64,000 bases of DNA from Ananas comosus (taxonomy: Eukaryota > Streptophyta > Magnoliopsida > Poales > Bromeliaceae): NCBI RefSeq assembly GCF_001540865.1, contig NC_033627.1, positions 8,537,408 through 8,601,407 of the forward strand, given 5' to 3'. A model generated the notes under the pieces. The model had not been told where the DNA came from. It did not search any database and saw nothing but the letters and a program-made list of their open reading frames with translations. Numbering within the stretch: the first letter of the stretch is position 1; each line of letters begins with the position of its first letter. Of the stretch, positions 1-64,000 are shown in pieces. The position numbers were made by a program, and so were the translations under genes.

Positions 1-2775
1 ATGAAGCTGGAGGAGAACCTATTCGACAAGCTAAAGAAATGCGATTTCTGGCTTCCGCAGAGGCTTGCCTTCTTGGGGCATGGTGATTTCCTGAGAGGGC
101 GGTTTCGGTTGAGAACCCAAGGAAAGTCGAGGCGTACGAAGAAATTGCCCACGCCGCCAGACGAAACCTCTACCGAGCAACGGATCCGAAGGCCTATTGT
201 GGGCTTAAAGGCAGCGCGCTCACTTATCGACGGTATCGCCCCGAAGGACTACATATCGACAGATTGTCAACTCCACTTACCCGTTTGACGAGCACGAAAC
301 GGCGTCATTTCCATGTTGGAGCGACGAGTGTGATCGCCCACGTTAAGCGTAGTTGATCAGAAAAACTTGACACTCAGTCAATACTCGCCACTTACGCCCG
401 GAGCAGGGCGAGGACTTTGTTCATTATATAGCGGACGCAATGCCGTACTCTGCGTTCGGCGGTGTGTCTGATGCAAGGCAGGGAAAGGTGATAGTCTTAT
501 CATGCTGGGCGCGTCATCTGAGACACTGAGATAGAATCTACCATCCACTGATTGGATTGGCGGCGGTGATGTTGCCGCGTGATTGGTGGAGGTGCACTAC
601 TATGACGGTGCGGCCACGCACTGCGAGATTACCACTCGACCCCAAAAGATCTGAAGTACCATGTTTACCATGAAGGACTGAACATCCACGATCGCCGAGC
701 AGCGTGAGGCTCGTGTTAGAGCTATTAAAAAGTATTAGTGGACATGCTCTACACGCCGGCAAAACGCACATGTAGTCCAAGATGCACTTAGAAAAGTTTG
801 GCCGACAAAAGCTGCCCTCGCTCTTGATTTACCGGGCACAAACATCCCTAGGGCTTGGAAATGGAGCGTGATCCGTGAGAGTAGTCGCTCCCTAGAATGG
901 GATCCGGCACAGCTGATCGGGCGGCTGTTATCCGCGCAAGCAACCATCTATCGCGAGGATCAGCAAATATGCAACCTGCATATACAAAAGTCTCGCACAG
1001 GTGCGCGTAAACATCGAGGAAAAGACCAGACGCCGCGGATTCCAGTGGTGGAGCCGTGGCGCCTCCGACGCGGTTATACGAAACGGCCCTCCCGCCCGGG
1101 CGCGCTACCCCCCCCCCCCCCCACCCCACGCCCCCCCCCCCCCCCCCCCCCCAACCCCCCCCCGGATGGCCTAGCCGAACCGCAATGAAGAGCTCCGGAT
1201 TTGACTCTACATACAAGCTCACCCGTCTCGTCCCCCAACCCCGATCACCCGCCCCCGGCCCCGCGCCCACCAAACATGTATGCATGAGATTGAGGGCCCC
1301 TACCATTGGGTGCCGCAGGGATCTAAGGCCGATTCCGGGCGCCTCGTGGCAGAAGTGCCTTTGACTTGTCACCAGTGAAGGCGGAGCGACGGTTTCCAGC
1401 GGGCAACTTCAAAGGGTTACCTATTCCGGTCTGTGAAATGGAAGATTAGATAGTCATATGGACTTTCGCGTGCTTAAGCCGGTCGTCAGACAGGCGGGGA
1501 TGAACACAACCCCCAACGAAACTCGCTGAACTTGGGTGGACCGCTTGACCGAACCGTCAGCACTACTGTTTGCGTGATCGCAGCACCGACATGGGCAGGA
1601 GATAAGTGCCAGGCGACAGTAAGGTCTGGACGGAGTGTTGAGGGTGAAGGGCTGCACGGGGTGCCAGAAATTCGGATGTTCGGATAGAGACTCCAGTTAT
1701 AGCCGGTCAATATTTCTGGCTAAGACCCTGAGAAAAGAGGCCTTTGCACACTGGCTCGGATTGTCAGGACTGGAGCATTTCATCGCGCGCAGACAGGATG
1801 GGGACAAACGGAGAAGAACTATTGGCAGACTCTGGAGGGAGTGATGTTGCGGACGTGGTGTTTAGTCGGATTTGCAAAGAGGTTGGTCTAAGCTATTTTG
1901 CCGATGGCCGAGTTCGACCTATAAGCGAACACAGCTTATATCAACGGCTAGTGTGAGAGATGGCATCGTTCGATAGCTCCTATGAGGGCGGAGAGCTGCA
2001 GCTCCCGCTATGTAGTGAGTCGATGCTGGGCGATGAGCGGTGCAGGAAGTTTGGCCGCCGCCGCGATGTGACTATGGCGGAGCGGAGAGAAAAGGTCGCC
2101 TTTGCTGGCGGCGGAGGAACGGGTGTACTGGACGACGCCCGGCGGCAATCGTCGGACATACAGAGTTATGCGGGATAGGCGCGGGAGCATATAGAGTTTG
2201 CTGGTGGTGATCCCGCGTCTTACGTTGAAGTCAGCCTATGAGGGGTGTGAAGCGTTCGGAGTTCGGGGAAAATTGGTCCGGACCGATACATTGCCCCATA
2301 ATGAGATCTTGAGGCGGAGTTGGACGGATGCATATTCGGCCCGCGTGGCTGCGGAAGCTTGCGGATGGTGTCATCAACTACTCTCCACGTCTCTCGGAAT
2401 TTGCGGCAAGTACAGATTACCTACGCGCCGAGCACGGGCAATGTGTAGCGAGGACCGCCGGGAACTTCAGGAGGACTTGAGGCTACGAGGCCCATTCCGG
2501 TGGCTAATTACGGCTCGTGAGTGGCTAAGTTAGAGGAAGGTGGCGGGAATTCTTAGGTGGTGCCGGATTTCGGAGTGGAGGGGGCAATATTCAATGATGC
2601 GAGTATGCCGCGAAGCACCTGGGAGCTCTGAGAGGAGATGAGGGGCGAATCATCGCGTGCTCCTTCGACGCGGAGGTGAAGTGCAAGGTATGGATTCAAA
2701 ATTGAAATTCTAATTTATTTGGTTAAGTTGTTGAGAGAGTCGTTCGAGACCGAAACTCTTGTAAGGTGGGAAGGA
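1..2775 (+). pseudogene. Decayed Ty3/gypsy chromovirus pol (internal region of element C)
   Basis: The first ~85 bases encode the end of a gypsy reverse transcriptase (LKKCDFW then FLGH, the same string seen in element E at ~39080). Beyond that no frame stays open, but pieces in changing frames follow the normal chromovirus order: the post-RT WSDECD box (~340), an RNase H-like stretch (~480-760), and near 2160-2560 the integrase C-terminus (SYA.., FGVRGK). A purine-rich tract (GGTGGGAAGGA, ~2765-2775) lies directly before the LTR at 2776 and fits a polypurine tract, so the element reads on the + strand and starts outside the window. Stops and frameshifts are dense, so this is an old dead copy. 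The RT assignment is firm; the middle (850-2100) is inferred from position. Confidence 0.65.
1108..1163. repeat. Poly-C tract
   Basis: About 56 bases almost entirely C, interrupted by only a few A and G, inside the decayed pol of element C. Runs of 13 to 23 C are unusual. The opposite strand could form G-quadruplexes. It may instead be polymerase slippage or an assembly error. Confidence 0.8.
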
Positions 2776-2942
2776 TGTAAGGAAGTGAATTCTCGAAACT
2801 CGAGGATTAGACTTCGACCAGAATCGACTATTCGTCGAGTGAGTAGGCTTCGGAAAGTCCGAAGGTGTTATAATGCATAAAGTGCATTAAGAAGAGGTTC
2901 GCGAGAGCACCAGTGCAAAACCTGCACTGGAGCAGAAATGCT

Positions 2943-3237
2943 CTCGGGGATCGGTCCCTGGCAGGGAGGGACCGGTCCCATCAGGTTGGGTTGTGGAGGT
3001 CTCTGATGAGACCGGTCCCTGGTGGGCAGGGACCGGTTCCCGAACGTTGGCCCGGCGAGATTTAGCCAAATTTGGCTAAGTCCCAAGAATGCAGCTCTCG
3101 AGAACCGGTCTCTCAGACAAGGATCGGTCTCCCGGGGACCGGTCTCTCAGGTAAGGACCGGTTCCCGAACGCGAAATCCCCTCTGCTTGGTTGTGCAGCT
3201 TTCGGGGACCGGTCTTCCCGAGCTGGGACCGGTCCCT
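2943..3237 (+). promoter_or_regulatory. Paired CCGG palindrome array in LTR C
   Basis: Ten ACCGGT or ATCGGT sites in five pairs. Within-pair spacing of start positions is 19-21 bp (e.g. 3011/3032, 3138/3157, 3208/3228). A core CCGGTTCCCGAACGTTGG lies at 3033-3050. The array ends ~70 bp before a TATA-like sequence. The function (enhancer-like) is inferred. Confidence 0.6.
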
Positions 3238-3344
3238 CACTGCGAAAATGCCCAGAGAGGGCTGATTCAAAGGATGAAAAGTTGAGGGGGCTAGCTGCAA
3301 AATGGCCTTTAATAGGGCTTGGGGACCCCTCTCTCACCCTCAGT

Positions 3345-3505
3345 TGCTCTCTCTCTCTCTCTCTCACTCTTTCCCTTTCTCTCTCTAGGAAAGAAAAGAA
3401 AAGAAAAAGAAGAAGGAGAGGAAGAAGAAGAAAGAGAAGAAGGAGAGGAAGAAGAAGAAAGAGAAGGAGAAGACTAAGAAGAAGAAGAAGAAGAAGAAGA
3501 CATCT
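3345..3505. repeat. CT / GAA microsatellite in the LTR leader
   Basis: A (CT)n run followed by GAA/GGA-rich purine repeats, placed downstream of the TATA-like box. Similar purine or pyrimidine tracts sit at the matching place in the E LTRs (~36280-36330 and ~42500-42540, opposite strand). Followed by AGGTAAG at ~3548. Confidence 0.8.
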
Positions 3506-3979
3506 TCTTCTCTCCCTCTCCTTCAAACTTGAAGGAGTCTTGAAGAGAGGTAAGTTCTAAACCCTTTAATGGTGTTTCTAGGGTTTTGGGTTCTTATGGT
3601 TTGGAATTGGTTCAAATGGAACCTATTGGGAATAAATAGATGGTTCGAGCTCAAAATCGAAGCTCGCACCATGGATTTCCCTCTCGTCGCCATTCTAGGG
3701 CACGAATTAGGGTTTTGGGAAATATAGGGTTTTGATCTAATCTAATAGGTCGCAAACCTAATTGCTAGGTCCCGGAACGCGTCGGCGAAGTCAGTTTCTC
3801 GATCCGACGAGCGGGTGCGGAGAAACCGCCGAATCGGGTACTCGAGGGCTCGCTTTGCCCCGAGGAGTTTAAGCGGCGTTCAAAGACCGCAGCGTCGAGC
3901 TTTCTACTATCGCGGCATCGCCAAGAGGTGGGTGGTGTCCATCCCGAAGCAATCGGGCTCCCTCCTATGTCTTAGTACA

Positions 3980-4354
3980 NNNNNNNNNNNNNNNNNNNNN
4001 NNNNNNNNNNNNNNNNNNNNNNNNNNNNNNNNNNNNNNNNNNNNNNNNNNNNNNNNNNNNNNNNNNNNNNNNNNNNNNNNNNNNNNNNNNNNNNNNNNNN
4101 NNNNNNNNNNNNNNNNNNNNNNNNNNNNNNNNNNNNNNNNNNNNNNNNNNNNNNNNNNNNNNNNNNNNNNNNNNNNNNNNNNNNNNNNNNNNNNNNNNNN
4201 NNNNNNNNNNNNNNNNNNNNNNNNNNNNNNNNNNNNNNNNNNNNNNNNNNNNNNNNNNNNNNNNNNNNNNNNNNNNNNNNNNNNNNNNNNNNNNNNNNNN
4301 NNNNNNNNNNNNNNNNNNNNNNNNNNNNNNNNNNNNNNNNNNNNNNNNNNNNNN
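3980..4354. other. Assembly gap (375 N)
   Basis: A run of 375 N inside the LTR of element C. Open frames that cross it are meaningless. Confidence 0.99.
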
Positions 4355-5147
4355 GTGTTGAGTTGAATTCGCACACTACGTGTCGAGATGCTAGTGAGCG
4401 TAGGCCAAGCCTTCGGGTAAGCCATGAGAATAAAGGACAATAAATGATATGAATCGGTGCATACTTCACGCTTTGGACATGATAATTTTATTTGTTTATC
4501 CATTCCTTGTACCATGAATCATATATATGATTGGCGCATAGTACTAGCTTCATTTCCGGTTCATGTACAGCTTTCCCTTAATCTATTATCTATCTATTGT
4601 AAATCACTGGGGCCCCTGTGACCAGTGGGCGAAATCGTCGGAGTCCGGCGCCGAACTCCCCTGTACTAAGGAAGTAGTTCCTCACCCCCCCGCCCCATTT
4701 ACTTACAGGTCCCCGTTTCGGGCTGTCGGGAGCGTTGAGGATCGGTAGAGGGCCCGGCGTTTTAGTCAGCATGTAACTTCTCCCCTTTCTGCACGCCCGT
4801 CACCCTTGTTGTACTTGAGAGTAGATGATGTATAGGGTGAGGTTCGAGTGATTGTATTTATATTTTGGAAGAATGTAAAAGATGTAATTGAATGTATTAA
4901 GTCAAATGAATGTAATAGATAGCTCTTCTCTCTTTATGTACTTGTATATGTTTCTATACTTGTATCTTGCTCTTGTTTGTCGCACTAGTGGTGCTTCTTG
5001 ATCGTGTATTTATGAATTGAATTCCTGGGCAAATTCTTATACATGATCTGTTGGTTGCCTTGGGCGGACAGGGGAGGTCCTGTCCGTTCGGCGTCTGTTC
5101 GACGCGCCCGGGCCGGACCAAATTGGTAGCGGTCACGGGGCGTGATA

Positions 5148-5514
5148 GTCTGCCCTTTGGGCATCACTCCGTTGTAGACTAAAAACCCCTCTCCGTGCAC
5201 TTTCTTTGGTTTTATTTAATAGAAAGTCATTTTCGGCTCTTCAGGCCGACCAGATCCCGTGTTGTCTTGGCCATTCGGCTCTTCCCCCTGCCTACTTTCT
5301 GGCTTGTTTCAAGTATTCGGCTCATTCCAGCCGAACCGATCCGACTATAGAGGTTTTTCGAACTCGGCTGATTTAATCCCTCATCAGCCGAATCGCTTGA
5401 TCTATCGAAGGGCGCGAACTTCGAGGGTCGCTATCCGCAGCCGTTTCCATCCCGACGCTCTCCCCGAGGAGGATCTTTGATCGAATCAAGGGTCGAAAAA
5501 TTCGGCTACCAATA
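5148..5514 (+). mobile_element. 5' LTR fragment of Tat element B
   Basis: Matches the last ~367 bases of the 3' LTR (25816-26182). Ends GGCTACCAATA, against GGCTACCAACA in the 3' copy, so the terminal CA is mutated. Repeated 'TTCGGCT' motifs occur here and throughout B's coding region. Confidence 0.9.
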
Positions 5515-5519
5515 ATTTT

Positions 5520-5539
5520 TGGCACGCCCGGTGGGAACC
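5520..5539 (+). promoter_or_regulatory. Primer binding site of element B
   Basis: TGGCACGCCCGGTGGGAACC starts five bases after the LTR end. It begins with TGG, the complement of a tRNA CCA tail, as expected for minus-strand priming. The tRNA cannot be named with certainty; it is not the initiator tRNA-Met used by H, E and G. Confidence 0.75.
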
Positions 5540-5572
5540 ACATTTGAGGTAAATTTGTATTTTATATAAAGT

Positions 5573-8500
5573 ATGGCTGATGATAACGCCATGAATCTTC
5601 GTAATAGGGCTATTCCTAGAAATTCTGAGAGTGAATAGCCCAGTAATTCAGAGAATGTTGTAGAGCGCCAAGCAGTCTTACCCGCTGAAGGTGAAACCAG
5701 TGGTCATTCCGGCCAACAAAAGCCTAGCCTGGCTCAAGCGCTTGGGCAAATGACTCGGGTCCTGCAAGTTTTGGACCAACATAGTCATGCGAGTACTGCA
5801 CGGCTTGATGCCGTTTTGGCCGCAATTACGGCTTCTAATGAGAACATCGCCCGAATAGGGCAGTTGTTAACTCGGAATGAACAGCCAATAACAGGCCTAC
5901 AAGCGCCTGTGATAACACCGGTGTTACAAAAGCTAGTAATACCAATAAGTGGTCAGCCCTAATACCAGGGGGCACCATATCAAGCGGCTTATAGATCGGC
6001 TGTCGGTAATGCCGGTCAACAGCTAGAAGTAGCTTGGGGGTTGCCTCCACCCCCTCCAGTAGCAGTGTACCAGCCTCAGAATGCAGGGGCTAGGGGGCAA
6101 GCTCCAAATGTACAAGGGGTTATTCCCGTAGTACAAAATATCGGAGTTCCACTACCACCGAACCAGCACCAGCGCAAGCCCCTTTACAGGGGATTAATAA
6201 CGAGATTTATGCGCAAATAGAGGAAGCCATCCGGAATACTTTCGGAGTAGGCGCAAGGCCGACAATGCGGCCAGTATTCAGGTCACCATATCCTGCAAAT
6301 ATAGATATAGAACACCCATGTCCGGCAAATTAGAAGATGGCGAAGTTTGAATAGTTTTCCGGCGACGAGACCGAAAATACGGTCGAGCACGTCGCACGGT
6401 TTACAGCTCAATGCCGCGAGGCTACGGCAAATCCATTTTTAAAGTTGAGGTTATTTAATACCTCATTGACTAAAACAGCTTTTACCTGGTACACGAGTTT
6501 ACCTGCTAATTCCGTCCGAGACTAGGATGAGTTAGAAGGTAAATTTCATGAACAGTTTTATAGAACTAAGCCAGAACTATCAGTAGCGGATCTGGCTCAA
6601 TTCAAACAAAGAACAGGAGAATCGGTTGATGAATATTTGAACCGATTCAAGACTGCTCGAAGCCGCTGTTTTGTAAGAATGCCGGAATCGGAATTTGCCA
6701 AAATGGCATTCAACGGCATGCATTTCAAAATTAAAGATTATTTGGAGGATAAATTCTTTCCAAATCTTTTTGATTTGGGAGTTCGGGTTGCTCAATACGA
6801 GCAATTTCGAAAAGGTAATAATGAAAATCGGCCCAGATGGAGCCGAAACAAAGATTGGAATAAAGAAAAGGAGAAAAATATCTCTTTCCTTGAAGAGTCT
6901 TCGGCTCATGAAAAGCCGAATTCGTCTGAGGAAATTGAGGATTCGGCTGATGAAGCCGAAATTTGTGCTGTCGAAATGGTGAGAAACAATCAACCATACA
7001 AATGTGCTTTGCTAAGACCTGCCAAGTCAAGAGAGGCGAAAGCACATGTGTCTGCATTTAGTTACTCGTTTGATATAGCAAAGACCGATTTGATTTTTGA
7101 TCGGTTGCTAAAAGATGGACGAATCAAACTACAGGAGGGCCAAACTATACCTCCTGTAGAAGAACTAAAACGTAGGAGATATTGTAAGTGGCACCATTCA
7201 TGGAGCCATAAAACTAGTGAGTGTACTGCCTTCAAACGGCAGATACAAAAAGAGATAAACGAAGGTCGGCTCATCTTTGCCGACCAAGAAAATAAAAATA
7301 TGGAAATTGATAAAAATCCTTTTCCATCTCAGGTCAACACTGTGAACATGAAAGGAAAAGGAAAAGCGACTGCAAAAAGGCAGATCCAGGAAGAAATAGA
7401 CGAGGGTCGGCTTACATTAGTCGACCAAGAAAATGAAAATAAGGTAATTAACAGAAGTTCGTTTCCTTTTCAGGTCAATATGGTGAATGTTAAAGGAAAA
7501 GAGATTGCGGACCAGGAGACCACAGACAATGTGGCACATGCCAAAAAACATCTTCGGCTTTGCATAAGGTGCAAGGCTGAAATGACGAAAAAAGACTGGG
7601 AAGCCATTGTAAATGCCAAGAAAAGAGGCAACGAGTGGAATGAATTGATGGCATTCTCCGAGGAATGGGATGACATTCCTGATAGAGAAGACCAAGAAGA
7701 AGAAGGCTCAGACGAAGCCTCCAATGACATTGAACCGGAAGTCAAATCGGTTCAACGCAAACAGGACATGTTGATGCAGAAGATTCTGCATGATTATTAC
7801 AACAACAGGCGTGACGAACGTCAAAGCCGATGGGACTATCAGGGTAGACCTTTCGGCACCAAGCCAAATGTTCCGGGATATTGGCCGCATTGGCAACATC
7901 AAACGAGGTCGAGACCGGAGCCAGAATTCGAAGGAATGACCAAGGGAGACATAGAATTCCTCGGTCGGAGATTAGTCAACTAACTCGGCATTCAGCCTTG
8001 GCCGAGACCTTGGGAAAGAAGAGAAATTTTAAAAAATCATTTGAGAACGGTAAAGGTACCGGCAAATGTACCGGTAGAAGAATGGCATGAAGTTGAAGTC
8101 AAACCATCGGCCAGGTGGCAGGGGCCGATGTTAACAAAAACCCAAAAGCGTCGGCAGCAGAGGATGCAAGCCGAGACAAGACAACACTACGAAGAAGCGA
8201 AAGGGATAAGGCTCAATGTATGGAGGTGCCCTGATGAACAGAAAAACCCTTTTCACCAAATGAAAAATGACCACGAGGCAGGCGGCTCATCGCTTGCCCC
8301 TCAGATGAAATCAAGGATAGAATGGCTGACCGAGGCCGAGTCAGAAGAAAAAATTAGGAGGGAGTTAGAAGACAAAATAGCTTCCCTCGAAACAATGATT
8401 AAGAGAGAAAGATGGCCCCCTAAGGAAAGGAAAGTCCGGATGGAGAGTGATTCTTCAGCCGAGACGGCCAAGGAGTCGGAAGAAAAGAAACAGAGAATTA

Positions 8501-8601
8501 AAGAAAAGTCAGCCGAAGAGTCGCTGGCTGAGGTGAATATGATATATGCTCTGCCTCAATCTTTTAAGGCAGAGCTTATCGAGTATGAAGAATTCAAATA
8601 A
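5573..8601 (+). pseudogene. gag of Tat element B (broken)
   Basis: The likely start is the ATG at 5573, soon after the PBS. It reads with stops and a frameshift into a retrotransposon gag core at ~6340-6800 (segments such as FSGDETENTVEH and AFTWYTSLP), then a long charged region rich in K and E up to 8601. A cysteine/histidine box (CKWHHSWSHKTSEC) lies near 7180. Open stretches at 6637-7983 and 8041-8601 are in the same frame, separated only by a stop, and run on in frame toward protease. An in-frame TAA (8599) and earlier stops make it non-functional unless read through. Confidence 0.8.
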
Positions 8602-8637
8602 GAGGAAGAAGATGGGTTTAAAGTAGCCCAGTTACAA

Positions 8638-9255
8638 TTGGAAGATGTTCAACCAGCCGATGCAGTGGTTTTTGAAAAACCATCGGCTATTCAGACGAGA
8701 TTCATAAGGCCTCTCTTTATAAAAGCCTTAATTGAAGGTCGGCCAGTAGGCCGAGTTATGGTAGATGGCGGAGCTATGGTCAATGTCATGCCCACTGCAT
8801 TCTTCAAGAAGTTGGGCAAAGATGAAGATGAGTTGAAGCCCATAGACACGATCATGACCGACTTTACTGGGAACGGTCAACAAGCTCGAGGGGTACTTAT
8901 GACTGAGATCACGGTAGGTTCTAAAACTTTACGAACTGCATTCTTTGTAGTTGATGCAGATAGTCAATATAACCTACTACTCGGGCGTGATTGGATTCAT
9001 GCAAACGAGTGCGTGCCTTCTACACTCTACGGGAAATTATTCTAGTGGATCGGAGATAAAGTTGAAGAAATTCGGGCCGAAGGACGGACCCAAATGGTGG
9101 ACATCAACAATGAGGAAATCGGCCATATCAATTGGGCCGATGCAGATCCAGATCAAATCTTCTTCGTAAGAGTTACGGAAGGAGTCCAGTTGATCTTTAC
9201 TAGAGAAGAAGGGGCTTTGGTGGCAGCCAATGAGCCGCCGAAGTGGTTAAAATGA
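8638..9255 (+). pseudogene. Aspartic protease region of element B
   Basis: The open stretch contains the retroviral-type protease active site as D-G-G-A (Asp codon 8764-8766) and, ~70 residues on, the second conserved segment YNLLLGRDWIH. It is in frame with the end of gag. A stop at ~9043 interrupts it, but the same frame goes on recognisably to ~9255. It would cleave the Gag-Pol polyprotein in virus-like particles. Dead copy. Confidence 0.8.
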
Positions 9256-9589
9256 AGTCCAAAAAATCAAGAATAGAGGCTTGTTAAGTGCCTCGACAGG
9301 ATAAGCCGATCAACAAGATCGGCTATAAGGAAGATGCGGCTACCACGGCCGATGATTCGGCTAATAAAGCCGAAGAAGTCACCATAGATTCGGCTTACAG
9401 GGCCGAAAAAGAAAATCAAATGGAGTCGGTCACCAATACCGACAAGACGTGCGAATTAAATAGGCAAGCAAAAGAATTGGATTTAGAAGAATCGCCTATC
9501 AAAGTCGGCGAGAAGAAGTTGGAGACCCAGGACCCGCTAATCGAAGTAAATTTGGATCCGATGAAGATAAGAGACCGACGTATATAAGC

Positions 9590-11033
9590 GCAAAGCTTTC
9601 GGCTCGACAGCAGAAGGAGCTGAAAGAACTATTGAAGGAGTACAAAGACTGCTTCGCCTGGAGCTATGAAGAAATGCCTGGGCTGAGTCGAGAAATTGTA
9701 GAGCATAGGCTGCCCATTAAAAAAGGTTCAAGCCTTTTAAACAACCGGCTCGTAGGTTTGAGCCGAGTATTGTACTCCAAATTAAGAATAAAATAGAAAA
9801 TCTTTTGAAGGCCGGATTTATTAGAGCGGCCTGGTATGTCGATTGGGTGTCTAATATAGTTCTAGTACGCAAAAAGAATGGCAAACTCAGAGTTTGTATC
9901 GATTTTAGAAACTTGAACTTAGCCACACCTAAAGACGAATATCCAATGCCAATAGCCGATATGTTAGTAGATTCGGCTGCCAGTAATGAAATCCTGTCCT
10001 TTATGGACGGACATGCTGGTTGTAATCAAATTTATATTGCTGAGGGAGATGTGGCTAAAACAGCTTTTAGATGCTCTAGTTCAATTGGAACCTTTGAATG
10101 GGTTGTCATGCCGTTCGGCTTAAAGAATGCCGGCGCTACCTACCAGAGGGCAATGAATTTTATTTTTCATGATTTAATCGGTAAGATATTGGAAATATAT
10201 ATTGATGATATAGTCGTAAAATCCAAATCACAAGCTGAGCACTGGATCGATTTAAAACTCGCCTTTGAAAGAATGAGAAAATATAATTTGAAGATGAATC
10301 CTTTGAAATGTGCTTTTGGAGTTTCCGCAAAAAATTTCTAGGATTTTTAGTACACAAAAAAGAGATTAAAATTGACAAAAATAAAGCGAAAGCAATATTA
10401 GAATTACCGTCGCCAAAGTGCAAAAAGGAACTACAAAGATTGTTGGGGAAGATTAATTATCTTCGGCGGTTCATATCCAACTTGGTCGGAAGAATTGGGG
10501 TTTTTTCTCCATTACTTCGGCTTAAAGACAAAGAAGAATTCGTTTGGACGGAGGAACAGTAAGAGGCGTTTGAAAATATAAAAAGATATTTATCGAATCC
10601 TCCGGTATTGGTACCTCCAAGGCCAAATCAGCCGATGAAGTTGTACATATCGGCTGCAGAGGAGAATTTGGGATGCTTACTAGCCCAAGAAAATGAGGAA
10701 AAAGTAGAACAATCTATTTATTATTTGAGCCGACGTCTTTTAGATACCGAGAGACAATATTCAGCTATTGAAAAATTATGTTTGGCTTTATACTATTCAT
10801 GCACAAAGTTGAGATATTATATTTTACCAACCGAAGTATCGGTAATATGTAAAACCGATCTGGTAAAATACATGTTATCTAAACCAGTGTTACGGGGACG
10901 GATCGGAAAATGGATATTAGCATTATCGGAGTTTTCTCTTAATTACGTTCCTGCCAAAGCCGTCAAAGGCCAAGCTATAGCCGATTTTCTGGCTGACCAC
11001 CCATGTGTAGAGATTGAGGAGCCAAAATAGAAT
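9590..11033 (+). pseudogene. Reverse transcriptase and first RNase H of element B
   Basis: The RT fingers start at ~9745 (FKPARRFEP). Conserved boxes are VCIDFRNLN (~9893), MPFGLKNAGATYQ (~10110) and the catalytic YIDD at 10198-10209. A frameshift near 10340 moves the reading to another frame, where the RT thumb (GFLVHKKEI) continues. The RNase H that follows (YISAAEENLGCLLAQ, ~10640) is the gypsy-type domain and looks eroded: the first catalytic Asp is replaced by Ala/Ser-type residues, which fits Tat elements that rely on the second RNase H. Stops at ~10560 and ~11030. Confidence 0.85.
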
Positions 11034-11039
11034 TTCATC

Positions 11040-11460
11040 GGCTGTCGACCTTGGGTGCTGTATTTTGATGGTTCAAAAACAACCGAATCTGCAGGCGCAG
11101 GAATAGTAATTCAATCCCGTGAAGGTCATGTTAGTCAATTTGCATTTGAACTAGATTTCGGCAGTTCCAACAACCTAGCCGAGTACGAAGCATTGATCAT
11201 TGGTCTTGAAATCTTACAAGAATTGAAGGCTAAGTCAATCAAAGTCATCGGTGACTCACAGTTAGTAGTCAGGCAAGTCAATGGAGAATACCGATGCGGA
11301 AACCAGAATTTACAAAATTATTTAAGAAAGACATTAGAATTACTATGTGAATTCAGAGAAACTGAATTCGAACATTTGAGCAGACAGAAAAATGAAAAGG
11401 CAAATGAACTTGCTCAATCGGCTTCAGGATATAGAGAGCCGAAGTTAGAATCAATAGTAA
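11040..11460 (+). pseudogene. Second (archaeal-type) RNase H of element B
   Basis: It begins LYFDGSKTTESAGAGIVI, then LAEYEALIIGLEI and IGDSQLVVRQV. These supply the D-E-D catalytic set of an archaeal/plant-type RNase H and mark the Tat lineage, where the extra domain is known to have been acquired. It degrades the RNA strand of the RNA:DNA hybrid during reverse transcription. The residues are intact here although the element is dead. Confidence 0.85.
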
Positions 11461-11639
11461 TACAGAGGAGGTTGCTACCTTCGATTCACATACGAGAACT
11501 GATTATAGCTCCCATAGAAATAAAGGAAGATTGGAGAGAATTATTAATCAAATATCTAGAAGATCCTAATACCAGGGTCGGCTATAATATTCGAAGAAGA
11601 GCTCTCGGCTATTTTTTATTGGATGGTCAACTTTATAAG

Positions 11640-12101
11640 AGAGTAGCCGAAGAGGTTCTATTAAAGTGTTTAGGACCTGAAGAAGCTCTGTTGATAATGG
11701 GAGAAACACATGAAGGAATATGTGGAACCCATTTAGCCGAAAAAAAGTTAAGATGGACAATTCGACACTTAGGATACTATTGGCCAACAATACATCAAGA
11801 TTGTATAGAATATGCCAAAGGTTGTCAGGATTGTCAATTTCATGGCTCAATCCAGAGGGTTCCGGCCTCTGAGATGTATGCAATCATCAAGCCATGGCCT
11901 TTTCGAGGTTGGGCCATGGATTTAATTGGAGAAATTCAGCCGAACTCCTCGGCTGGTCACAAGTTTTTAATAGTGACTGTCGATTATTTCACCAAGTGGG
12001 TAGAAACAAAACCCACTCGGTTGGTTACTCAAAAAGAGATTATTGATTTTGTTGAAGATTACATAATTCATCGCTTTGGGATTTTCGAGACAATTACGAC
12101 C
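11640..12101 (+). pseudogene. Integrase of element B, N-terminal half
   Basis: The HHCC zinc-binding domain is visible (His codon at 11709, then H..., CIEYAKGCQDC), followed by the first catalytic Asp in WAMDLIGE (~11915). Reading stops at ETITT because copia H is inserted at 12102. The integrase resumes at 21277 with the second catalytic Asp. Confidence 0.88.
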
Positions 12102-12602
12102 TGTAGAATGCAGCGGAAGTATTCGTTCGTACCTTTTTGCGGAAACGATTCGCGCTAGAATGCGATGAGCCCGGATCGTAGAGGTTGGTTCACGTGTCCT
12201 TGGATCGCCCTTGAAAGTCTTCTTGCGCTCCGAACTCGCGGTGGATCGAACTACAAACGAGCACGATCGCAAATCCACCGTTCAAGTCCCTCTAGAATAA
12301 TAGGTTAATGGAGGAAGTGGATTTTCTCTTTTTGTTTCTTATTCTCTTTCTTTTTCCGTTCTTCCCGTACCTTTTGTTATGTGGGATCGACCGCATATTT
12401 ATAAGGGATTCCAAAATCCTAATAGCGTTAGAGATAAGGCCAAATCAGTTATTAATTGTTATCCTTATATGACTAGGATTTATCTCTAACTAACTTTCCT
12501 ATTTGAAAGCGAGATTAATTCCAATCCAATTAGATAACATAACATCCGTCGGATCGAACCCGCTTATGGGCGTACCCGATTTGATTTAACCGAATGCCAA
12601 CA
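12102..12602 (-). mobile_element. 3' LTR of copia H
   Basis: Runs TGTAGAATGC... to ...AATGCCAACA on the + strand. A TATA box (TTATAAATA on the minus strand, ~12395) is present. The bases just to the right (12603-12616) read GTGCGAGTGGGAGA on the minus strand, a good polypurine tract. Confidence 0.92.
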
Positions 12603-12852
12603 TCTCCCACTCGCACATGACGGGATCGATGCCATCGTAACCACTTCCTCAACATCACACCACTATTAATTCTATTCATACAAGAAAATGAACAGTGCAG
12701 CCGCCGAGTCAACCTGCATTTTGGGAGCTCTATACTAGAAACCCCATTCGGCCAGCATAGAGATATCAACCCTCAAAAAGAAAAAAATATTAGACTCGTG
12801 ATGCCCTAGACCATTGAATTACATCAGGTTCAGCATCTCTAATCTCTCAAAG
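12603..12852 (-). other. Copia H 3' untranslated segment with PPT
   Basis: 250 bases between the 3' LTR and the nested LARD LTR. Apart from the PPT at its left edge I see no gene or motif. Confidence 0.6.
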
Positions 12853-12891
12853 TGTCACGCCCCGGGGTCCCTTTAGGTTAAAAACACAGCG

Positions 12892-12938
<47 letters not shown>

Positions 12939-14955
12939 AAACCTGACCCCAAGGTATGCCAGATCCGCCACAAATATAGGGAATCCATGTTCACACAGAC
13001 AGAGTCTCCCCTGTATTTGCACGGCGTCGCACAAGTACAAGAGTATAGCCAGAAAACAACCACAACCAAATGAATATAAAGATAACTATATATTCATACA
13101 TTCACCATTCACATCACAGTTTTACATTCAGTGTTTAAATAGAAATTCACGAAAATTCTTTTGAAAACTGTTCCCTATACGGAAACCTTTATTCTTTAAG
13201 AAACGCTACCACGAGGGGTAGAAAATCTTTTATTTCAAGAAAACATAATTCCTTTATTACATTCCAAAACCAACTGAAAACTCAGATATTCAAATAATAA
13301 AACAAAACTGAACCATGTAAACCGACTAAGCTATATATCAACAGAATAATAAGGGTAATAACTAAATCGAAATAACCTGGGTCGGAAGCAATATCGACCG
13401 CTACACACGTACCTCACGTCTCGTCCCACTACTCGTCGCCCGCGATACCTGAAAAATGGTGGGGGAGGTGAGAACATGTAAACATGTCTCCCCTCCCAGT
13501 GGGTACCGCAAACCGAAGAAGGCGAGGAGTACTCACCGGATCAGGAAGAGAGCTATACAACAACACGGAGAACTAGATAGACATAAGTACTGGTAAGTAA
13601 AGATGCTGATAAGTAAGGAGCTGACAAGTATAGATGCAGATAAATAAAACAGTAGCTACAATAAACAGATAAGGATGTACTGAAAATAAATACCACAGCT
13701 ACTGTATGCATGCGTCAACTGACGATAAGCTCAAAAGTACCCAATCTCGCTGCCCTATTGGTCCGAAGACCTCAGGCCCATGCCACACTGCTCAACCTGT
13801 ACCTGACCCTCGCAATGAAGCCCCTGGGTCAGAAGCACAGTACCTGACCCTCGCAATGAAGCCCCTGGGTCAGAAGCATATACCCTCGCAATAAAGCCCC
13901 TGGGCTCACGGGTTGGCAATCCAACCACTTTTCCGGAAAAGAACACCCTCTTGCGGTGGATCAGACCGCTGTTGTTTCGCTGAAGTTCGCTTCATGCGCG
14001 CGCCCTCCACAGTGGCCGGGATTGCTCCGAAAGGTGAGCACGGCCTCCGGCACGTCGAGACCTGTTAGTAGGTGTCTCGGTTTGGCGGCATGACTCCTGG
14101 TTTGTGTAGACGGACCATAAAAGCGCCGAAATCGCATGAAATAATGCGATTTCGGGTATTCGGAAGGGCTTTTATGCAACTTTGTCCGTCGTGGCTGCTG
14201 TTGGCAGCAAGTATGGGCTGAGGATAACCTCCGGATTGATTGTCCAAGGCCCCGGACCTTTGCGAAGACCGGAAATGCATTTTCGGAGCGTTTTTTGGCG
14301 AAATCCGCCGATAGAACGCGTTTTCGATTCGGAATTCTTCCGACGGTACTTGGGGATCATTTGTTTCATCGCTGAGCCTTGTTGGCTGGTCACCCGCATC
14401 GTTTCGTAGGTTTGGAAACGACGGGTGAGCGACGGTGAAGTTCCGGTGCGGTTTTCCGGACTTTCAGTTTGTTCGGTAATCGGTTTTGGGAAATCAATTC
14501 TCGTGGGTTTATTTGTGGGGTTATGCTTTTAGGGTTTCTTAGTTGTAGGTTAGACACTAACCCAGTGGACCCCCCCTTAGGTCCTGTTGACGTTCTTTTG
14601 CAGTCAGGAGACAGGCGCGACAGTTGTACAGGTGGGTACTTCGATCCGACGTTGGTACAGTGGTGCACGCTCGGTGACGTTTCCTTTACCCTTGTTGTTT
14701 ATATCTTTTACCATATATATGTTGAGCCTTGCACCCATGCTGTTTCCTTATTACTCTCTACATAATTGTTGCCAGGTGTAGTATCATGTGTAGGAGTAGA
14801 GTAGACTTTATCTGTTTATGATATTTATGATTTGGTTGGTCTGATCTCCTATGTGATCTCCATGACCTGGATGGTCGACGTTGCATCTCCTACACTTGTG
14901 ACTTGGTTGGTAGTTTCTTGTACTTCGTATCAGTGACCTGGTTGAGATTTTTACA
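12853..14955 (-). mobile_element. Rearranged LARD-type solo LTR nested in copia H
   Basis: The left end TGTCACGCCCC and right end TTACA are LTR termini flanked by a perfect duplication CAAAG (12848-12852 and 14956-14960). Left part 12853-~13972 matches the last ~1.06 kb of the LARD LTR (58348-59405) in inverse orientation. From ~13973 to ~14945 the match is to the middle of the same LTR (~57205-58240) in direct orientation. So the middle was inverted after insertion and ~1.8 kb of LTR start is missing. Contains an A/T homopolymer (12893-12936). Confidence 0.85.
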
Positions 14956-14960
14956 CAAAG

Positions 14961-15803
14961 AGCCATGCTAACCGCAATTGCGCACATTATGACACTATAC
15001 TCATGATTGTTTCGCTATGCTGAAGCGACACAACTTGTCGACAATGAGTCAAAGTGTCTTAATGTAATTCAACTAGTCTTTCTTGAGCCCTCATGCCACT
15101 GAGTTGAGAACTGATTGCTTTCCCAGCAATGCCTCGTAAAGTCGCATCACTCATTGCCGTAGGTAACATGCCAAAGTAGCAACATCAATTCTTTCACTTA
15201 ATGACATAGTCAAAAGTCACTAAGGGCATCTAACATAAATAGGACATCGTCTCAAAATAATGCCCGTAAGAACTTACACGATGAGGAAGCAGGGATCCAT
15301 TCACTCATCTTCTTCATTTAGTCGCCCAGCACATGTAGTATGAAATACATGCTATGACAGAGAATCCCAATAAGCGTATGTCTTTCTCAATGTCATACGG
15401 ATCTTAGCTCAGTCACTCCCGGAGTGTCTAGCCTGAGTTCTCCATTTGCTCGCTATCTCAAGCGTCAAACGGTGAGCTCACATCCGGCTCTTAATATACA
15501 GGCCATACGAATCGTGGGACTATTCATATACGGTCTCATTAATGACCTCATCTTGGTGCCAACCAAGGCGGCTTTCATTAATGCCTCAATTTTCACTCGC
15601 TCTCTACAGCGCCGAAAAGAATGATTGCCCGTGTGAGAGGGCCAATCAGCCTGTGACATACTATCAATCAGTTTAATAATAATGCACGTGTACTAATTTT
15701 ACCAAATATCTTTTCCAGAATAATAATTTGTAATTAAATAACCAAGAAATTACAAAAAAAAATCGACTGTCTACACAATCAAATCCTACGGAGTCCAAGA
15801 GCT
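14961..15803 (-). other. Copia H sequence downstream of pol
   Basis: About 840 bases between the pol stop and the nested LTR. Short open frames only; nothing recognised. Taken as the long 3' untranslated part of H. Confidence 0.5.
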
Positions 15804-18800
15804 TTAACATGAGCCCAAAAATAATTCTCTAACAACAGGCTTAGTTAGAGAATCTACAACCACGCGACTCGTAGATATGTGTTCCAGGATTATTTTCTTC
15901 TGCGCCACTGCCTTCGAGTGGTCCAATCCCAGATTGGACTGAAAATGGCTAACCAAGCCCACGGCATAGCATATATCAGGCCGAGTACACATCATAGCAT
16001 ACATCAGGCTCCCGACCGCATTAGCATATGGAATCCGATTCATCTTGTCCTTCTCTTCAGAAGTTTTAGGGCACTGTTTAAGGTTCAAACTCTCACCTTT
16101 AGCAATAGGAGTGTCAATGGGTTTGCAATTTTGCATCTGAAATCGTTCTAAAACTTTTCTTAGGTAAGTCTCTTGAGACAGACCTAAAAGTTTCTTTGAA
16201 CGATCTCGTAGGATCTTAACTCCGAGCACATAATTCGCTTCACCCATGTCCTTCATTTCAAAATTAGAGGACAGCCACGTCTGAGTGGCGACAATCATCT
16301 CCTTATTATTCCCGGCCAATAAGATGTCATCCACATATAAAGAAAGGATAAGAAAAAATTCTTTGGACCGTTTAACATACACACAGTGATCTTCTTCAAT
16401 CATCGTAAACCCATCTTCAGTGATGGCTCGATGAAATCGAATATACCACTGTCTGGAGGACTGCTTCAATCCATAAATGGATCGTCGGAGCTTACAAACT
16501 TTATGCTCCTCACCCTTTACAGAGAAGCCAGTAGGCTGATCCATATAGATCTCCTCATCCAGTTCTCCATTGAGAAATGCAGTTTTAACGTCCATTTGGT
16601 AAAGATCCAAATCCAAATATGTGACAATGGCCAAGATCAGACGGATCGAAGCAAACCTTACAACAGGAGAAAAAGTTTCTTCGTAATCAACGCCTTCTCG
16701 TTGGGTAAAACCCTTTGCTACTAGGCGAGCCTTGTACCTATCGATAGAACCGTCTGCCTTGCGCTTAATCTTGAGAACCCATTTATTCCCAATTGTTTTG
16801 CGCCCTTGTGGCAAGTCAACCAAGTCCCAGACATGATTTGACTTCATCGATTCTATTTCCTCCATCATTGCATCCATCCATTCCTTATGAGTAGGTAATG
16901 AGAGAGCCTCTTGGAAGGATCTAGGCTCATCATCATCATGTGCAGCAACCATGAAAGCTTCCCCCTCAATCTCAAAACGACGACGGGGAATGCCTACACG
17001 TGCGCTCCTACGAAGTTGAGGCTCCACATCTAAAGGTAAGTCGCTCCCACTATCCCCAGGAGGTATCGGAGTCGCCTCCTCTGCCTCAACTGAGCGAATA
17101 GAAGCGCCAATGTCAGAGTCATCCATCTCATGGAACTCAGTTTCATTTCGAACCTCACTTCTATAAGGAAAATCCTCCTCGAGGAATTCAACATCTCGTG
17201 ACTCAATCTCAGTCAAACTTCCATCAGGCTGCTTTCCGATGAACACGTATCCCTTAGAGTGTTCAGAGTATCTTATAAAGATACACTTTCTCCCTCTAGG
17301 ACCCAACTTCCCATCCTTGTGAGAAGTATTGTGTACATAAGCTGCCGAACCCCAAGGACGCAGGAGCTCCAAATTTGGTTTCCTGCCTGTCCATAATTCA
17401 TAAGGGGTGGAAGGTACTGTTTTGGAGGGTACACGATTAAGAATGTAGGCAGCAGTTAACAATGCGTCTCCCCAAAAGGAGACAGGCAAATTTGCTTGCG
17501 CCATCATTGACCTAACCATGTCAAGCAAGGTGCGATTTCTTCTCTCCGCTACACCATTTTGCTGCGGAGTGCCAGGAATTGTCAGCTGTCTGATTATTCC
17601 CTTTTCATCACACAATTTCTTAAATTGTTCAGATAGATACTCGCGGCCTCGATCAGTTCTTAAGCATTTAATTTTCATATCTAACTGATTCTCAACCTCA
17701 TTAATATAACGTCTAAAACAATCCAATGCTTCAGACTTATGGGAGATCAGATAAACATGACCGAAGCGCGTATGGTCATCTATAAATGTGATGAAGTAAA
17801 AAGCACCATGTCTTGCCCTCACACTCATTGGGCCACAAATGTCGGAATGGATTAATTGTAAAGGAAATTCTGCCCTTGAAGCTTTATTAAATGGTTTTCG
17901 GGTCGCTTTTCCCGCTAAACAATGTTCACAAGTGGGTAGGTCGACTTTAGTGAGCGAGCTCAATAACCCGTCTCTAACTAATCTAGTCATTCTATCCTGC
18001 CCAATATGACCAAGACGTGCATGCCATTTAATTGAAACATTGTGATCATTCTCAACAGAAGATAGCAGGGAAAAAGAATCACTATTATTAATATTATAAT
18101 CAATGTCCAAAACCATAAAACCATTCGACATAAAACCTCTTCCATAATAAATAGTTCCAAGATGAATCTTAACTACATCACTCTCAAAACGAAAAGAAAA
18201 GCCTAACTGTAGCATAGCAAGAATAGAAAACAAGTTCCGCCGAATTCCTGGAGCATAAAGTACATCATGTAGATATAAAGTTCGACCACCTTGCATGATC
18301 AACTTGTATGTGCCAATGCCTAACACATCGACACTTGAATCGTTCCCCATGTATACCCTTCTGCTCCGAGCAGGCACACGACGGTACTCAACAAATCCCA
18401 TCCGATCCCTCGCTACGTGGTCTGTTGCTCCTGAGTCTACAATCCACACAAGGAGAGATTCAGCAACAAACGTATTAGAAGAAACAAAAGAGCGAGAATC
18501 GGGATAGAGATGTACCTTCTTCGGCTCAGTGCAATCACGAGCGAAGTGTCCCAGCTGATTACAGTTGAAACAAGTCATCTTTGACTTGTCCTTCTTGCCA
18601 CCTCGTTTGCTTCTCTTTCTTTTAGTGCTCTTCGCGTTCTTAGGCGCGGATCCGCTACGATTTTGAGCCCCAGTAGTCCTCTTTCGCTTGAACCCAGATG
18701 TCCTGCGAAAGTTTGACTCAGCAGCATTGGCAGTTGGAGTTTTAACAGCCTCAAGGCGCTCCTTCTCCAACTCCAAATGCCACGCAACATCCTCAAAAGT

Positions 18801-19352
18801 TTTAATATTGTCATTATGGGTCAAATTTACTCGCATATGTTCCCACGAATTGGGAAGGGAACGAATCATAGCTTGGATCTGCTGCTCATCAGTCAAGGTG
18901 TCGCCAGCCGACTTTAACTCGCGAATCATGTTTGACATTGTTCTAACGTGCTGTTTTATAGTCTGATCGGCACGCTTCTTATAACTGTCAAACCTCATAG
19001 TCAGACTGCGCAACCTTGTAGCCGAAGTTGCATCAAACTTTGCTTTGAGAGCCTCCCACATGTCATACGCAGTCGGATACTGCTCACACTTGCACAAGAG
19101 ATCATTCTGCATACTGCTCAGCAACGTGATGCGAGCAATGCGATCCTTTTTGAGCCAATTATTATAAGCTTCCATATCTCGGCGAGCCTGGGCACTGGTG
19201 CCCTTTGCGGGTAGGTCCATTTTATTACTCAGGTTTTCCAGAACCTCTTGCTCAGCGAGAACATATTGAATTTTACGGTGCCAAATATCATAATTGTCAC
19301 CATCTAATTTCTCGCCCTGGTTTAAATCCGCAACAATTTGCTTGGAGGCCAT
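15804..19352 (-). CDS. Copia H Gag-Pol polyprotein, RNase H deleted in frame
   Basis: An uninterrupted 1182-residue frame from an ATG preceded by the H leader. Domains in order: gag with N-terminal copia capsid region (1-250), CCHC knuckle CFNCNQLGHFARDC (261-274), protease DSGA (306-309), integrase HHCC (H444, H449, C475, C478) and DDE (D504, D567, E603), RT with QMDVKTAF (D921) and YVDD (1006-1009). After PDICYAVGLVSHFQSN the text jumps from GLDHSKAV straight to AQKKIILEHI at residue ~1149, so the whole RNase H core is missing without loss of frame. Full-length relatives are about 150 residues longer. The protein could be made, but H would need RNase H from elsewhere to copy itself. Confidence 0.92.
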   Translation of the reverse strand: MASKQIVADLNQGEKLDGDNYDIWHRKIQYVLAEQEVLENLSNKMDLPAKGTSAQARRDMEAYNNWLKKDRIARITLLSSMQNDLLCKCEQYPTAYDMWEALKAKFDATSATRLRSLTMRFDSYKKRADQTIKQHVRTMSNMIRELKSAGDTLTDEQQIQAMIRSLPNSWEHMRVNLTHNDNIKTFEDVAWHLELEKERLEAVKTPTANAAESNFRRTSGFKRKRTTGAQNRSGSAPKNAKSTKRKRSKRGGKKDKSKMTCFNCNQLGHFARDCTEPKKVHLYPDSRSFVSSNTFVAESLLVWIVDSGATDHVARDRMGFVEYRRVPARSRRVYMGNDSSVDVLGIGTYKLIMQGGRTLYLHDVLYAPGIRRNLFSILAMLQLGFSFRFESDVVKIHLGTIYYGRGFMSNGFMVLDIDYNINNSDSFSLLSSVENDHNVSIKWHARLGHIGQDRMTRLVRDGLLSSLTKVDLPTCEHCLAGKATRKPFNKASRAEFPLQLIHSDICGPMSVRARHGAFYFITFIDDHTRFGHVYLISHKSEALDCFRRYINEVENQLDMKIKCLRTDRGREYLSEQFKKLCDEKGIIRQLTIPGTPQQNGVAERRNRTLLDMVRSMMAQANLPVSFWGDALLTAAYILNRVPSKTVPSTPYELWTGRKPNLELLRPWGSAAYVHNTSHKDGKLGPRGRKCIFIRYSEHSKGYVFIGKQPDGSLTEIESRDVEFLEEDFPYRSEVRNETEFHEMDDSDIGASIRSVEAEEATPIPPGDSGSDLPLDVEPQLRRSARVGIPRRRFEIEGEAFMVAAHDDDEPRSFQEALSLPTHKEWMDAMMEEIESMKSNHVWDLVDLPQGRKTIGNKWVLKIKRKADGSIDRYKARLVAKGFTQREGVDYEETFSPVVRFASIRLILAIVTYLDLDLYQMDVKTAFLNGELDEEIYMDQPTGFSVKGEEHKVCKLRRSIYGLKQSSRQWYIRFHRAITEDGFTMIEEDHCVYVKRSKEFFLILSLYVDDILLAGNNKEMIVATQTWLSSNFEMKDMGEANYVLGVKILRDRSKKLLGLSQETYLRKVLERFQMQNCKPIDTPIAKGESLNLKQCPKTSEEKDKMNRIPYANAVGSLMYAMMCTRPDICYAVGLVSHFQSNLGLDHSKAVAQKKIILEHISTSRVVVDSLTKPVVRELFLGSC

Positions 19353-20200
19353 TCAATTTCACTATGTTCATGCAATGCGCAGAAAAGGATATTTTAAAAT
19401 TAGTACACGATACATATATTCAATTTTGCCGCATCTCCTAAATTAAAAATTAGACCATAGATGCGTAAAGAAAAATTTTGCTATGCTCGTAATCACATCA
19501 CACACCATATGTCATAATTTTTAATTTATTTAATTAAGATGCACAAAAAATTGGGAGTAAAAAGCATATAATTTACTCTACCAAAGTCAAAAAGACTCCC
19601 ACTAGATAAGGCATGCATAAAATATATATGCCTAAAGTTACATTTATATATACATCATAAAAGGCATTATCACATTTTAAATGCATCTTAATTAAATAAA
19701 TTAAATATTGTGACATATGGTGTGTGATGTGATTACGAGCATAGCAAAATTTTTCTTTACGCATCTATGGTCTAATTTTTAATTTAGGAGATGCGGCAAA
19801 ATTGAATATATGTATCGTGTACTAATTTTAAAATATCCTTTTCTGCGCATTGCATGAACATAGTGAAATTGAATGGCCTCCAAGCAAATTGTTGCGGATT
19901 TAAACCAGGGCGAGAAATTAGATGGTGACAATTATGATATTTGGCACCGTAAAATTCAATATGTTCTCGCTGAGCAAGAGGTTCTGGAAAACCTGAGTAA
20001 TAAAATGGACCTACCCGCAAAGGGCACCAGTGCCCAGGCTCGCCGAGATATGGAAGCTTATAATAATTGGCTCAAAAAGGATCGCATTGCTCGCATCACG
20101 TTGCTGAGCAGTATGCAGAATGATCTCTTGTGCAAGTGTGAGCAGTATCCGACTGCGTATGACATGTGGGAGGCTCTCAAAGCAAAGTTTGATGCAACTT
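19025..20200. repeat. Inverted repeat of the copia H gag start
   Basis: Arm 1 (19025-19543) is the start of gag and its leader. Arm 2 (19682-20200) is the reverse complement, 519 bp each, around a 138-bp AT-rich spacer. The arms look identical by eye except at least two mismatches near the loop. Arm 2 ends exactly at a single N (20201). A minus-strand transcript from the right LTR would fold into a long hairpin. Either a real foldback or an assembly artefact. Confidence 0.85.
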
Positions 20201-20201
20201 N

Positions 20202-20380
20202 CGTGCGGCCCAAGCGTCCGCGTGGCCCGCGTGGCCTGCTCGGCATGCGCGGCCCGCATGGCCTCGTAGCCCGCGGCCTGTTGGGTGTAGCCCGCAAGGG
20301 TCGTGCGGCCCGCGACCTGCACGCGGTTTGCGTGGCCGACACTGCCGGCGGCCTACGCGCTGCTGCGACGCCGGTACAGT
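20202..20380. repeat. GC-rich degenerate repeats in the copia H leader
   Basis: About 180 bases of imperfect GCGGCCCGC / CGTGGCC repeats between AT-rich sequence and the N at 20201. Much richer in GC than the rest of H. Origin unknown. Confidence 0.7.
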
Positions 20381-20756
20381 AATAATTTTTACTAACCTAT
20401 GATTAGAAATCCAAATCATGCAAGGAATATATCAATAGAAAGCTTATGAGAAGCTCTTCTAAATCATGCAATTTTCACAATGGGATATACATCAAACAAG
20501 CCACCCCCAAAGTTTCGATTTAGGGTTTCATTTTTTTCATAAAATACAAAACCAAAACAAATCAAACTTTGTAGATCTAATCTATAAGATAGGTGCTTTA
20601 AGATGTGTAGCAATCAAGCAAAAAAATCCACTTCTGAAAAAAACCGCCATTAACGCTCACATACATGCAAGAAAAAATCTAAAACATGATAGATCTTGTT
20701 ATATTGCATGTAATCTCGTTAAAAGATGTATCAAGACCACGAAATCAACGAAAAAA
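20381..20756 (-). other. Copia H untranslated leader
   Basis: AT-rich sequence between the PBS and the GC-rich repeats. No coding frame of note. Confidence 0.6.
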
Positions 20757-20769
20757 GGCTCTGATACCA
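20757..20769 (-). promoter_or_regulatory. Primer binding site of copia H (initiator tRNA-Met)
   Basis: Reads TGGTATCAGAGCC on the minus strand, one base inside the 5' LTR. This is the standard plant copia PBS, complementary to the 3' end of initiator tRNA-Met. Confidence 0.95.
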
Positions 20770-20770
20770 A

Positions 20771-21271
20771 TGTAGAACGCAGCGGAAGTATTCGTTCGTA
20801 TCTTTTTGTGGAAGCGATTCGCGCTACAATGCGATGAGCCCGGATCGTAGAGGTTGGTTCACGTGTCCTTGGATCGTCCTTGAAAGTCTTCTTGCGCTCC
20901 GAACTCGCGGTGGATCGAACTACAAACGAGCACGATCGCAAATCCACCGTTCAAGTCCCTCTAGAATAATAGGTTAATGGAAGAAGTGGATTTTTTCTTA
21001 TTGTTTCTTATTCTCTTTCTTTTTCCGTTCTTCCCGTACTTTTTGTTATATGGGATCGATCGTATATTTATAAGGGATTCCAAAATCCTAATAGCGTTAG
21101 AGATAAGGCCAAATCAGTTATTAATTGTTATCCTAATATGACTAGGATTTATCTCTAACTAACTTTCCTATTTGAAAGCGAGATTAATTCCAATCCAATT
21201 AGATAACATAACATCCGTCGGATCGAACCCGCTTATGGGCGCACCCGATTCGATTTAACCAAATGCCAACA
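20771..21271 (-). mobile_element. 5' LTR of copia H
   Basis: 501 bp, TGTAGAACGC to AATGCCAACA, mate of 12102-12602. The TATA sequence on the minus strand (~21064) would start the H transcript. Confidence 0.93.
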
Positions 21272-21276
21272 CGACC

Positions 21277-21968
21277 GATCAAGGGACAATGTTCACAGGA
21301 GGACAGTTCGTTTGGTTCATCGAGTCTCGAAAGATAAAATTGCTTCATTCGTCTCCTTATTATGCACAAGCGAATGGACAAGTAGAAGCAGCAAATAAAA
21401 TAGTCATTAATCTTATGAAACGGCATATCGGAAAGCATCCGAGAAATGAAATGAAAAACTTTCTGAAGTATTATGGGCATGCCGAACTTCAGTGAAAACG
21501 GCAACAAGGATGACACCATTCCAATTAGTTTACGGACATGAGGTCGTAATTCCGGCCGAAATAACGGTTCCTTCTTTGAGGACAGAAAAGCAAAAATATT
21601 TATCGACTGATGAATACAGTAAATTAATGAAGGACAAAGCAGAGGAAGTATGTGATACTCGGTTAATAGCTTTAGATAATATGCAAGTATACCAAAGCCG
21701 AGTGCGTAGCGCATACAATATGAGAGTTTGATCAAAGACATTTGCCGTCGGTGATTTAGTACTTCGGCTGGTTTTTCCAATCGGTTAAAAAGACCGAACG
21801 TATGAAAAATGGTCTCTAAATTGGGACGAGCCATTTCAAGTCAGTCGAATCACAAGAGGAAATGCATATTATTTGCAGAACAGAGATGGATCAGAAAATG
21901 AAAAACCAATTAATAAAAAATATTTGAAAAGATATTACCCATCTATGTGGGAGAAAAACCAAGATTAA
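21277..21968 (+). pseudogene. Integrase of element B, C-terminal half
   Basis: Resumes with TDQGTMFTG (second catalytic Asp codon at 21277-21279) and carries the third residue in NGQVEAANK (Glu codon 21385-21387). It ends in KRYYPSMWEKNQD, typical of the Tat pol terminus. A frameshift near 21490 and stops at ~21731 and ~21787 disable it. Its stop lies ~25 bases from the end of the antisense ORF, so the two run tail to tail. Confidence 0.88.
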
Positions 21969-21990
21969 AGTTAGAATATTACAAGCCGAA

Positions 21991-22919
21991 TCAAATTAAC
22001 AAATCTTTGAGTTGGTTCCATTCGGCTATAAGGTTGGCTTGGGTAGCTTCGGCAGCTTTTTTTCGGCGCTTCATCAAGGGATGCACCTTGTAGAGCTGAG
22101 AAACCTCTTCCTTAATTTTCATCCCTTCTGCTCTTTTAGCCTTTAATTGACTCTGCAATTGAAGCCGGCGCTCAGAGGTTTGGGCTAAAGTTGTTTTGGC
22201 TGCTGCTAACTCGTCTTTAAGGGTTAAAATCCGCTGTTGTAAAGCCGATTCTTGATTGGCCAAAATCTGATCCTCATGATTAACCTTAGTAATAGGGTCA
22301 ACTATTTCAGGGATATTCCTCTTAAAGTGATCAATGCGATGAAAATGTTGATCTAAAGATAAACGATCGGCACCCAAAGATTGTTGCCGAGCCAAAAAAA
22401 AGAGAGTTGAGACGACAGAGTCTCTATAAAACATTTAATACTAGAAGTAATATCTGTTTGATCGGCCAAATCGATTAAGAGAGCGTACAGCCGATCAAGT
22501 AGCTCCGGATTCTGAGCTAAAGAGGGGGGACCATTGCTATATATTTTAAAACATTCATCAAATTTATGCTGAGTGTCTGATGAGACCATAATGGTCAAAG
22601 AATCATCCACCTCATTGGAACTGGGACTTGAAACCAGTAAAGAATGAAGAGTAGTGGTTAGAGAATCTTCAGGAGTAGAAGGGAAAGTCCCATGAGTTGG
22701 AGGAGGAAGTATGGTGCTTGCTTTTCCAGAACCTCGCTCGACAGGTACACTTGCTTTGTCACCCCTTGCAATTAGGTCTTGGGCAGAAAGAGGTGATATA
22801 GTTTCACCTGGTGATGGCATCATGCTCGCCTCTGCAACGGTTGTCTTCTTCTTTTCTATGCCTCGTTTCTTTTCAAGACGAGCTTCCCGGCGAAGCTGTC
22901 TATCCATTTGCGCCTTCAA
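21991..22919 (-). pseudogene. Antisense ORF of element B, C-terminal coiled-coil part
   Basis: Two overlapping minus-strand frames. One has a Ser/Pro-rich segment and a basic start (RREARLEKKRG). The other is a long heptad-like helix (QILANQESALQQRIL through RLQLQSQLKAKRAEG) typical of a coiled coil. A frameshift near 22400 separates them. It lies downstream of the plant mobile domain on the same strand, so it is probably the tail of the same antisense gene. A host-like accessory protein of unknown function. Confidence 0.65.
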
Positions 22920-23324
22920 AGAAGAAGCAAAACGGGCTCTTGAATTATTTTCGGGAGAAGACTATTTTATTAAAAGAATGATAAACGAGTTGATCAAATA
23001 TTACGAGTTAAAATGAATAATCAAATATACATACCTAAATCTCAATGGGCTCATTGGGAACTGAGTCTTGGTTGAAACCATCAACCGAAGGCGTTTCTTC
23101 GGAATAGGAGCCGAAGGCGTTTCTTCAGCTTTTTTCTCTGATACATCAGCCGAAGCAATACCTTCGGAATGTGTAGAATAGGACCTTTTAGCAACTGACT
23201 TACGCCGCTTTGGAGGCGGCGGAGGAGTAGATTGAACAGTCTCAATCGGTCTTTTTTCTTAAGCTGAGACCGATGAAGAAATAGGAATTGACTACAGAAA
23301 AGAAATTAAGTATTGAAAAGAAAG
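22920..23324 (-). other. Linker of the antisense ORF, possibly an intron
   Basis: No good frame for ~400 bases between two parts of the antisense gene. Repeats of 'CCGAAG..TTTCTTC' are visible. It may be a spliced intron or decayed coding sequence. Confidence 0.4.
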
Positions 23325-24929
23325 TTAAAATAAAAGTGAGTATATTACAGAAGAAGAAGGCCTGACCTCAGAAGCCTCTTGTATTTCTTCTCTTGATAAT
23401 GAGACAGGAGGATCAACTGAAACAAGTGGATGAATAGTTCTGCGAAATGCCCGAAGAAGAGAAAGGTCGAGAGTACGATCAGTGAAATAATCCCAAATGG
23501 TAGCATAACCAGTAAGAGCAACTCCTGTGTAGTTCGGCCGGAAGCTCACTAATTTAAAGAAGCGACGAAGGCGATTTCCCATAGCCGAAATCTTATCAGC
23601 TTCGGCTATACTTTTAGTAGGGGGTCGATGATCGGCTGTATTGGTTGTAAAAAATTTGGACGGAGCGGGAATCGGCTGAACAAATCCAAACTGACGGGCC
23701 GCATACTGAGGGGAATAAACATCAGTGCTTGGTAATAGTTTTGAGCGCGATTTTAACCCCACATGAAGATCTCTCGGGGCTAAATAAGAGTACCAGACCT
23801 CTGAGTATTCGCTAGCGCGAGAAGAGGCCAATTCGCTTTATATAGCTTCAAACCGGGCAAGGAACCAGGAATGACCGGTAAGACGGTCAGCAAAGGGAGC
23901 CCAAGAAATAGCCGATTCAGGACTCGGCTCATAAAAAGTTTTAAAATAAGTAAGAAAGTCAGAGGGTTGACCCATAGTCATCGGCTGTGGACAGCCGAGA
24001 GCTAACCCATAAGAATCAAATTGAGCAACCGAAGTCGGATTAAAAGGAGATTGGCATAAAGCGGGAATATAAAATTGTAAAAACATTTGAAGAAACCAAA
24101 AAATACCGCAGCCAGAACTGATGGCAATACCATCTCCAGAAGGCAGCATTTTAATAGAATCAAAAATTTCTCTATAAACAAAGACAAGAAAGTAAGGCCC
24201 TAGAGCTAATCTATCGCCGTTGGATAAACCAACGGCGATTGGAACAAAGTCATGATTAATCTTCTGTGAACGAGTACAGAAGAGATTATGACATAACCAA
24301 TAAAGGAGGAATGCCGTATGTTCGTTCTTGGTAACGGGAGCAGGGGATTCACCCATGAATTTGCGGATAAATTTGGAGTAAGCCAAGTCATTGAGGTCTA
24401 AACGGTCCTCAAAATCGGATACGCCGTCAGGATTATAAGACATAGAAACAGTAACGCCATGAGGGCGCAAGCCAGTAATGGCGGCTACGTCAAAAAGAGT
24501 AGGGGTAAGCGGTCCTCTTTTGAAAAGAAAAACATTAGAAACAGGGGACCAAAAACACAGAGCTGCGGCTAGAAGGAGATTATCGGCAATAGGAGGATGC
24601 CAAGACAATTGAATAGCTTCATATATTCCAACTTCTCGCCAAAAGTCACCAAAGGCGGTTTCTACTCGAACTAACCATGTTAAATATGCCTCTAAAGTAC
24701 TTGGCCAGGTTCGAAGACTCTTCCCTGTCGAAGCAGAAGAGTATCAGGACTGAAGGTGAATAGCTTTTCTCAGGGGAAGGCCGTCGCTAGAAAAGGGCGA
24801 GTTGATAGGGGCTGGCACTTCTGTAAGAGAAGGACCCAAAATAAATCTAGAAGGGTCTGAGTCGACGAAGGGTTTAAGCATAGTATAATCCAGGGATGGA
24901 TGAGAAGGAAAAGGCAGAACCAACGCCAT
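23325..24929 (-). pseudogene. Antisense ORF of element B with plant mobile domain
   Basis: Starts at the ATG near 24929 (MALVLPFPSHPS). After a stop at ~24744 the same gene continues through WLVRVETAFGDFWREVGIYEAI into FWSPVSNVFLFKRG and LTPTLFDVAAITGLRPHG (~24450-24570). These are the marks of the plant mobile domain, the aminotransferase-like domain shared by MAIL1/MAIN-type host proteins and some transposons. Later parts run to 23325. It is transcribed against gag-pol and would need its own promoter. Tat elements of other plants carry antisense ORFs in this position. Several stops make this copy dead. Confidence 0.8.
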
Positions 24930-25435
24930 TAGTCGAAAAAGGAAAAGAGGAAAAGTCGAGTAGAAAATAAAATCGGAGAAGATGAAGGAAAGGAAACAAA
25001 AGAAAAGTTTCCTGGAGGACGAAGAAGAAATAGAAGAGACAAAAAGAATAAAAGCTTAGAGAAGAAGAAAGGTCGTCGTATCGAACCATCGTGTCGAAGC
25101 AAGTTTCAAGGTCGGCTTTAATGATGAATAGACGGCGGTAATTAAGATGACCTAGTTAATGCCGCAGATGAGACAAAAAGAACATTGAGATCAGGCCGTA
25201 AGAAACGGCTAAGATTGAACCGTACAGAGGGTCATGCTTCGAATTACGTCTGGTACTGGTACAGAGATTTTTCGAATGTGATTGGACCGAGAACGACGCC
25301 TCGGATCGCACTTGTTATCGAAGCAATCACAGGATCTCGACAGTGAAAAAGGGACGGCTGAGATAAAAACATATCGAGAAGTTAAAAAGCAATCGTGTCT
25401 CAGATCACGCCAGCTACCGAAGAGTTACTTCGAAA
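24930..25435. other. Spacer between antisense ORF and 3' LTR of B
   Basis: About 500 bases, purine-rich near 24950-25060 on the + strand. It should hold the promoter of the antisense ORF. No clear TATA box was identified. Confidence 0.45.
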
Positions 25436-25452
25436 GCTGCCGAGGGGGCAAT
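25436..25452 (+). promoter_or_regulatory. Polypurine tract of element B
   Basis: GCTGCCGAGGGGGCAAT immediately before the 3' LTR. The G-run just upstream of TGTTGAGC is where plus-strand DNA synthesis would be primed. Confidence 0.75.
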
Positions 25453-26182
25453 TGTTGAGCCAATTAGGCGCGGATCTGATTTAGGTGCGAATATTCCCTT
25501 CAAGAGCATCCATTGGGTCGTGTATCGGGGGCACCGAAAAAATGTAGCGCACCAATTGAAGGAAGTTACGGTAACCGCAAGCGGTTACATGCGATTCCGA
25601 TCGGCTAGAAGTGGTCTGGAATATGAGGAGATAGTGGCGGATCGTACAAGAACAATAACTGACCAAGGGGGTCTACCTATAAATAGGGTAATAATACCCC
25701 AAAAAGGGGTCTTCGCCCCTGCGCACAAAAGACCACCTTTATTTTCCTGCATCTTTCTTCTCGCATTTACTGCTTTTCCTAGGAGTAGTTCCTGTAACTT
25801 AGCATCTTGGAGTCTGTCTGCCCTTTGGGCATCACTCTGTTGTAGACTAAAAACCCCTCTCCCTGTACTTTCTTTGGTTTCATTTAATAGAAAGTCATTT
25901 TCGGCTCTTCAGGCCGACCAGATCCCATGTTGTCTTGGCCATTCGGCTCTTCCCCCGGCCCACTTTCTGGCGTGTTTCAAGTATTCGGCTCATCCCAACC
26001 GAACCGATCCTACTATAGAGGTTTTTCGAACCCGGCTGATTTGATCCCTCATCAGCCGAATCACTTGATCTATCAAAGGGCGCGAACTTCGAGGGTCGCT
26101 ATCCGCAGCCGTTTCCATCCCGACGCTCTCCCCGAGGAGAATCTTTGATCGAATTAAGGGTCGGGAAATTCGGCTACCAACA
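25453..26182 (+). mobile_element. 3' LTR of Tat element B
   Basis: 730 bp, TGTTGAGCC to CTACCAACA. A TATA box (CTATAAATAGG) sits at ~25676. It is the complete mate of the fragment at 5148-5514. The next five bases, CCTAC, are the expected right target duplication; the left copy is outside the window. Confidence 0.92.
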
Positions 26183-26184
26183 CC

Positions 26185-26218
<34 letters not shown>

Positions 26219-26360
26219 CGCGGAGAAAATCTAAGCAATACCTATTTCTCTACTTTTCACTTTTAGTATAATTATCATTTATTTGATTTCTAAAAGTTAA
26301 CAGGTCATTCCTTCCCTATGTGAATAATATATTTATTGTTACCGACCATTCCCGAAGGAA
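26183..26360. repeat. (TA)n tract and flank
   Basis: (TA)n at ~26188-26217, then ~140 bases of AT-rich sequence in which I see nothing else. Confidence 0.8.
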
Positions 26361-26365
26361 GTAAC

Positions 26366-26757
26366 TGTTAAATATAAAAATGTTTAAAACACTGTTCTCT
26401 AACAGTTTAAACTTTTAGAGTACAACGGTTGTTTCACATGGTATCAAAGCAGGAGGTCCTGAGTTCGAGTCACGTCAGGATCCTACCATATTAATTTCCT
26501 TCCATTTAATTCAAGCCCACGTTATGAGCCGATTAAAAAGTCTCGAGCCCAGACGTGAAGGGGAGTGTTAAATATAAAAATGTTTAAAATACTGTTCTCT
26601 AACAGCTTAAGCTTTTAGAGTACAACGGTTGTTTCACATGGTATTTAATTCAAGCCCACGTTATGGGCCGATTAAAAAGTCTCGAGCCCAGACGTGAGGG
26701 GGAATGTTAACTATTCTCTAACAGCTTAAGCTTTTGGAGTACAACGGTTGTTTCATA
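26366..26757 (+). mobile_element. Tandem TRIM element (LTR-internal-LTR-internal-LTR)
   Basis: Three copies of a ~73-bp LTR starting TGTTAAATAT and ending GTTTCACA/GTTTCATA: 26366-26438, 26566-26638 and 26705-26757 (the last lacks ~20 bases). After LTR 1 a PBS TGGTATCAAAGCAGG (26439) matches initiator tRNA-Met. Before LTRs 2 and 3 lies a purine-rich tract ending AAGGGGAG or AGGGGGAA. The second internal segment is shortened. The whole is flanked by a perfect duplication GTAAC (26361-26365 and 26758-26762). It codes for nothing and would be moved by enzymes of other elements. Confidence 0.92.
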
Positions 26758-26762
26758 GTAAC

Positions 26763-26841
26763 AAAGAGCTTGGTGGTTGGTATCTGAGATCCTAAGTTTG
26801 AAGCCTAATTACTTNATATATATATATATATATATATATAA
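26763..26841. other. tRNA-like scrap and (TA)n tract
   Basis: Contains GGTATCTGAGATCC and AGTTTGAAGCC, loosely like PBS or SINE promoter boxes. One N at 26815, then (TA)n up to 26841. Too short to classify. Confidence 0.4.
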
Positions 26842-27384
26842 AGTGAGGCTACTATGCTTCTGGAAGCACGGAGCCTTCCGTGCTTCCAGGTCGTTTTCGA
26901 TGTTGCGACTTTCGAATCGTCGATCGGCTCCATTAAACTTGATCTAGAGTATTTGAAGTACCTAGAAAATAAATTTTGTAATTTTTCGATATCATTTGCC
27001 TAATGAACGAAAGGGCTCAAAATCAACGGCTAAAAATAAAAATCTTACAAAACGTGATAATATGACATTAAAATTTTAGATCAAAGATATTTATCTTATT
27101 TTATATAGTATAAAGAACTTTTTATCAAAATTTCACGTGATTTGGATATTTCTACACCGTTAAACTTGCAAACGGCTTACTACGGCCATTAAAATTATTT
27201 GATTTTGAGCCCCTTCGATCACTACGCAAATGATATTGAAAAATCATAAAATTTATTTTCTAAGTACTTCAAATGCTCTAGATCAAGTTTAACGGAGCCG
27301 ATCGACGATTCGAAAGTCGAAACATCGAAAACGACCTGGAAGCACGGAATGCTCCGTGCTTCCAGAAGCATAGTAGCCTCACTC
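26842..27384. mobile_element. Palindromic MITE 1 in (TA)n
   Basis: The ends are inverted copies: AGTGAGGCTACTATGCTTC at the left and its reverse complement at the right. The match continues inward for well over 150 bases per side, so most of the 543-bp element folds on itself. Both sides are (TA)n. The size, (TA)n context and lack of coding resemble the Micron MITEs of grasses, but the family name is a guess. Confidence 0.82.
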
Positions 27385-27406
27385 TATATATATATATATA
27401 TATATA
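27385..27406. repeat. (TA)n tract between two MITEs
   Basis: About 22 bases of TA repeats shared as the boundary of both palindromic elements. Confidence 0.9.
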
Positions 27407-27945
27407 GTTGAGCTGGAATTCTATCGGTAGCAAACCGGCTCCGTTGCCACTTATTTGTTTTCAATGATAGAGCCTTTAAATTGACGATCGGTACCGTTAA
27501 ACATGATCTATACCACTTGAAGTTTCTATAAACCAAATTTCAAATCTTTTCGACGTCATTGACCTAATGATCAAATGGTTTCAAAATTTATAATTTTAAT
27601 GGTAGATATGAGGCGTTTTCTCATTCAACGGTGTAAAGATATCCAAATCAATTGAACTTTGGTTAGAAAATTCTTTAAACTATTTAGAATAAGATCTATA
27701 CTCTCGATCTTGATTACAAAATTCCTATCATCACTTTTTAGAGGATATTCATTTCAGCCCTTTATTTTTACGCTCACTTGATGGTCAAGAGAACAATATC
27801 AGAAAAGCATGAAATTTGATTTCTAGATACTTCAAGTGGTATAGATCATATTCAATGGTGTCGATCATTGATTTTGAGGCTCCATCATCGACAACAAATG
27901 GATGGCAACGGAGCCGCTTTGCTACCGATAGTATTCTAGCCCAAC
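27407..27945. mobile_element. Palindromic MITE 2
   Basis: The left end has CTATCGGTAGCAAACCGGCT and CCGTTGCCA. The right end has the same in reverse complement with a few changes (GGCAACGGAGCCGCTTTGCT). Inner parts also pair (e.g. the segments at ~27505 and ~27835, TATAGATCATA-like). Length ~539 bp, similar to MITE 1 but a different sequence family. The right end abuts the MULE fragment. Confidence 0.8.
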
Positions 27946-28419
27946 TCTCAATTGAGCTTATAATATTTTACCGATATTGGAGCACTACCAATAGCATAGA
28001 ATTTGTCCAACAACGAATCATTTTTAAAACACTTATTCATATTTGCTTTCAATGTCGAAGACACCATCGGTGTGTATGCCCCTGTCGAGTAGGATATATC
28101 TCAACCATTATTTTCTTTAAGCCACTAAATCGATCAGGTATAAAGCAAACATGTCGATTGCGTGTAACATAATAATGCAAGTTTTGTAAAAACCAACGCC
28201 AACTTTTGCCCTTTTTTTCTTCACAAATTGCAAATGCTAAAGAAAAATTGCTATTGTTTGCATCTACAGTTGTCGCTATCAATGCATGGCCTTCATATTT
28301 GTCATACAAATGAGTGCCATCAATGCTCACTACCGGTCGACAGTGTGCAAATCCATGAATAGAAGGACCAAATGACCAAAAAACACGACCAAACTGACAT
28401 ACTCCGTCTGATGGCCATC
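27946..28419 (-). pseudogene. Mutator-like (MULE) transposase fragment
   Basis: On the minus strand it reads GRVFWSFGPSIHGFAHCRPVVSIDGTHLYDKYEG, then LAFAICEEKKGKSWRWFLQNL and CFIPDRFSGL, followed by LDKFYAIGSAPISVKYYKLN. This is the MuDR-type DDE core: first Asp in SIDGTH, second in SDR-like PDR. Both ends are cut, by gag-only element D at 28420 and by MITE 2. No terminal inverted repeats are seen. Dead. Confidence 0.85.
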
Positions 28420-28829
28420 TGTCACGCCCCGAACCCGCCTATTTGATCGGATTCGAGCGCGCCGACAGACCGCCAAATGAACAGAGTTTTTCCTGTAAGT
28501 CCAAGGCGTCGCAACCATACAATACAAGAGGTTCCAACCAGGAACAGATAGAATACATGATTGCATAAGAAGGATACCAAAAAAATAACTGCTAAGCTAT
28601 TTCAAGCATTCAGCTCATTACCACGTATTTACATCATTTTACATTCAACTTCTAAATACAATCTTCATTAGTACAATTTTGTTTTTTCTTTGCCTTTCCA
28701 TACCCCTATGCTACCAACTGGGGGTATTGCTATCTTTGGTCACAGTGATAGGGTGCTATCCACTGAGCTACACCCTTTTCTCGCGTCGCCGCGCCGCTCG
28801 CCTGTGGACTTGAAAAACGTGAGGTGAGA

Positions 28830-29193
28830 TGTCACGCCCCGGAGCCGATACCAATTTGGGCCGGCCCGAGCACGTCGAACAGACGCCGAACGGACAGAGT
28901 TTCCCCTATCCGCCCAAGGCTCATCACGTGTACAATTTCAAGAGAATTGAAATGCACTAGCGGAAACATGCACAANCTTATCCTCAAATTTTCACAATTT
29001 TCTGAGACTCTGTATTTTTTTGCTAATTTATCTGTCTCGTTTTCAACAGAAAATTATAAATCTTCTGTTTTCATTCCGATTTCAGCACAAGTCATTATAG
29101 ACTTATACATTGCTTCTCAAAAACCAAATAAAAATAATATCTCACACTATTTTTATTTACTTCTATTTTTATACCAAAATCTGGTATATTACA
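28830..29193 (-). mobile_element. Small LTR nested in the D LTR
   Basis: 364 bases, TGTCACGCCCC to ATATTACA, with a perfect duplication TGAGA at 28825-28829 and 29194-29198. The uninterrupted site can be read in D's right LTR at ~33605. A single N at 28976 may hide missing sequence. The first ~75 bases match the end of LTR C (5073-5147, inverse). Confidence 0.88.
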
Positions 29194-29412
29194 TGAGAAC
29201 TATATAAATAGTTTCCAGTGGGTACGGCCACTCAAGGGAAGAGCTCGACCCACCAGGTCCAGATAAAGAGGAGAGCTTGTGAGAAGGGTTTTCCCTCTTC
29301 TTCTCTTGTGTGTGAGGGAAGAAATGAGAGAGGAGGGTTGGGTGGCTCACTATATAAAAGGGGAGAAGCTACAATTGCCAAAAACCCCCTAAACTGGGCA
29401 ATTTTTGCGCGC

Positions 29413-29508
29413 AGGGTCCGGATCTTGGTTGTAGGGTCCGGACCCCGTAGGTTGTTTTTTTTTCACAATTTACGGTGGGTCCGAACCTTGGGTCCAGGGT
29501 CCAGACCC
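29413..29508 (-). promoter_or_regulatory. Paired TCCGGA palindromes in the D LTR
   Basis: Sites TCCGGA at 29417 and 29437, and TCCGAA/TCCAGA at 29480 and 29500. Both pairs are exactly 20 bp apart, ending ~53 bp before the TATA box in transcription direction. Same layout as the ACCGGT arrays elsewhere. Confidence 0.6.
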
Positions 29509-29694
29509 TGAAAGTCCTTAGCTCAAAATTGCTATTTCCAAAAATTCTAATTTTTGGTCCTTGAGCCTCTTATTCACTTCTAATCATCCCAAAACCCTCA
29601 AATCTCATTTTTGAGTATTTTCTTTAAATTATTTCTCTATTATGCTTTGCCGGATTTGACCAAAGTCATAATTGCCGAAGTTCAGTATGTTACA

Positions 29695-31719
29695 TTCTCC
29701 ACCACTTAAAAAGAGTTTCGTCCTCGAAACTCAAGTCACACCTCCCTTCAACTCATCGAATCAACGAGGGAATTAACTCACTCTCCCACTACAGAGCGGC
29801 TTCACGCTTTTGTGATTGCTAAAGCGGCTTATACCGAAGGACGTGGGTTCAATCACAAACACATCTACGAAATGTGATACAAGTGTATCACAGGTCTTGC
29901 GAGTTTCAGTGGCAGCGCAAGTCGATATTTGACGACTATACACGCCCCAACATCACTCGCTACCCGGCACACGATGGACCTATCTCATTGATGCCACCAG
30001 ATACCACTTACCTTCGAGATCAGGACTACCCCTCAACCTCTGGTGTGGATCTAACAAAAATGCACCAACTAGTCAAATGATCCACCTCCACTACACAATA
30101 CATACGGGTAGACCTCCTCGAATCACACAAGTGTCTGCAAAGTGGCACTCTACCACTTTGGCCATCCAAGAGTCTACATTACCGTATATGACTCTTCTTT
30201 GCATCTACCATCCCTTCAGGGAATACACTCCGATTTGATCACCGGCATTGCTTAGAAGCAATATCACAGGTGTATCGCCCAATCGCGAGTGCTCCAATTC
30301 CACATGGACTTTTAGCTCTACCTCGAGATGACCCATCTTGGCACATCTCAAATTTCAGTCCACCGGAGAACATAGTCCCCAAACCTCACATGGCTTCTCA
30401 TTATCCAAATGTCTCATAGAGTGCACCACACTTTTCCTTTCATATGCCACGGCCAACAATCTCACCAAGGCCTACCGCCTAAACTTATCTCAATACGCGT
30501 AACGTCGCTCACTCGCAAGCGTAGACCCAATCATCACCAGGCAAAATTCTTATTTGAGACTTCGCACACACTTCAACCAAGAGCAACCAAGACCCCAAAC
30601 CACTACATAATCCTCGGGTTGGGTCACAACTGCACTCTCGGTGTATTACTAATCACGCAATCTAGCACGTGGCATTCCACGTTCCCGGGTCCAAGCTCGG
30701 ACTACCACCCCGACCAAAATCTCTACCCTACCCGTAGGTACCGGGCGACTGTCGCACACAGCCGATTGCACCTATCCATATGGCCTCAGGCTCCTCAATC
30801 TACAAATGGTCCAGGCACGGATCATCCCCAAGCGATATCCGCCAACGTCGTCTCACACGACACGCTCTACCGAGCAACACGTATCTCTATCGGCTCTTAA
30901 GCACCTAGTGCGAGCCACCAGCCCTACGAGTGATCCATGACCCGCTTCACAGCTAGCAATGCTCAAGTGCTACTGGCAACACACTCTCTCGGCTGAACCA
31001 AATTCGCACTCCATGAGTACCTACACTCGAGCATCGTACGCTTCTATACCTTTCTATACTAAGTCCAGCATTAGGCAATCTTGCCTGTGCGCACCAACCA
31101 CACGAGGGCATCTTCCAACCTCAAGTCGAGGTAGCACTAAGCTCACGTGCCAAAACTTGGCGGCTAACCAACCGTCTTCTCAACAGTGATTCTACTTTTA
31201 CTGTTCGGTCCTCTAGGACAACATCCAAAACTCTCGGACTACTTGGACATCCACAAATGTCATGACTCAACTCTCGCAATCAGCTACTCACATTGCTTTG
31301 AGAGTCGCTCCACCATTTCCATCTCTACCATGAGCTTTATTCTTTACCCTTAGACTATCACCAGCAATTCGCTAGTGCCCTCCAACTCGCTACCTGCTCC
31401 GGCAGGTGCCACGCTTCCACAACGCAGGCATGCCCGGGTATCTATACTTACCCGTCCACTTGGTCCCTATTATGATTATGTATAATAGTAGCAATTGACC
31501 GCATGATAACTGCATGCAATGCTCCAAATTTACATTTCTCAATTAAATCATACCTGCCACGACGTCGTCGGTAGCAGTGGGCTCCTCATCCTGGGTAGCG
31601 TATCCACGGCCACTTGGCGCTCGCCGCGAACCCCTCAGTTGCATCATCGCTATCGCCCGCTCTCCCGACCATGCCACAGGTGGCACACCCGCAGGCTGTC
31701 TCGGAGAGGAAAAGGCCGT
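29695..31719 (-). other. Non-coding internal region of element D
   Basis: About 2 kb between gag and the left LTR, where RT, RNase H and integrase would normally be. No pol motif was found on either strand. Next to the PPT, minus strand GAGTTTCGAGGACGAAACTC is a perfect 20-base palindrome often seen near chromovirus 3' ends. Confidence 0.6.
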
Positions 31720-32845
31720 CGCCAATGCTAGGGTCTAGCCATCCCCTAGCGGCCACTCATCCCGCACATGGCACGGCTGCCTACAATGAATACATCTTCC
31801 ATCACGCAGCACACATCGCCACGCCCAATGGGAACCACCACAAGTCATGCAGCCTGGGGAGGACCGGGTAGAGGATGACTTCGGGTGTCACTTGGAACTC
31901 GATTGATCACCCGAACTGCTCGATAGTGGCCTCACCCCTCCCCGCTCACATTCAAAAGATTCGCGCTCCTCCCGCACGAAAGCATTGCCTTGTTCTACCC
32001 ACAAGGCCTGATCCAATACTTCGGCAAAAGTTTGCTACATAAGTATATGCACAACTTTGAAAATATCCTACTGAAGTCCCCGCACAAAGCAATCAGCTTG
32101 GTCCTTGTCATCCCGCACCACATACGGGACACAGCTCACGATACGGGAGAATTCTCTCTCGTATTCCCTCACCGAGCGGTCTCCTTGCCGCAGCTTCCTG
32201 AACCTGTCCTGAAGCTTTCTCTTCTCGCTATCGGGGAAATAAGCAAAGAATATCAATCCCCGAAACTCTTCCCAAGTCAAAGGAGGAAAACTAGGTGATC
32301 GGTTTCACTTGACGCCTTTCCACCACACCTTTGCCGACTGTTTCAAATAATGCATGGCTAGGTGCACATTGTCCCGCTCCACAGTGTACAGATCCTCAAA
32401 TAGAGTTTCCATGGAGTCGATTCACATCTCCACGATCCACGGATCTACATTCTCCCCATCAAAGGTAGGCGGATCAAATTTCTTGAAGGTCATGAGGGTC
32501 TCCAAAGCTCGCTCCCTTTCCGTCTCCACCTCTGTACTATCGGGAGTCGAATTGCCCGACCTCGACGGAAAGGTCTCCGCCGCAACTCCCGGCCGTACAC
32601 GACGGGCCGCAACTGGTGCGGTCACCAGCTGATCCACCGTTTCTTGAAATCTTTTAATCCGCTCCTCCACTGGCGCATGGCAGCCTCCTGCTGACGCTGC
32701 ACCACATCGGCTTGTTGCCTTACCACTCCCACGAGTGTGGCCAACTAATTGCGAAGTTCCAAGTCTCCGCTCGCCTCTGATTGCTCAGGGACATCACTGT
32801 CCCATCCCACGCCGATCTGGTTGAGATCGCCTACGCGGAGTCATC
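31720..32845 (-). pseudogene. gag of element D (broken)
   Basis: Start near 32845 (MTPRRRSQ). It contains FKKFDPPTFDG (~32480), ALHYLK-like AMHYLKQSA, then LTWEEFRGLIFFAYFPDSEKR and DRSVREYEREFSRIV, the gypsy capsid core. A CCHC-like pair with damaged spacing follows at ~31770-31850 (CMTCGGSH, CIHCRQPCH). At least five stops. Non-functional. Confidence 0.82.
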
Positions 32846-33178
32846 GTTTCTTGAAACACAACAACTCGATCAACTCTCGACCCTCTAGGTCAAGTACAAA
32901 ACGACTAACATAAACCCAACTCAAAATCAAAAGAAAGTAATACAAGGGAGCCTATTCTCATCACTCGATTTCATGTCGTACACGCCCAACATGAACACAC
33001 CCGGCTGAGAATAAACCACACCTGGGATCTACCTCTAATATCCTTTTTAGAGGCATACAACACACGACCTAATCGATTCACCTTTCGCCATAAGTCACAA
33101 GTTTTCGTCTCTCACGAGTCTAAGTTCCATATGGTTTACTATCCTAGGGTCTCCTAGGTCCATCTAAACCATTTTTGC

Positions 33179-33190
33179 ACTCTGATACCA
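33179..33190 (-). promoter_or_regulatory. Primer binding site of element D
   Basis: TGGTATCAGAGT on the minus strand, just inside the right LTR after GTAAAA. Initiator tRNA-Met type. Confidence 0.85.
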
Positions 33191-33197
33191 TTTTACC

Positions 33198-34321
33198 TGT
33201 CACGAGTCGAGACCCGCCTATTTGGTCTGATTCAAGCGCGCCAACAGACCGCCGAACGTACAGAGTTTTTCCTATACGTCCAAGGCGTCGCAACCATACA
33301 ATACAAGATGTTCCAACCAGGAACAGATATAATACATGGATTGCATAAGAAGGATACCAAAAACATAACTGCTAAGCTATTACAAGCATTCAGCTCATTA
33401 CCACGTATGTACGTCATTTTACATTCAACTTCTAAATACAATCCTCATTAGTACAATTTTGTTCTTTCTTTTCCTTTCCACACCCCTATGCTACCAACTG
33501 GGGGTACTGCTATCTCTGGTCACAGTGGTAGGGTGCTATCTACTGAGCTACGCCTTTACCTCGCGTCGCCGCGCCGGTCGCGTGTGGACCTAAAAAACGT
33601 AGGGTGAGAACTATATAAATAGTTTCCAGTGGGTACGGCCACCCAAGGGAAGAGCTCAACCCACCAGGTCCAAAGGAGGCAAATCAACATGTTAGTGCAA
33701 CAGATATCCACATATAATTTATGCAAGTATTAAATACATGCATATGCGTCACAACATGCAACATGCGATTCATGCAAGTAGATCTACTGATTCTACTTTC
33801 TATGCCACCTGACTCGGTCTTGAGTCAATCATCCGCAGAATACCGCGCTCAGTCAGGCTCGAGGTGAAGGACGTCTCCCATGCACCTCAGCATTAAATTC
33901 TCTCAACTATAGGTCATCTCTCGGGTGAGGAAATACCGTCAAACCCTTGACCATAAGTTGCTCAAACTCAACGAGCGAGGAGAACCACACATACCTGTCT
34001 CAACAATCACATACCTGACGAGGAGAACAACACATACCCGTTGAATCACTGCCGAGCGAGGAGAACCACACATACCCGCAGTTATGATTCACTTGTGCTC
34101 ATCCGCAAGTCTCAACTGCTGCCAAGCAAGGAGAACCACACGTACTCGCAGCCTCAAATCCTAGGAATTCCGGAATCCACTTTTCAACTATCGAGGGTTA
34201 CTCATATACCCTACAAAGTCGACCTCTCTAGGTTCGACTTATGCATATCCTAGTAGCCACTCTACCACTATACTCCACAACCTAGGTTTAACCACGCTAG
34301 GTTAGGTTCAACGCCACTACA
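33198..34321 (-). mobile_element. 5' LTR of element D, truncated by E
   Basis: Starts TGTCACGAGTC and resembles D-left and F. It has the hairpin/CCCACTGG block at ~33605-33630 and degenerate tandem units with GAGGAGAACCACACATACC (~33975-34155). It ends abruptly at the E LTR. Confidence 0.8.
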
Positions 34322-36822
34322 TGTCACGCCCCGGGACCCAGCAGAAGTCCGCCTGGCGCGTGCCCAGGCCCACCATATGTCTCGAACATATAAGGCGTCT
34401 AAAACAAAATGATAAATAAACAAGAAGAGAGAAAAACATCTAGCTGTATCAGAGCAAAATGCATCTATGAGCTACAATAAAAGAAATGAACATAAAGCCG
34501 AAAGTCCACTAGATAAAAGCATAAAGTAGTACAACTAAAGCTCCAAAATAAGTACTAGAAAGGTACATAGGTGGTCTCTCTATACATGGTGCAAAATCTC
34601 TCTCTCTCTAATACAATAAAAGAAAGAGTAAACCACCTAAGCTCAAAAATAACTCCCCGCTAACTAGCTACGCGACTCCCTTGCCGCGATCCCATGCCTA
34701 CGCCGGTGCCGAAGGCTCTGAAATAAAACTATATAACAGGGGGCGTGAGAACTAGTGAATAATAGTTCCCAGTGAGCAATTACTGGCTTCAGTGAAATGC
34801 ACCACTAGGCCCAAACTAAAAAGGGGTCAGTAAGCACATATAAACAAAAGCGATATGTACGACAAGTAAATAAGCATGAATATTTGCTACCACATGATAT
34901 CTCTACCTAGCATGATTTAGTATAAGTAAGAAAAGCTATTCTCGTATGAATGTACCCCAGCATCGCTAGTATGATGTCCATAAGTCAAATAGTAAAGATG
35001 TCATTGTTTAGTATTCTAATCCATGTTCACATGGCATGATGAATGCTCAAAATCAAATCTGAAGAGACCCACCCGAAGGCTGTCGGGCCCTGAGACCGAC
35101 CCGTAGGCTGTCTGGCCGGTGCCGAGCCTAATGGTCCCGTGGTAGTCAACATCCCCACTCTAGAAATGAGCCTTTCCCACGGCAATCCACTTCGGCGCCC
35201 AATCCCGCACGGCAAATATGTATCGCGATGGCCATCTCCGAAGTGCCGGCTTGTAGGGAGCGACCCTCACAAGCATGTGCGAATGAGCACAATGGCAAGT
35301 AACAAAAGATCCGTCTCAAGTACCAAGTCCTCATGTCTAACAACATGGAATACGTCACAACTCTCTCATAGGCCTATCTCTATGTCATCATGTCTAAAAC
35401 ACGGAAAGTAGTAGATTTCCATAGCCTATCACTAAGTCTCAATACAATAGTCTCATAGTTTGCTAGTCCAAGTGCACCTTTATGACACTTTCATTTACTA
35501 AGTCCAAGCTTAAACCAAATATTCATAAATATATAATTGAGCCATTTTAAACATATGAGGGATGTTTCCAAATGGCTAGTGCGAACACTACTCAAACACA
35601 TGTAACAATACCTAGAATGCTCTGCTATATAGAGTGAAAATTATCTTACACATAACACATGCACTTTAAGTGTTCTAAAATTCACATAAATTTTATTTAG
35701 CATAGATTTGCATTTAAAATGACGTTACGACGAGTATAGAAAGCATGGGGGCCATTTCGCCCCATTTTCATGAAGCCAAACCCACCAAAAATCGAAACTC
35801 TTCGTTTCGCCGAATGGAGGTGTCCACTAGTCTCCTAGCACCCTAAAGATGTAGGAACAAGAGTTACACAATCGAAACGAACATCGAAAAGCTCAATCTT
35901 TAACCATCTAAGCATAGAGGGCATAACTCACCTCTTGTAATGAAATCCCTTCTCAAGCTTCCAAAGAGAGCAAGAACCTTTCCAAACCAACCTAGAGGAA
36001 AGTTCTAAACCCATCAATCAGGTCCCAAAGCCCTCAAATCGAAAAACCCCAAAATAAATCCTAAATTCTAAAATCTAGGGTTTCATCTAGCAAAATCTAG
36101 AAAAACTTATATTTAATGGGGAATACAAGTTACCAACCTCAAGAGAAGCTCCAAACCAAGCTCAAAATCAAGTAAGGTTGAAGTTTGATCCTCCACAAAG
36201 CTTCAACCACGAGCCCCAAGCCACCAATGTCGAGATGAAAGGAAGGGGATGATGCTCCAAAGCCTCCAAGTAAGCTCCTCTCCTTCTCCTTCTTCTTCCT
36301 CTTCTTCTCCTTCTCTTTCTCTCTCTAAGGTGCAAGGGAGAGTGTGAAATGAAGGAGGGAGAGAGGTGAAATGGCCATATAGGCCATCTATTGTAACAAA
36401 ATCTAGAAAAGCCCCTCAACTTTGCAACTATTGCACTGCCCAAACTGGGCAATTTTTGCCCAGAGGGACCGATCTCTCCCTGCCTGGGACCGGTCTCTCG
36501 GTTCGTCCAGCAAAACCAACGTTCGGGAACCGGTCTCTCCCCGCATGGGATCGGTCTCTCCTCGCGAAAACGTACTCGGGGACCGGTCTTACCCGCCAGG
36601 GACCGGTTGCCTCAAGTCCTGCCGCAGCACTGTTCTGAGGGGAGCGATCTCTCCTATCAGGGACCGGTCCCCGAGAGTGAAAACTCTCAGGACTTGCCAA
36701 AACTCCAGAGATCGAACTTTTAGGTCGGAATACCATCTACGACCTTCCACCAAGTGTGAAAAAGTTCAGAGTCCACATCAAACACTCGAACCTCGCAATT
36801 TGCACAGGTCTAGTGTGTTACA
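34322..36822 (-). mobile_element. 3' (left) LTR of chromovirus E
   Basis: 2501 bp, TGTCACGCCCCGGGACC to GTGTGTTACA. It has the hairpin block (34749-34768), a purine-rich leader and a CCGG array (36464-36676). A TATA-like TATATGG on the minus strand lies at ~36373-36382. The next bases give a PPT on the minus strand (AGGAAGGGTGAA). Confidence 0.85.
36464..36676 (-). promoter_or_regulatory. Paired CCGG array, E left LTR
   Basis: Eight sites in four pairs: 36468/36489, 36529/36550, 36582/36602, 36643/36663, spaced 21, 21, 20 and 20 bp. This is the same spacing series as the E right LTR. Core CCAACGTTCGGGAACCGG at 36516-36533. Confidence 0.65.
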
Positions 36823-36877
36823 TTCACCCTTCCTAAAAAGGAGTTTTGTCCGCGAAACTCAAAAGCAAACACATACC

Positions 36878-39506
36878 TCAAGACTCCATCTGAAGAAGAT
36901 GGGAATAGCACTCTCGCAGCGCGCTCTCAAACTCCCACGTGGCCTCCCGCTCCCTATCATTGCTCCAAAGAACCTTCACATACGGAATATCCCGATTCCG
37001 CAGTTTCTTCACGTCGCGAGCCAAGATTTTCACGGGTTGCTCCTCGAAGCTCAAGTCGTCCCGCAACTCCAAAGGTGTAGCATCCAACACATGAGTCGAG
37101 TCGAAGACATACTTTCGAAGGACCGATACATGAAAGACGTTGTGCACTCCCGATAGGTTTGGTGGTAGAGCAAGTCGATACGCTATCGGACCCCACACAT
37201 TCCAAAATTTTATACGGTCCAATGAAACGAGGGCTCAACTTACCCCGAATCCCGAATCTCTTGATCCCTCTAGTCGGCGAGACCGTCAAGAAAATATGGT
37301 CTCCAACTTGGAACTCCAAGTCTCGCTGCCGTCGATCGGCGTAACTTCTCTGTCTACTCTGTGCCGTCAAAAGTCGCTCCCGAGCTATTCGAATCTTGTC
37401 CTCAGCCTCCTGGAGCACATCAGGGCCTAAAGCCAATCTCTCGCCTACTTCACTCCAATGAAGTAGCGATCTACACTTCCATCCATAAAGTGCTTCAAAC
37501 GGCGCCATCTTGATGCTTGCTTGATAACTATTGTTATAAGCAAATTCCACCATCGGTAGATGCTGCGACCATCCTCCTTGGAAGTCTATTACACATGCTC
37601 AGAGCATATCCTCCAAAGTCTAAATGGTGCGTTCCGACTGCCCATCACTCTGAGGGTGGAAAACAGTGCTGAAGTCCAGTCGGGTGCCTAGGGCGTCCTG
37701 CAGACTCCTCCAAAAGTGAGACACAAACCGAGTATCTCGATCCGATACTATCGATGTAGGCACTCCATGAAGTCGCACAATCTCATCAAGGTACACTTAT
37801 GCGAGCTTTTCTCCAGCCTAAGTGGTATGAATAGGTATGAAGTGCGCCGACTTCGTCAATCTGTCTACGATCACCCATATAGCATCATGCCTGGCCTGAG
37901 AACGGGGCAATCCTGTCACAAAATTCATGGTGATCTTCTCCCACTTCCACACGGGAATCGGTAAACTCTGAAGTTTTTCCGCGGGTAATCGGTGCTCAGT
38001 CTTTACTTGTTGGCAAGTTAGACAACGAGCTACAAACTCGCCAACGTCCTTTTTCATCCCGGGCCACCAATAGAACAACTTTAAATCCTTGTACATCTTG
38101 GTGCCTCCCGGATGTATAGCATAAGGCGCTCAGTGCGCTTCTTGAAGAATATCCTCTTTAATTTCCGAATCCGCCGGTACACAAATCCGTCCACGAAAAC
38201 GTATCAATCCTTGGTCATCCACAAGAAAATCGCTGGTGCAACCATCAATCATTCTATCTCGAATCTTTTGCAACTCCACATCGGAAGCTTGCTTCTCTTT
38301 AGTTCTATCCCAGAGTGTAGGTTGCACCACCAAAGTCATCAACCTCAAAGGCGTGTCTGGAGTCACCACCTCCAACTCCAACCGCTTCATCTGCTTGATC
38401 AACTGCGGTTGAGTAACAACATGCATTGCTAAGTTTTTCGTTGATTTCCTACTTAGCGCATCCGCCACCACGTTAGCCTTGCCCTGGTGGTAAAGAATCG
38501 TCAGATCATAATCCTTAAGCAGCTCCAGCCATCTGCGCTGCCTCAAGTTCAACTCCTTCTGAGTGAACAGGTACTTCAAGCTCTTGTGATCCGTGTATAC
38601 TTCACACCGCTCGCCATAAAGGTAGTGGCGCCATAACTTTAATGCGAAGACTACGGCCGCAAACTCTAAATCATGCGTGGGGTAGTTCTTTTCATAATCC
38701 TTCAATTGGCGAGAAGCATACGCGATCACCTTGCCATTCTGCATCAAAATGCAACCCAATCCATTAAAAGATGCATCACTATAAATCACATACCCTGCTC
38801 CAGCCATCGGCACGGTTAGGATCGGGGCGGTCGTCAATCGGTGCTTCAACTCTTGGAAGCTTCTCTTGCACGCATCATTCCAGATGAACTTGACACCTTT
38901 ATGCGTGAGCCTCGTAAGGGGAGTAGATAGCTTAGCAAACCCCTCGACAAATCTCTAGTAATAACCAGCCAATCCAAGAAAACTCCGAATCTCCGTGACG
39001 CTCGTCGGTCTCGGCCAATCCTTGATAGCCTCAATTTTCTTAAGATCCACGGCTATACCCGATCCCGATATTCAATGTCCAAGAAAGACTACCTCTCGAA
39101 GCCAAAATTCACACTTTTTCAGCTTAGCATAGAGCTCCTTTTCCCGAAGTACTTGAAGTACAAGCCTCAAATGCTCCTCATGATCTGCATCATTTCGGGA
39201 ATAAACAAAAATGTCGTCGATGAACACCACGACGAACCTGTCTAGATAAGGCTTAAAAATACAGTTCATCAGATCCATAAAGGCTGCCGGGGCATTAGTA
39301 AGCCCGAACGGCATAACTGTGAACTCATAATGTCCATACCTCGTTCTAAAAGTCATCTTCAATACATCCTTGGGTTTGATCTTTAACTGGTGGTATCCCG
39401 ACTGCAAGTCTATCTTGGAATACACACACGATCCTTGAAGCTGATCAAACAAGTCGTCGATCCTCGGCGACGGATACTTATTCTTGATCGTGATTTTATT
39501 AAGTTC
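36878..39506 (-). pseudogene. pol of chromovirus E: RT, RNase H, integrase, chromodomain-like end
   Basis: Starts inside RT at the gap. RT boxes: [22 protein letters not shown] and the catalytic FIDD (39213-39224). RNase H follows ([44 protein letters not shown]; 38130-38849). Integrase has HPGGTKMY...CLTCQ, then FVTGLPRS, SDRDTRF and [10 protein letters not shown] with the catalytic Glu. The C-terminus (VKVLWSNDREREATWE) resembles the chromodomain region that steers insertion. At least seven stops and a frameshift near 37220. Confidence 0.9.
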
Positions 39507-39606
39507 NNNNNNNNNNNNNNNNNNNNNNNNNNNNNNNNNNNNNNNNNNNNNNNNNNNNNNNNNNNNNNNNNNNNNNNNNNNNNNNNNNNNNNNNNNNNNN
39601 NNNNNN
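39507..39606. other. Assembly gap (100 N, size unknown)
   Basis: Exactly 100 N, the usual placeholder for an unknown length. The end of gag, protease and the RT start are missing, so more than 1 kb of element E is probably not shown. Confidence 0.98.
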
Positions 39607-40041
39607 CCTGAACTCGCTGAGGCGCTCCATAAGCCGATCTTGCTCGGCTTCCTCGGCCATCACGGGGAAAGCTGCCCTCGTCACTGGTCTCTGAACAGGT
39701 AGTGCTGCAGCCATCTCCTCCCGAGGTGCGGTCGCCGGTGCCCTCGGTGCGACGTCCACCACGGGTGCTGGCGGTGTGGGACCCTGGGTTTCCCTCGAAG
39801 CTGCCGCCTGCTGAAGTAGGAGGTCCTCGAGATGCTTCATCCGCGCCTCCTGCCGTTGAGCCACCTCGGCCTGTCGCTGCGCCGCTGCCGTCTGCTGCGC
39901 CAACAAATCAGTGAGGACCGCAAGCTGGGCCCTCAAGTCACGGACCTCACTAGATCCGGAAGTAGCAGAGGTCTCGACCTCCTCGGGGTGTGCCGCATCA
40001 TCCGCCCCGGCAGATTGGGAGCGTGTAATCGGCATCGTCAA
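39607..40041 (-). pseudogene. N-terminal gag of chromovirus E
   Basis: Minus-strand frame from an ATG at ~40041 (a second Met two codons on), 145 residues, open up to the gap. It has a Ser/Thr-rich start and then a Gln/Ala/Arg-rich helix (LAQQTAAAQRQAEVAQRQ) likely to form a coiled coil, as in chromovirus gag leaders. The capsid core is lost in the gap. No stop seen, so this copy may be younger than the pol to its left. Confidence 0.75.
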
Positions 40042-40373
40042 TATAGAACATAAAAGTGCAAGTTAGTAACCCGCACTATCGAGTCCCCGCTCAAATAACA
40101 AAACCCCAAATCACGCGAAAGTAAGGAAGTGTCCTTCACTACTAACTCCCGATATTACGTTGTCGGCCGCCAACGTAACCCTCCGCGAAGTTAGAAGCCA
40201 TACACTCCGATCAAACTCTAACTTTTTAGAGTTGTCATGAACCCAATCATAATACTTTCGCTCACAAGTCAATTAGATCTCGTCTCTCACGAGCCTAATT
40301 CCTATAGTCCAACCGGCCTAAGGTTCGCTAGGTCTACTAAGACTCAACCCTAGGCTCTGATACCAAATTAATC
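40042..40373 (-). promoter_or_regulatory. Leader and PBS of chromovirus E
   Basis: About 330 bases of untranslated leader. TGGTATCAGAGCC on the minus strand (40353-40365) lies eight bases inside the LTR, the initiator tRNA-Met PBS. Confidence 0.88.
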
Positions 40374-43046
40374 TGTCACGCCCCGGGACCGGCGGAGGCC
40401 CTCCCGGTAGCGTGCCCAGACCCGCCATATGTCTACACATATAAGGCGTCTACACTAAAAGCGGAAGTAAAAGCAAGTAAAAGAAGTGAAATAACTAGCA
40501 ACTAATGATATCAGAGCAAGAATAGTTCTATCATCCACACCAAGGTAATGAAACAAGGCTAAGATCCAAATATAACCATAAGTAGTACAAATCTAACTCC
40601 CAAAAAGGAATACAAAGATCCAAAAGGAGGTGGTCTCTATACATAAACGGGTACAACGCTCAACCTCTCACAAAATAAAACCACGAGAGGTAGACCACCT
40701 ATCGAATCGTCCTCGAAGGAAGCTAGCTCGAAGCGACTCCCTTCCCGCGGTCCCTAGCCTCTCCCGGCGTGGAAGGCTCTGAAAGAGAACACAAAACAGA
40801 GGGCGTGAGAACTATAATTTATAGTTCCCAGTGGGCAATTACTGACCTCAGCTCATCGCACCACTAGGCCCCAAAAGAAAAGGGTAAGTACTAAGCAATA
40901 ATAAGAGTAATAGTAACAGCAGTACGAAAGCATAAGTGAAGTGATAAACCACTATATCACAAGTAAACCTGATGTCATGGTGATGTACATCTACGCTATC
41001 ATAAGATATTACGTCTCAACATGATAAACAAGTAATCCTCACAATGCAATATGTTCATGCATAAAGAGTAAGCTTTAACCAAGCAACCGAGTATACTACA
41101 ATGCAACAATGAAACCGGCAAGTATGCTACATGTACCAATGCTATATCATGAACATGTCAAAGTAATCCAACTACTAAACCTATCTAGTAGTAATTATTC
41201 ATTCCCAAAACTGTGTCGATTTCCATTTCCAATTAAGGACCTACTCAAGGTAGTCCAGCTTGTGCCGCCTAAGTGCCTGTGGTAGCCCGACATTCCTACT
41301 CTTGGAATGTGTCTGTCCCACTCGACCCCGTAGGCTTCTCAATACCGCACGAGCGATCAACAGTCGCGTAGGCTAACTCCGGAGTGCCGGCTTGCAGGGA
41401 GCGACCCTCACAAGCATGTGCGAATGAGCACAAATGGCAAGCAAGCGTAGTCCAAGTCTCAATTGTCCAATCCTCATGTCTCTAACATGGCATCATAACT
41501 AGCATCCCGAAGATCTAGTCTAAGTCACAATGTGAGGTCCCAACACACACTTGCTTAGTGCCTCTTTATGACACTTAAAAGCATCACACGTGATCAAGTC
41601 ATTCTTGTTCTATGTTCATTTTAAACATTATACTTAATGACTATATTACCCGGCCAATGCCTCTTTATGAACATTGGCTCAATTCTAAGTAGGTCCAAGT
41701 TCTCTAAGCATTCTAAGCTTCTAAAAATCCTAAGTGTCGCCAATTGCATGTGTGTTAAATGCAAGGGAGGCAAGATCGTTTACATAATAGGGATCATGGT
41801 TCCCAATCATAACTAGAATGCTAAGTCTCACATGCATGCACTCTTACCACAATAGCGGCCTGCTAAAATTTCACTATTCATTATAGTGACTGTTAGCATT
41901 CTAAAATTAGTAAATAAATTAACATGGAAATGCTCGAATTTTCTAATTTTTACGAAACATATTTGCCAAATATGTAGCATGTTCTCATATCATAGGCTAG
42001 GCAAACCCACGGAACCGTCGCGTGCTCTTCGATTCGCCGAACGGCAGTTGCACGATCTCCAATACCTAAAAGGTATTGAGCGAAAGTATACACGTGTATT
42101 ACGATGCATCTTATAATATCAAACATTAACCTAGAAGCACAAAGGGCCAAAACTCACCCAAGAGTAAAAATCCTCTCCTAAGCCCCAAAGGGGAGCTAGA
42201 ATCCTTCCAATCCAAGGCCGAGGAAGGTTCTAAACCACTAATTTGGTCAAAAGCCCTAGATCAAAAATGCCCAAAAATAAGCCCAAGGTATAATTAGGGT
42301 TTCATCCAAAAACTGTTAGCAAAACAAGATCTAGAGGAGGGAAATGAGCAACCAACCTCCTTAGAAGCTCCAATCCTAGCTCCAAGGGTGAAGATCTCCT
42401 CCTATGCAAGCTCCAAGACCAAGCCTTCAAGCACCAAGGGAGATGAGAGGGTGAGGAAGATGCTCCAAGCCCACTAGTAGCTCCAAACTCCTTCTCCTTC
42501 CCTCCCTCCTCTCCTTCTCTTTCTTCTTCTTCTTCTATATCAAGGGTGTAGAGAGGGTTGAGAGAAGAGAAATGGGGAGAAGAGAGAGTGGAGGGGTCAT
42601 ATAGACCCTCTATTGTAACAAAATCCCAAGTGGCCCCTCAAAAATCCAATATTGGATCAGCCCGGTCTGGGCAGTTTTCGCCCAGAGGGACCGGTCTCTC
42701 CCCAGCAGGGACCGGTCTCTCGCTGCGAACCCGAAAACCCAACGTTCGGGAACCGGTCTCTCCCTGCGTGGGACCGGTCTCTCTCTGCGAAGGCGCGCTC
42801 GGGGACCGGTCTCGCCCGCCAGGGACCGGTTGCCTCAGGGCTACCGCCACACTGTTCACTGGGGGACCGGTCTCTCCTTCCAGGGACCGGTCCCCGAGAG
42901 TAAAAACTCTTAGGACTTGTCCAGAATTCTAGTTTTCGAACTTTTTAGGTCGAAAAATATTCTACGACCCTCCACCAAGTGTGGAAAAGCTCGAAACACA
43001 TCCAAACACTCGAACCTCGCAATTTGCAAAGGTCCAGTGTGTTACA
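40374..43046 (-). mobile_element. 5' (right) LTR of chromovirus E
   Basis: 2673 bp, TGTCACGCCCCGGGACC to GTGTGTTACA. Same layout as the left LTR but with many differences. The hairpin GAACTATA/TATAGTTC lies at 40809-40827, a purine-rich leader at ~42480-42570, a TATA-like TCTATATGACC (minus) at ~42595-42606 and the CCGG array at 42687-42898. Confidence 0.87.
42687..42898 (-). promoter_or_regulatory. Paired CCGG array, E right LTR (clearest example)
   Basis: Eight ACCGGT sites in four pairs: 42690/42711, 42752/42773, 42805/42825, 42866/42886, spaced 21, 21, 20 and 20 bp. The pairs begin 53-62 bp apart. The array stops ~80 bp before the TATA-like box. Core CCAACGTTCGGGAACCGG at 42739-42756. 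Confidence 0.7.
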
Positions 43047-43583
43047 CAGTCTCAGATGATGTACTAGGTATTTCAGATAAGATGTTTTGAGGCTCAAGTG
43101 ACTCATTTGATGCAACATTTTTAGAAGATACAATGGGATTATCAAATGCTGAAACATCATCATTCACAGGCAATACAAATGGAGAATCATTATCATTATC
43201 ATTCATGAAAGAATTAGAAGAACCATTCACAGAAGAACTTACAGAAAAGGCTTGACTACTTTTATATTGATAGATTCTATCACCGTCTTAGTTCGTAAAT
43301 TGTACGCACGATAAGCACGACTTGTAGTAGAATAACCAAGAAAGATCCCTTCGTCACTTTGGGAGTCAAATTTTTCAAAATTTTCACAATCCCGAAGGAT
43401 AAAACACTTACTCCCGAAGACACGAAAGTATTTAATATTAGGTTTCCTACCAAGCCAAAGTTCATACGGAGTATTCAAAGTACCCGGACGCACATAAATT
43501 CGATTGATAACATAGACGGCCGTGTTAACCGCTTCGGCCCAAAAATAAAGCAATTTTCTTACTATGAAGCATAACACGTGCCA
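43047..43583 (-). pseudogene. Copia G pol, integrase C-terminal part
   Basis: Minus-strand MARVMLHSKK, then (after a frameshift) YFWAEAVNTAVYVINR, GTLNTPYELWLGRKPN and EGIFLGYSTTSRAYR, the end of a SIRE-type copia integrase. Then the Ser/Asn-rich linker toward RT (SSSVNGSSNSF, EPQNILSEIPS). RT and RNase H are absent because element E begins at 43046. Confidence 0.85.
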
Positions 43584-44040
43584 TGTCACGCCCCGCGACC
43601 ACCCGCCTATTTGGCCGGGTCGCGGCGCCGCAACAGATCGCCGAAAGGACAGGGTTTCCCCTGTACTGCGGACAGAGTCTCCCCTGTACGTTCAAGGCAT
43701 AGCAATCAATACAATGTACGAAGTTCCAACCAGGAACACATTTCAATCAAGATTGCATAATGGAAGGTATCAAACAACATAACACATCTTATGTTATTAC
43801 ATGCATTCACATTCATACATTTTACATCCCAAATACTTAATACATTCTTTTTAGCTTCCAAATACAATCTAGCTGTAACAATATTATTACAACTTGATTC
43901 TTTTCATTCTTTACATCCCTAAGTAAGGCCGACTCAGGGTACCGCTATCTCTGGTCTCGGTGGTAGGGCGCTAACTATGGAGCTACGCCCTCGCCTCGCG
44001 CTGCCGCGCCGCTCACGTGCGAACCTGTAACACCCCAAAA

Positions 44041-44100
44041 CCATGTGGGGTGAGAACCAACTCCATGGTTCCCAGTGGGTACGGCCACCCAAGGGAAAAG
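44041..44100 (-). promoter_or_regulatory. Stem-loop plus CCCACTGGG block in F
   Basis: GAACCA (44054-44059) pairs with TGGTTC (44066-44071), directly next to CCCAGTGGG (44071-44079). The same layout with different stem letters occurs in D, E-left, E-right and the LARD LTR. Confidence 0.6.
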
Positions 44101-46378
44101 CTCGACCAATAGGTCCAAGGGAGGCAACTGCAAGTTAGTTCAATAAATAGATAGATACATATCTTGATTATGCAACGAATAAAACCATGCATTGCCTCAC
44201 GAACGCAATAATATAATGCTATATGCAAATCATGCAATAATGCAACTATGCAACCAACTAGTAGTTCATTCGATACTACTTTCAATTCTGCTAACCATAG
44301 CTCATCCATTTGATATTTAAGGTTTCCTCTATCTTAGATTCTTGTCAATCACCGTTTTAATCATAAGGTTTCATCTTCCTTTACAAGGCTAACCACCCGA
44401 CTCGGTCTTGAGTCAATCGTCTGCGGAGTACCGCACGAGAACCAGGCTCGAGGCGATGGACGTCTCACATACACCTCAGCCCTAAATCCTCTCGACTGGG
44501 ATACCAATCCATAACTCATAAGGTATACTTGTTGTACAATCATTTGGCTATGACCCAATCTTACCGGTTAACCATGTTAACCCCAATAACTCACAACCAA
44601 ATCCCTTAATAACGGGGGACTCGAACCTCCCTAGGGACCGTCAACTGGTGGGACTTTACCACGCCCAGTGGTGACCAACTCCGGAGCGCACCGCCCGAGG
44701 GGGAGCTACCTCCCTCAAGCCAAGACGTAACGTGAGTATCGATCCAATCCTCAACTTGAGGATTCATAGCCACTCGTCACAATGCCAATGTCATGATAGG
44801 TCTTTACCTATTTAATCATGCCACTCTCTATGTCAACTTGGACCAATGTCAATATGATTAAACTATGTTTAACAATTACTTTCTTGATGCCAATCATGTC
44901 TCTATTGTCATGGTCGCCCTTGTTTACTAATGTTCAAGTCCAACTCTCACATTTACACAATAATAGGGTCCTAACATACATGAATGACACCAGAATATAT
45001 ATGATCAATCACCACAAGTATTTGCTAGGTTCAAGATGCTAGGTTTAATGCCACTCAATCTAATACATATATAGATTGTCCACTATGTTCCACAACATGG
45101 CAATATGTCATCAAGTATGTTTTTCTATTTAACATAATCCACAATATGTAAATTCATAATATATCATCATGCACATATACCACTAGCATCACATGATTTG
45201 TCAACATACATATAGTCATTATCCAAAATAGTCCATACTTAGCATCTCATGCATTCTTTTACCACTTAATTCATTATGCATTACATTTAGCATATTCTAC
45301 AACATGTCATCATACATTCCTTTTATGATGTTCTTATAATGCTAACATTCATACGCCCTTTATATTATGCATTCAAAGCATTAATCATATGCATTTATCT
45401 AGCATTTCTATAGTATGTTAACATGCATTCTTTTCACATTCTTATATTATGTCAATATGCATCAATATGAAATCTCATTTCTTAGACATAAAGGGCGACC
45501 TAGTCGCTTCGGTAAGCACAACCCACCTCATTTCGCGTTCCGATTGTTTGTCGACACTTGCAATCGGCCGCCCACGGCACCTGGCACCCGGTTTGACCCG
45601 ATCTCTTGCGCGACCACCCGAACGGCCTCCAATTCATGATCCGAAAATTAAAGGTCTTCGGTTATGTGCCACGATACTTCAAATCCATTTTCATGAATTT
45701 ACGATATCGCCTCGGCCCTCCAGGCGAAAACGAAGCCTAAACATCCGTTTCTTTAATAACTTCGCAATGGCTCGACGAATCGCCGAACCGTCTTCGCCAA
45801 CGCGTTCGTTTACCTAGCAATTAGGTTTACGGAGGGTCAAATGAGATCAAACCCTCATATTTTACAAAACCCCATTCGGAGCCCTAACATGCAATTAACC
45901 TCTAAATAATCCAAATTAAATGGAGCAAACATATTTAGAATGCTCATTAGAGGCTATTAGAACACTTAGAACTAAGGATTAAGCCAAATCCTAAAAGCTT
46001 ACCTCAATGTGAACGCCGCGACGAAAACACGCCGCTCCAACGGGCGCACGAAAGCTCAATCCGTCGCCTCCAACGCGTTCGCAAGCATATTCTCCACCAA
46101 CCCCGCGAATTTGAGCGAGAGATATAGAGAAATGAGAGAGATCTCTAGAAAGAGAAAGGAGAGTTTCTCTCCTCTCTCCATGTGTGCGTGCGGTGTGTGT
46201 GGGTGTGCACGGCTGAAGGAGGAAGAAGAAGCATCATGCTTCTATTTAATTACACCCCAACACTATTCACTTCCAGGCAGCTTAAAATCTGATAACTTTC
46301 GCCGGAGCTCCCTAAATGTCCGTTTGAGCTCAAACTTGACAGTCATGTTCGGTTTTAATTAACTTAACAAGCTGACGA
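44101..46378 (-). other. Body of LTR F, AT-rich
   Basis: AT-rich low-complexity sequence with many CATTC/ATGCA words (44800-45480) and a purine-rich part at ~46110-46160. Short open frames do not resemble proteins. No CCGG array seen. Confidence 0.5.
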
Positions 46379-48826
46379 TGTGACGCACTGGACCTTGCAA
46401 ATTGCGAGGTTCGAGTGTTTGATCTATGTGACGAGCCATCTCAGACTTTCTGAAGGGTCGTAGACGGTGTTCCGACCCATGGTTCGAGTCCCGAGAATTG
46501 TGGTTTGAAACAGTGTACCAAAACCCGAAAAATCAGATTTTGGTTAGCTCTCGGGTTGCCTTCTGAGGGCTGTGTACCGGTACGGGAGTGATGGCTGTAC
46601 CGGTACAGCCATCGACTTTGGCCGCTTCTCAGCCAACCCGAGGCTCGGGCTGGGCATTTTCGTAGAGGGTGTACCGGTACGCGGGCCCGTGTACCGGTAC
46701 GCAGTGCAGTATTTGAACTGTTCGAAACTGCAGGGGGTTTTTCGCATTTGTGGACTTTTATATGTGTCCCCACGCCCCATGGAGCTCTCCCTGAGCTGGA
46801 AACCGTGGAGAAGCAAGGTAGGGAGAACCTCTTCTCCTCCCTTTGGTTTTGATCACCTTTTTGCTTGGGTTTTGATGGTTCTTCCCTCTCTTTTGCATTT
46901 TGGAGCTATTTCCACCATTGTTGAAGCTTGGAGCTTAGGTTTGGAGCTTGATTGAGGGATTATTCTTGAAGTTTGAGAACTTTGAGCTTGGTTTGAAGCT
47001 TCTAAGAGGTAAGAGGCAAGATCCTTTCCTCTAGATCTAGTTTTTGGTTGGATTTTACTAGATCAAACCCTAGATTTTGGATTTTAGGGTTAAATTTGGG
47101 GATTTTCGTTTTGAGGGCTTTTGTATCAAATTGATGGGTTTAGAACCTTTGTTTAGGTTAGATTGGGAGGACTCTAGCTCCCATTTGGAGATTGTGAGAG
47201 CTTCCTTCGCAATCGGTGAGTTTTCGTCTACCCTAGCCCTATATGCTTAATGATTGAGCTTAGCGTCGTTTGTTTCGACTAGATGACACTTGTTCTTGTA
47301 CCTCTAAGGTACTAGGAGACTAGAGGACACCCTCGTTGGAGCGCACGAGGAGTTTCGTTGTCATCGGTGGGTTTGGCTTCGTGGAAATGGGGCGAAATGG
47401 CCCCTATGCTCTTTCTACTTGTTGTAAATTATTTTTAAGTTCATTTCTATGCTAAATGGAATTTATATGAATTTTAGAGCACTTAAAATGCATGCCTCGT
47501 GTATTATGAAAATTTCACTATATAGTAGAGCTATATGAGTAGAATGCATGCATACGGGAAAAGTATTTATTTTGCAAGTGAAAAATACATCTCTTATGAG
47601 AATTATGACTTGGAATATGTACTTTGGAACATAGTTACCATGTTTTGACATAGAGAACCAGAGTGTCATAAGGCGCACTTTGAAACTATAAACTATGAAC
47701 TGCAACATAGAGACCACATTGGTAGGGCATACATATAGTCTATATTCATAGTTAGAGGACATGATGGACATAGGATAGGCTTTGAATACTGAAGATTCCA
47801 TGTTATTAGCAGAAGGAACTTGCGGTACTGCGACAGATCATTTGACTAAATTGCATTGTCTCATTGGCACTGTTGTGAGGTTCAGTTCTACAACCGGCAC
47901 TCGGAGATGGGCATTGCGAGATACATATTCGCCGTGCGGGATTTTGGGCGTGAGTGGTTGCGTGGGAGTCACTCCTAGTGGTGGGAACGCGGTAGTTGAT
48001 TACCACGGGCATTAGGCTCGGCCACGGCAGACAGCTACGGGGGGTCTCGAGGCCATAGGAAGCCTTCGGGTGGTCTCTTCAGATTTGATTGAGGTATTAG
48101 ATGACAGTGTGACAGATATGACTTAGAGTATTATTTGGCATTGATAGGAATATATAACAACGGAACTTCTATTTCGCATTGTGACATTATGATAGTTGGA
48201 GATTTGTACTTATGCATGGTTCATATTATGTATTTATGCTAAGTAGAGATATGGGAGTGGGTGGTTGGTATGTTGACGTGTTACTGTGCTTCATTTTTCT
48301 CAGTTATAGTACCTGACTTATTGGTAGGGTGTTGCTGGTGTGTGTGTGTGGGGTTGGGGATGAAGTCTAGTATTGCCCACTGCGGAATATTTCAAGTTCT
48401 CATTGCCTGTTTCTATGTTTCCTTTCGCGAGCCTCGCCGGGGAGGCACGGGATCGCAGGCAAGCCGGTGATCGCGAGCTAAGCTCGCGAGAGAGTTTCTG
48501 TTGCCTAGGTGGTTTACTACTCCATTTTATATTTTGAGAGAGTGTTGAGCTTTGTATCATGTATAGAGACCACTGTGTACCTACTATAGAACTTGTATTT
48601 GGGATCCCTATTGTACTTCTTTTATGTTTATTTAGTGGATTACAGTTTTATCCTTATCCCTTGTTGTAGGGTGGCAAATTTTTGAGGACATTTTATTGAT
48701 GTCTGATATCCTAGATGTCTTTATTATTGTTTTAGTTATTGTTGTTTTTAGACGTCCTTATATGTTGTAGACATATGGGCGGTCTGGGCACGCGCGGGCG
48801 GGTTCCGCTGGTCCGTGGGCGTGACA
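46379..48826 (+). mobile_element. Chromovirus solo LTR nested in F
   Basis: TGTGACGCACTGGACC to GGGCGTGACA, 2448 bp, the + strand equivalent of the E LTR (shared start through CTCGAACC-type sequence and shared end). U3 has TACCGGTA pairs (46573-46700), then a TATA-like CTTTTATATG (46755) and AGGTAAG (~47006). No internal region, so a solo LTR. A clean target duplication is not visible (GACGA versus GCGAT). Confidence 0.82.
46573..46702 (+). promoter_or_regulatory. Paired TACCGGTA palindromes in the solo LTR
   Basis: Sites at 46576/46599 (23 bp) and 46673/46693 (20 bp), each GTACCGGTAC or close. Ends ~53 bp before the TATA-like box. Confidence 0.6.
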
Positions 48827-49165
48827 GCGATCACTGGTTCAGTTTCGAACCCCGTATTGGTCGATAAAACTGTTACGAAGCATCTTTTATCAGATAGCTT
48901 TCGATTTTATTTCTCACTCTACGGGTGTAAGAAAAATATGAACCTTAAAAATTAGCTAATAAAAATATTTTTACAGCTCTGCCAATTTTATAATTTTCTG
49001 GATGTGTCATTTCTGCTAATTTATCTATCCGTTTCACAAATTTTATGATCTTCTGTTTCATCGGATGTTCAGCTAAGTCATTGACTAGTTTACTTCTACA
49101 AACCAATAGAAATAGTTTTCTCACACTATTTTTATTTTTATCAAAAGCTGGTATGTTACATGCCC

Positions 49166-52117
49166 ATCTCTTGTAAACCCGATTTTTTGCGTTCTACACT
49201 CCGTTTTTTGCGGGTGTATAAGGAGCGAGAATTCATGTTTTATGCCTATTTGAAACAAAAATCATAATGTGAATTTATGAATTTCTCCCTTTGATCACTC
49301 TCGAATAGTAAATTTATCGTTACGCTCATTCATAAGCGAGAGACATAATTCTCAGAAAAGGAATCGAAAGTATCGGCTTTTCAGTATGGAAGGCATCCAT
49401 ACATATCGAAGTTAAATCATCAACAATAGAGGATTATAACGTTTTCCATCCAAACTTTGAATCCTAGATGGTCCCATCAAGTCCATATAAAGTAATTCTA
49501 ACGGTTTAGATGTCCCTAAGTGGTTCAAATTCTTACGTGCGGATCTAGTTTGTTTTCCCAGTTGACAACCCTCACACACAGTGTTCTCTTTGAAGACTAT
49601 CTTAGGTACACCTCTAACAACCTCCTTCTTAGATATCTTAGATAGTTCCTTAAAGTTCATGTGACCTAATCGTTCATGCCATAAAGTTTCGGTCTGTAAT
49701 GTCGCTAGGTTACAATGTTCAGTTGAAGAACTAGGAACTACATAACAGTTATTCTCAGATCTTACACCTTTTGAGAAAATAGAATCATCATGAGTCACAT
49801 TGCATTCTTTATCAGAAAATTTCACAGAATACCCATCATCACACAATTGGCTTATGCTTACGAGATTTGATTTAAGCCCCTCAACATAAAAAACATCATT
49901 CAATGTAGGGCCATCTGAGATAGTGACAGTTTCTTTTCCAATAATTTTCGATGACCGACCATCTCCAAAAACAACAAGTCCACCGGACATTTTATTTAAA
50001 GAAGTAAACCAATTTTTATCACCGGTCATATAACGTGAACAACCACTATCCAGATACCAAGAAGTGTTGTCGTAAGCATGAAGCGAGGCGTGAATGATAA
50101 GGCAAGGAAAGAGTTCACCTTTACGCACCCAAACCTTACGTGTTTTGGGTTGCGTTGGCCGACTTGATTGCGAAATATGTTGCTTGTCGACGATTTGAGC
50201 AATTTTCTTCTTAGGATCATCCTTCTTCCGTTTCCAAGTTTGCTTTGCATTTGTCTTTGGATCTTCCTTCTTTGGTTTCCATGTCTGTTTGTTCTTAGGA
50301 TCATCCTTCTTTGATTTCCATTGTGCCTTCCGATCCAAGGGTGTAGTGGGGCTTTTAGCCTTTTGTTTGCAAACCCTTTTCACATGACCTAAAACACCAC
50401 AAAGATGACAAATTTTGTTAGCAAATGAGTTTTTCGGAGGGATAAACTTACCATAAAGCTTAGGAACCACTTTTGTAGAATGTTCGTCATCTTTCTTCAT
50501 CGCTTGATCAATATACGTCTGTTCGTATCCAAGTTCAAGTTTATTTGTTTGACCAAGTCCAAGCATCTTATCAAGTTTGCTAGAGCCAGACGAGAATTGA
50601 TTTAAATCCGATTTAAGTTGAATAATCGTCTTGGTGAATTCCATATTTGCTTCTCTAGCTTCCGAGTATTGCTTGGTAAGAAAATTAATGTTTTCAACAT
50701 GAGACTCATTTTCCTTTTCAAGCAATGTACACTTCTCAAATAAAGAATTGTAGGCCTTAGTCAAACCATCTCTTTCTTGTTCTAGATCCTTTGACAACGA
50801 GGCCATTCTTGAATTCTCTTGTTCTAAGTCATGTAGACTCCGCCGCAGCTTCTTGTTATGTTTTGCCACCTTCTTTGATTCGACGACCAATTGTTGATAT
50901 GCTGTGACCATGTCATCTTCATCCGACTCTTCATCCGATGAATTCTCCGTAGACGATTTTTCATGCCTAGATGACATAGAGATAGAATCTGTAGATGCTA
51001 AACACATAAAAGAGTCATGTGCAATAAGTGCCGTAGCGTTAACATCCTCATCACTTGAAGATGACTCACTCGAAGACGAGTCAGCCCAAGTGATGGCTTG
51101 CATTGCTTTCTTTTTTAAGGATTTTTTATTAGGGCAATCCGATACAATATGACCAAATCCTCTACACTTATAGCATTGGATTTGACCTTCATTAGTTTTC
51201 TTCTCTTTTGAAAAATCTTTAGAAGAGCTTTCAGACTTTTTATTCTTAGAATAGGAAGATGAAGAAGAACTCCCTTTAGATTTGCTTGACTTGGAGGAAG
51301 TGGACTTAGGAGGAAACTTCTTTCTAAAGTTCCGACAGAACTTTTTCGTTAGAAGCGCTAGTTGCTTTTCAAACTCCTCCAAGGTTTGCTCCGACTCCGA
51401 GTTCGATGAAGCTGTAGAGTCATTTCCTTTTGTTGATTTTAGAGCCATCCCTGAAGCTTTAGAAGAAGATTTGGAAGAAGACGAATTAGAAGGAAAAGTC
51501 ATCTCATACGTTTGAAGTGCACTTACTAATTCTTCTACCTTGAGTTCATCCGGATGTTTTACCGTTTCAATAGGCGCAACCTTTGGACGAAATCGTTCGG
51601 GAAGGGTTCTCAAAATTTTTCTCACAATTTTAGAGTCCAGAATTTTCTCGCCTAAGTTAGCACACGTGTTTACAATGTCTTCTAAACGAGTATAATACTA
51701 GGTAAAAGATTCATGTTCTTCTATACGAATAGAGTCAAATCTACTTGTAAGCATTTGTAATTTTTGAATCTTTACCAAGCTTGTACCCTCGTGTGTAACT
51801 TGTAAAGTATCCCAAATTTTTTTGACGGTTTCACACGTCGAGACACGAGAAAATTTCGTTTGATTTAAAGCATTAAATAAAGCATTGATACCATTTCCGT
51901 TGAACGAAGATAGTTCGTTTTCCTCTTTCCACTTATTTCTAGGATTCGGACCGGTAACATTCTCGACAACTTCAGTAGAATGTTTCCACCCGAATTCAAT
52001 GGCTTGTCATACCCGCTCGTCGATGGCAATAAGAAACGCCCTCATACGGACTTTTCAATAAGCGTAATTAGTGCCATCAAAGAGAGGGGGTCGATTAATG
52101 TTACCGCCCTCGGCCAT
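49166..52117 (-). pseudogene. Copia G gag, protease and integrase start (SIRE-like)
   Basis: The likely ATG is at 52115-52117 (MAEGGNINRPPLFDGTNY), after the PBS. A long gag follows with stops near 52057, 52018 and 51700, then an open frame 49412-51625. It shows a CCHC knuckle CYKCRGFGHIVSDC, Ser/Lys-rich stretches, a coiled coil (~50560-50900) and a second CCHC CHLCGVLGHVKRVC. Protease is WYLDSGCSRYMTG. The pre-integrase zinc box is HERLGH..CEGCQLG, and DLMGP carries the first catalytic Asp. The large two-knuckle gag fits the SIRE lineage. Continues broken to 49166, where LTR F interrupts. Confidence 0.88.
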
Positions 52118-52136
52118 GATTTACAATCTATACCCG

Positions 52137-52148
52137 CTCTGATACCAA
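52137..52148 (-). promoter_or_regulatory. Primer binding site of copia G
   Basis: TGGTATCAGAGC on the minus strand, one base from the LTR. Initiator tRNA-Met type. Confidence 0.92.
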
Positions 52149-52879
52149 TTGTAAGATATGGATCCCGAGGATCTAAAAGGTAAATAACACCTAGAGGGGG
52201 GTGAATAGGTGTAAAACGGCAAAATCAAAAACTCTCGATGCAAATAAAAAGAATAGCGGAAAATAAAAACAACACACCGAGATTTTAACGTGGGAAAATT
52301 CCAATTCGGAGTGAAAAACCCACGGGACCGATCACACGAAGAAAATCCACTAAGAAAACTTGAGTACAAGTGATTGAACCGAAATACAAGACTCAATTTA
52401 CCGAATTCTTGTTGTCGATTGTCTTCGCCAGTCCTCGATCGATAGGAATCCTCCAATCGACCCCGCCGCAACTCCTTGCCGCATCAACGCCTCAACTCCT
52501 CGAAGCGTCCACCGAATCCTCGGCTTCATGCGAGATCCACGCGCTGAACCTCCTTCCGGAGCTTGTAGAATCGATGATTTGTGGTGATTAAGACTTAGAA
52601 TCCCATAAGCAATGAGGGTTCACCTTCTAATCAAACATCTACTTGATTCTCAAAGAATATCTCGAGTTAAAATCGAAGAATCAAGTAGATCGTTGATTAT
52701 ATGAAACTTGTTATATGAATAAAATCATAAGAATGTGAAAATAAGTTTCTAGGGTTTTAGAACAGTAGAAATTCAAAGCCTAAACTCATATGATGACCCC
52801 CATGGCTTATTTATAGGTTTAGAAGATTTAGAAGTAGACTAGGATTGCCAAAAGTCTATTTTAAAAACTGGTGTCGTCC

Positions 52880-53195
52880 TCAGGGACCGATCCTCTCGAG
52901 GAGACCAGTCTGTCAGAGACCGGTGCCTTGGGTGGGAGACCGGTCCCTCGCTGCGTGACAGAAAACACAACGTTCGGAAATCGGTCTCTCATGCCAGAGA
53001 CCGGTCTCTCATGCCAGAGACCGGTCTCTCTCTGCGAGTCAAAAATCCCAACATTCGGGAACCGGTCTCTCATGCCAGAGACCGGTTGTACCGACTAGGA
53101 GACCGGTCCCTCAGATCAGGAGACCGGTTGCATTAGTCTTTCACGTAGAGAGAACTCTCGGGAACCGGTCTCTCATCTCAGGGGATCGGTCCCAG
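52880..53195 (-). promoter_or_regulatory. Paired CCGG array proximal to TATA, copia G LTR
   Basis: Pairs 52919/52939, 52980/53000 (plus a third site at 53020), 53061/53081 and 53102/53123, spaced 20-21 bp; a weaker pair at 52886/52904. Core CCAACATTCGGGAACCGG at 53048-53065. Ends ~65 bp before the TATA box. Confidence 0.65.
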
Positions 53196-53427
53196 CACAT
53201 TGAAGACCTCAGTTTGTATTTTCTATTGCAATCCAAGTCTTCTAAACTTATTGTAATTAGATAAAATCACCAAAAATGATCTATTCTTCATACCTGAGGT
53301 GTCGTGCTTTCCAAATGAGTCTTTGCTCTTCAAATTGAATCTTCTCTTCAAACCTTCGCGATCAACTCTTCAAGACTCCATTCAACTTTACGAAATCCGC
53401 CAACCTAGAAAATCCTTAACAGTGGAG

Positions 53428-53755
53428 GGACCGGTCCTTCCCTGCCAGGGACTGGTCCCTGAGGACCTTCCCAAATTCACGCGTATGGGAACCGGTCCCT
53501 CCTGCCTGGGGACTGGTTGCATCGCGCGTCCACCGCAACCTTCAGCCACGGGGACCGATCCTTTCCTGCCAGGGACCGATCCCCGAGAGCAAACTTTGCC
53601 CAGAGAGCCGTCTGCCCCGCATACCACCTACGGGAACCGGTCCGCATCACCAGGAACCGGTCCCCGAGAGTAGTTTTGCGCAGACCCCCCCTCTGCCAGA
53701 ATTCCTGCTTACGGGAACCGGACCCCGCCGCCAGGGACCGATCCCCGAGAGCAGA
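53428..53755 (-). promoter_or_regulatory. Distal CCGG array, copia G LTR
   Basis: A second, more degenerate array (ACCGGT, ACTGGT, ACCGAT) separated from the proximal one by ~230 bases. Pairs again about 20 bp apart, e.g. GGGACCGGTCC...GGGACTGGTCC at ~53430/53450. Confidence 0.55.
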
Positions 53756-53918
53756 ATCTGTCAAGTGCAAATTTTGCATCATTTGCTCTCGCGGACTCGA
53801 TTCCAAAGCACTTTTTGTGTTTTAGACATCTTTAGCTCCTCCGAAGCCTACCTACTCGACAATTAGTCGATCCTGGACGAAGTCCAACTCTTGGATTTTG
53901 AGAATTCACTTTCTTACA

Positions 53919-55363
53919 GCCAGCGTTGCTCGCCTCCTACCTCCCCCTCCGTGTGACTCCGGGGGACCCTCGCCGCTGATCGGCGTCGCCCCGAGGTCAC
54001 CGTCGCCGGAGGAGCCGAGCCCGAGCTCCTTTCTCCTAGTGCGGGTTAGGGCATCGCCGCCCGCCTCTCCGGCTGCCTCCCGTCAGCGTCCTGTGTGAGC
54101 GGCGACCTTTCCCCACCGGCCTCACCTTCCTGCCGCCGGCACTTTCACCACCGAGCTACCGCCGGCCGGATCCCAGCCCTTCTGCCCAATAAGCCTTAAT
54201 ATTGTGCTGTTTGTGCATAGTTCTAGTTTGTGCTTGCTTTTTTGGCGATCCAAGGCTATCCTGATGCTTCCGGAGGTGAGCACAGTGATCGCTGGTCAGT
54301 GCTGATCACAATGCTCACCTCACTTTGGATCAATAGATACCGAATTGGCTTGTTCGACGCAGTTTACTCTGAGTGCGCGCTGTTTGCTGAAAGTTCGGGT
54401 CGCTCCCGTGCCTCAAACAGTGAACTATTGTGCTCCGAATCATGAGCACGGCCTCCGACACGTCGAGACCCGTCAGTATGTGTCTTGGCAGACCTTGGAA
54501 GCCCTTGGTTTGCATTAACGAGCCACAAAATCACTTTATTTACATAAAATAATAGATTTTATGTAAATATAGGGGCTTTTATGCAATTTTGCATCTTGTG
54601 GCTACTGTGGGCAGTATGTACGTGGTAGGTGACCTCTGGACTGATCGTCCAAGGTCCGATAGCCTTTGCGGAAATCGAACGTCGATTTCTGTGCGTTTTT
54701 TCATTGAAATTCGCCGGCGGAACGAAGTTTCGGTTCGAATTTCATCTGACAGTGTGTCTTTGCCCTGAGTTGTGTTGAGCCTTGTTGGCTAGTCACCATC
54801 GTCATATCGTTAGTTCGGAGATGACGAGTGAGCGACGGTGGGTTCCGGTGTCGAAATAGACACTTTCGGAAACCCGGATTCGAATAATTATCCGGTGATA
54901 ATTGTTTAGTCTTGTAGTCTTGTGTTTGCTGCCAAGACGTCCAAATCGGAGTGTTTTGTGGCAGCAGGTGACTCGTGGCACAAGTTGGTGAGTTTCGGGA
55001 CACTTAGTAGGTCCCGACGGCGTCCCGGTGTGATTTTCGGCACTTCCGACGAGTTTCGGTGATCGGTTTTGGGAAACCGATTTTAGGGACTTGTGTGGGG
55101 TTGTGAGTTGTGTACTTTGGATTTGTGGGTTGGATACTAACTCGGTGGATCTTCTTAAGTCTGGTTGACTTGTGCGCACCTAGTTTTTCGACGCGATAGT
55201 GACAGGTGGGTGCTTCGAGCTGGTAGTCGGTGAGATCGTTTCACCTTTCTCTGTTCTTCTATTTTAGCATTGTAGTCTCTACATGTCAGTTGCTTTGTTA
55301 TTGTTCGTTTATACCTTATTGATTGCATGATGATTATTGTTGATAGCCATGTAGAGCAGGCTT
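53919..55363 (+). mobile_element. LARD 5' LTR, left part
   Basis: Matches 63424-64000 from its beginning (CGCCTCCTACCTCCCC, GGGGGACCCTCG), so copia G entered at that point of the LTR. GC-rich to ~54190, then hairpins (54273-54321, 54430-54449) and an ordinary-composition tail. Ends at the duplication GGCTT (55359-55363). Confidence 0.85.
54273..54321 (+). ncRNA. LARD LTR hairpin A, copy 1
   Basis: GAGGTGAGCA/TGCTCACCTC (10 bp) and GTGATC/GATCAC (6 bp) pair around GCTGGTCAGTGCT. Called a possible RNA structure element, not an independent gene. Confidence 0.5.
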
Positions 55364-56050
55364 TGTAAGGACTGAAATTTTGGCAGTGTAGCTAAACTCT
55401 CTGTTGACGACATTTCTGTGTGTAATTTAATTACATAAGCACTTGTCAAGTTTCAGGAGAAAACGAGTTAGAATGGAAAAGTTACACAATCAATACTAAT
55501 CACTTAAAGTGAATAGTAATTTCGATTTTCCAGAGGAGGCCGATCAATGGAGATGGCTTCTGGTGCATATCAGACTCCATTCATAGCGATCCAATAGTTC
55601 GTTTTGAATGGTTCAGTATTCTGGCACCAATGGCGCTGACGGATTTTAGGTTTGATGCACGAATTTTGAGAAATCTGGAAATACATGTATTGTATGCATT
55701 TGTGCATGGCTTTGTATTTCAGAGAGAGGATGGGTTTCATCGCGAATCCGTGATCAAGCGAGATGAAACAAAATCATGGATTTGATGTCTCTGTCGTGCT
55801 GATTGCACTGGTGTGATCCGTTCGCAAATCTGACGGATGGGTCTCCTAATATCGCATGTTGATCGAAAGGGGGTCATTATTGGCAAAATGGTAATTTTGC
55901 GAAAAGCGCGATATTTTATGTATCGTTTTGTGCGATTTCGAACGTTGAGGTGCGTACGTGCAAAATATACGCGCTGTGAGGGACTGGACTGCAAATATGC
56001 ATCTCTGAAGGACTAAAATGCATAATGGCCAGCTTATATATTCGTTGCAA

Positions 56051-56081
56051 CCTAGGGTTTCATGCTAACCCTAACCCTAGG
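56051..56081 (+). promoter_or_regulatory. Telobox hairpin, nested LARD LTR
   Basis: CCTAGGGTT (56051-56059) pairs perfectly with AACCCTAGG (56073-56081), and the loop holds another AACCCTAA. The 3' LTR has a matching structure at 62751-62780. Confidence 0.6.
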
Positions 56082-57090
56082 CTGCCCCTACTACCCTAGT
56101 TGTGCCCACAGCTAACTCCATCACCTCCCAGCACACTGCCGCTCGTACCCTGGCCGCCGGCGAGCTTCTCAGGCCGCCGGAGAAGACCTTATTGCCCCCT
56201 CCACCATCTTCTCCATTACCTCCTCCTTCTCCATCTTGGCAGTAGACCATCCCTGGGTGATCCCTAGCTTCGAGCCCTCTTCCCTGGGTGCAACCCTAGC
56301 CCCGGCGCCGTCCCCGCCGGCACTCGCCGGCCCTGCGCGCCGCTGTCGCCGCTCTGGGTAGCCTGCGGCCGCCCCAGTCCAGCTCGGGCCGAGACCAAGC
56401 TAGCTTGTGGTCCACGAGCTACTACTGCCTGGGACTGACTGTGTCGCCTCCCTCTGGCCTCTGGCGACCCTTGTCGTCCTATCGCCGCCGCCCCAAGTCA
56501 GCCTGGCCGCCGCCGAGGCCAACATGGCTGAACCCAAGCCAAGCTTTTGAGGTGCGGGTTCAGCGTGCTCCGCCGCTACTGCCACCGCTCGGCACCCCCC
56601 TGGACCAACTCCCTGGGCCTCTAGAGGACCTCCACTGGCGACCCCGACCTCCCCCGGCCGCTGACGCCGCCATTTTATTCGGTTCAACCCGGTTGGGCTT
56701 TGTGCGGGCTGAGCCTCTCCACGCGCCTTCTTCGCCGCCTTCCGCCGACAGCCAGCGTAAGCACCGGCTCTGATTGGCCGGCCGTACATATCCACCGCCG
56801 GCGCCCCCACCGCCGGAGCTTCCTATCGGCCGGACTGGGCTCGTGCTCTACACGTCTTGGCGCGGCTAGGGCATCATAGACTACCGTCGCCGCCGCCTCC
56901 TGTTGCCTACCGACGAGAGCGCTAGCCCCCGCGGACCTGCCGCACTCATCCTCTGCCGGTGCGCTCGTCATGCGGCCACCGCCGGCCGCCCGTGCTCTAC
57001 CTAACTCCGGTAAGCTTAAGTTATTATTTCTGTGCACTGTTTCAGGTTCGGGTCACTGTTCTGGTGACCTGAGGCTATCCCGAGACTTTC

Positions 57091-57141
57091 GAAGGTGAGC
57101 ACGATGATCCTTGTTCAGTGACGATCATCGTGGCCACCTTC
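57091..57141 (+). ncRNA. LARD LTR hairpin A, copy 2
   Basis: The 19-base arms GAAGGTGAGCACGATGATC and GATCATCGTGGCCACCTTC pair at 17 of 19 positions. Compared with copy 1 the stem letters changed on both sides (GAGG/CCTC to GAAGG/CCTTC, GTGATC/GATCAC to ATGATC/GATCAT). Confidence 0.55.
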
Positions 57142-57244
57142 GTTGGGGTCAACGAGCCCCTGGTTTGCGGGATAAGTGCAGTTTAGGCGTTGTGCGCACT
57201 TTGTGGCTGAACTTCGCATTGTTCCCATGCTCCCCACAATGGCC

Positions 57245-57272
57245 GGCCATGCTCCGAAGTGTGAGCATGGCC
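57245..57272 (+). ncRNA. LARD LTR hairpin B
   Basis: GGCCATGCTC and GAGCATGGCC form a perfect 10-bp stem with loop CGAAGTGT. The other copies at 54430-54449 (GTGCTC/GAGCAC) and ~14021 keep a shorter stem. Confidence 0.5.
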
Positions 57273-59410
57273 TTCGGCACGCCAAAACTTGTTAGCGGAT
57301 GTCTCGGCTTAACCAAATGATCATCGGTTTGCGCTATCGGACTATAAAACCCCGGAAATCGCATGAAATAATGCGATTTCATGTAATCGGGAGAGTTTTT
57401 ATGCATTTGTGCTTAGTGTGGCTACTGTTGGCAGCGTGTGTGGGCAGTGGGTGACCTCTGGACTGATTGTCCAAGGCCCCAGGCTCTTGCGGAGATCGAA
57501 AATTGATTTCCAGTGCGTTTGTCGGCAAAAAATTCGCCGACGGAACATGTTTTCGATTCGAAATTATTCTGACGGTGCCTTGGGACATTTTGTGTCATCG
57601 CTGAGCCTTGTTGGCTGGTCACCCGCGTCGTTTTGAGGGTTCAGAAACGACGGGTGAGCGACGGTGGGTTCCGGTGTCGAATTAGACACTTCCGGGAATC
57701 CGAATTAGAACGATTATCCGACGATAATCGTTTCGATGTGTGTTAGTGTTGTTGTTGCCAAATCCCATGAATAATGGTGTTTAGTGGCAACGGGTGACTA
57801 GTAGCACGAGTCAGTGCGTTCTGGGACAGTTCGTGGGTCCCGGCGGAGTCTCGGTGCGATTTTCCGGACTCCGGTGAGTTACGGTAATCGGTTTCAGGAA
57901 ACCGATCTCTGTGGAGTTGTTTGTAGTGTTGTGGATTCAGTGTTTATTATTTGTGGGTTAGACACTAACCCGGTGGATCCTCCTTTGGTCCAGTTGACAT
58001 TCTTTCGTAGTCAAGAGACAGGCGCAACATTCTTACAGGTGGGTACTTCGGTCCGAAGTCGGTACAGTGGTGCACGGTCGGTGATATCTTCTTACCCTTG
58101 TTCTCCCGTTATTACTTTACATGCATATGTTATCTGTGAACTGGTTGGTAGGTTCTTGTATATTGTATCTATGACCCATTTGGTCGACTTGTTGCATCGT
58201 TATTGTGACCTACTTGGTCCGTTGGATAGTTGATGACCTGTACGGTCGGTGAGCCCTGAGGGGCAGGATTGTCAGCTGGTTGCCGACGGTTGGCTATTGA
58301 GCATATCAGGATTGATCGCTCGAGACTCGTACGCATTTCACGAACACCAGCGGTCTGATCCACCGCAAGAGGGTGTTCTTTTTCGAAAAAATGGTTGGAC
58401 GTACCAACCCGTGAGCCTATAGGCTACCTTGGGTTATATGCAGCCTGTGAGCCCATAGGCTACCTTGGGTTATATACAGTTAGAGTAGCAGTGGCATAGG
58501 CTTGAGGTCTGCCGTGCGGACCAACAGGGCCAAGCTTTCAGATTGGATACTTTTGGACCTATCGTCGAGTTGATGCATACATACAATAGCGGTAGTTGTG
58601 CATTTTTAGTTTCTATTCATATATTATCGTTGCTACTGTATTTCACTTACCCATATTGTTGCTTAGCCTCCTTTGCTGGTGAGTACCTCTCGCCCTCGTC
58701 GGCGTGCGGTACCCACTGGGAAGGGGGACATGTTTACATGTTCTCACCTCCCCTACCATTTTTCAAGTATTGCGGGCGGTGAGGGTTGAGATGAGACGTG
58801 CGACACGTTCGTAGCGGTCGATAGAGCTTTCGACCCGGTTTGTTTTGTTTAGTTGCTACTCTCTTTATTTCTGTTGATATAACTTAGACATACAGGTTCA
58901 GTTGATTTTGTTTAATTGGATAAATTTGATTTTGGCAATGGAATTAAAGAACTTATGTTTTCCTTTGAGATGAAAACGATTTTCTACTCCTCGTGGTAGC
59001 GTGTTTTAAAGAAAAAGGGTTTCCGTGTGGAAAATGGTTTTGAAAAGATTTTCTCGTGGTTTTCAGAAATTAGGATTTCAAAATGAGTTTCCAGGTAGGA
59101 AACATTTTAAAACCAATAGTTGTGGACTTATGATTAAAACTCTGAAAGTGAATTCGAATGTGAATGATGTATGAATGTATGAATGTATGGATGTTTATAT
59201 ATTCAATTATGGTGGTTGTATCATGTTTATGTATCTTGTACTTGTGCAACGCCATACAAATACAGGGGAGATTCTGTCGATGTGAACAGTGAACTCTCTG
59301 TATTTGTGGCGGATCTGGCAAACCCTGGGGGTCAGGTTTAAAAGAAAAAAAAATTGGACACTTCTGCATTGCTTTTAAATCAAAAAGGGACCCTGGGGCG
59401 TGGCAGGCTT

Positions 59411-60709
59411 GCATATATATTGCATCTCTGTGGACCTTGGGTTCAGGCAACACATTGACTCCTTTGTCGTATGTTTCGATCTGGTTGATCGTTGTTCGGC
59501 GTTGTACGCCCTTATATCTGGCTTCGGCCAAGGCACCGGTTTCAGCCGACTTTGGCATTGAGCATATCAACATGACTTAGTCACAGTACTTGGGTGTATT
59601 CATGACACCAGGTAGGTTTGGCCACCGACCGGAGGTGTACTTATCCGGATGGGTCGTCCAGTGGGCGGATGAATCAGGTCGGTGCAAGCATTGTGACAGG
59701 CAACGCTTGAGGTCTGCGGACCAATATAGCAGGCACCAGATTGGGTACAGTTTTGAGTTGATTACCTTGAGGCATGCTAAGCATTGTATTCCTTACAGTA
59801 GCCGTTTTATTACTTGCTTCGTATCATATCTGTTATAGCTACTGTAGTTCTCTTTCGTATCACAACATCTGTATTTGTTTACTTTACCTCCTTCGGTTTT
59901 CGGTGATTACAACTTGCCTTCGTGGCTCTATCGTACCCACTGAAAAACTTTGATTGTGGTTTCTCACCCCCCATTTTCCCAGGTGGTTCGGGCAAGGAGT
60001 TGGCATTTGGACCGACAGGAGGACGCCCTAGCTAGGCTACAGTAGTGGTCGTCACCCTGTTTATGTTTTATTTCTGCATTTAGTAAATTAATAATTAAAT
60101 GGTTCAGTTAGATGATCACTATGAATATTTGGATATTTGTGAATTAGTTTGAGTTGATGATTTACTATGATGCTTGCAATTGGAGTTTATGGATCTTCGG
60201 TTTTGGAATTATGTATTTATACTTTGTGATTTTCTACCCCTCGAGGTAGTCGGTTTCAAAATGGAGTTTCCGAGTGGAAAACAGTTTTAAAAAGATTTTT
60301 GAATGGTTTTTGTCAATGATTGGATAGAGTTTAAAATAAAGCTTCCGAGTCGGGAGCACTTTTAATAGGATGACTATTGTATTGTGCATCGCATCATCCA
60401 GCGCCTAAGGAGTTTTTAGAGGCATGCATCATTTCTAAGGATCGCTAGCTGTATAGAAATGCATAGCATGAATTGATTGTGGATTGGTAAATGTAGGTTG
60501 TTGTTGTGATCCTGATGTTGTTGTTGGTATGCCATACAAATATAAAGGAGACTCTGTCCGAGTAGTTAGAGAAACTTTGTATTTGTGGCGGGTCTGTACG
60601 TCACGTGGGCCAGGTTGTATAAAAAAAAAAGGCACGTTTTCTGCAACTCTGGTTTCTAAATTTGTATTCATTATAAAAAGGCTTTTAAAATTGGCCCCGG
60701 GGTGTGACA
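59411..60709 (+). mobile_element. LARD 5' LTR, right part
   Basis: Continues the outer LTR after the nested copy and ends GGGGTGTGACA. It contains the GTACCCACTG block (~59935) and the U5 block (~60540-60595). Confidence 0.82.
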
Positions 60710-62072
60710 GATTAAGATGGTATCAGAGTGTGAAACAACTACAACTGCATTTACAAGCTTTCTAACTGAACCACTGGTTAGGTTGACCTATAGGAAGACC
60801 TAAGGCGTGTAGGCAGGTGCGAGCACAGGGTATTCGAGATTTAGTCTCGAGGTTATCGAGCTAGGAGGCTCGAAGGTTGATTTGTGTTTATTACCTCGTA
60901 TTTCTTGTACTGCAGGAAATGACATGTACTCGTTTTGGTGTTAGGAGTCGGGGCAGTGAGTGGACTAGCTCTGAGCAGTGAGATGTCGACAAGCTGCTTT
61001 TGCTACTGTGATCGCCTCACCTCCAGCACGGGACATGGAAGCTTTTGCGGGTCAATCCGCAGGCACACAGGGTTCACTCTTTTGAGTTATGTTGAAAGGT
61101 TTTGCTGGTGGAAATTTAAAGGCGGATGTTTCAACCTTTTGTGGGTTCTTTGTCAGTGTGGTGTGTGTCGGATCTGGCTGATGTACAGTCGTGATGTCGG
61201 ATCTCTGTTCGTGTATTCTAGTGCATTATAGGGTTATTGGTCGGCTTAGTTTTGTGTCATGTCTCCAACTTTCTGTTGGCAATGGATCCGCGGGTATTTT
61301 ACCTTTCTTTCGATAAGTACGTTGGCTGCAGACAACGTAGTGTTGAAAGTTAGGACAAGATACCCTACCCCTTTTGGGGAATATCTGGATTGGGTCGGTA
61401 TTTTTTCTTTAAGAGAGGTAACGTTAATCTTTGATCATTAAGCTTGGAGGTTGGCTCAGAAGTCGCAGCTTGTGATATTGTACAAGGTGTACGTTTTAGT
61501 TTATTGTGGATACCTTGGATTGGATTGGATTATTGTTCGGTCACTTGGTGAGAGGCATGTTGGAGTCTCGAAGAGACTGGCATTTAGCGTTGCTAGCAAT
61601 ATCGATCGCTTGGGTCCCTTGGGGATGGCAACAACAGGGTCTCATATAGAGGCATCACTGGTGGTTACGGTCGCTTGTTGCAAGGCAACCCTGTTCACCT
61701 AGTGATGGATATGCTGTGGTGTTTATGTTGACCTGTTTGTACCCAAATGAGTGTTGAGCTGGCTAAATTGTCAGGCTCAACTGGTAATGTCAGCCTTAGA
61801 CCTTTTGGTCTAGGCGAAAGGTTAGGTCTTGGACCTAAGTGAGTCGGATTTCATCGGTGGGTTTCGATGGTTAAGATTTGGCTTTGTCTGGTTATAGTTC
61901 GGACTGGTGGGAGGTTGTAGCCTCCGAGATGAGTGTTGGTACTCTAGTTTAGGAGCTTTCCTGCCATGCCACAATAGCTGTGCTTGGTGCATTAGTGGTG
62001 TGTTATCCGAAATTGTTTTCGGTGGTGTGTAGGCAAGTTTCAGGGACAAAACTTTCTTTAAGAGAGGGATGA
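60710..62072 (+). other. LARD internal region with PBS and PPT
   Basis: The PBS TGGTATCAGAGTG lies at 60718-60730, nine bases from the LTR. The right end has AAGAGAGGGATGA (62060-62072), the PPT. Between them frames are short and broken, and I recognise no protein. Possibly a fully decayed gag. Confidence 0.78.
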
Positions 62073-64000
62073 TGTAAGGACTGTGAATTTGACAGTATAG
62101 CTAGACTCTCTGTTGACGATGTTTTGTGTGTATTTTAATTACAAAAGTATTCGTCAAGTTTCGGAAGAAAACGAGTTTGAATGGAGAAGTTACGCGACTT
62201 TTACTTTTCACTTAAAGTGAATAGTAACTCGGTTTTTCGGAGAGGCCAATGAGTAGAGTTGGCTTCTCGCGAGTATCGAACTCTGTTCATAGCAATCCAA
62301 TAACTCGTTTTCAATGGTTCGACTATTCTGGAACCATTGGCGCTAACGGATTATGGTTTGATGCACGGATTTCAAGAAAACTGGAGATATATATATTCTA
62401 TGTATTTGTGTAGTTTGGCCATTAGGAGAGAGGATAGGTTTTGTCGCAAATCCGTGACCAAACAAGGTGAAACAAAGTCGTGAGTTTGTTGTCTCTGTCG
62501 TGGTGATCGCACTAGTGCGGTCCGTTCGCAAATCTGACGGACGGATCTCTTAATATCATATGTTGATCGAGGAGGTGTCATTAATGGCAAAACTGTAATT
62601 TTGCGAAAAGCTCGACATTTTATGTACCGTTTTGCGTGAAATTGATTGTGGAGGTGTATTTGTGCGTTTTACTCGCGCTGTGAGGGACTCAGATTAAAAT
62701 ACCTGAGTTTGGTGGACTTATATGCAATTATGCTATATATATATAGCTCACCTAGGGTTTGCCCCATGCAAACCCTAACCCTAGCCCTAGCTGCGCCCCT
62801 AGCCACCTCGATCTCCCTTCCCTACCCTGCGCTGCGTGCCCCCGGTGGCCGCCGACCCAGCCCCGGCTGGCTAGCCACGGCCGCCACCACCTTCTCCTTT
62901 CTCTCCCTCAACTCCTCTTCCATTTGTGCCGAGGACTACCAGGAAGGGGATCTTTAACCTCGGGCCTCTCTGGCAGTGACCCCTCTGGCACTGACCCCTG
63001 ATCCCCAGCGACTCACCCCGTCGTAGCCCGCCGCCTTCTTGCGCCGCCACCGCCGCCCTGACAGGTTGCGGCCAGCCTAGGCAAGCTCGGGCTGAGGAGC
63101 TTTAGCTCCCTTCTTACGTCGCCGCCACCACCTTGGGTCAGCCGAACCGCCCTCCTCCGGAGCCCCGGCGACCTCCGCCGCCGCCCTCAGCCACCGTGGG
63201 CGCCGCCACCGCGCTGCTTCGGCCCAGCGAGTTTGGGCCGAGCTGGGGGCCAAGCTGGGGGCCGAGCTGAGTCGCCACCCTTCCCCTGCACTGCTGCTGC
63301 CGGCGCCCCTGCCCTCAGCTGGAGCGATCGCCGCCGTCACCGCACACCTTGGGCGCCGCGATCGCAATCCTCAGACTGAGCCTAGCTTGGGCGGCCGCGC
63401 CCTAGCTGCGGGCCACCGCCGGCGTCACCCGCCTCCTACCTCCCCCTCTGTGTGACCCCGGGGGACCCTCGTCGCTGATCGGTGTCGCCCAGAGGTCGCC
63501 GTCACCGGAGGAGCGGAGCCCAAGCTCCTCTATCCTCATGCGAGCTAGGGCATCGCCGCCTGCCTCCCGCCGGCGTCCTGTGTGAGCGGCGACCTTCCCC
63601 GATCAGCCTCACCTTCCTACCACCGGCACTTCTGCCGCCGAGTCGACGCCGGCCGAATCCCAGCCCTTCTGCTCGGTAAGCCTTAATATTGTGCTGTTTG
63701 TGCATAGTTCTAGTTTGTGCTTGCTTTCTCGGCGATCCGAGGCTGTCCCGATGCTTCCGAGGTGAGCACGGTGATCGCTGGTCAGTGCTGATCACAACGC
63801 TCACCTCACTTTGGATCAACGGATGCCGAATCGACTTGTTCGACGCGGTTTACTCCGAGTGCGCGCTGTTTGCTGAAAGTTCAGGTCGCTCCCGCGCCTT
63901 CTACAGTGAGCCGTTGTGCTCCGGATCGTGAGCTCATCCTCTGGCACGTCAAGACCTGTCAGTACGTGTCTCGGCAGACCTTGGAAGTCTTTGGTTTGCG
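62073..64000 (+). mobile_element. LARD 3' LTR (runs off the window)
   Basis: Starts TGTAAGGACTGTG. Similar throughout to 55364 onward: AT-rich U3, TATA tract CTATATATATATAG (62733-62746), telobox hairpin (62751-62780), GC-rich leader (62800-63680), CGGTAAGCC (~63675), hairpin A (63759-63807). Confidence 0.9.
62751..62780 (+). promoter_or_regulatory. Telobox hairpin, LARD 3' LTR
   Basis: CTAGGGTTTG pairs with CAAACCCTAA (nine pairs) around CCCCATG, five to ten bases after the TATA tract. The telobox AAACCCTAA is known near the start sites of plant translation genes; its role here is inferred. Confidence 0.6.

Follow-up and report, generated by a model that had tools for sequence, protein, structure and literature searches.

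Binding sites two helical turns apart before a promoter are known from SV40 and HTLV-1, whose promoters carry 21-bp repeats. In plant LTR retrotransposons, palindromes termed RM boxes were described in 13 Sireviruses, with a CGG-CCG core in 12 of the 13 and 8 to 32 copies per element (Bousios et al., 2010; PMC2829016). They form predicted CpG islands and, for the most part, occupy the upstream half of the LTR, a short distance before a TATA box; the paper calls them Sirevirus-specific and absent from classic copia elements, the elements compared being Ty1/copia. The words "helical" and "spacing" appear a single time each in its main text, in both cases within the reference list. CCGG-bearing palindromes (CACCGGACNNNGTCCGGTG) have also been reported from a cis-regulatory region of the LTRs of the maize Sireviruses Opie and Ji, and the same papers, citing Bousios et al. 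(2016), name palindrome-rich LTR regions of maize Sireviruses as small-RNA hotspots (PMC5311732; PMC10760457). The preliminary description of the arrays reported here knew of no precedent; the Sirevirus RM boxes are, however, a described relative.

The window, which is the whole 64-kb stretch of pineapple DNA that was analyzed, contains a Ty3/gypsy element, E, and a solo LTR:

40374..43046, minus strand: E-right LTR, the 5' LTR as judged by the primer binding site, with the ends TGTAACAC...GGGGCGTGACA
40354..40365, minus strand: primer binding site TGGTATCAGAGC of the Met-tRNA type, adjoining E-right
34322..36822, minus strand: E-left LTR, in the position of the 3' LTR
36960..38954, minus strand: broken pieces of Ty3/gypsy RNase H, integrase and SH3 (Tf2-1-like) between the E LTRs
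46379..48826, plus strand: solo LTR, whose ends and U5 relate it to E but whose array (TACCGGTA) differs

Element E is placed among the gypsy elements by the pol domains between its LTRs, of which the rve match lies below its cut-off, and by the Met-tRNA primer binding site. Its LTR ends and the abundance of Del elements in pineapple lead us to assume that it belongs to the Del/Tekay lineage. Del gypsy elements account for 16.4% of a published pineapple assembly (PMC6022998). Over the 0.93 kb that align best (35893-36822 vs. 42119-43046), the two E LTRs have an identity of only 76%, and inspection by eye showed no matching target-site duplication, so that they may stem from different insertions.

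Seven arrays were found in the window, E-right and six others on the same plan:

42690..42891, minus strand: E-right array, eight ACCGGT sites with steps of 21, 41, 21, 32, 20, 41 and 20 bp
36468..36668, minus strand: E-left array, laid out as E-right, five exact and three decayed sites
2950..3233, plus strand: array of LTR C, eight exact and two decayed sites
52886..53190, minus strand: G array, before the TATA box of the copia element G, nine exact sites and decayed ones
53430..53742, minus strand: C2 array, in C-family LTR sequence adjoining G, five pairs (four exact and six one-mismatch sites), lattice kept
46576..46698, plus strand: array of the solo LTR, four TACCGGTA sites in pairs of 23 and 20 bp, 74 bp between the pairs
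29417..29505, minus strand: D array, weak, two pairs spaced 20 bp, one of exact TCCGGA sites and the other decayed

The ACCGGT sites of E-right start at 42690, 42711, 42752, 42773, 42805, 42825, 42866 and 42886, which agrees with the four pairs at 21, 21, 20 and 20 bp given in the preliminary description. The same series had been given for E-left, where the layout is indeed identical and two of the decayed sites have one mismatch and the third has two. The design was also said to recur in C, G, D and the solo LTR; arrays are present in all four, but one solo pair is spaced 23 bp and D has only one exact pair. C2 had not been distinguished as an array of its own there. Likewise, the claim of constant pairing and spacing holds as far as about two turns, whereas the pair spacing across the arrays is non-uniform (18-23 bp), and C and G each contain one 15-bp step. 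That the families are unrelated, as had been proposed, is not supported in this form: E-left, E-right and the solo LTR have LTR sequence in common outside the array, D shares its LTR ends and approximately 52 bp with E-left, and C and C2 are one family. Nor is a difference of the flanks by family supported in the form given, since the C, C2, E and G arrays all belong to the GACCGGTC class and their sequence is partly common. Among 93 exact array sites from the window, the C1 stretch described below, L025 and L028, 34 were of the TACCGGTA class, 33 of the GACCGGTC class and 26 of others. The solo LTR combines the ends and U5 of E with TACCGGTA sites, which implies that the flank class changed inside one lineage. 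A mixed array at L008 5260-5412 (C1:5035260) contains TACCGGTA together with CACCGGTT and AACCGGTG sites, and further pairs of ACCGGTAC and GTCACCGGT are among the genomic 21-bp pair matches.

The distances between array sites follow the helical repeat of DNA. In the window, a period near 10.35 bp was obtained (80 distances, R 0.76), and on another chromosome (C1:5,000,001-5,200,000), where eight arrays of three or more exact sites are located, R was 0.72 at 10.3 bp (73 distances). This 200-kb stretch was picked with the list of 21-bp pairs in view, three of which lie within it, and was therefore not a blind choice. Five further stretches, 47 kb in total, were taken partly from other chromosomes and partly from next to the window. 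Two contained arrays and three contained none; the steps of the two (22, 62, 20 and 20, 63, 22, 39, plus a separate 22-bp pair) agree in phase. All 17 arrays with at least three exact sites, a rule by which C2 and D drop out and which admits L001 and L004, picked up through a 21-bp match, gave a pooled period of 10.30 bp (bootstrap 10.25-10.36). Fitted per distance class, however, the period ranged from 10.22 to 11.99 bp, and its exact value should thus not be pressed.

The preliminary description had placed the two sites of a pair on the same side of the helix, two turns apart. The gaps between pairs are near whole turns as well, which goes beyond that claim: the steps vary by whole turns (32, 41, 51, 61, 72 and 83 bp), and the 37 gaps of at least 28 bp, from which the pairs themselves are left out, are as well phased (mean cosine 0.76). 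After family repeats had been roughly removed, the remaining 24 gaps gave 0.75, and none of 100,000 jittered sets reached either value. Sites with one mismatch near the arrays, which are not part of the lattice definition, were also in phase (window, 51 distances, R 0.61; C1, 60 distances, R 0.50). Steps of 14 and 15 bp depart from the phase, which is also looser over long distances (60-90 bp, R 0.82; 90-130 bp, R 0.61; 130-260 bp, R 0.69). Because the GACCGGTC arrays share sequence, part of the phasing is inherited.

The ACCGGT arrays are real and occur throughout the genome. The window contains 46 copies of ACCGGT, compared with a mean of 8.9 and a maximum of 15 in 20 dinucleotide shuffles, and 38 of the 46 sites have another one within 105 bp; in the shuffled windows, neighbours closer than 80 bp averaged 0.0. 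Counted as close pairs, ACCGGT ranks first among the 64 palindromic hexamers in the window (49 pairs, 2.4 expected) and behind five AT-only words in the C1 stretch (53 pairs, 1.5 expected). The genome (381,958,007 bases in 3,128 contigs) was scanned for pairs at three distances, namely 20, 21 and 26 bp, the last being half a turn off. Pairs at 20 bp numbered 12,740 (reversed-pattern control 238), those at 21 bp 7,034 (control 159) and those at 26 bp 39 (control 8). A search of IMG/VR with one DNA pattern and two proteins as queries found no relatives. In the viral contigs L030-L033, ACCGGT is scattered except in L031, where 13 sites lie at 4224-4404 in mostly alternating steps of 13 and 11 bp, a dense arrangement that looks iteron-like.

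The sites are conserved beyond their surroundings. In nine within-family comparisons (six E pairs and three F pairs), identity was 92-100% in the sites, 63-80% in the spacers and 60-73% in the LTR outside the array; as the sites are exact in one member by choice, decay was scored in the other member only. Indel events per aligned column were alike in the arrays and outside (E, 20/1199 vs. 68/3731; F, 6/550 vs. 32/1915), so that a constraint on spacing is not shown by this measure.

A TATA-like word follows the last site at a distance of about 40-110 bp in 10 of 15 arrays, while the outer upstream side has one in 1 of 15; the frequency at random positions is 12.7%. The TATA-like words of the window are the following:

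42598..42603, minus strand: TATATG, 86 bp after the E-right array
36376..36381, minus strand: TATATG, 86 bp after the E-left array
52810..52815, minus strand: TATAAA, the TATA box of G within CTATAAATAAG, 70 bp after the G array
46759..46764, plus strand: TATATG of the solo LTR, 60 bp after its array
29351..29356, minus strand: TATATA of D, 60 bp after its array

For the F and H arrays, the orientation was taken from the TATA-like word itself or from resemblance to F1; among the ten oriented by LTR ends, primer binding site or family likeness, six have the word, three of them in family E. An array before a TATA-like box in each case, as had been claimed, overstates the result: C, C2, C_5056943, E_5028493 and F2 have no match to the pattern used, C having TTTAATA instead. 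Another word, CCCGAGA(G), which reads CTCTCGGG on the opposite strand and was chosen after a scan of all 7-mers, is found beside 10 of 14 arrays and in six of eight family labels; it may provide the promoter with a further binding site.

The arrays extend to a copia element, so that both Ty3/gypsy (family E) and Ty1/copia (element G) are represented, as stated in the preliminary description. Element G has the following further features:

52136..52147, minus strand: primer binding site of G, with a CA/ATTGGTATCAGAGC junction as in Sireviruses
49415..51697, minus strand: reading frame for copia gag and pre-integrase

Judged by these motifs, G looks like a Sirevirus. The junction of its 5' LTR and primer binding site, CAATTGGTATCAGAGC (primer binding site at 52147, minus strand), agrees with the Sirevirus pattern CA/ATTGG + TATCAGAGC, and the TATA motif CTATAAATAAG at 52816-52806 (minus strand) agrees with the Sirevirus pattern cTATAA/TAT/AAg. 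Sireviruses have a poly-C integrase signal near the 3' end of the LTR, and in G a poly-C stretch, CACCCCCCTCTAGGTG, was seen just ahead of the LTR end. The window yielded neither a 3' LTR of G, before which Sireviruses have multiple polypurine tracts, nor the start of its LTR, C2 lying directly upstream. C2 and G may be one LTR, and with C2 adjoining G, C and G are possibly not separate. No Pfam domains were found in two frames before C. The window also contains a copia element without a CCGG array (12102-21271; LTRs 12102-12602 and 20771-21271, 96.6% identical), with an open frame of 1182 amino acids at 15807-19352, plant copia polyproteins among the 120 matches listed in a protein search, and a primer binding site at 20769. 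A 519-bp inverted duplication of 99.6% identity (19025-19543 and 19682-20200) lies over the start of this frame.

Among the matches listed, the array sequence common to C and E and to E and G covers 91-106 bp at 78-80% identity, and that common to C and G covers 40-46 bp at 80-83%. No common LTR sequence was detected between E and C or G outside the arrays. On the strength of these alignments, the C, E and G arrays are considered inherited or exchanged rather than separately invented. Since the common sequence is confined to the arrays, the GACCGGTC module is judged to have been passed between gypsy and copia lineages or to have come from a common source.

We consider it probable (approximately 0.6) that the arrays are cis-regulatory elements of the LTR U3 of the RM-box kind, that is, promoter arrays to which protein binds from a single side of the helix. 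A symmetric host DNA-binding protein would occupy each of the palindromes (ACCGGT or TCCGGA). With sites 2, 3, 4, 5, 6 or more whole turns apart, the bound dimers would lie on one face of the DNA, and the aligned dimers could touch their neighbours and jointly act on the TATA box about 40-100 bp downstream. We infer the binding, its cooperativity and its activating effect from sites, lattice, TATA position, conservation and decay, all of which were observed directly. OsMYB4P, a MYB protein of rice, was reported to bind an ACCGGT probe by gel shift (PMC12483970); it is the one plant protein tied to ACCGGT in the sources covered by our literature search, and is regarded as a lead.

A role at the level of RNA is an unlikely explanation. 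The U3 of read-through or 3' LTR transcripts would then fold into hairpins that feed small RNAs and silencing, in line with the small-RNA hotspots in palindrome-rich LTR regions of maize Sireviruses described in PMC5311732 and PMC10760457. The four arrays that were folded, out of 15, were more stable than their shuffles (z −2.7, −4.8, −7.1 and −3.7), but any repeated palindrome folds well, and the z-scores therefore do not discriminate. Covariation within 29 pairs was absent (outer 101/232 vs. 99 expected, inner 83/174 vs. 81; one E-left site was placed 1 bp off in this count), and an RNA hairpin within pairs was rejected as there was no excess. The complementarity of the flanks within pairs was no higher than after swapping, and this speaks against selection for an RNA stem. 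Moreover, hairpins need no whole-turn distances between pairs, yet such distances occur.

It is also quite improbable that the arrays are primarily a chromatin device. CCGG is symmetric for CG and CHG methylation, and sites at multiples of 10.3 bp would face alike on a nucleosome and could serve methylation, or a protein that reads methyl marks, as a platform. The period of nucleosomal DNA is about 10.2 bp. The overall period of the arrays is below 10.5 bp and nearer to this nucleosomal value, although the fits per distance class disagree. The decay of the sites provides further support for such a device. Of 19 one-mismatch sites located 19-22 bp from an exact array site, 17 differ by a C-to-T change at a methylatable cytosine (10 at the outer C and 7 at the CG); this exceeds the background of 191 out of 682 one-mismatch words in all scanned sequence (Fisher p 2 ∙ 10−8), and 11 of 17 other one-mismatch sites within 105 bp show the same change. 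C-to-T decay is the mark of methylated cytosine, so that the resident copies are, or formerly were, methylated. To this extent, and indirectly, the earlier suggestion of a CG/CHG methylation target is supported; the decay shows that resident copies underwent methylation but does not reveal what the array is for, and it would be expected at any CG or CHG of a silenced element. A mere silencing target should be lost rather than kept, and the invariance of the outer A and T, the palindromic nature of the flank classes and the place before the TATA box are left unexplained. In base composition, the 15 arrays are GC-rich (0.49-0.66, 14 of 15 above 0.5), but their CpG ratio (observed/expected 0.75-0.98) is not above the sampled genome average of 0.92, and in six of the 15 it is below that of their own flanks; the solo, D and F2 arrays are shorter than 200 bp, which bears on any comparison with CpG islands.

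Tandem copying has left traces in the arrays. The steps of L001 (21, 40, 21, 40, 21, 40) repeat a 61-bp unit and the G array contains near-identical 20-bp units, from which it follows that duplication takes part. The two bases adjoining a site agree between sites at 0.49-1.00 in 12 of 13 arrays (0.21 in H), and the bases 5-12 bp away agree slightly above background in 11 of 13. An origin of the arrays as a functionless by-product of the tandem duplication of units of about 20 and 61 bp, with which these traces and the array sequence common to different families would be compatible, is nevertheless highly improbable, because the agreement at 5-12 bp amounts to merely 0.24-0.39 against 0.25-0.27 expected (13 arrays), the steps differ by whole turns and not by one unit, and the sites outlast the spacers. 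Plain tandem copying as the whole cause was rejected, the spacers 5-12 bp away being nearly unrelated.

If the lattice is a protein-binding code, as the reading as a one-face promoter array would have it, it offers a handle on what switches plant LTR retrotransposons on. The prediction, whole-turn versus half-turn spacing, is a sharp one, and the sites are abundant in one genome. More tentatively, one host protein, or a few paralogues with preferences for CGGTC, CGGTA and CGGAC, might drive both superfamilies, with arrays exchanged or re-evolved and the flank class switched; such a contested promoter code is conceivable but doubtful.

Compared with known systems, the arrays resemble the Sirevirus RM boxes in being repeated palindromes and, in 10 of 15 arrays, in their place before a TATA-like box; ACCGGT also contains both CCG and CGG, which may correspond to the RM core. 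The half-sites CGGTC, CGGTA and CGGAC are found both in Table 3 of the RM box study (PMC2829016) and in the present classes. In that table, the RM half-sites mostly face inward (CGG...CCG, e.g., CGGTCGACCG), whereas those of ACCGGT overlap back to back. The RM minimum of eight copies per element is reached here in single LTRs (E-right with 8, C with 8 and G with 9 sites), while the solo LTR and D have four each, decayed sites included. RM boxes are called Sirevirus-specific in PMC2829016; in contrast, such an array is present here in the Ty3/gypsy family E, which, being gypsy, cannot be filed with the Sireviruses. If the proposed reading is true, RM boxes would extend from one copia lineage to gypsy elements, which lay outside the analysis of PMC2829016. 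The maize Opie/Ji elements differ in having another palindrome, which is described as a hotspot of small RNAs and secondary structure in copia elements and Helitrons. The 21-bp repeats of SV40 and HTLV-1 are alike in having sites two turns apart before a promoter; their sequence and hosts are unrelated. A layout of palindromes phased by whole turns in LTRs was not found described in the literature searched. Relative to these systems, three features are apparently new: the sites are helically phased, a Ty3/gypsy family carries them, and a single lineage has switched its flank class.
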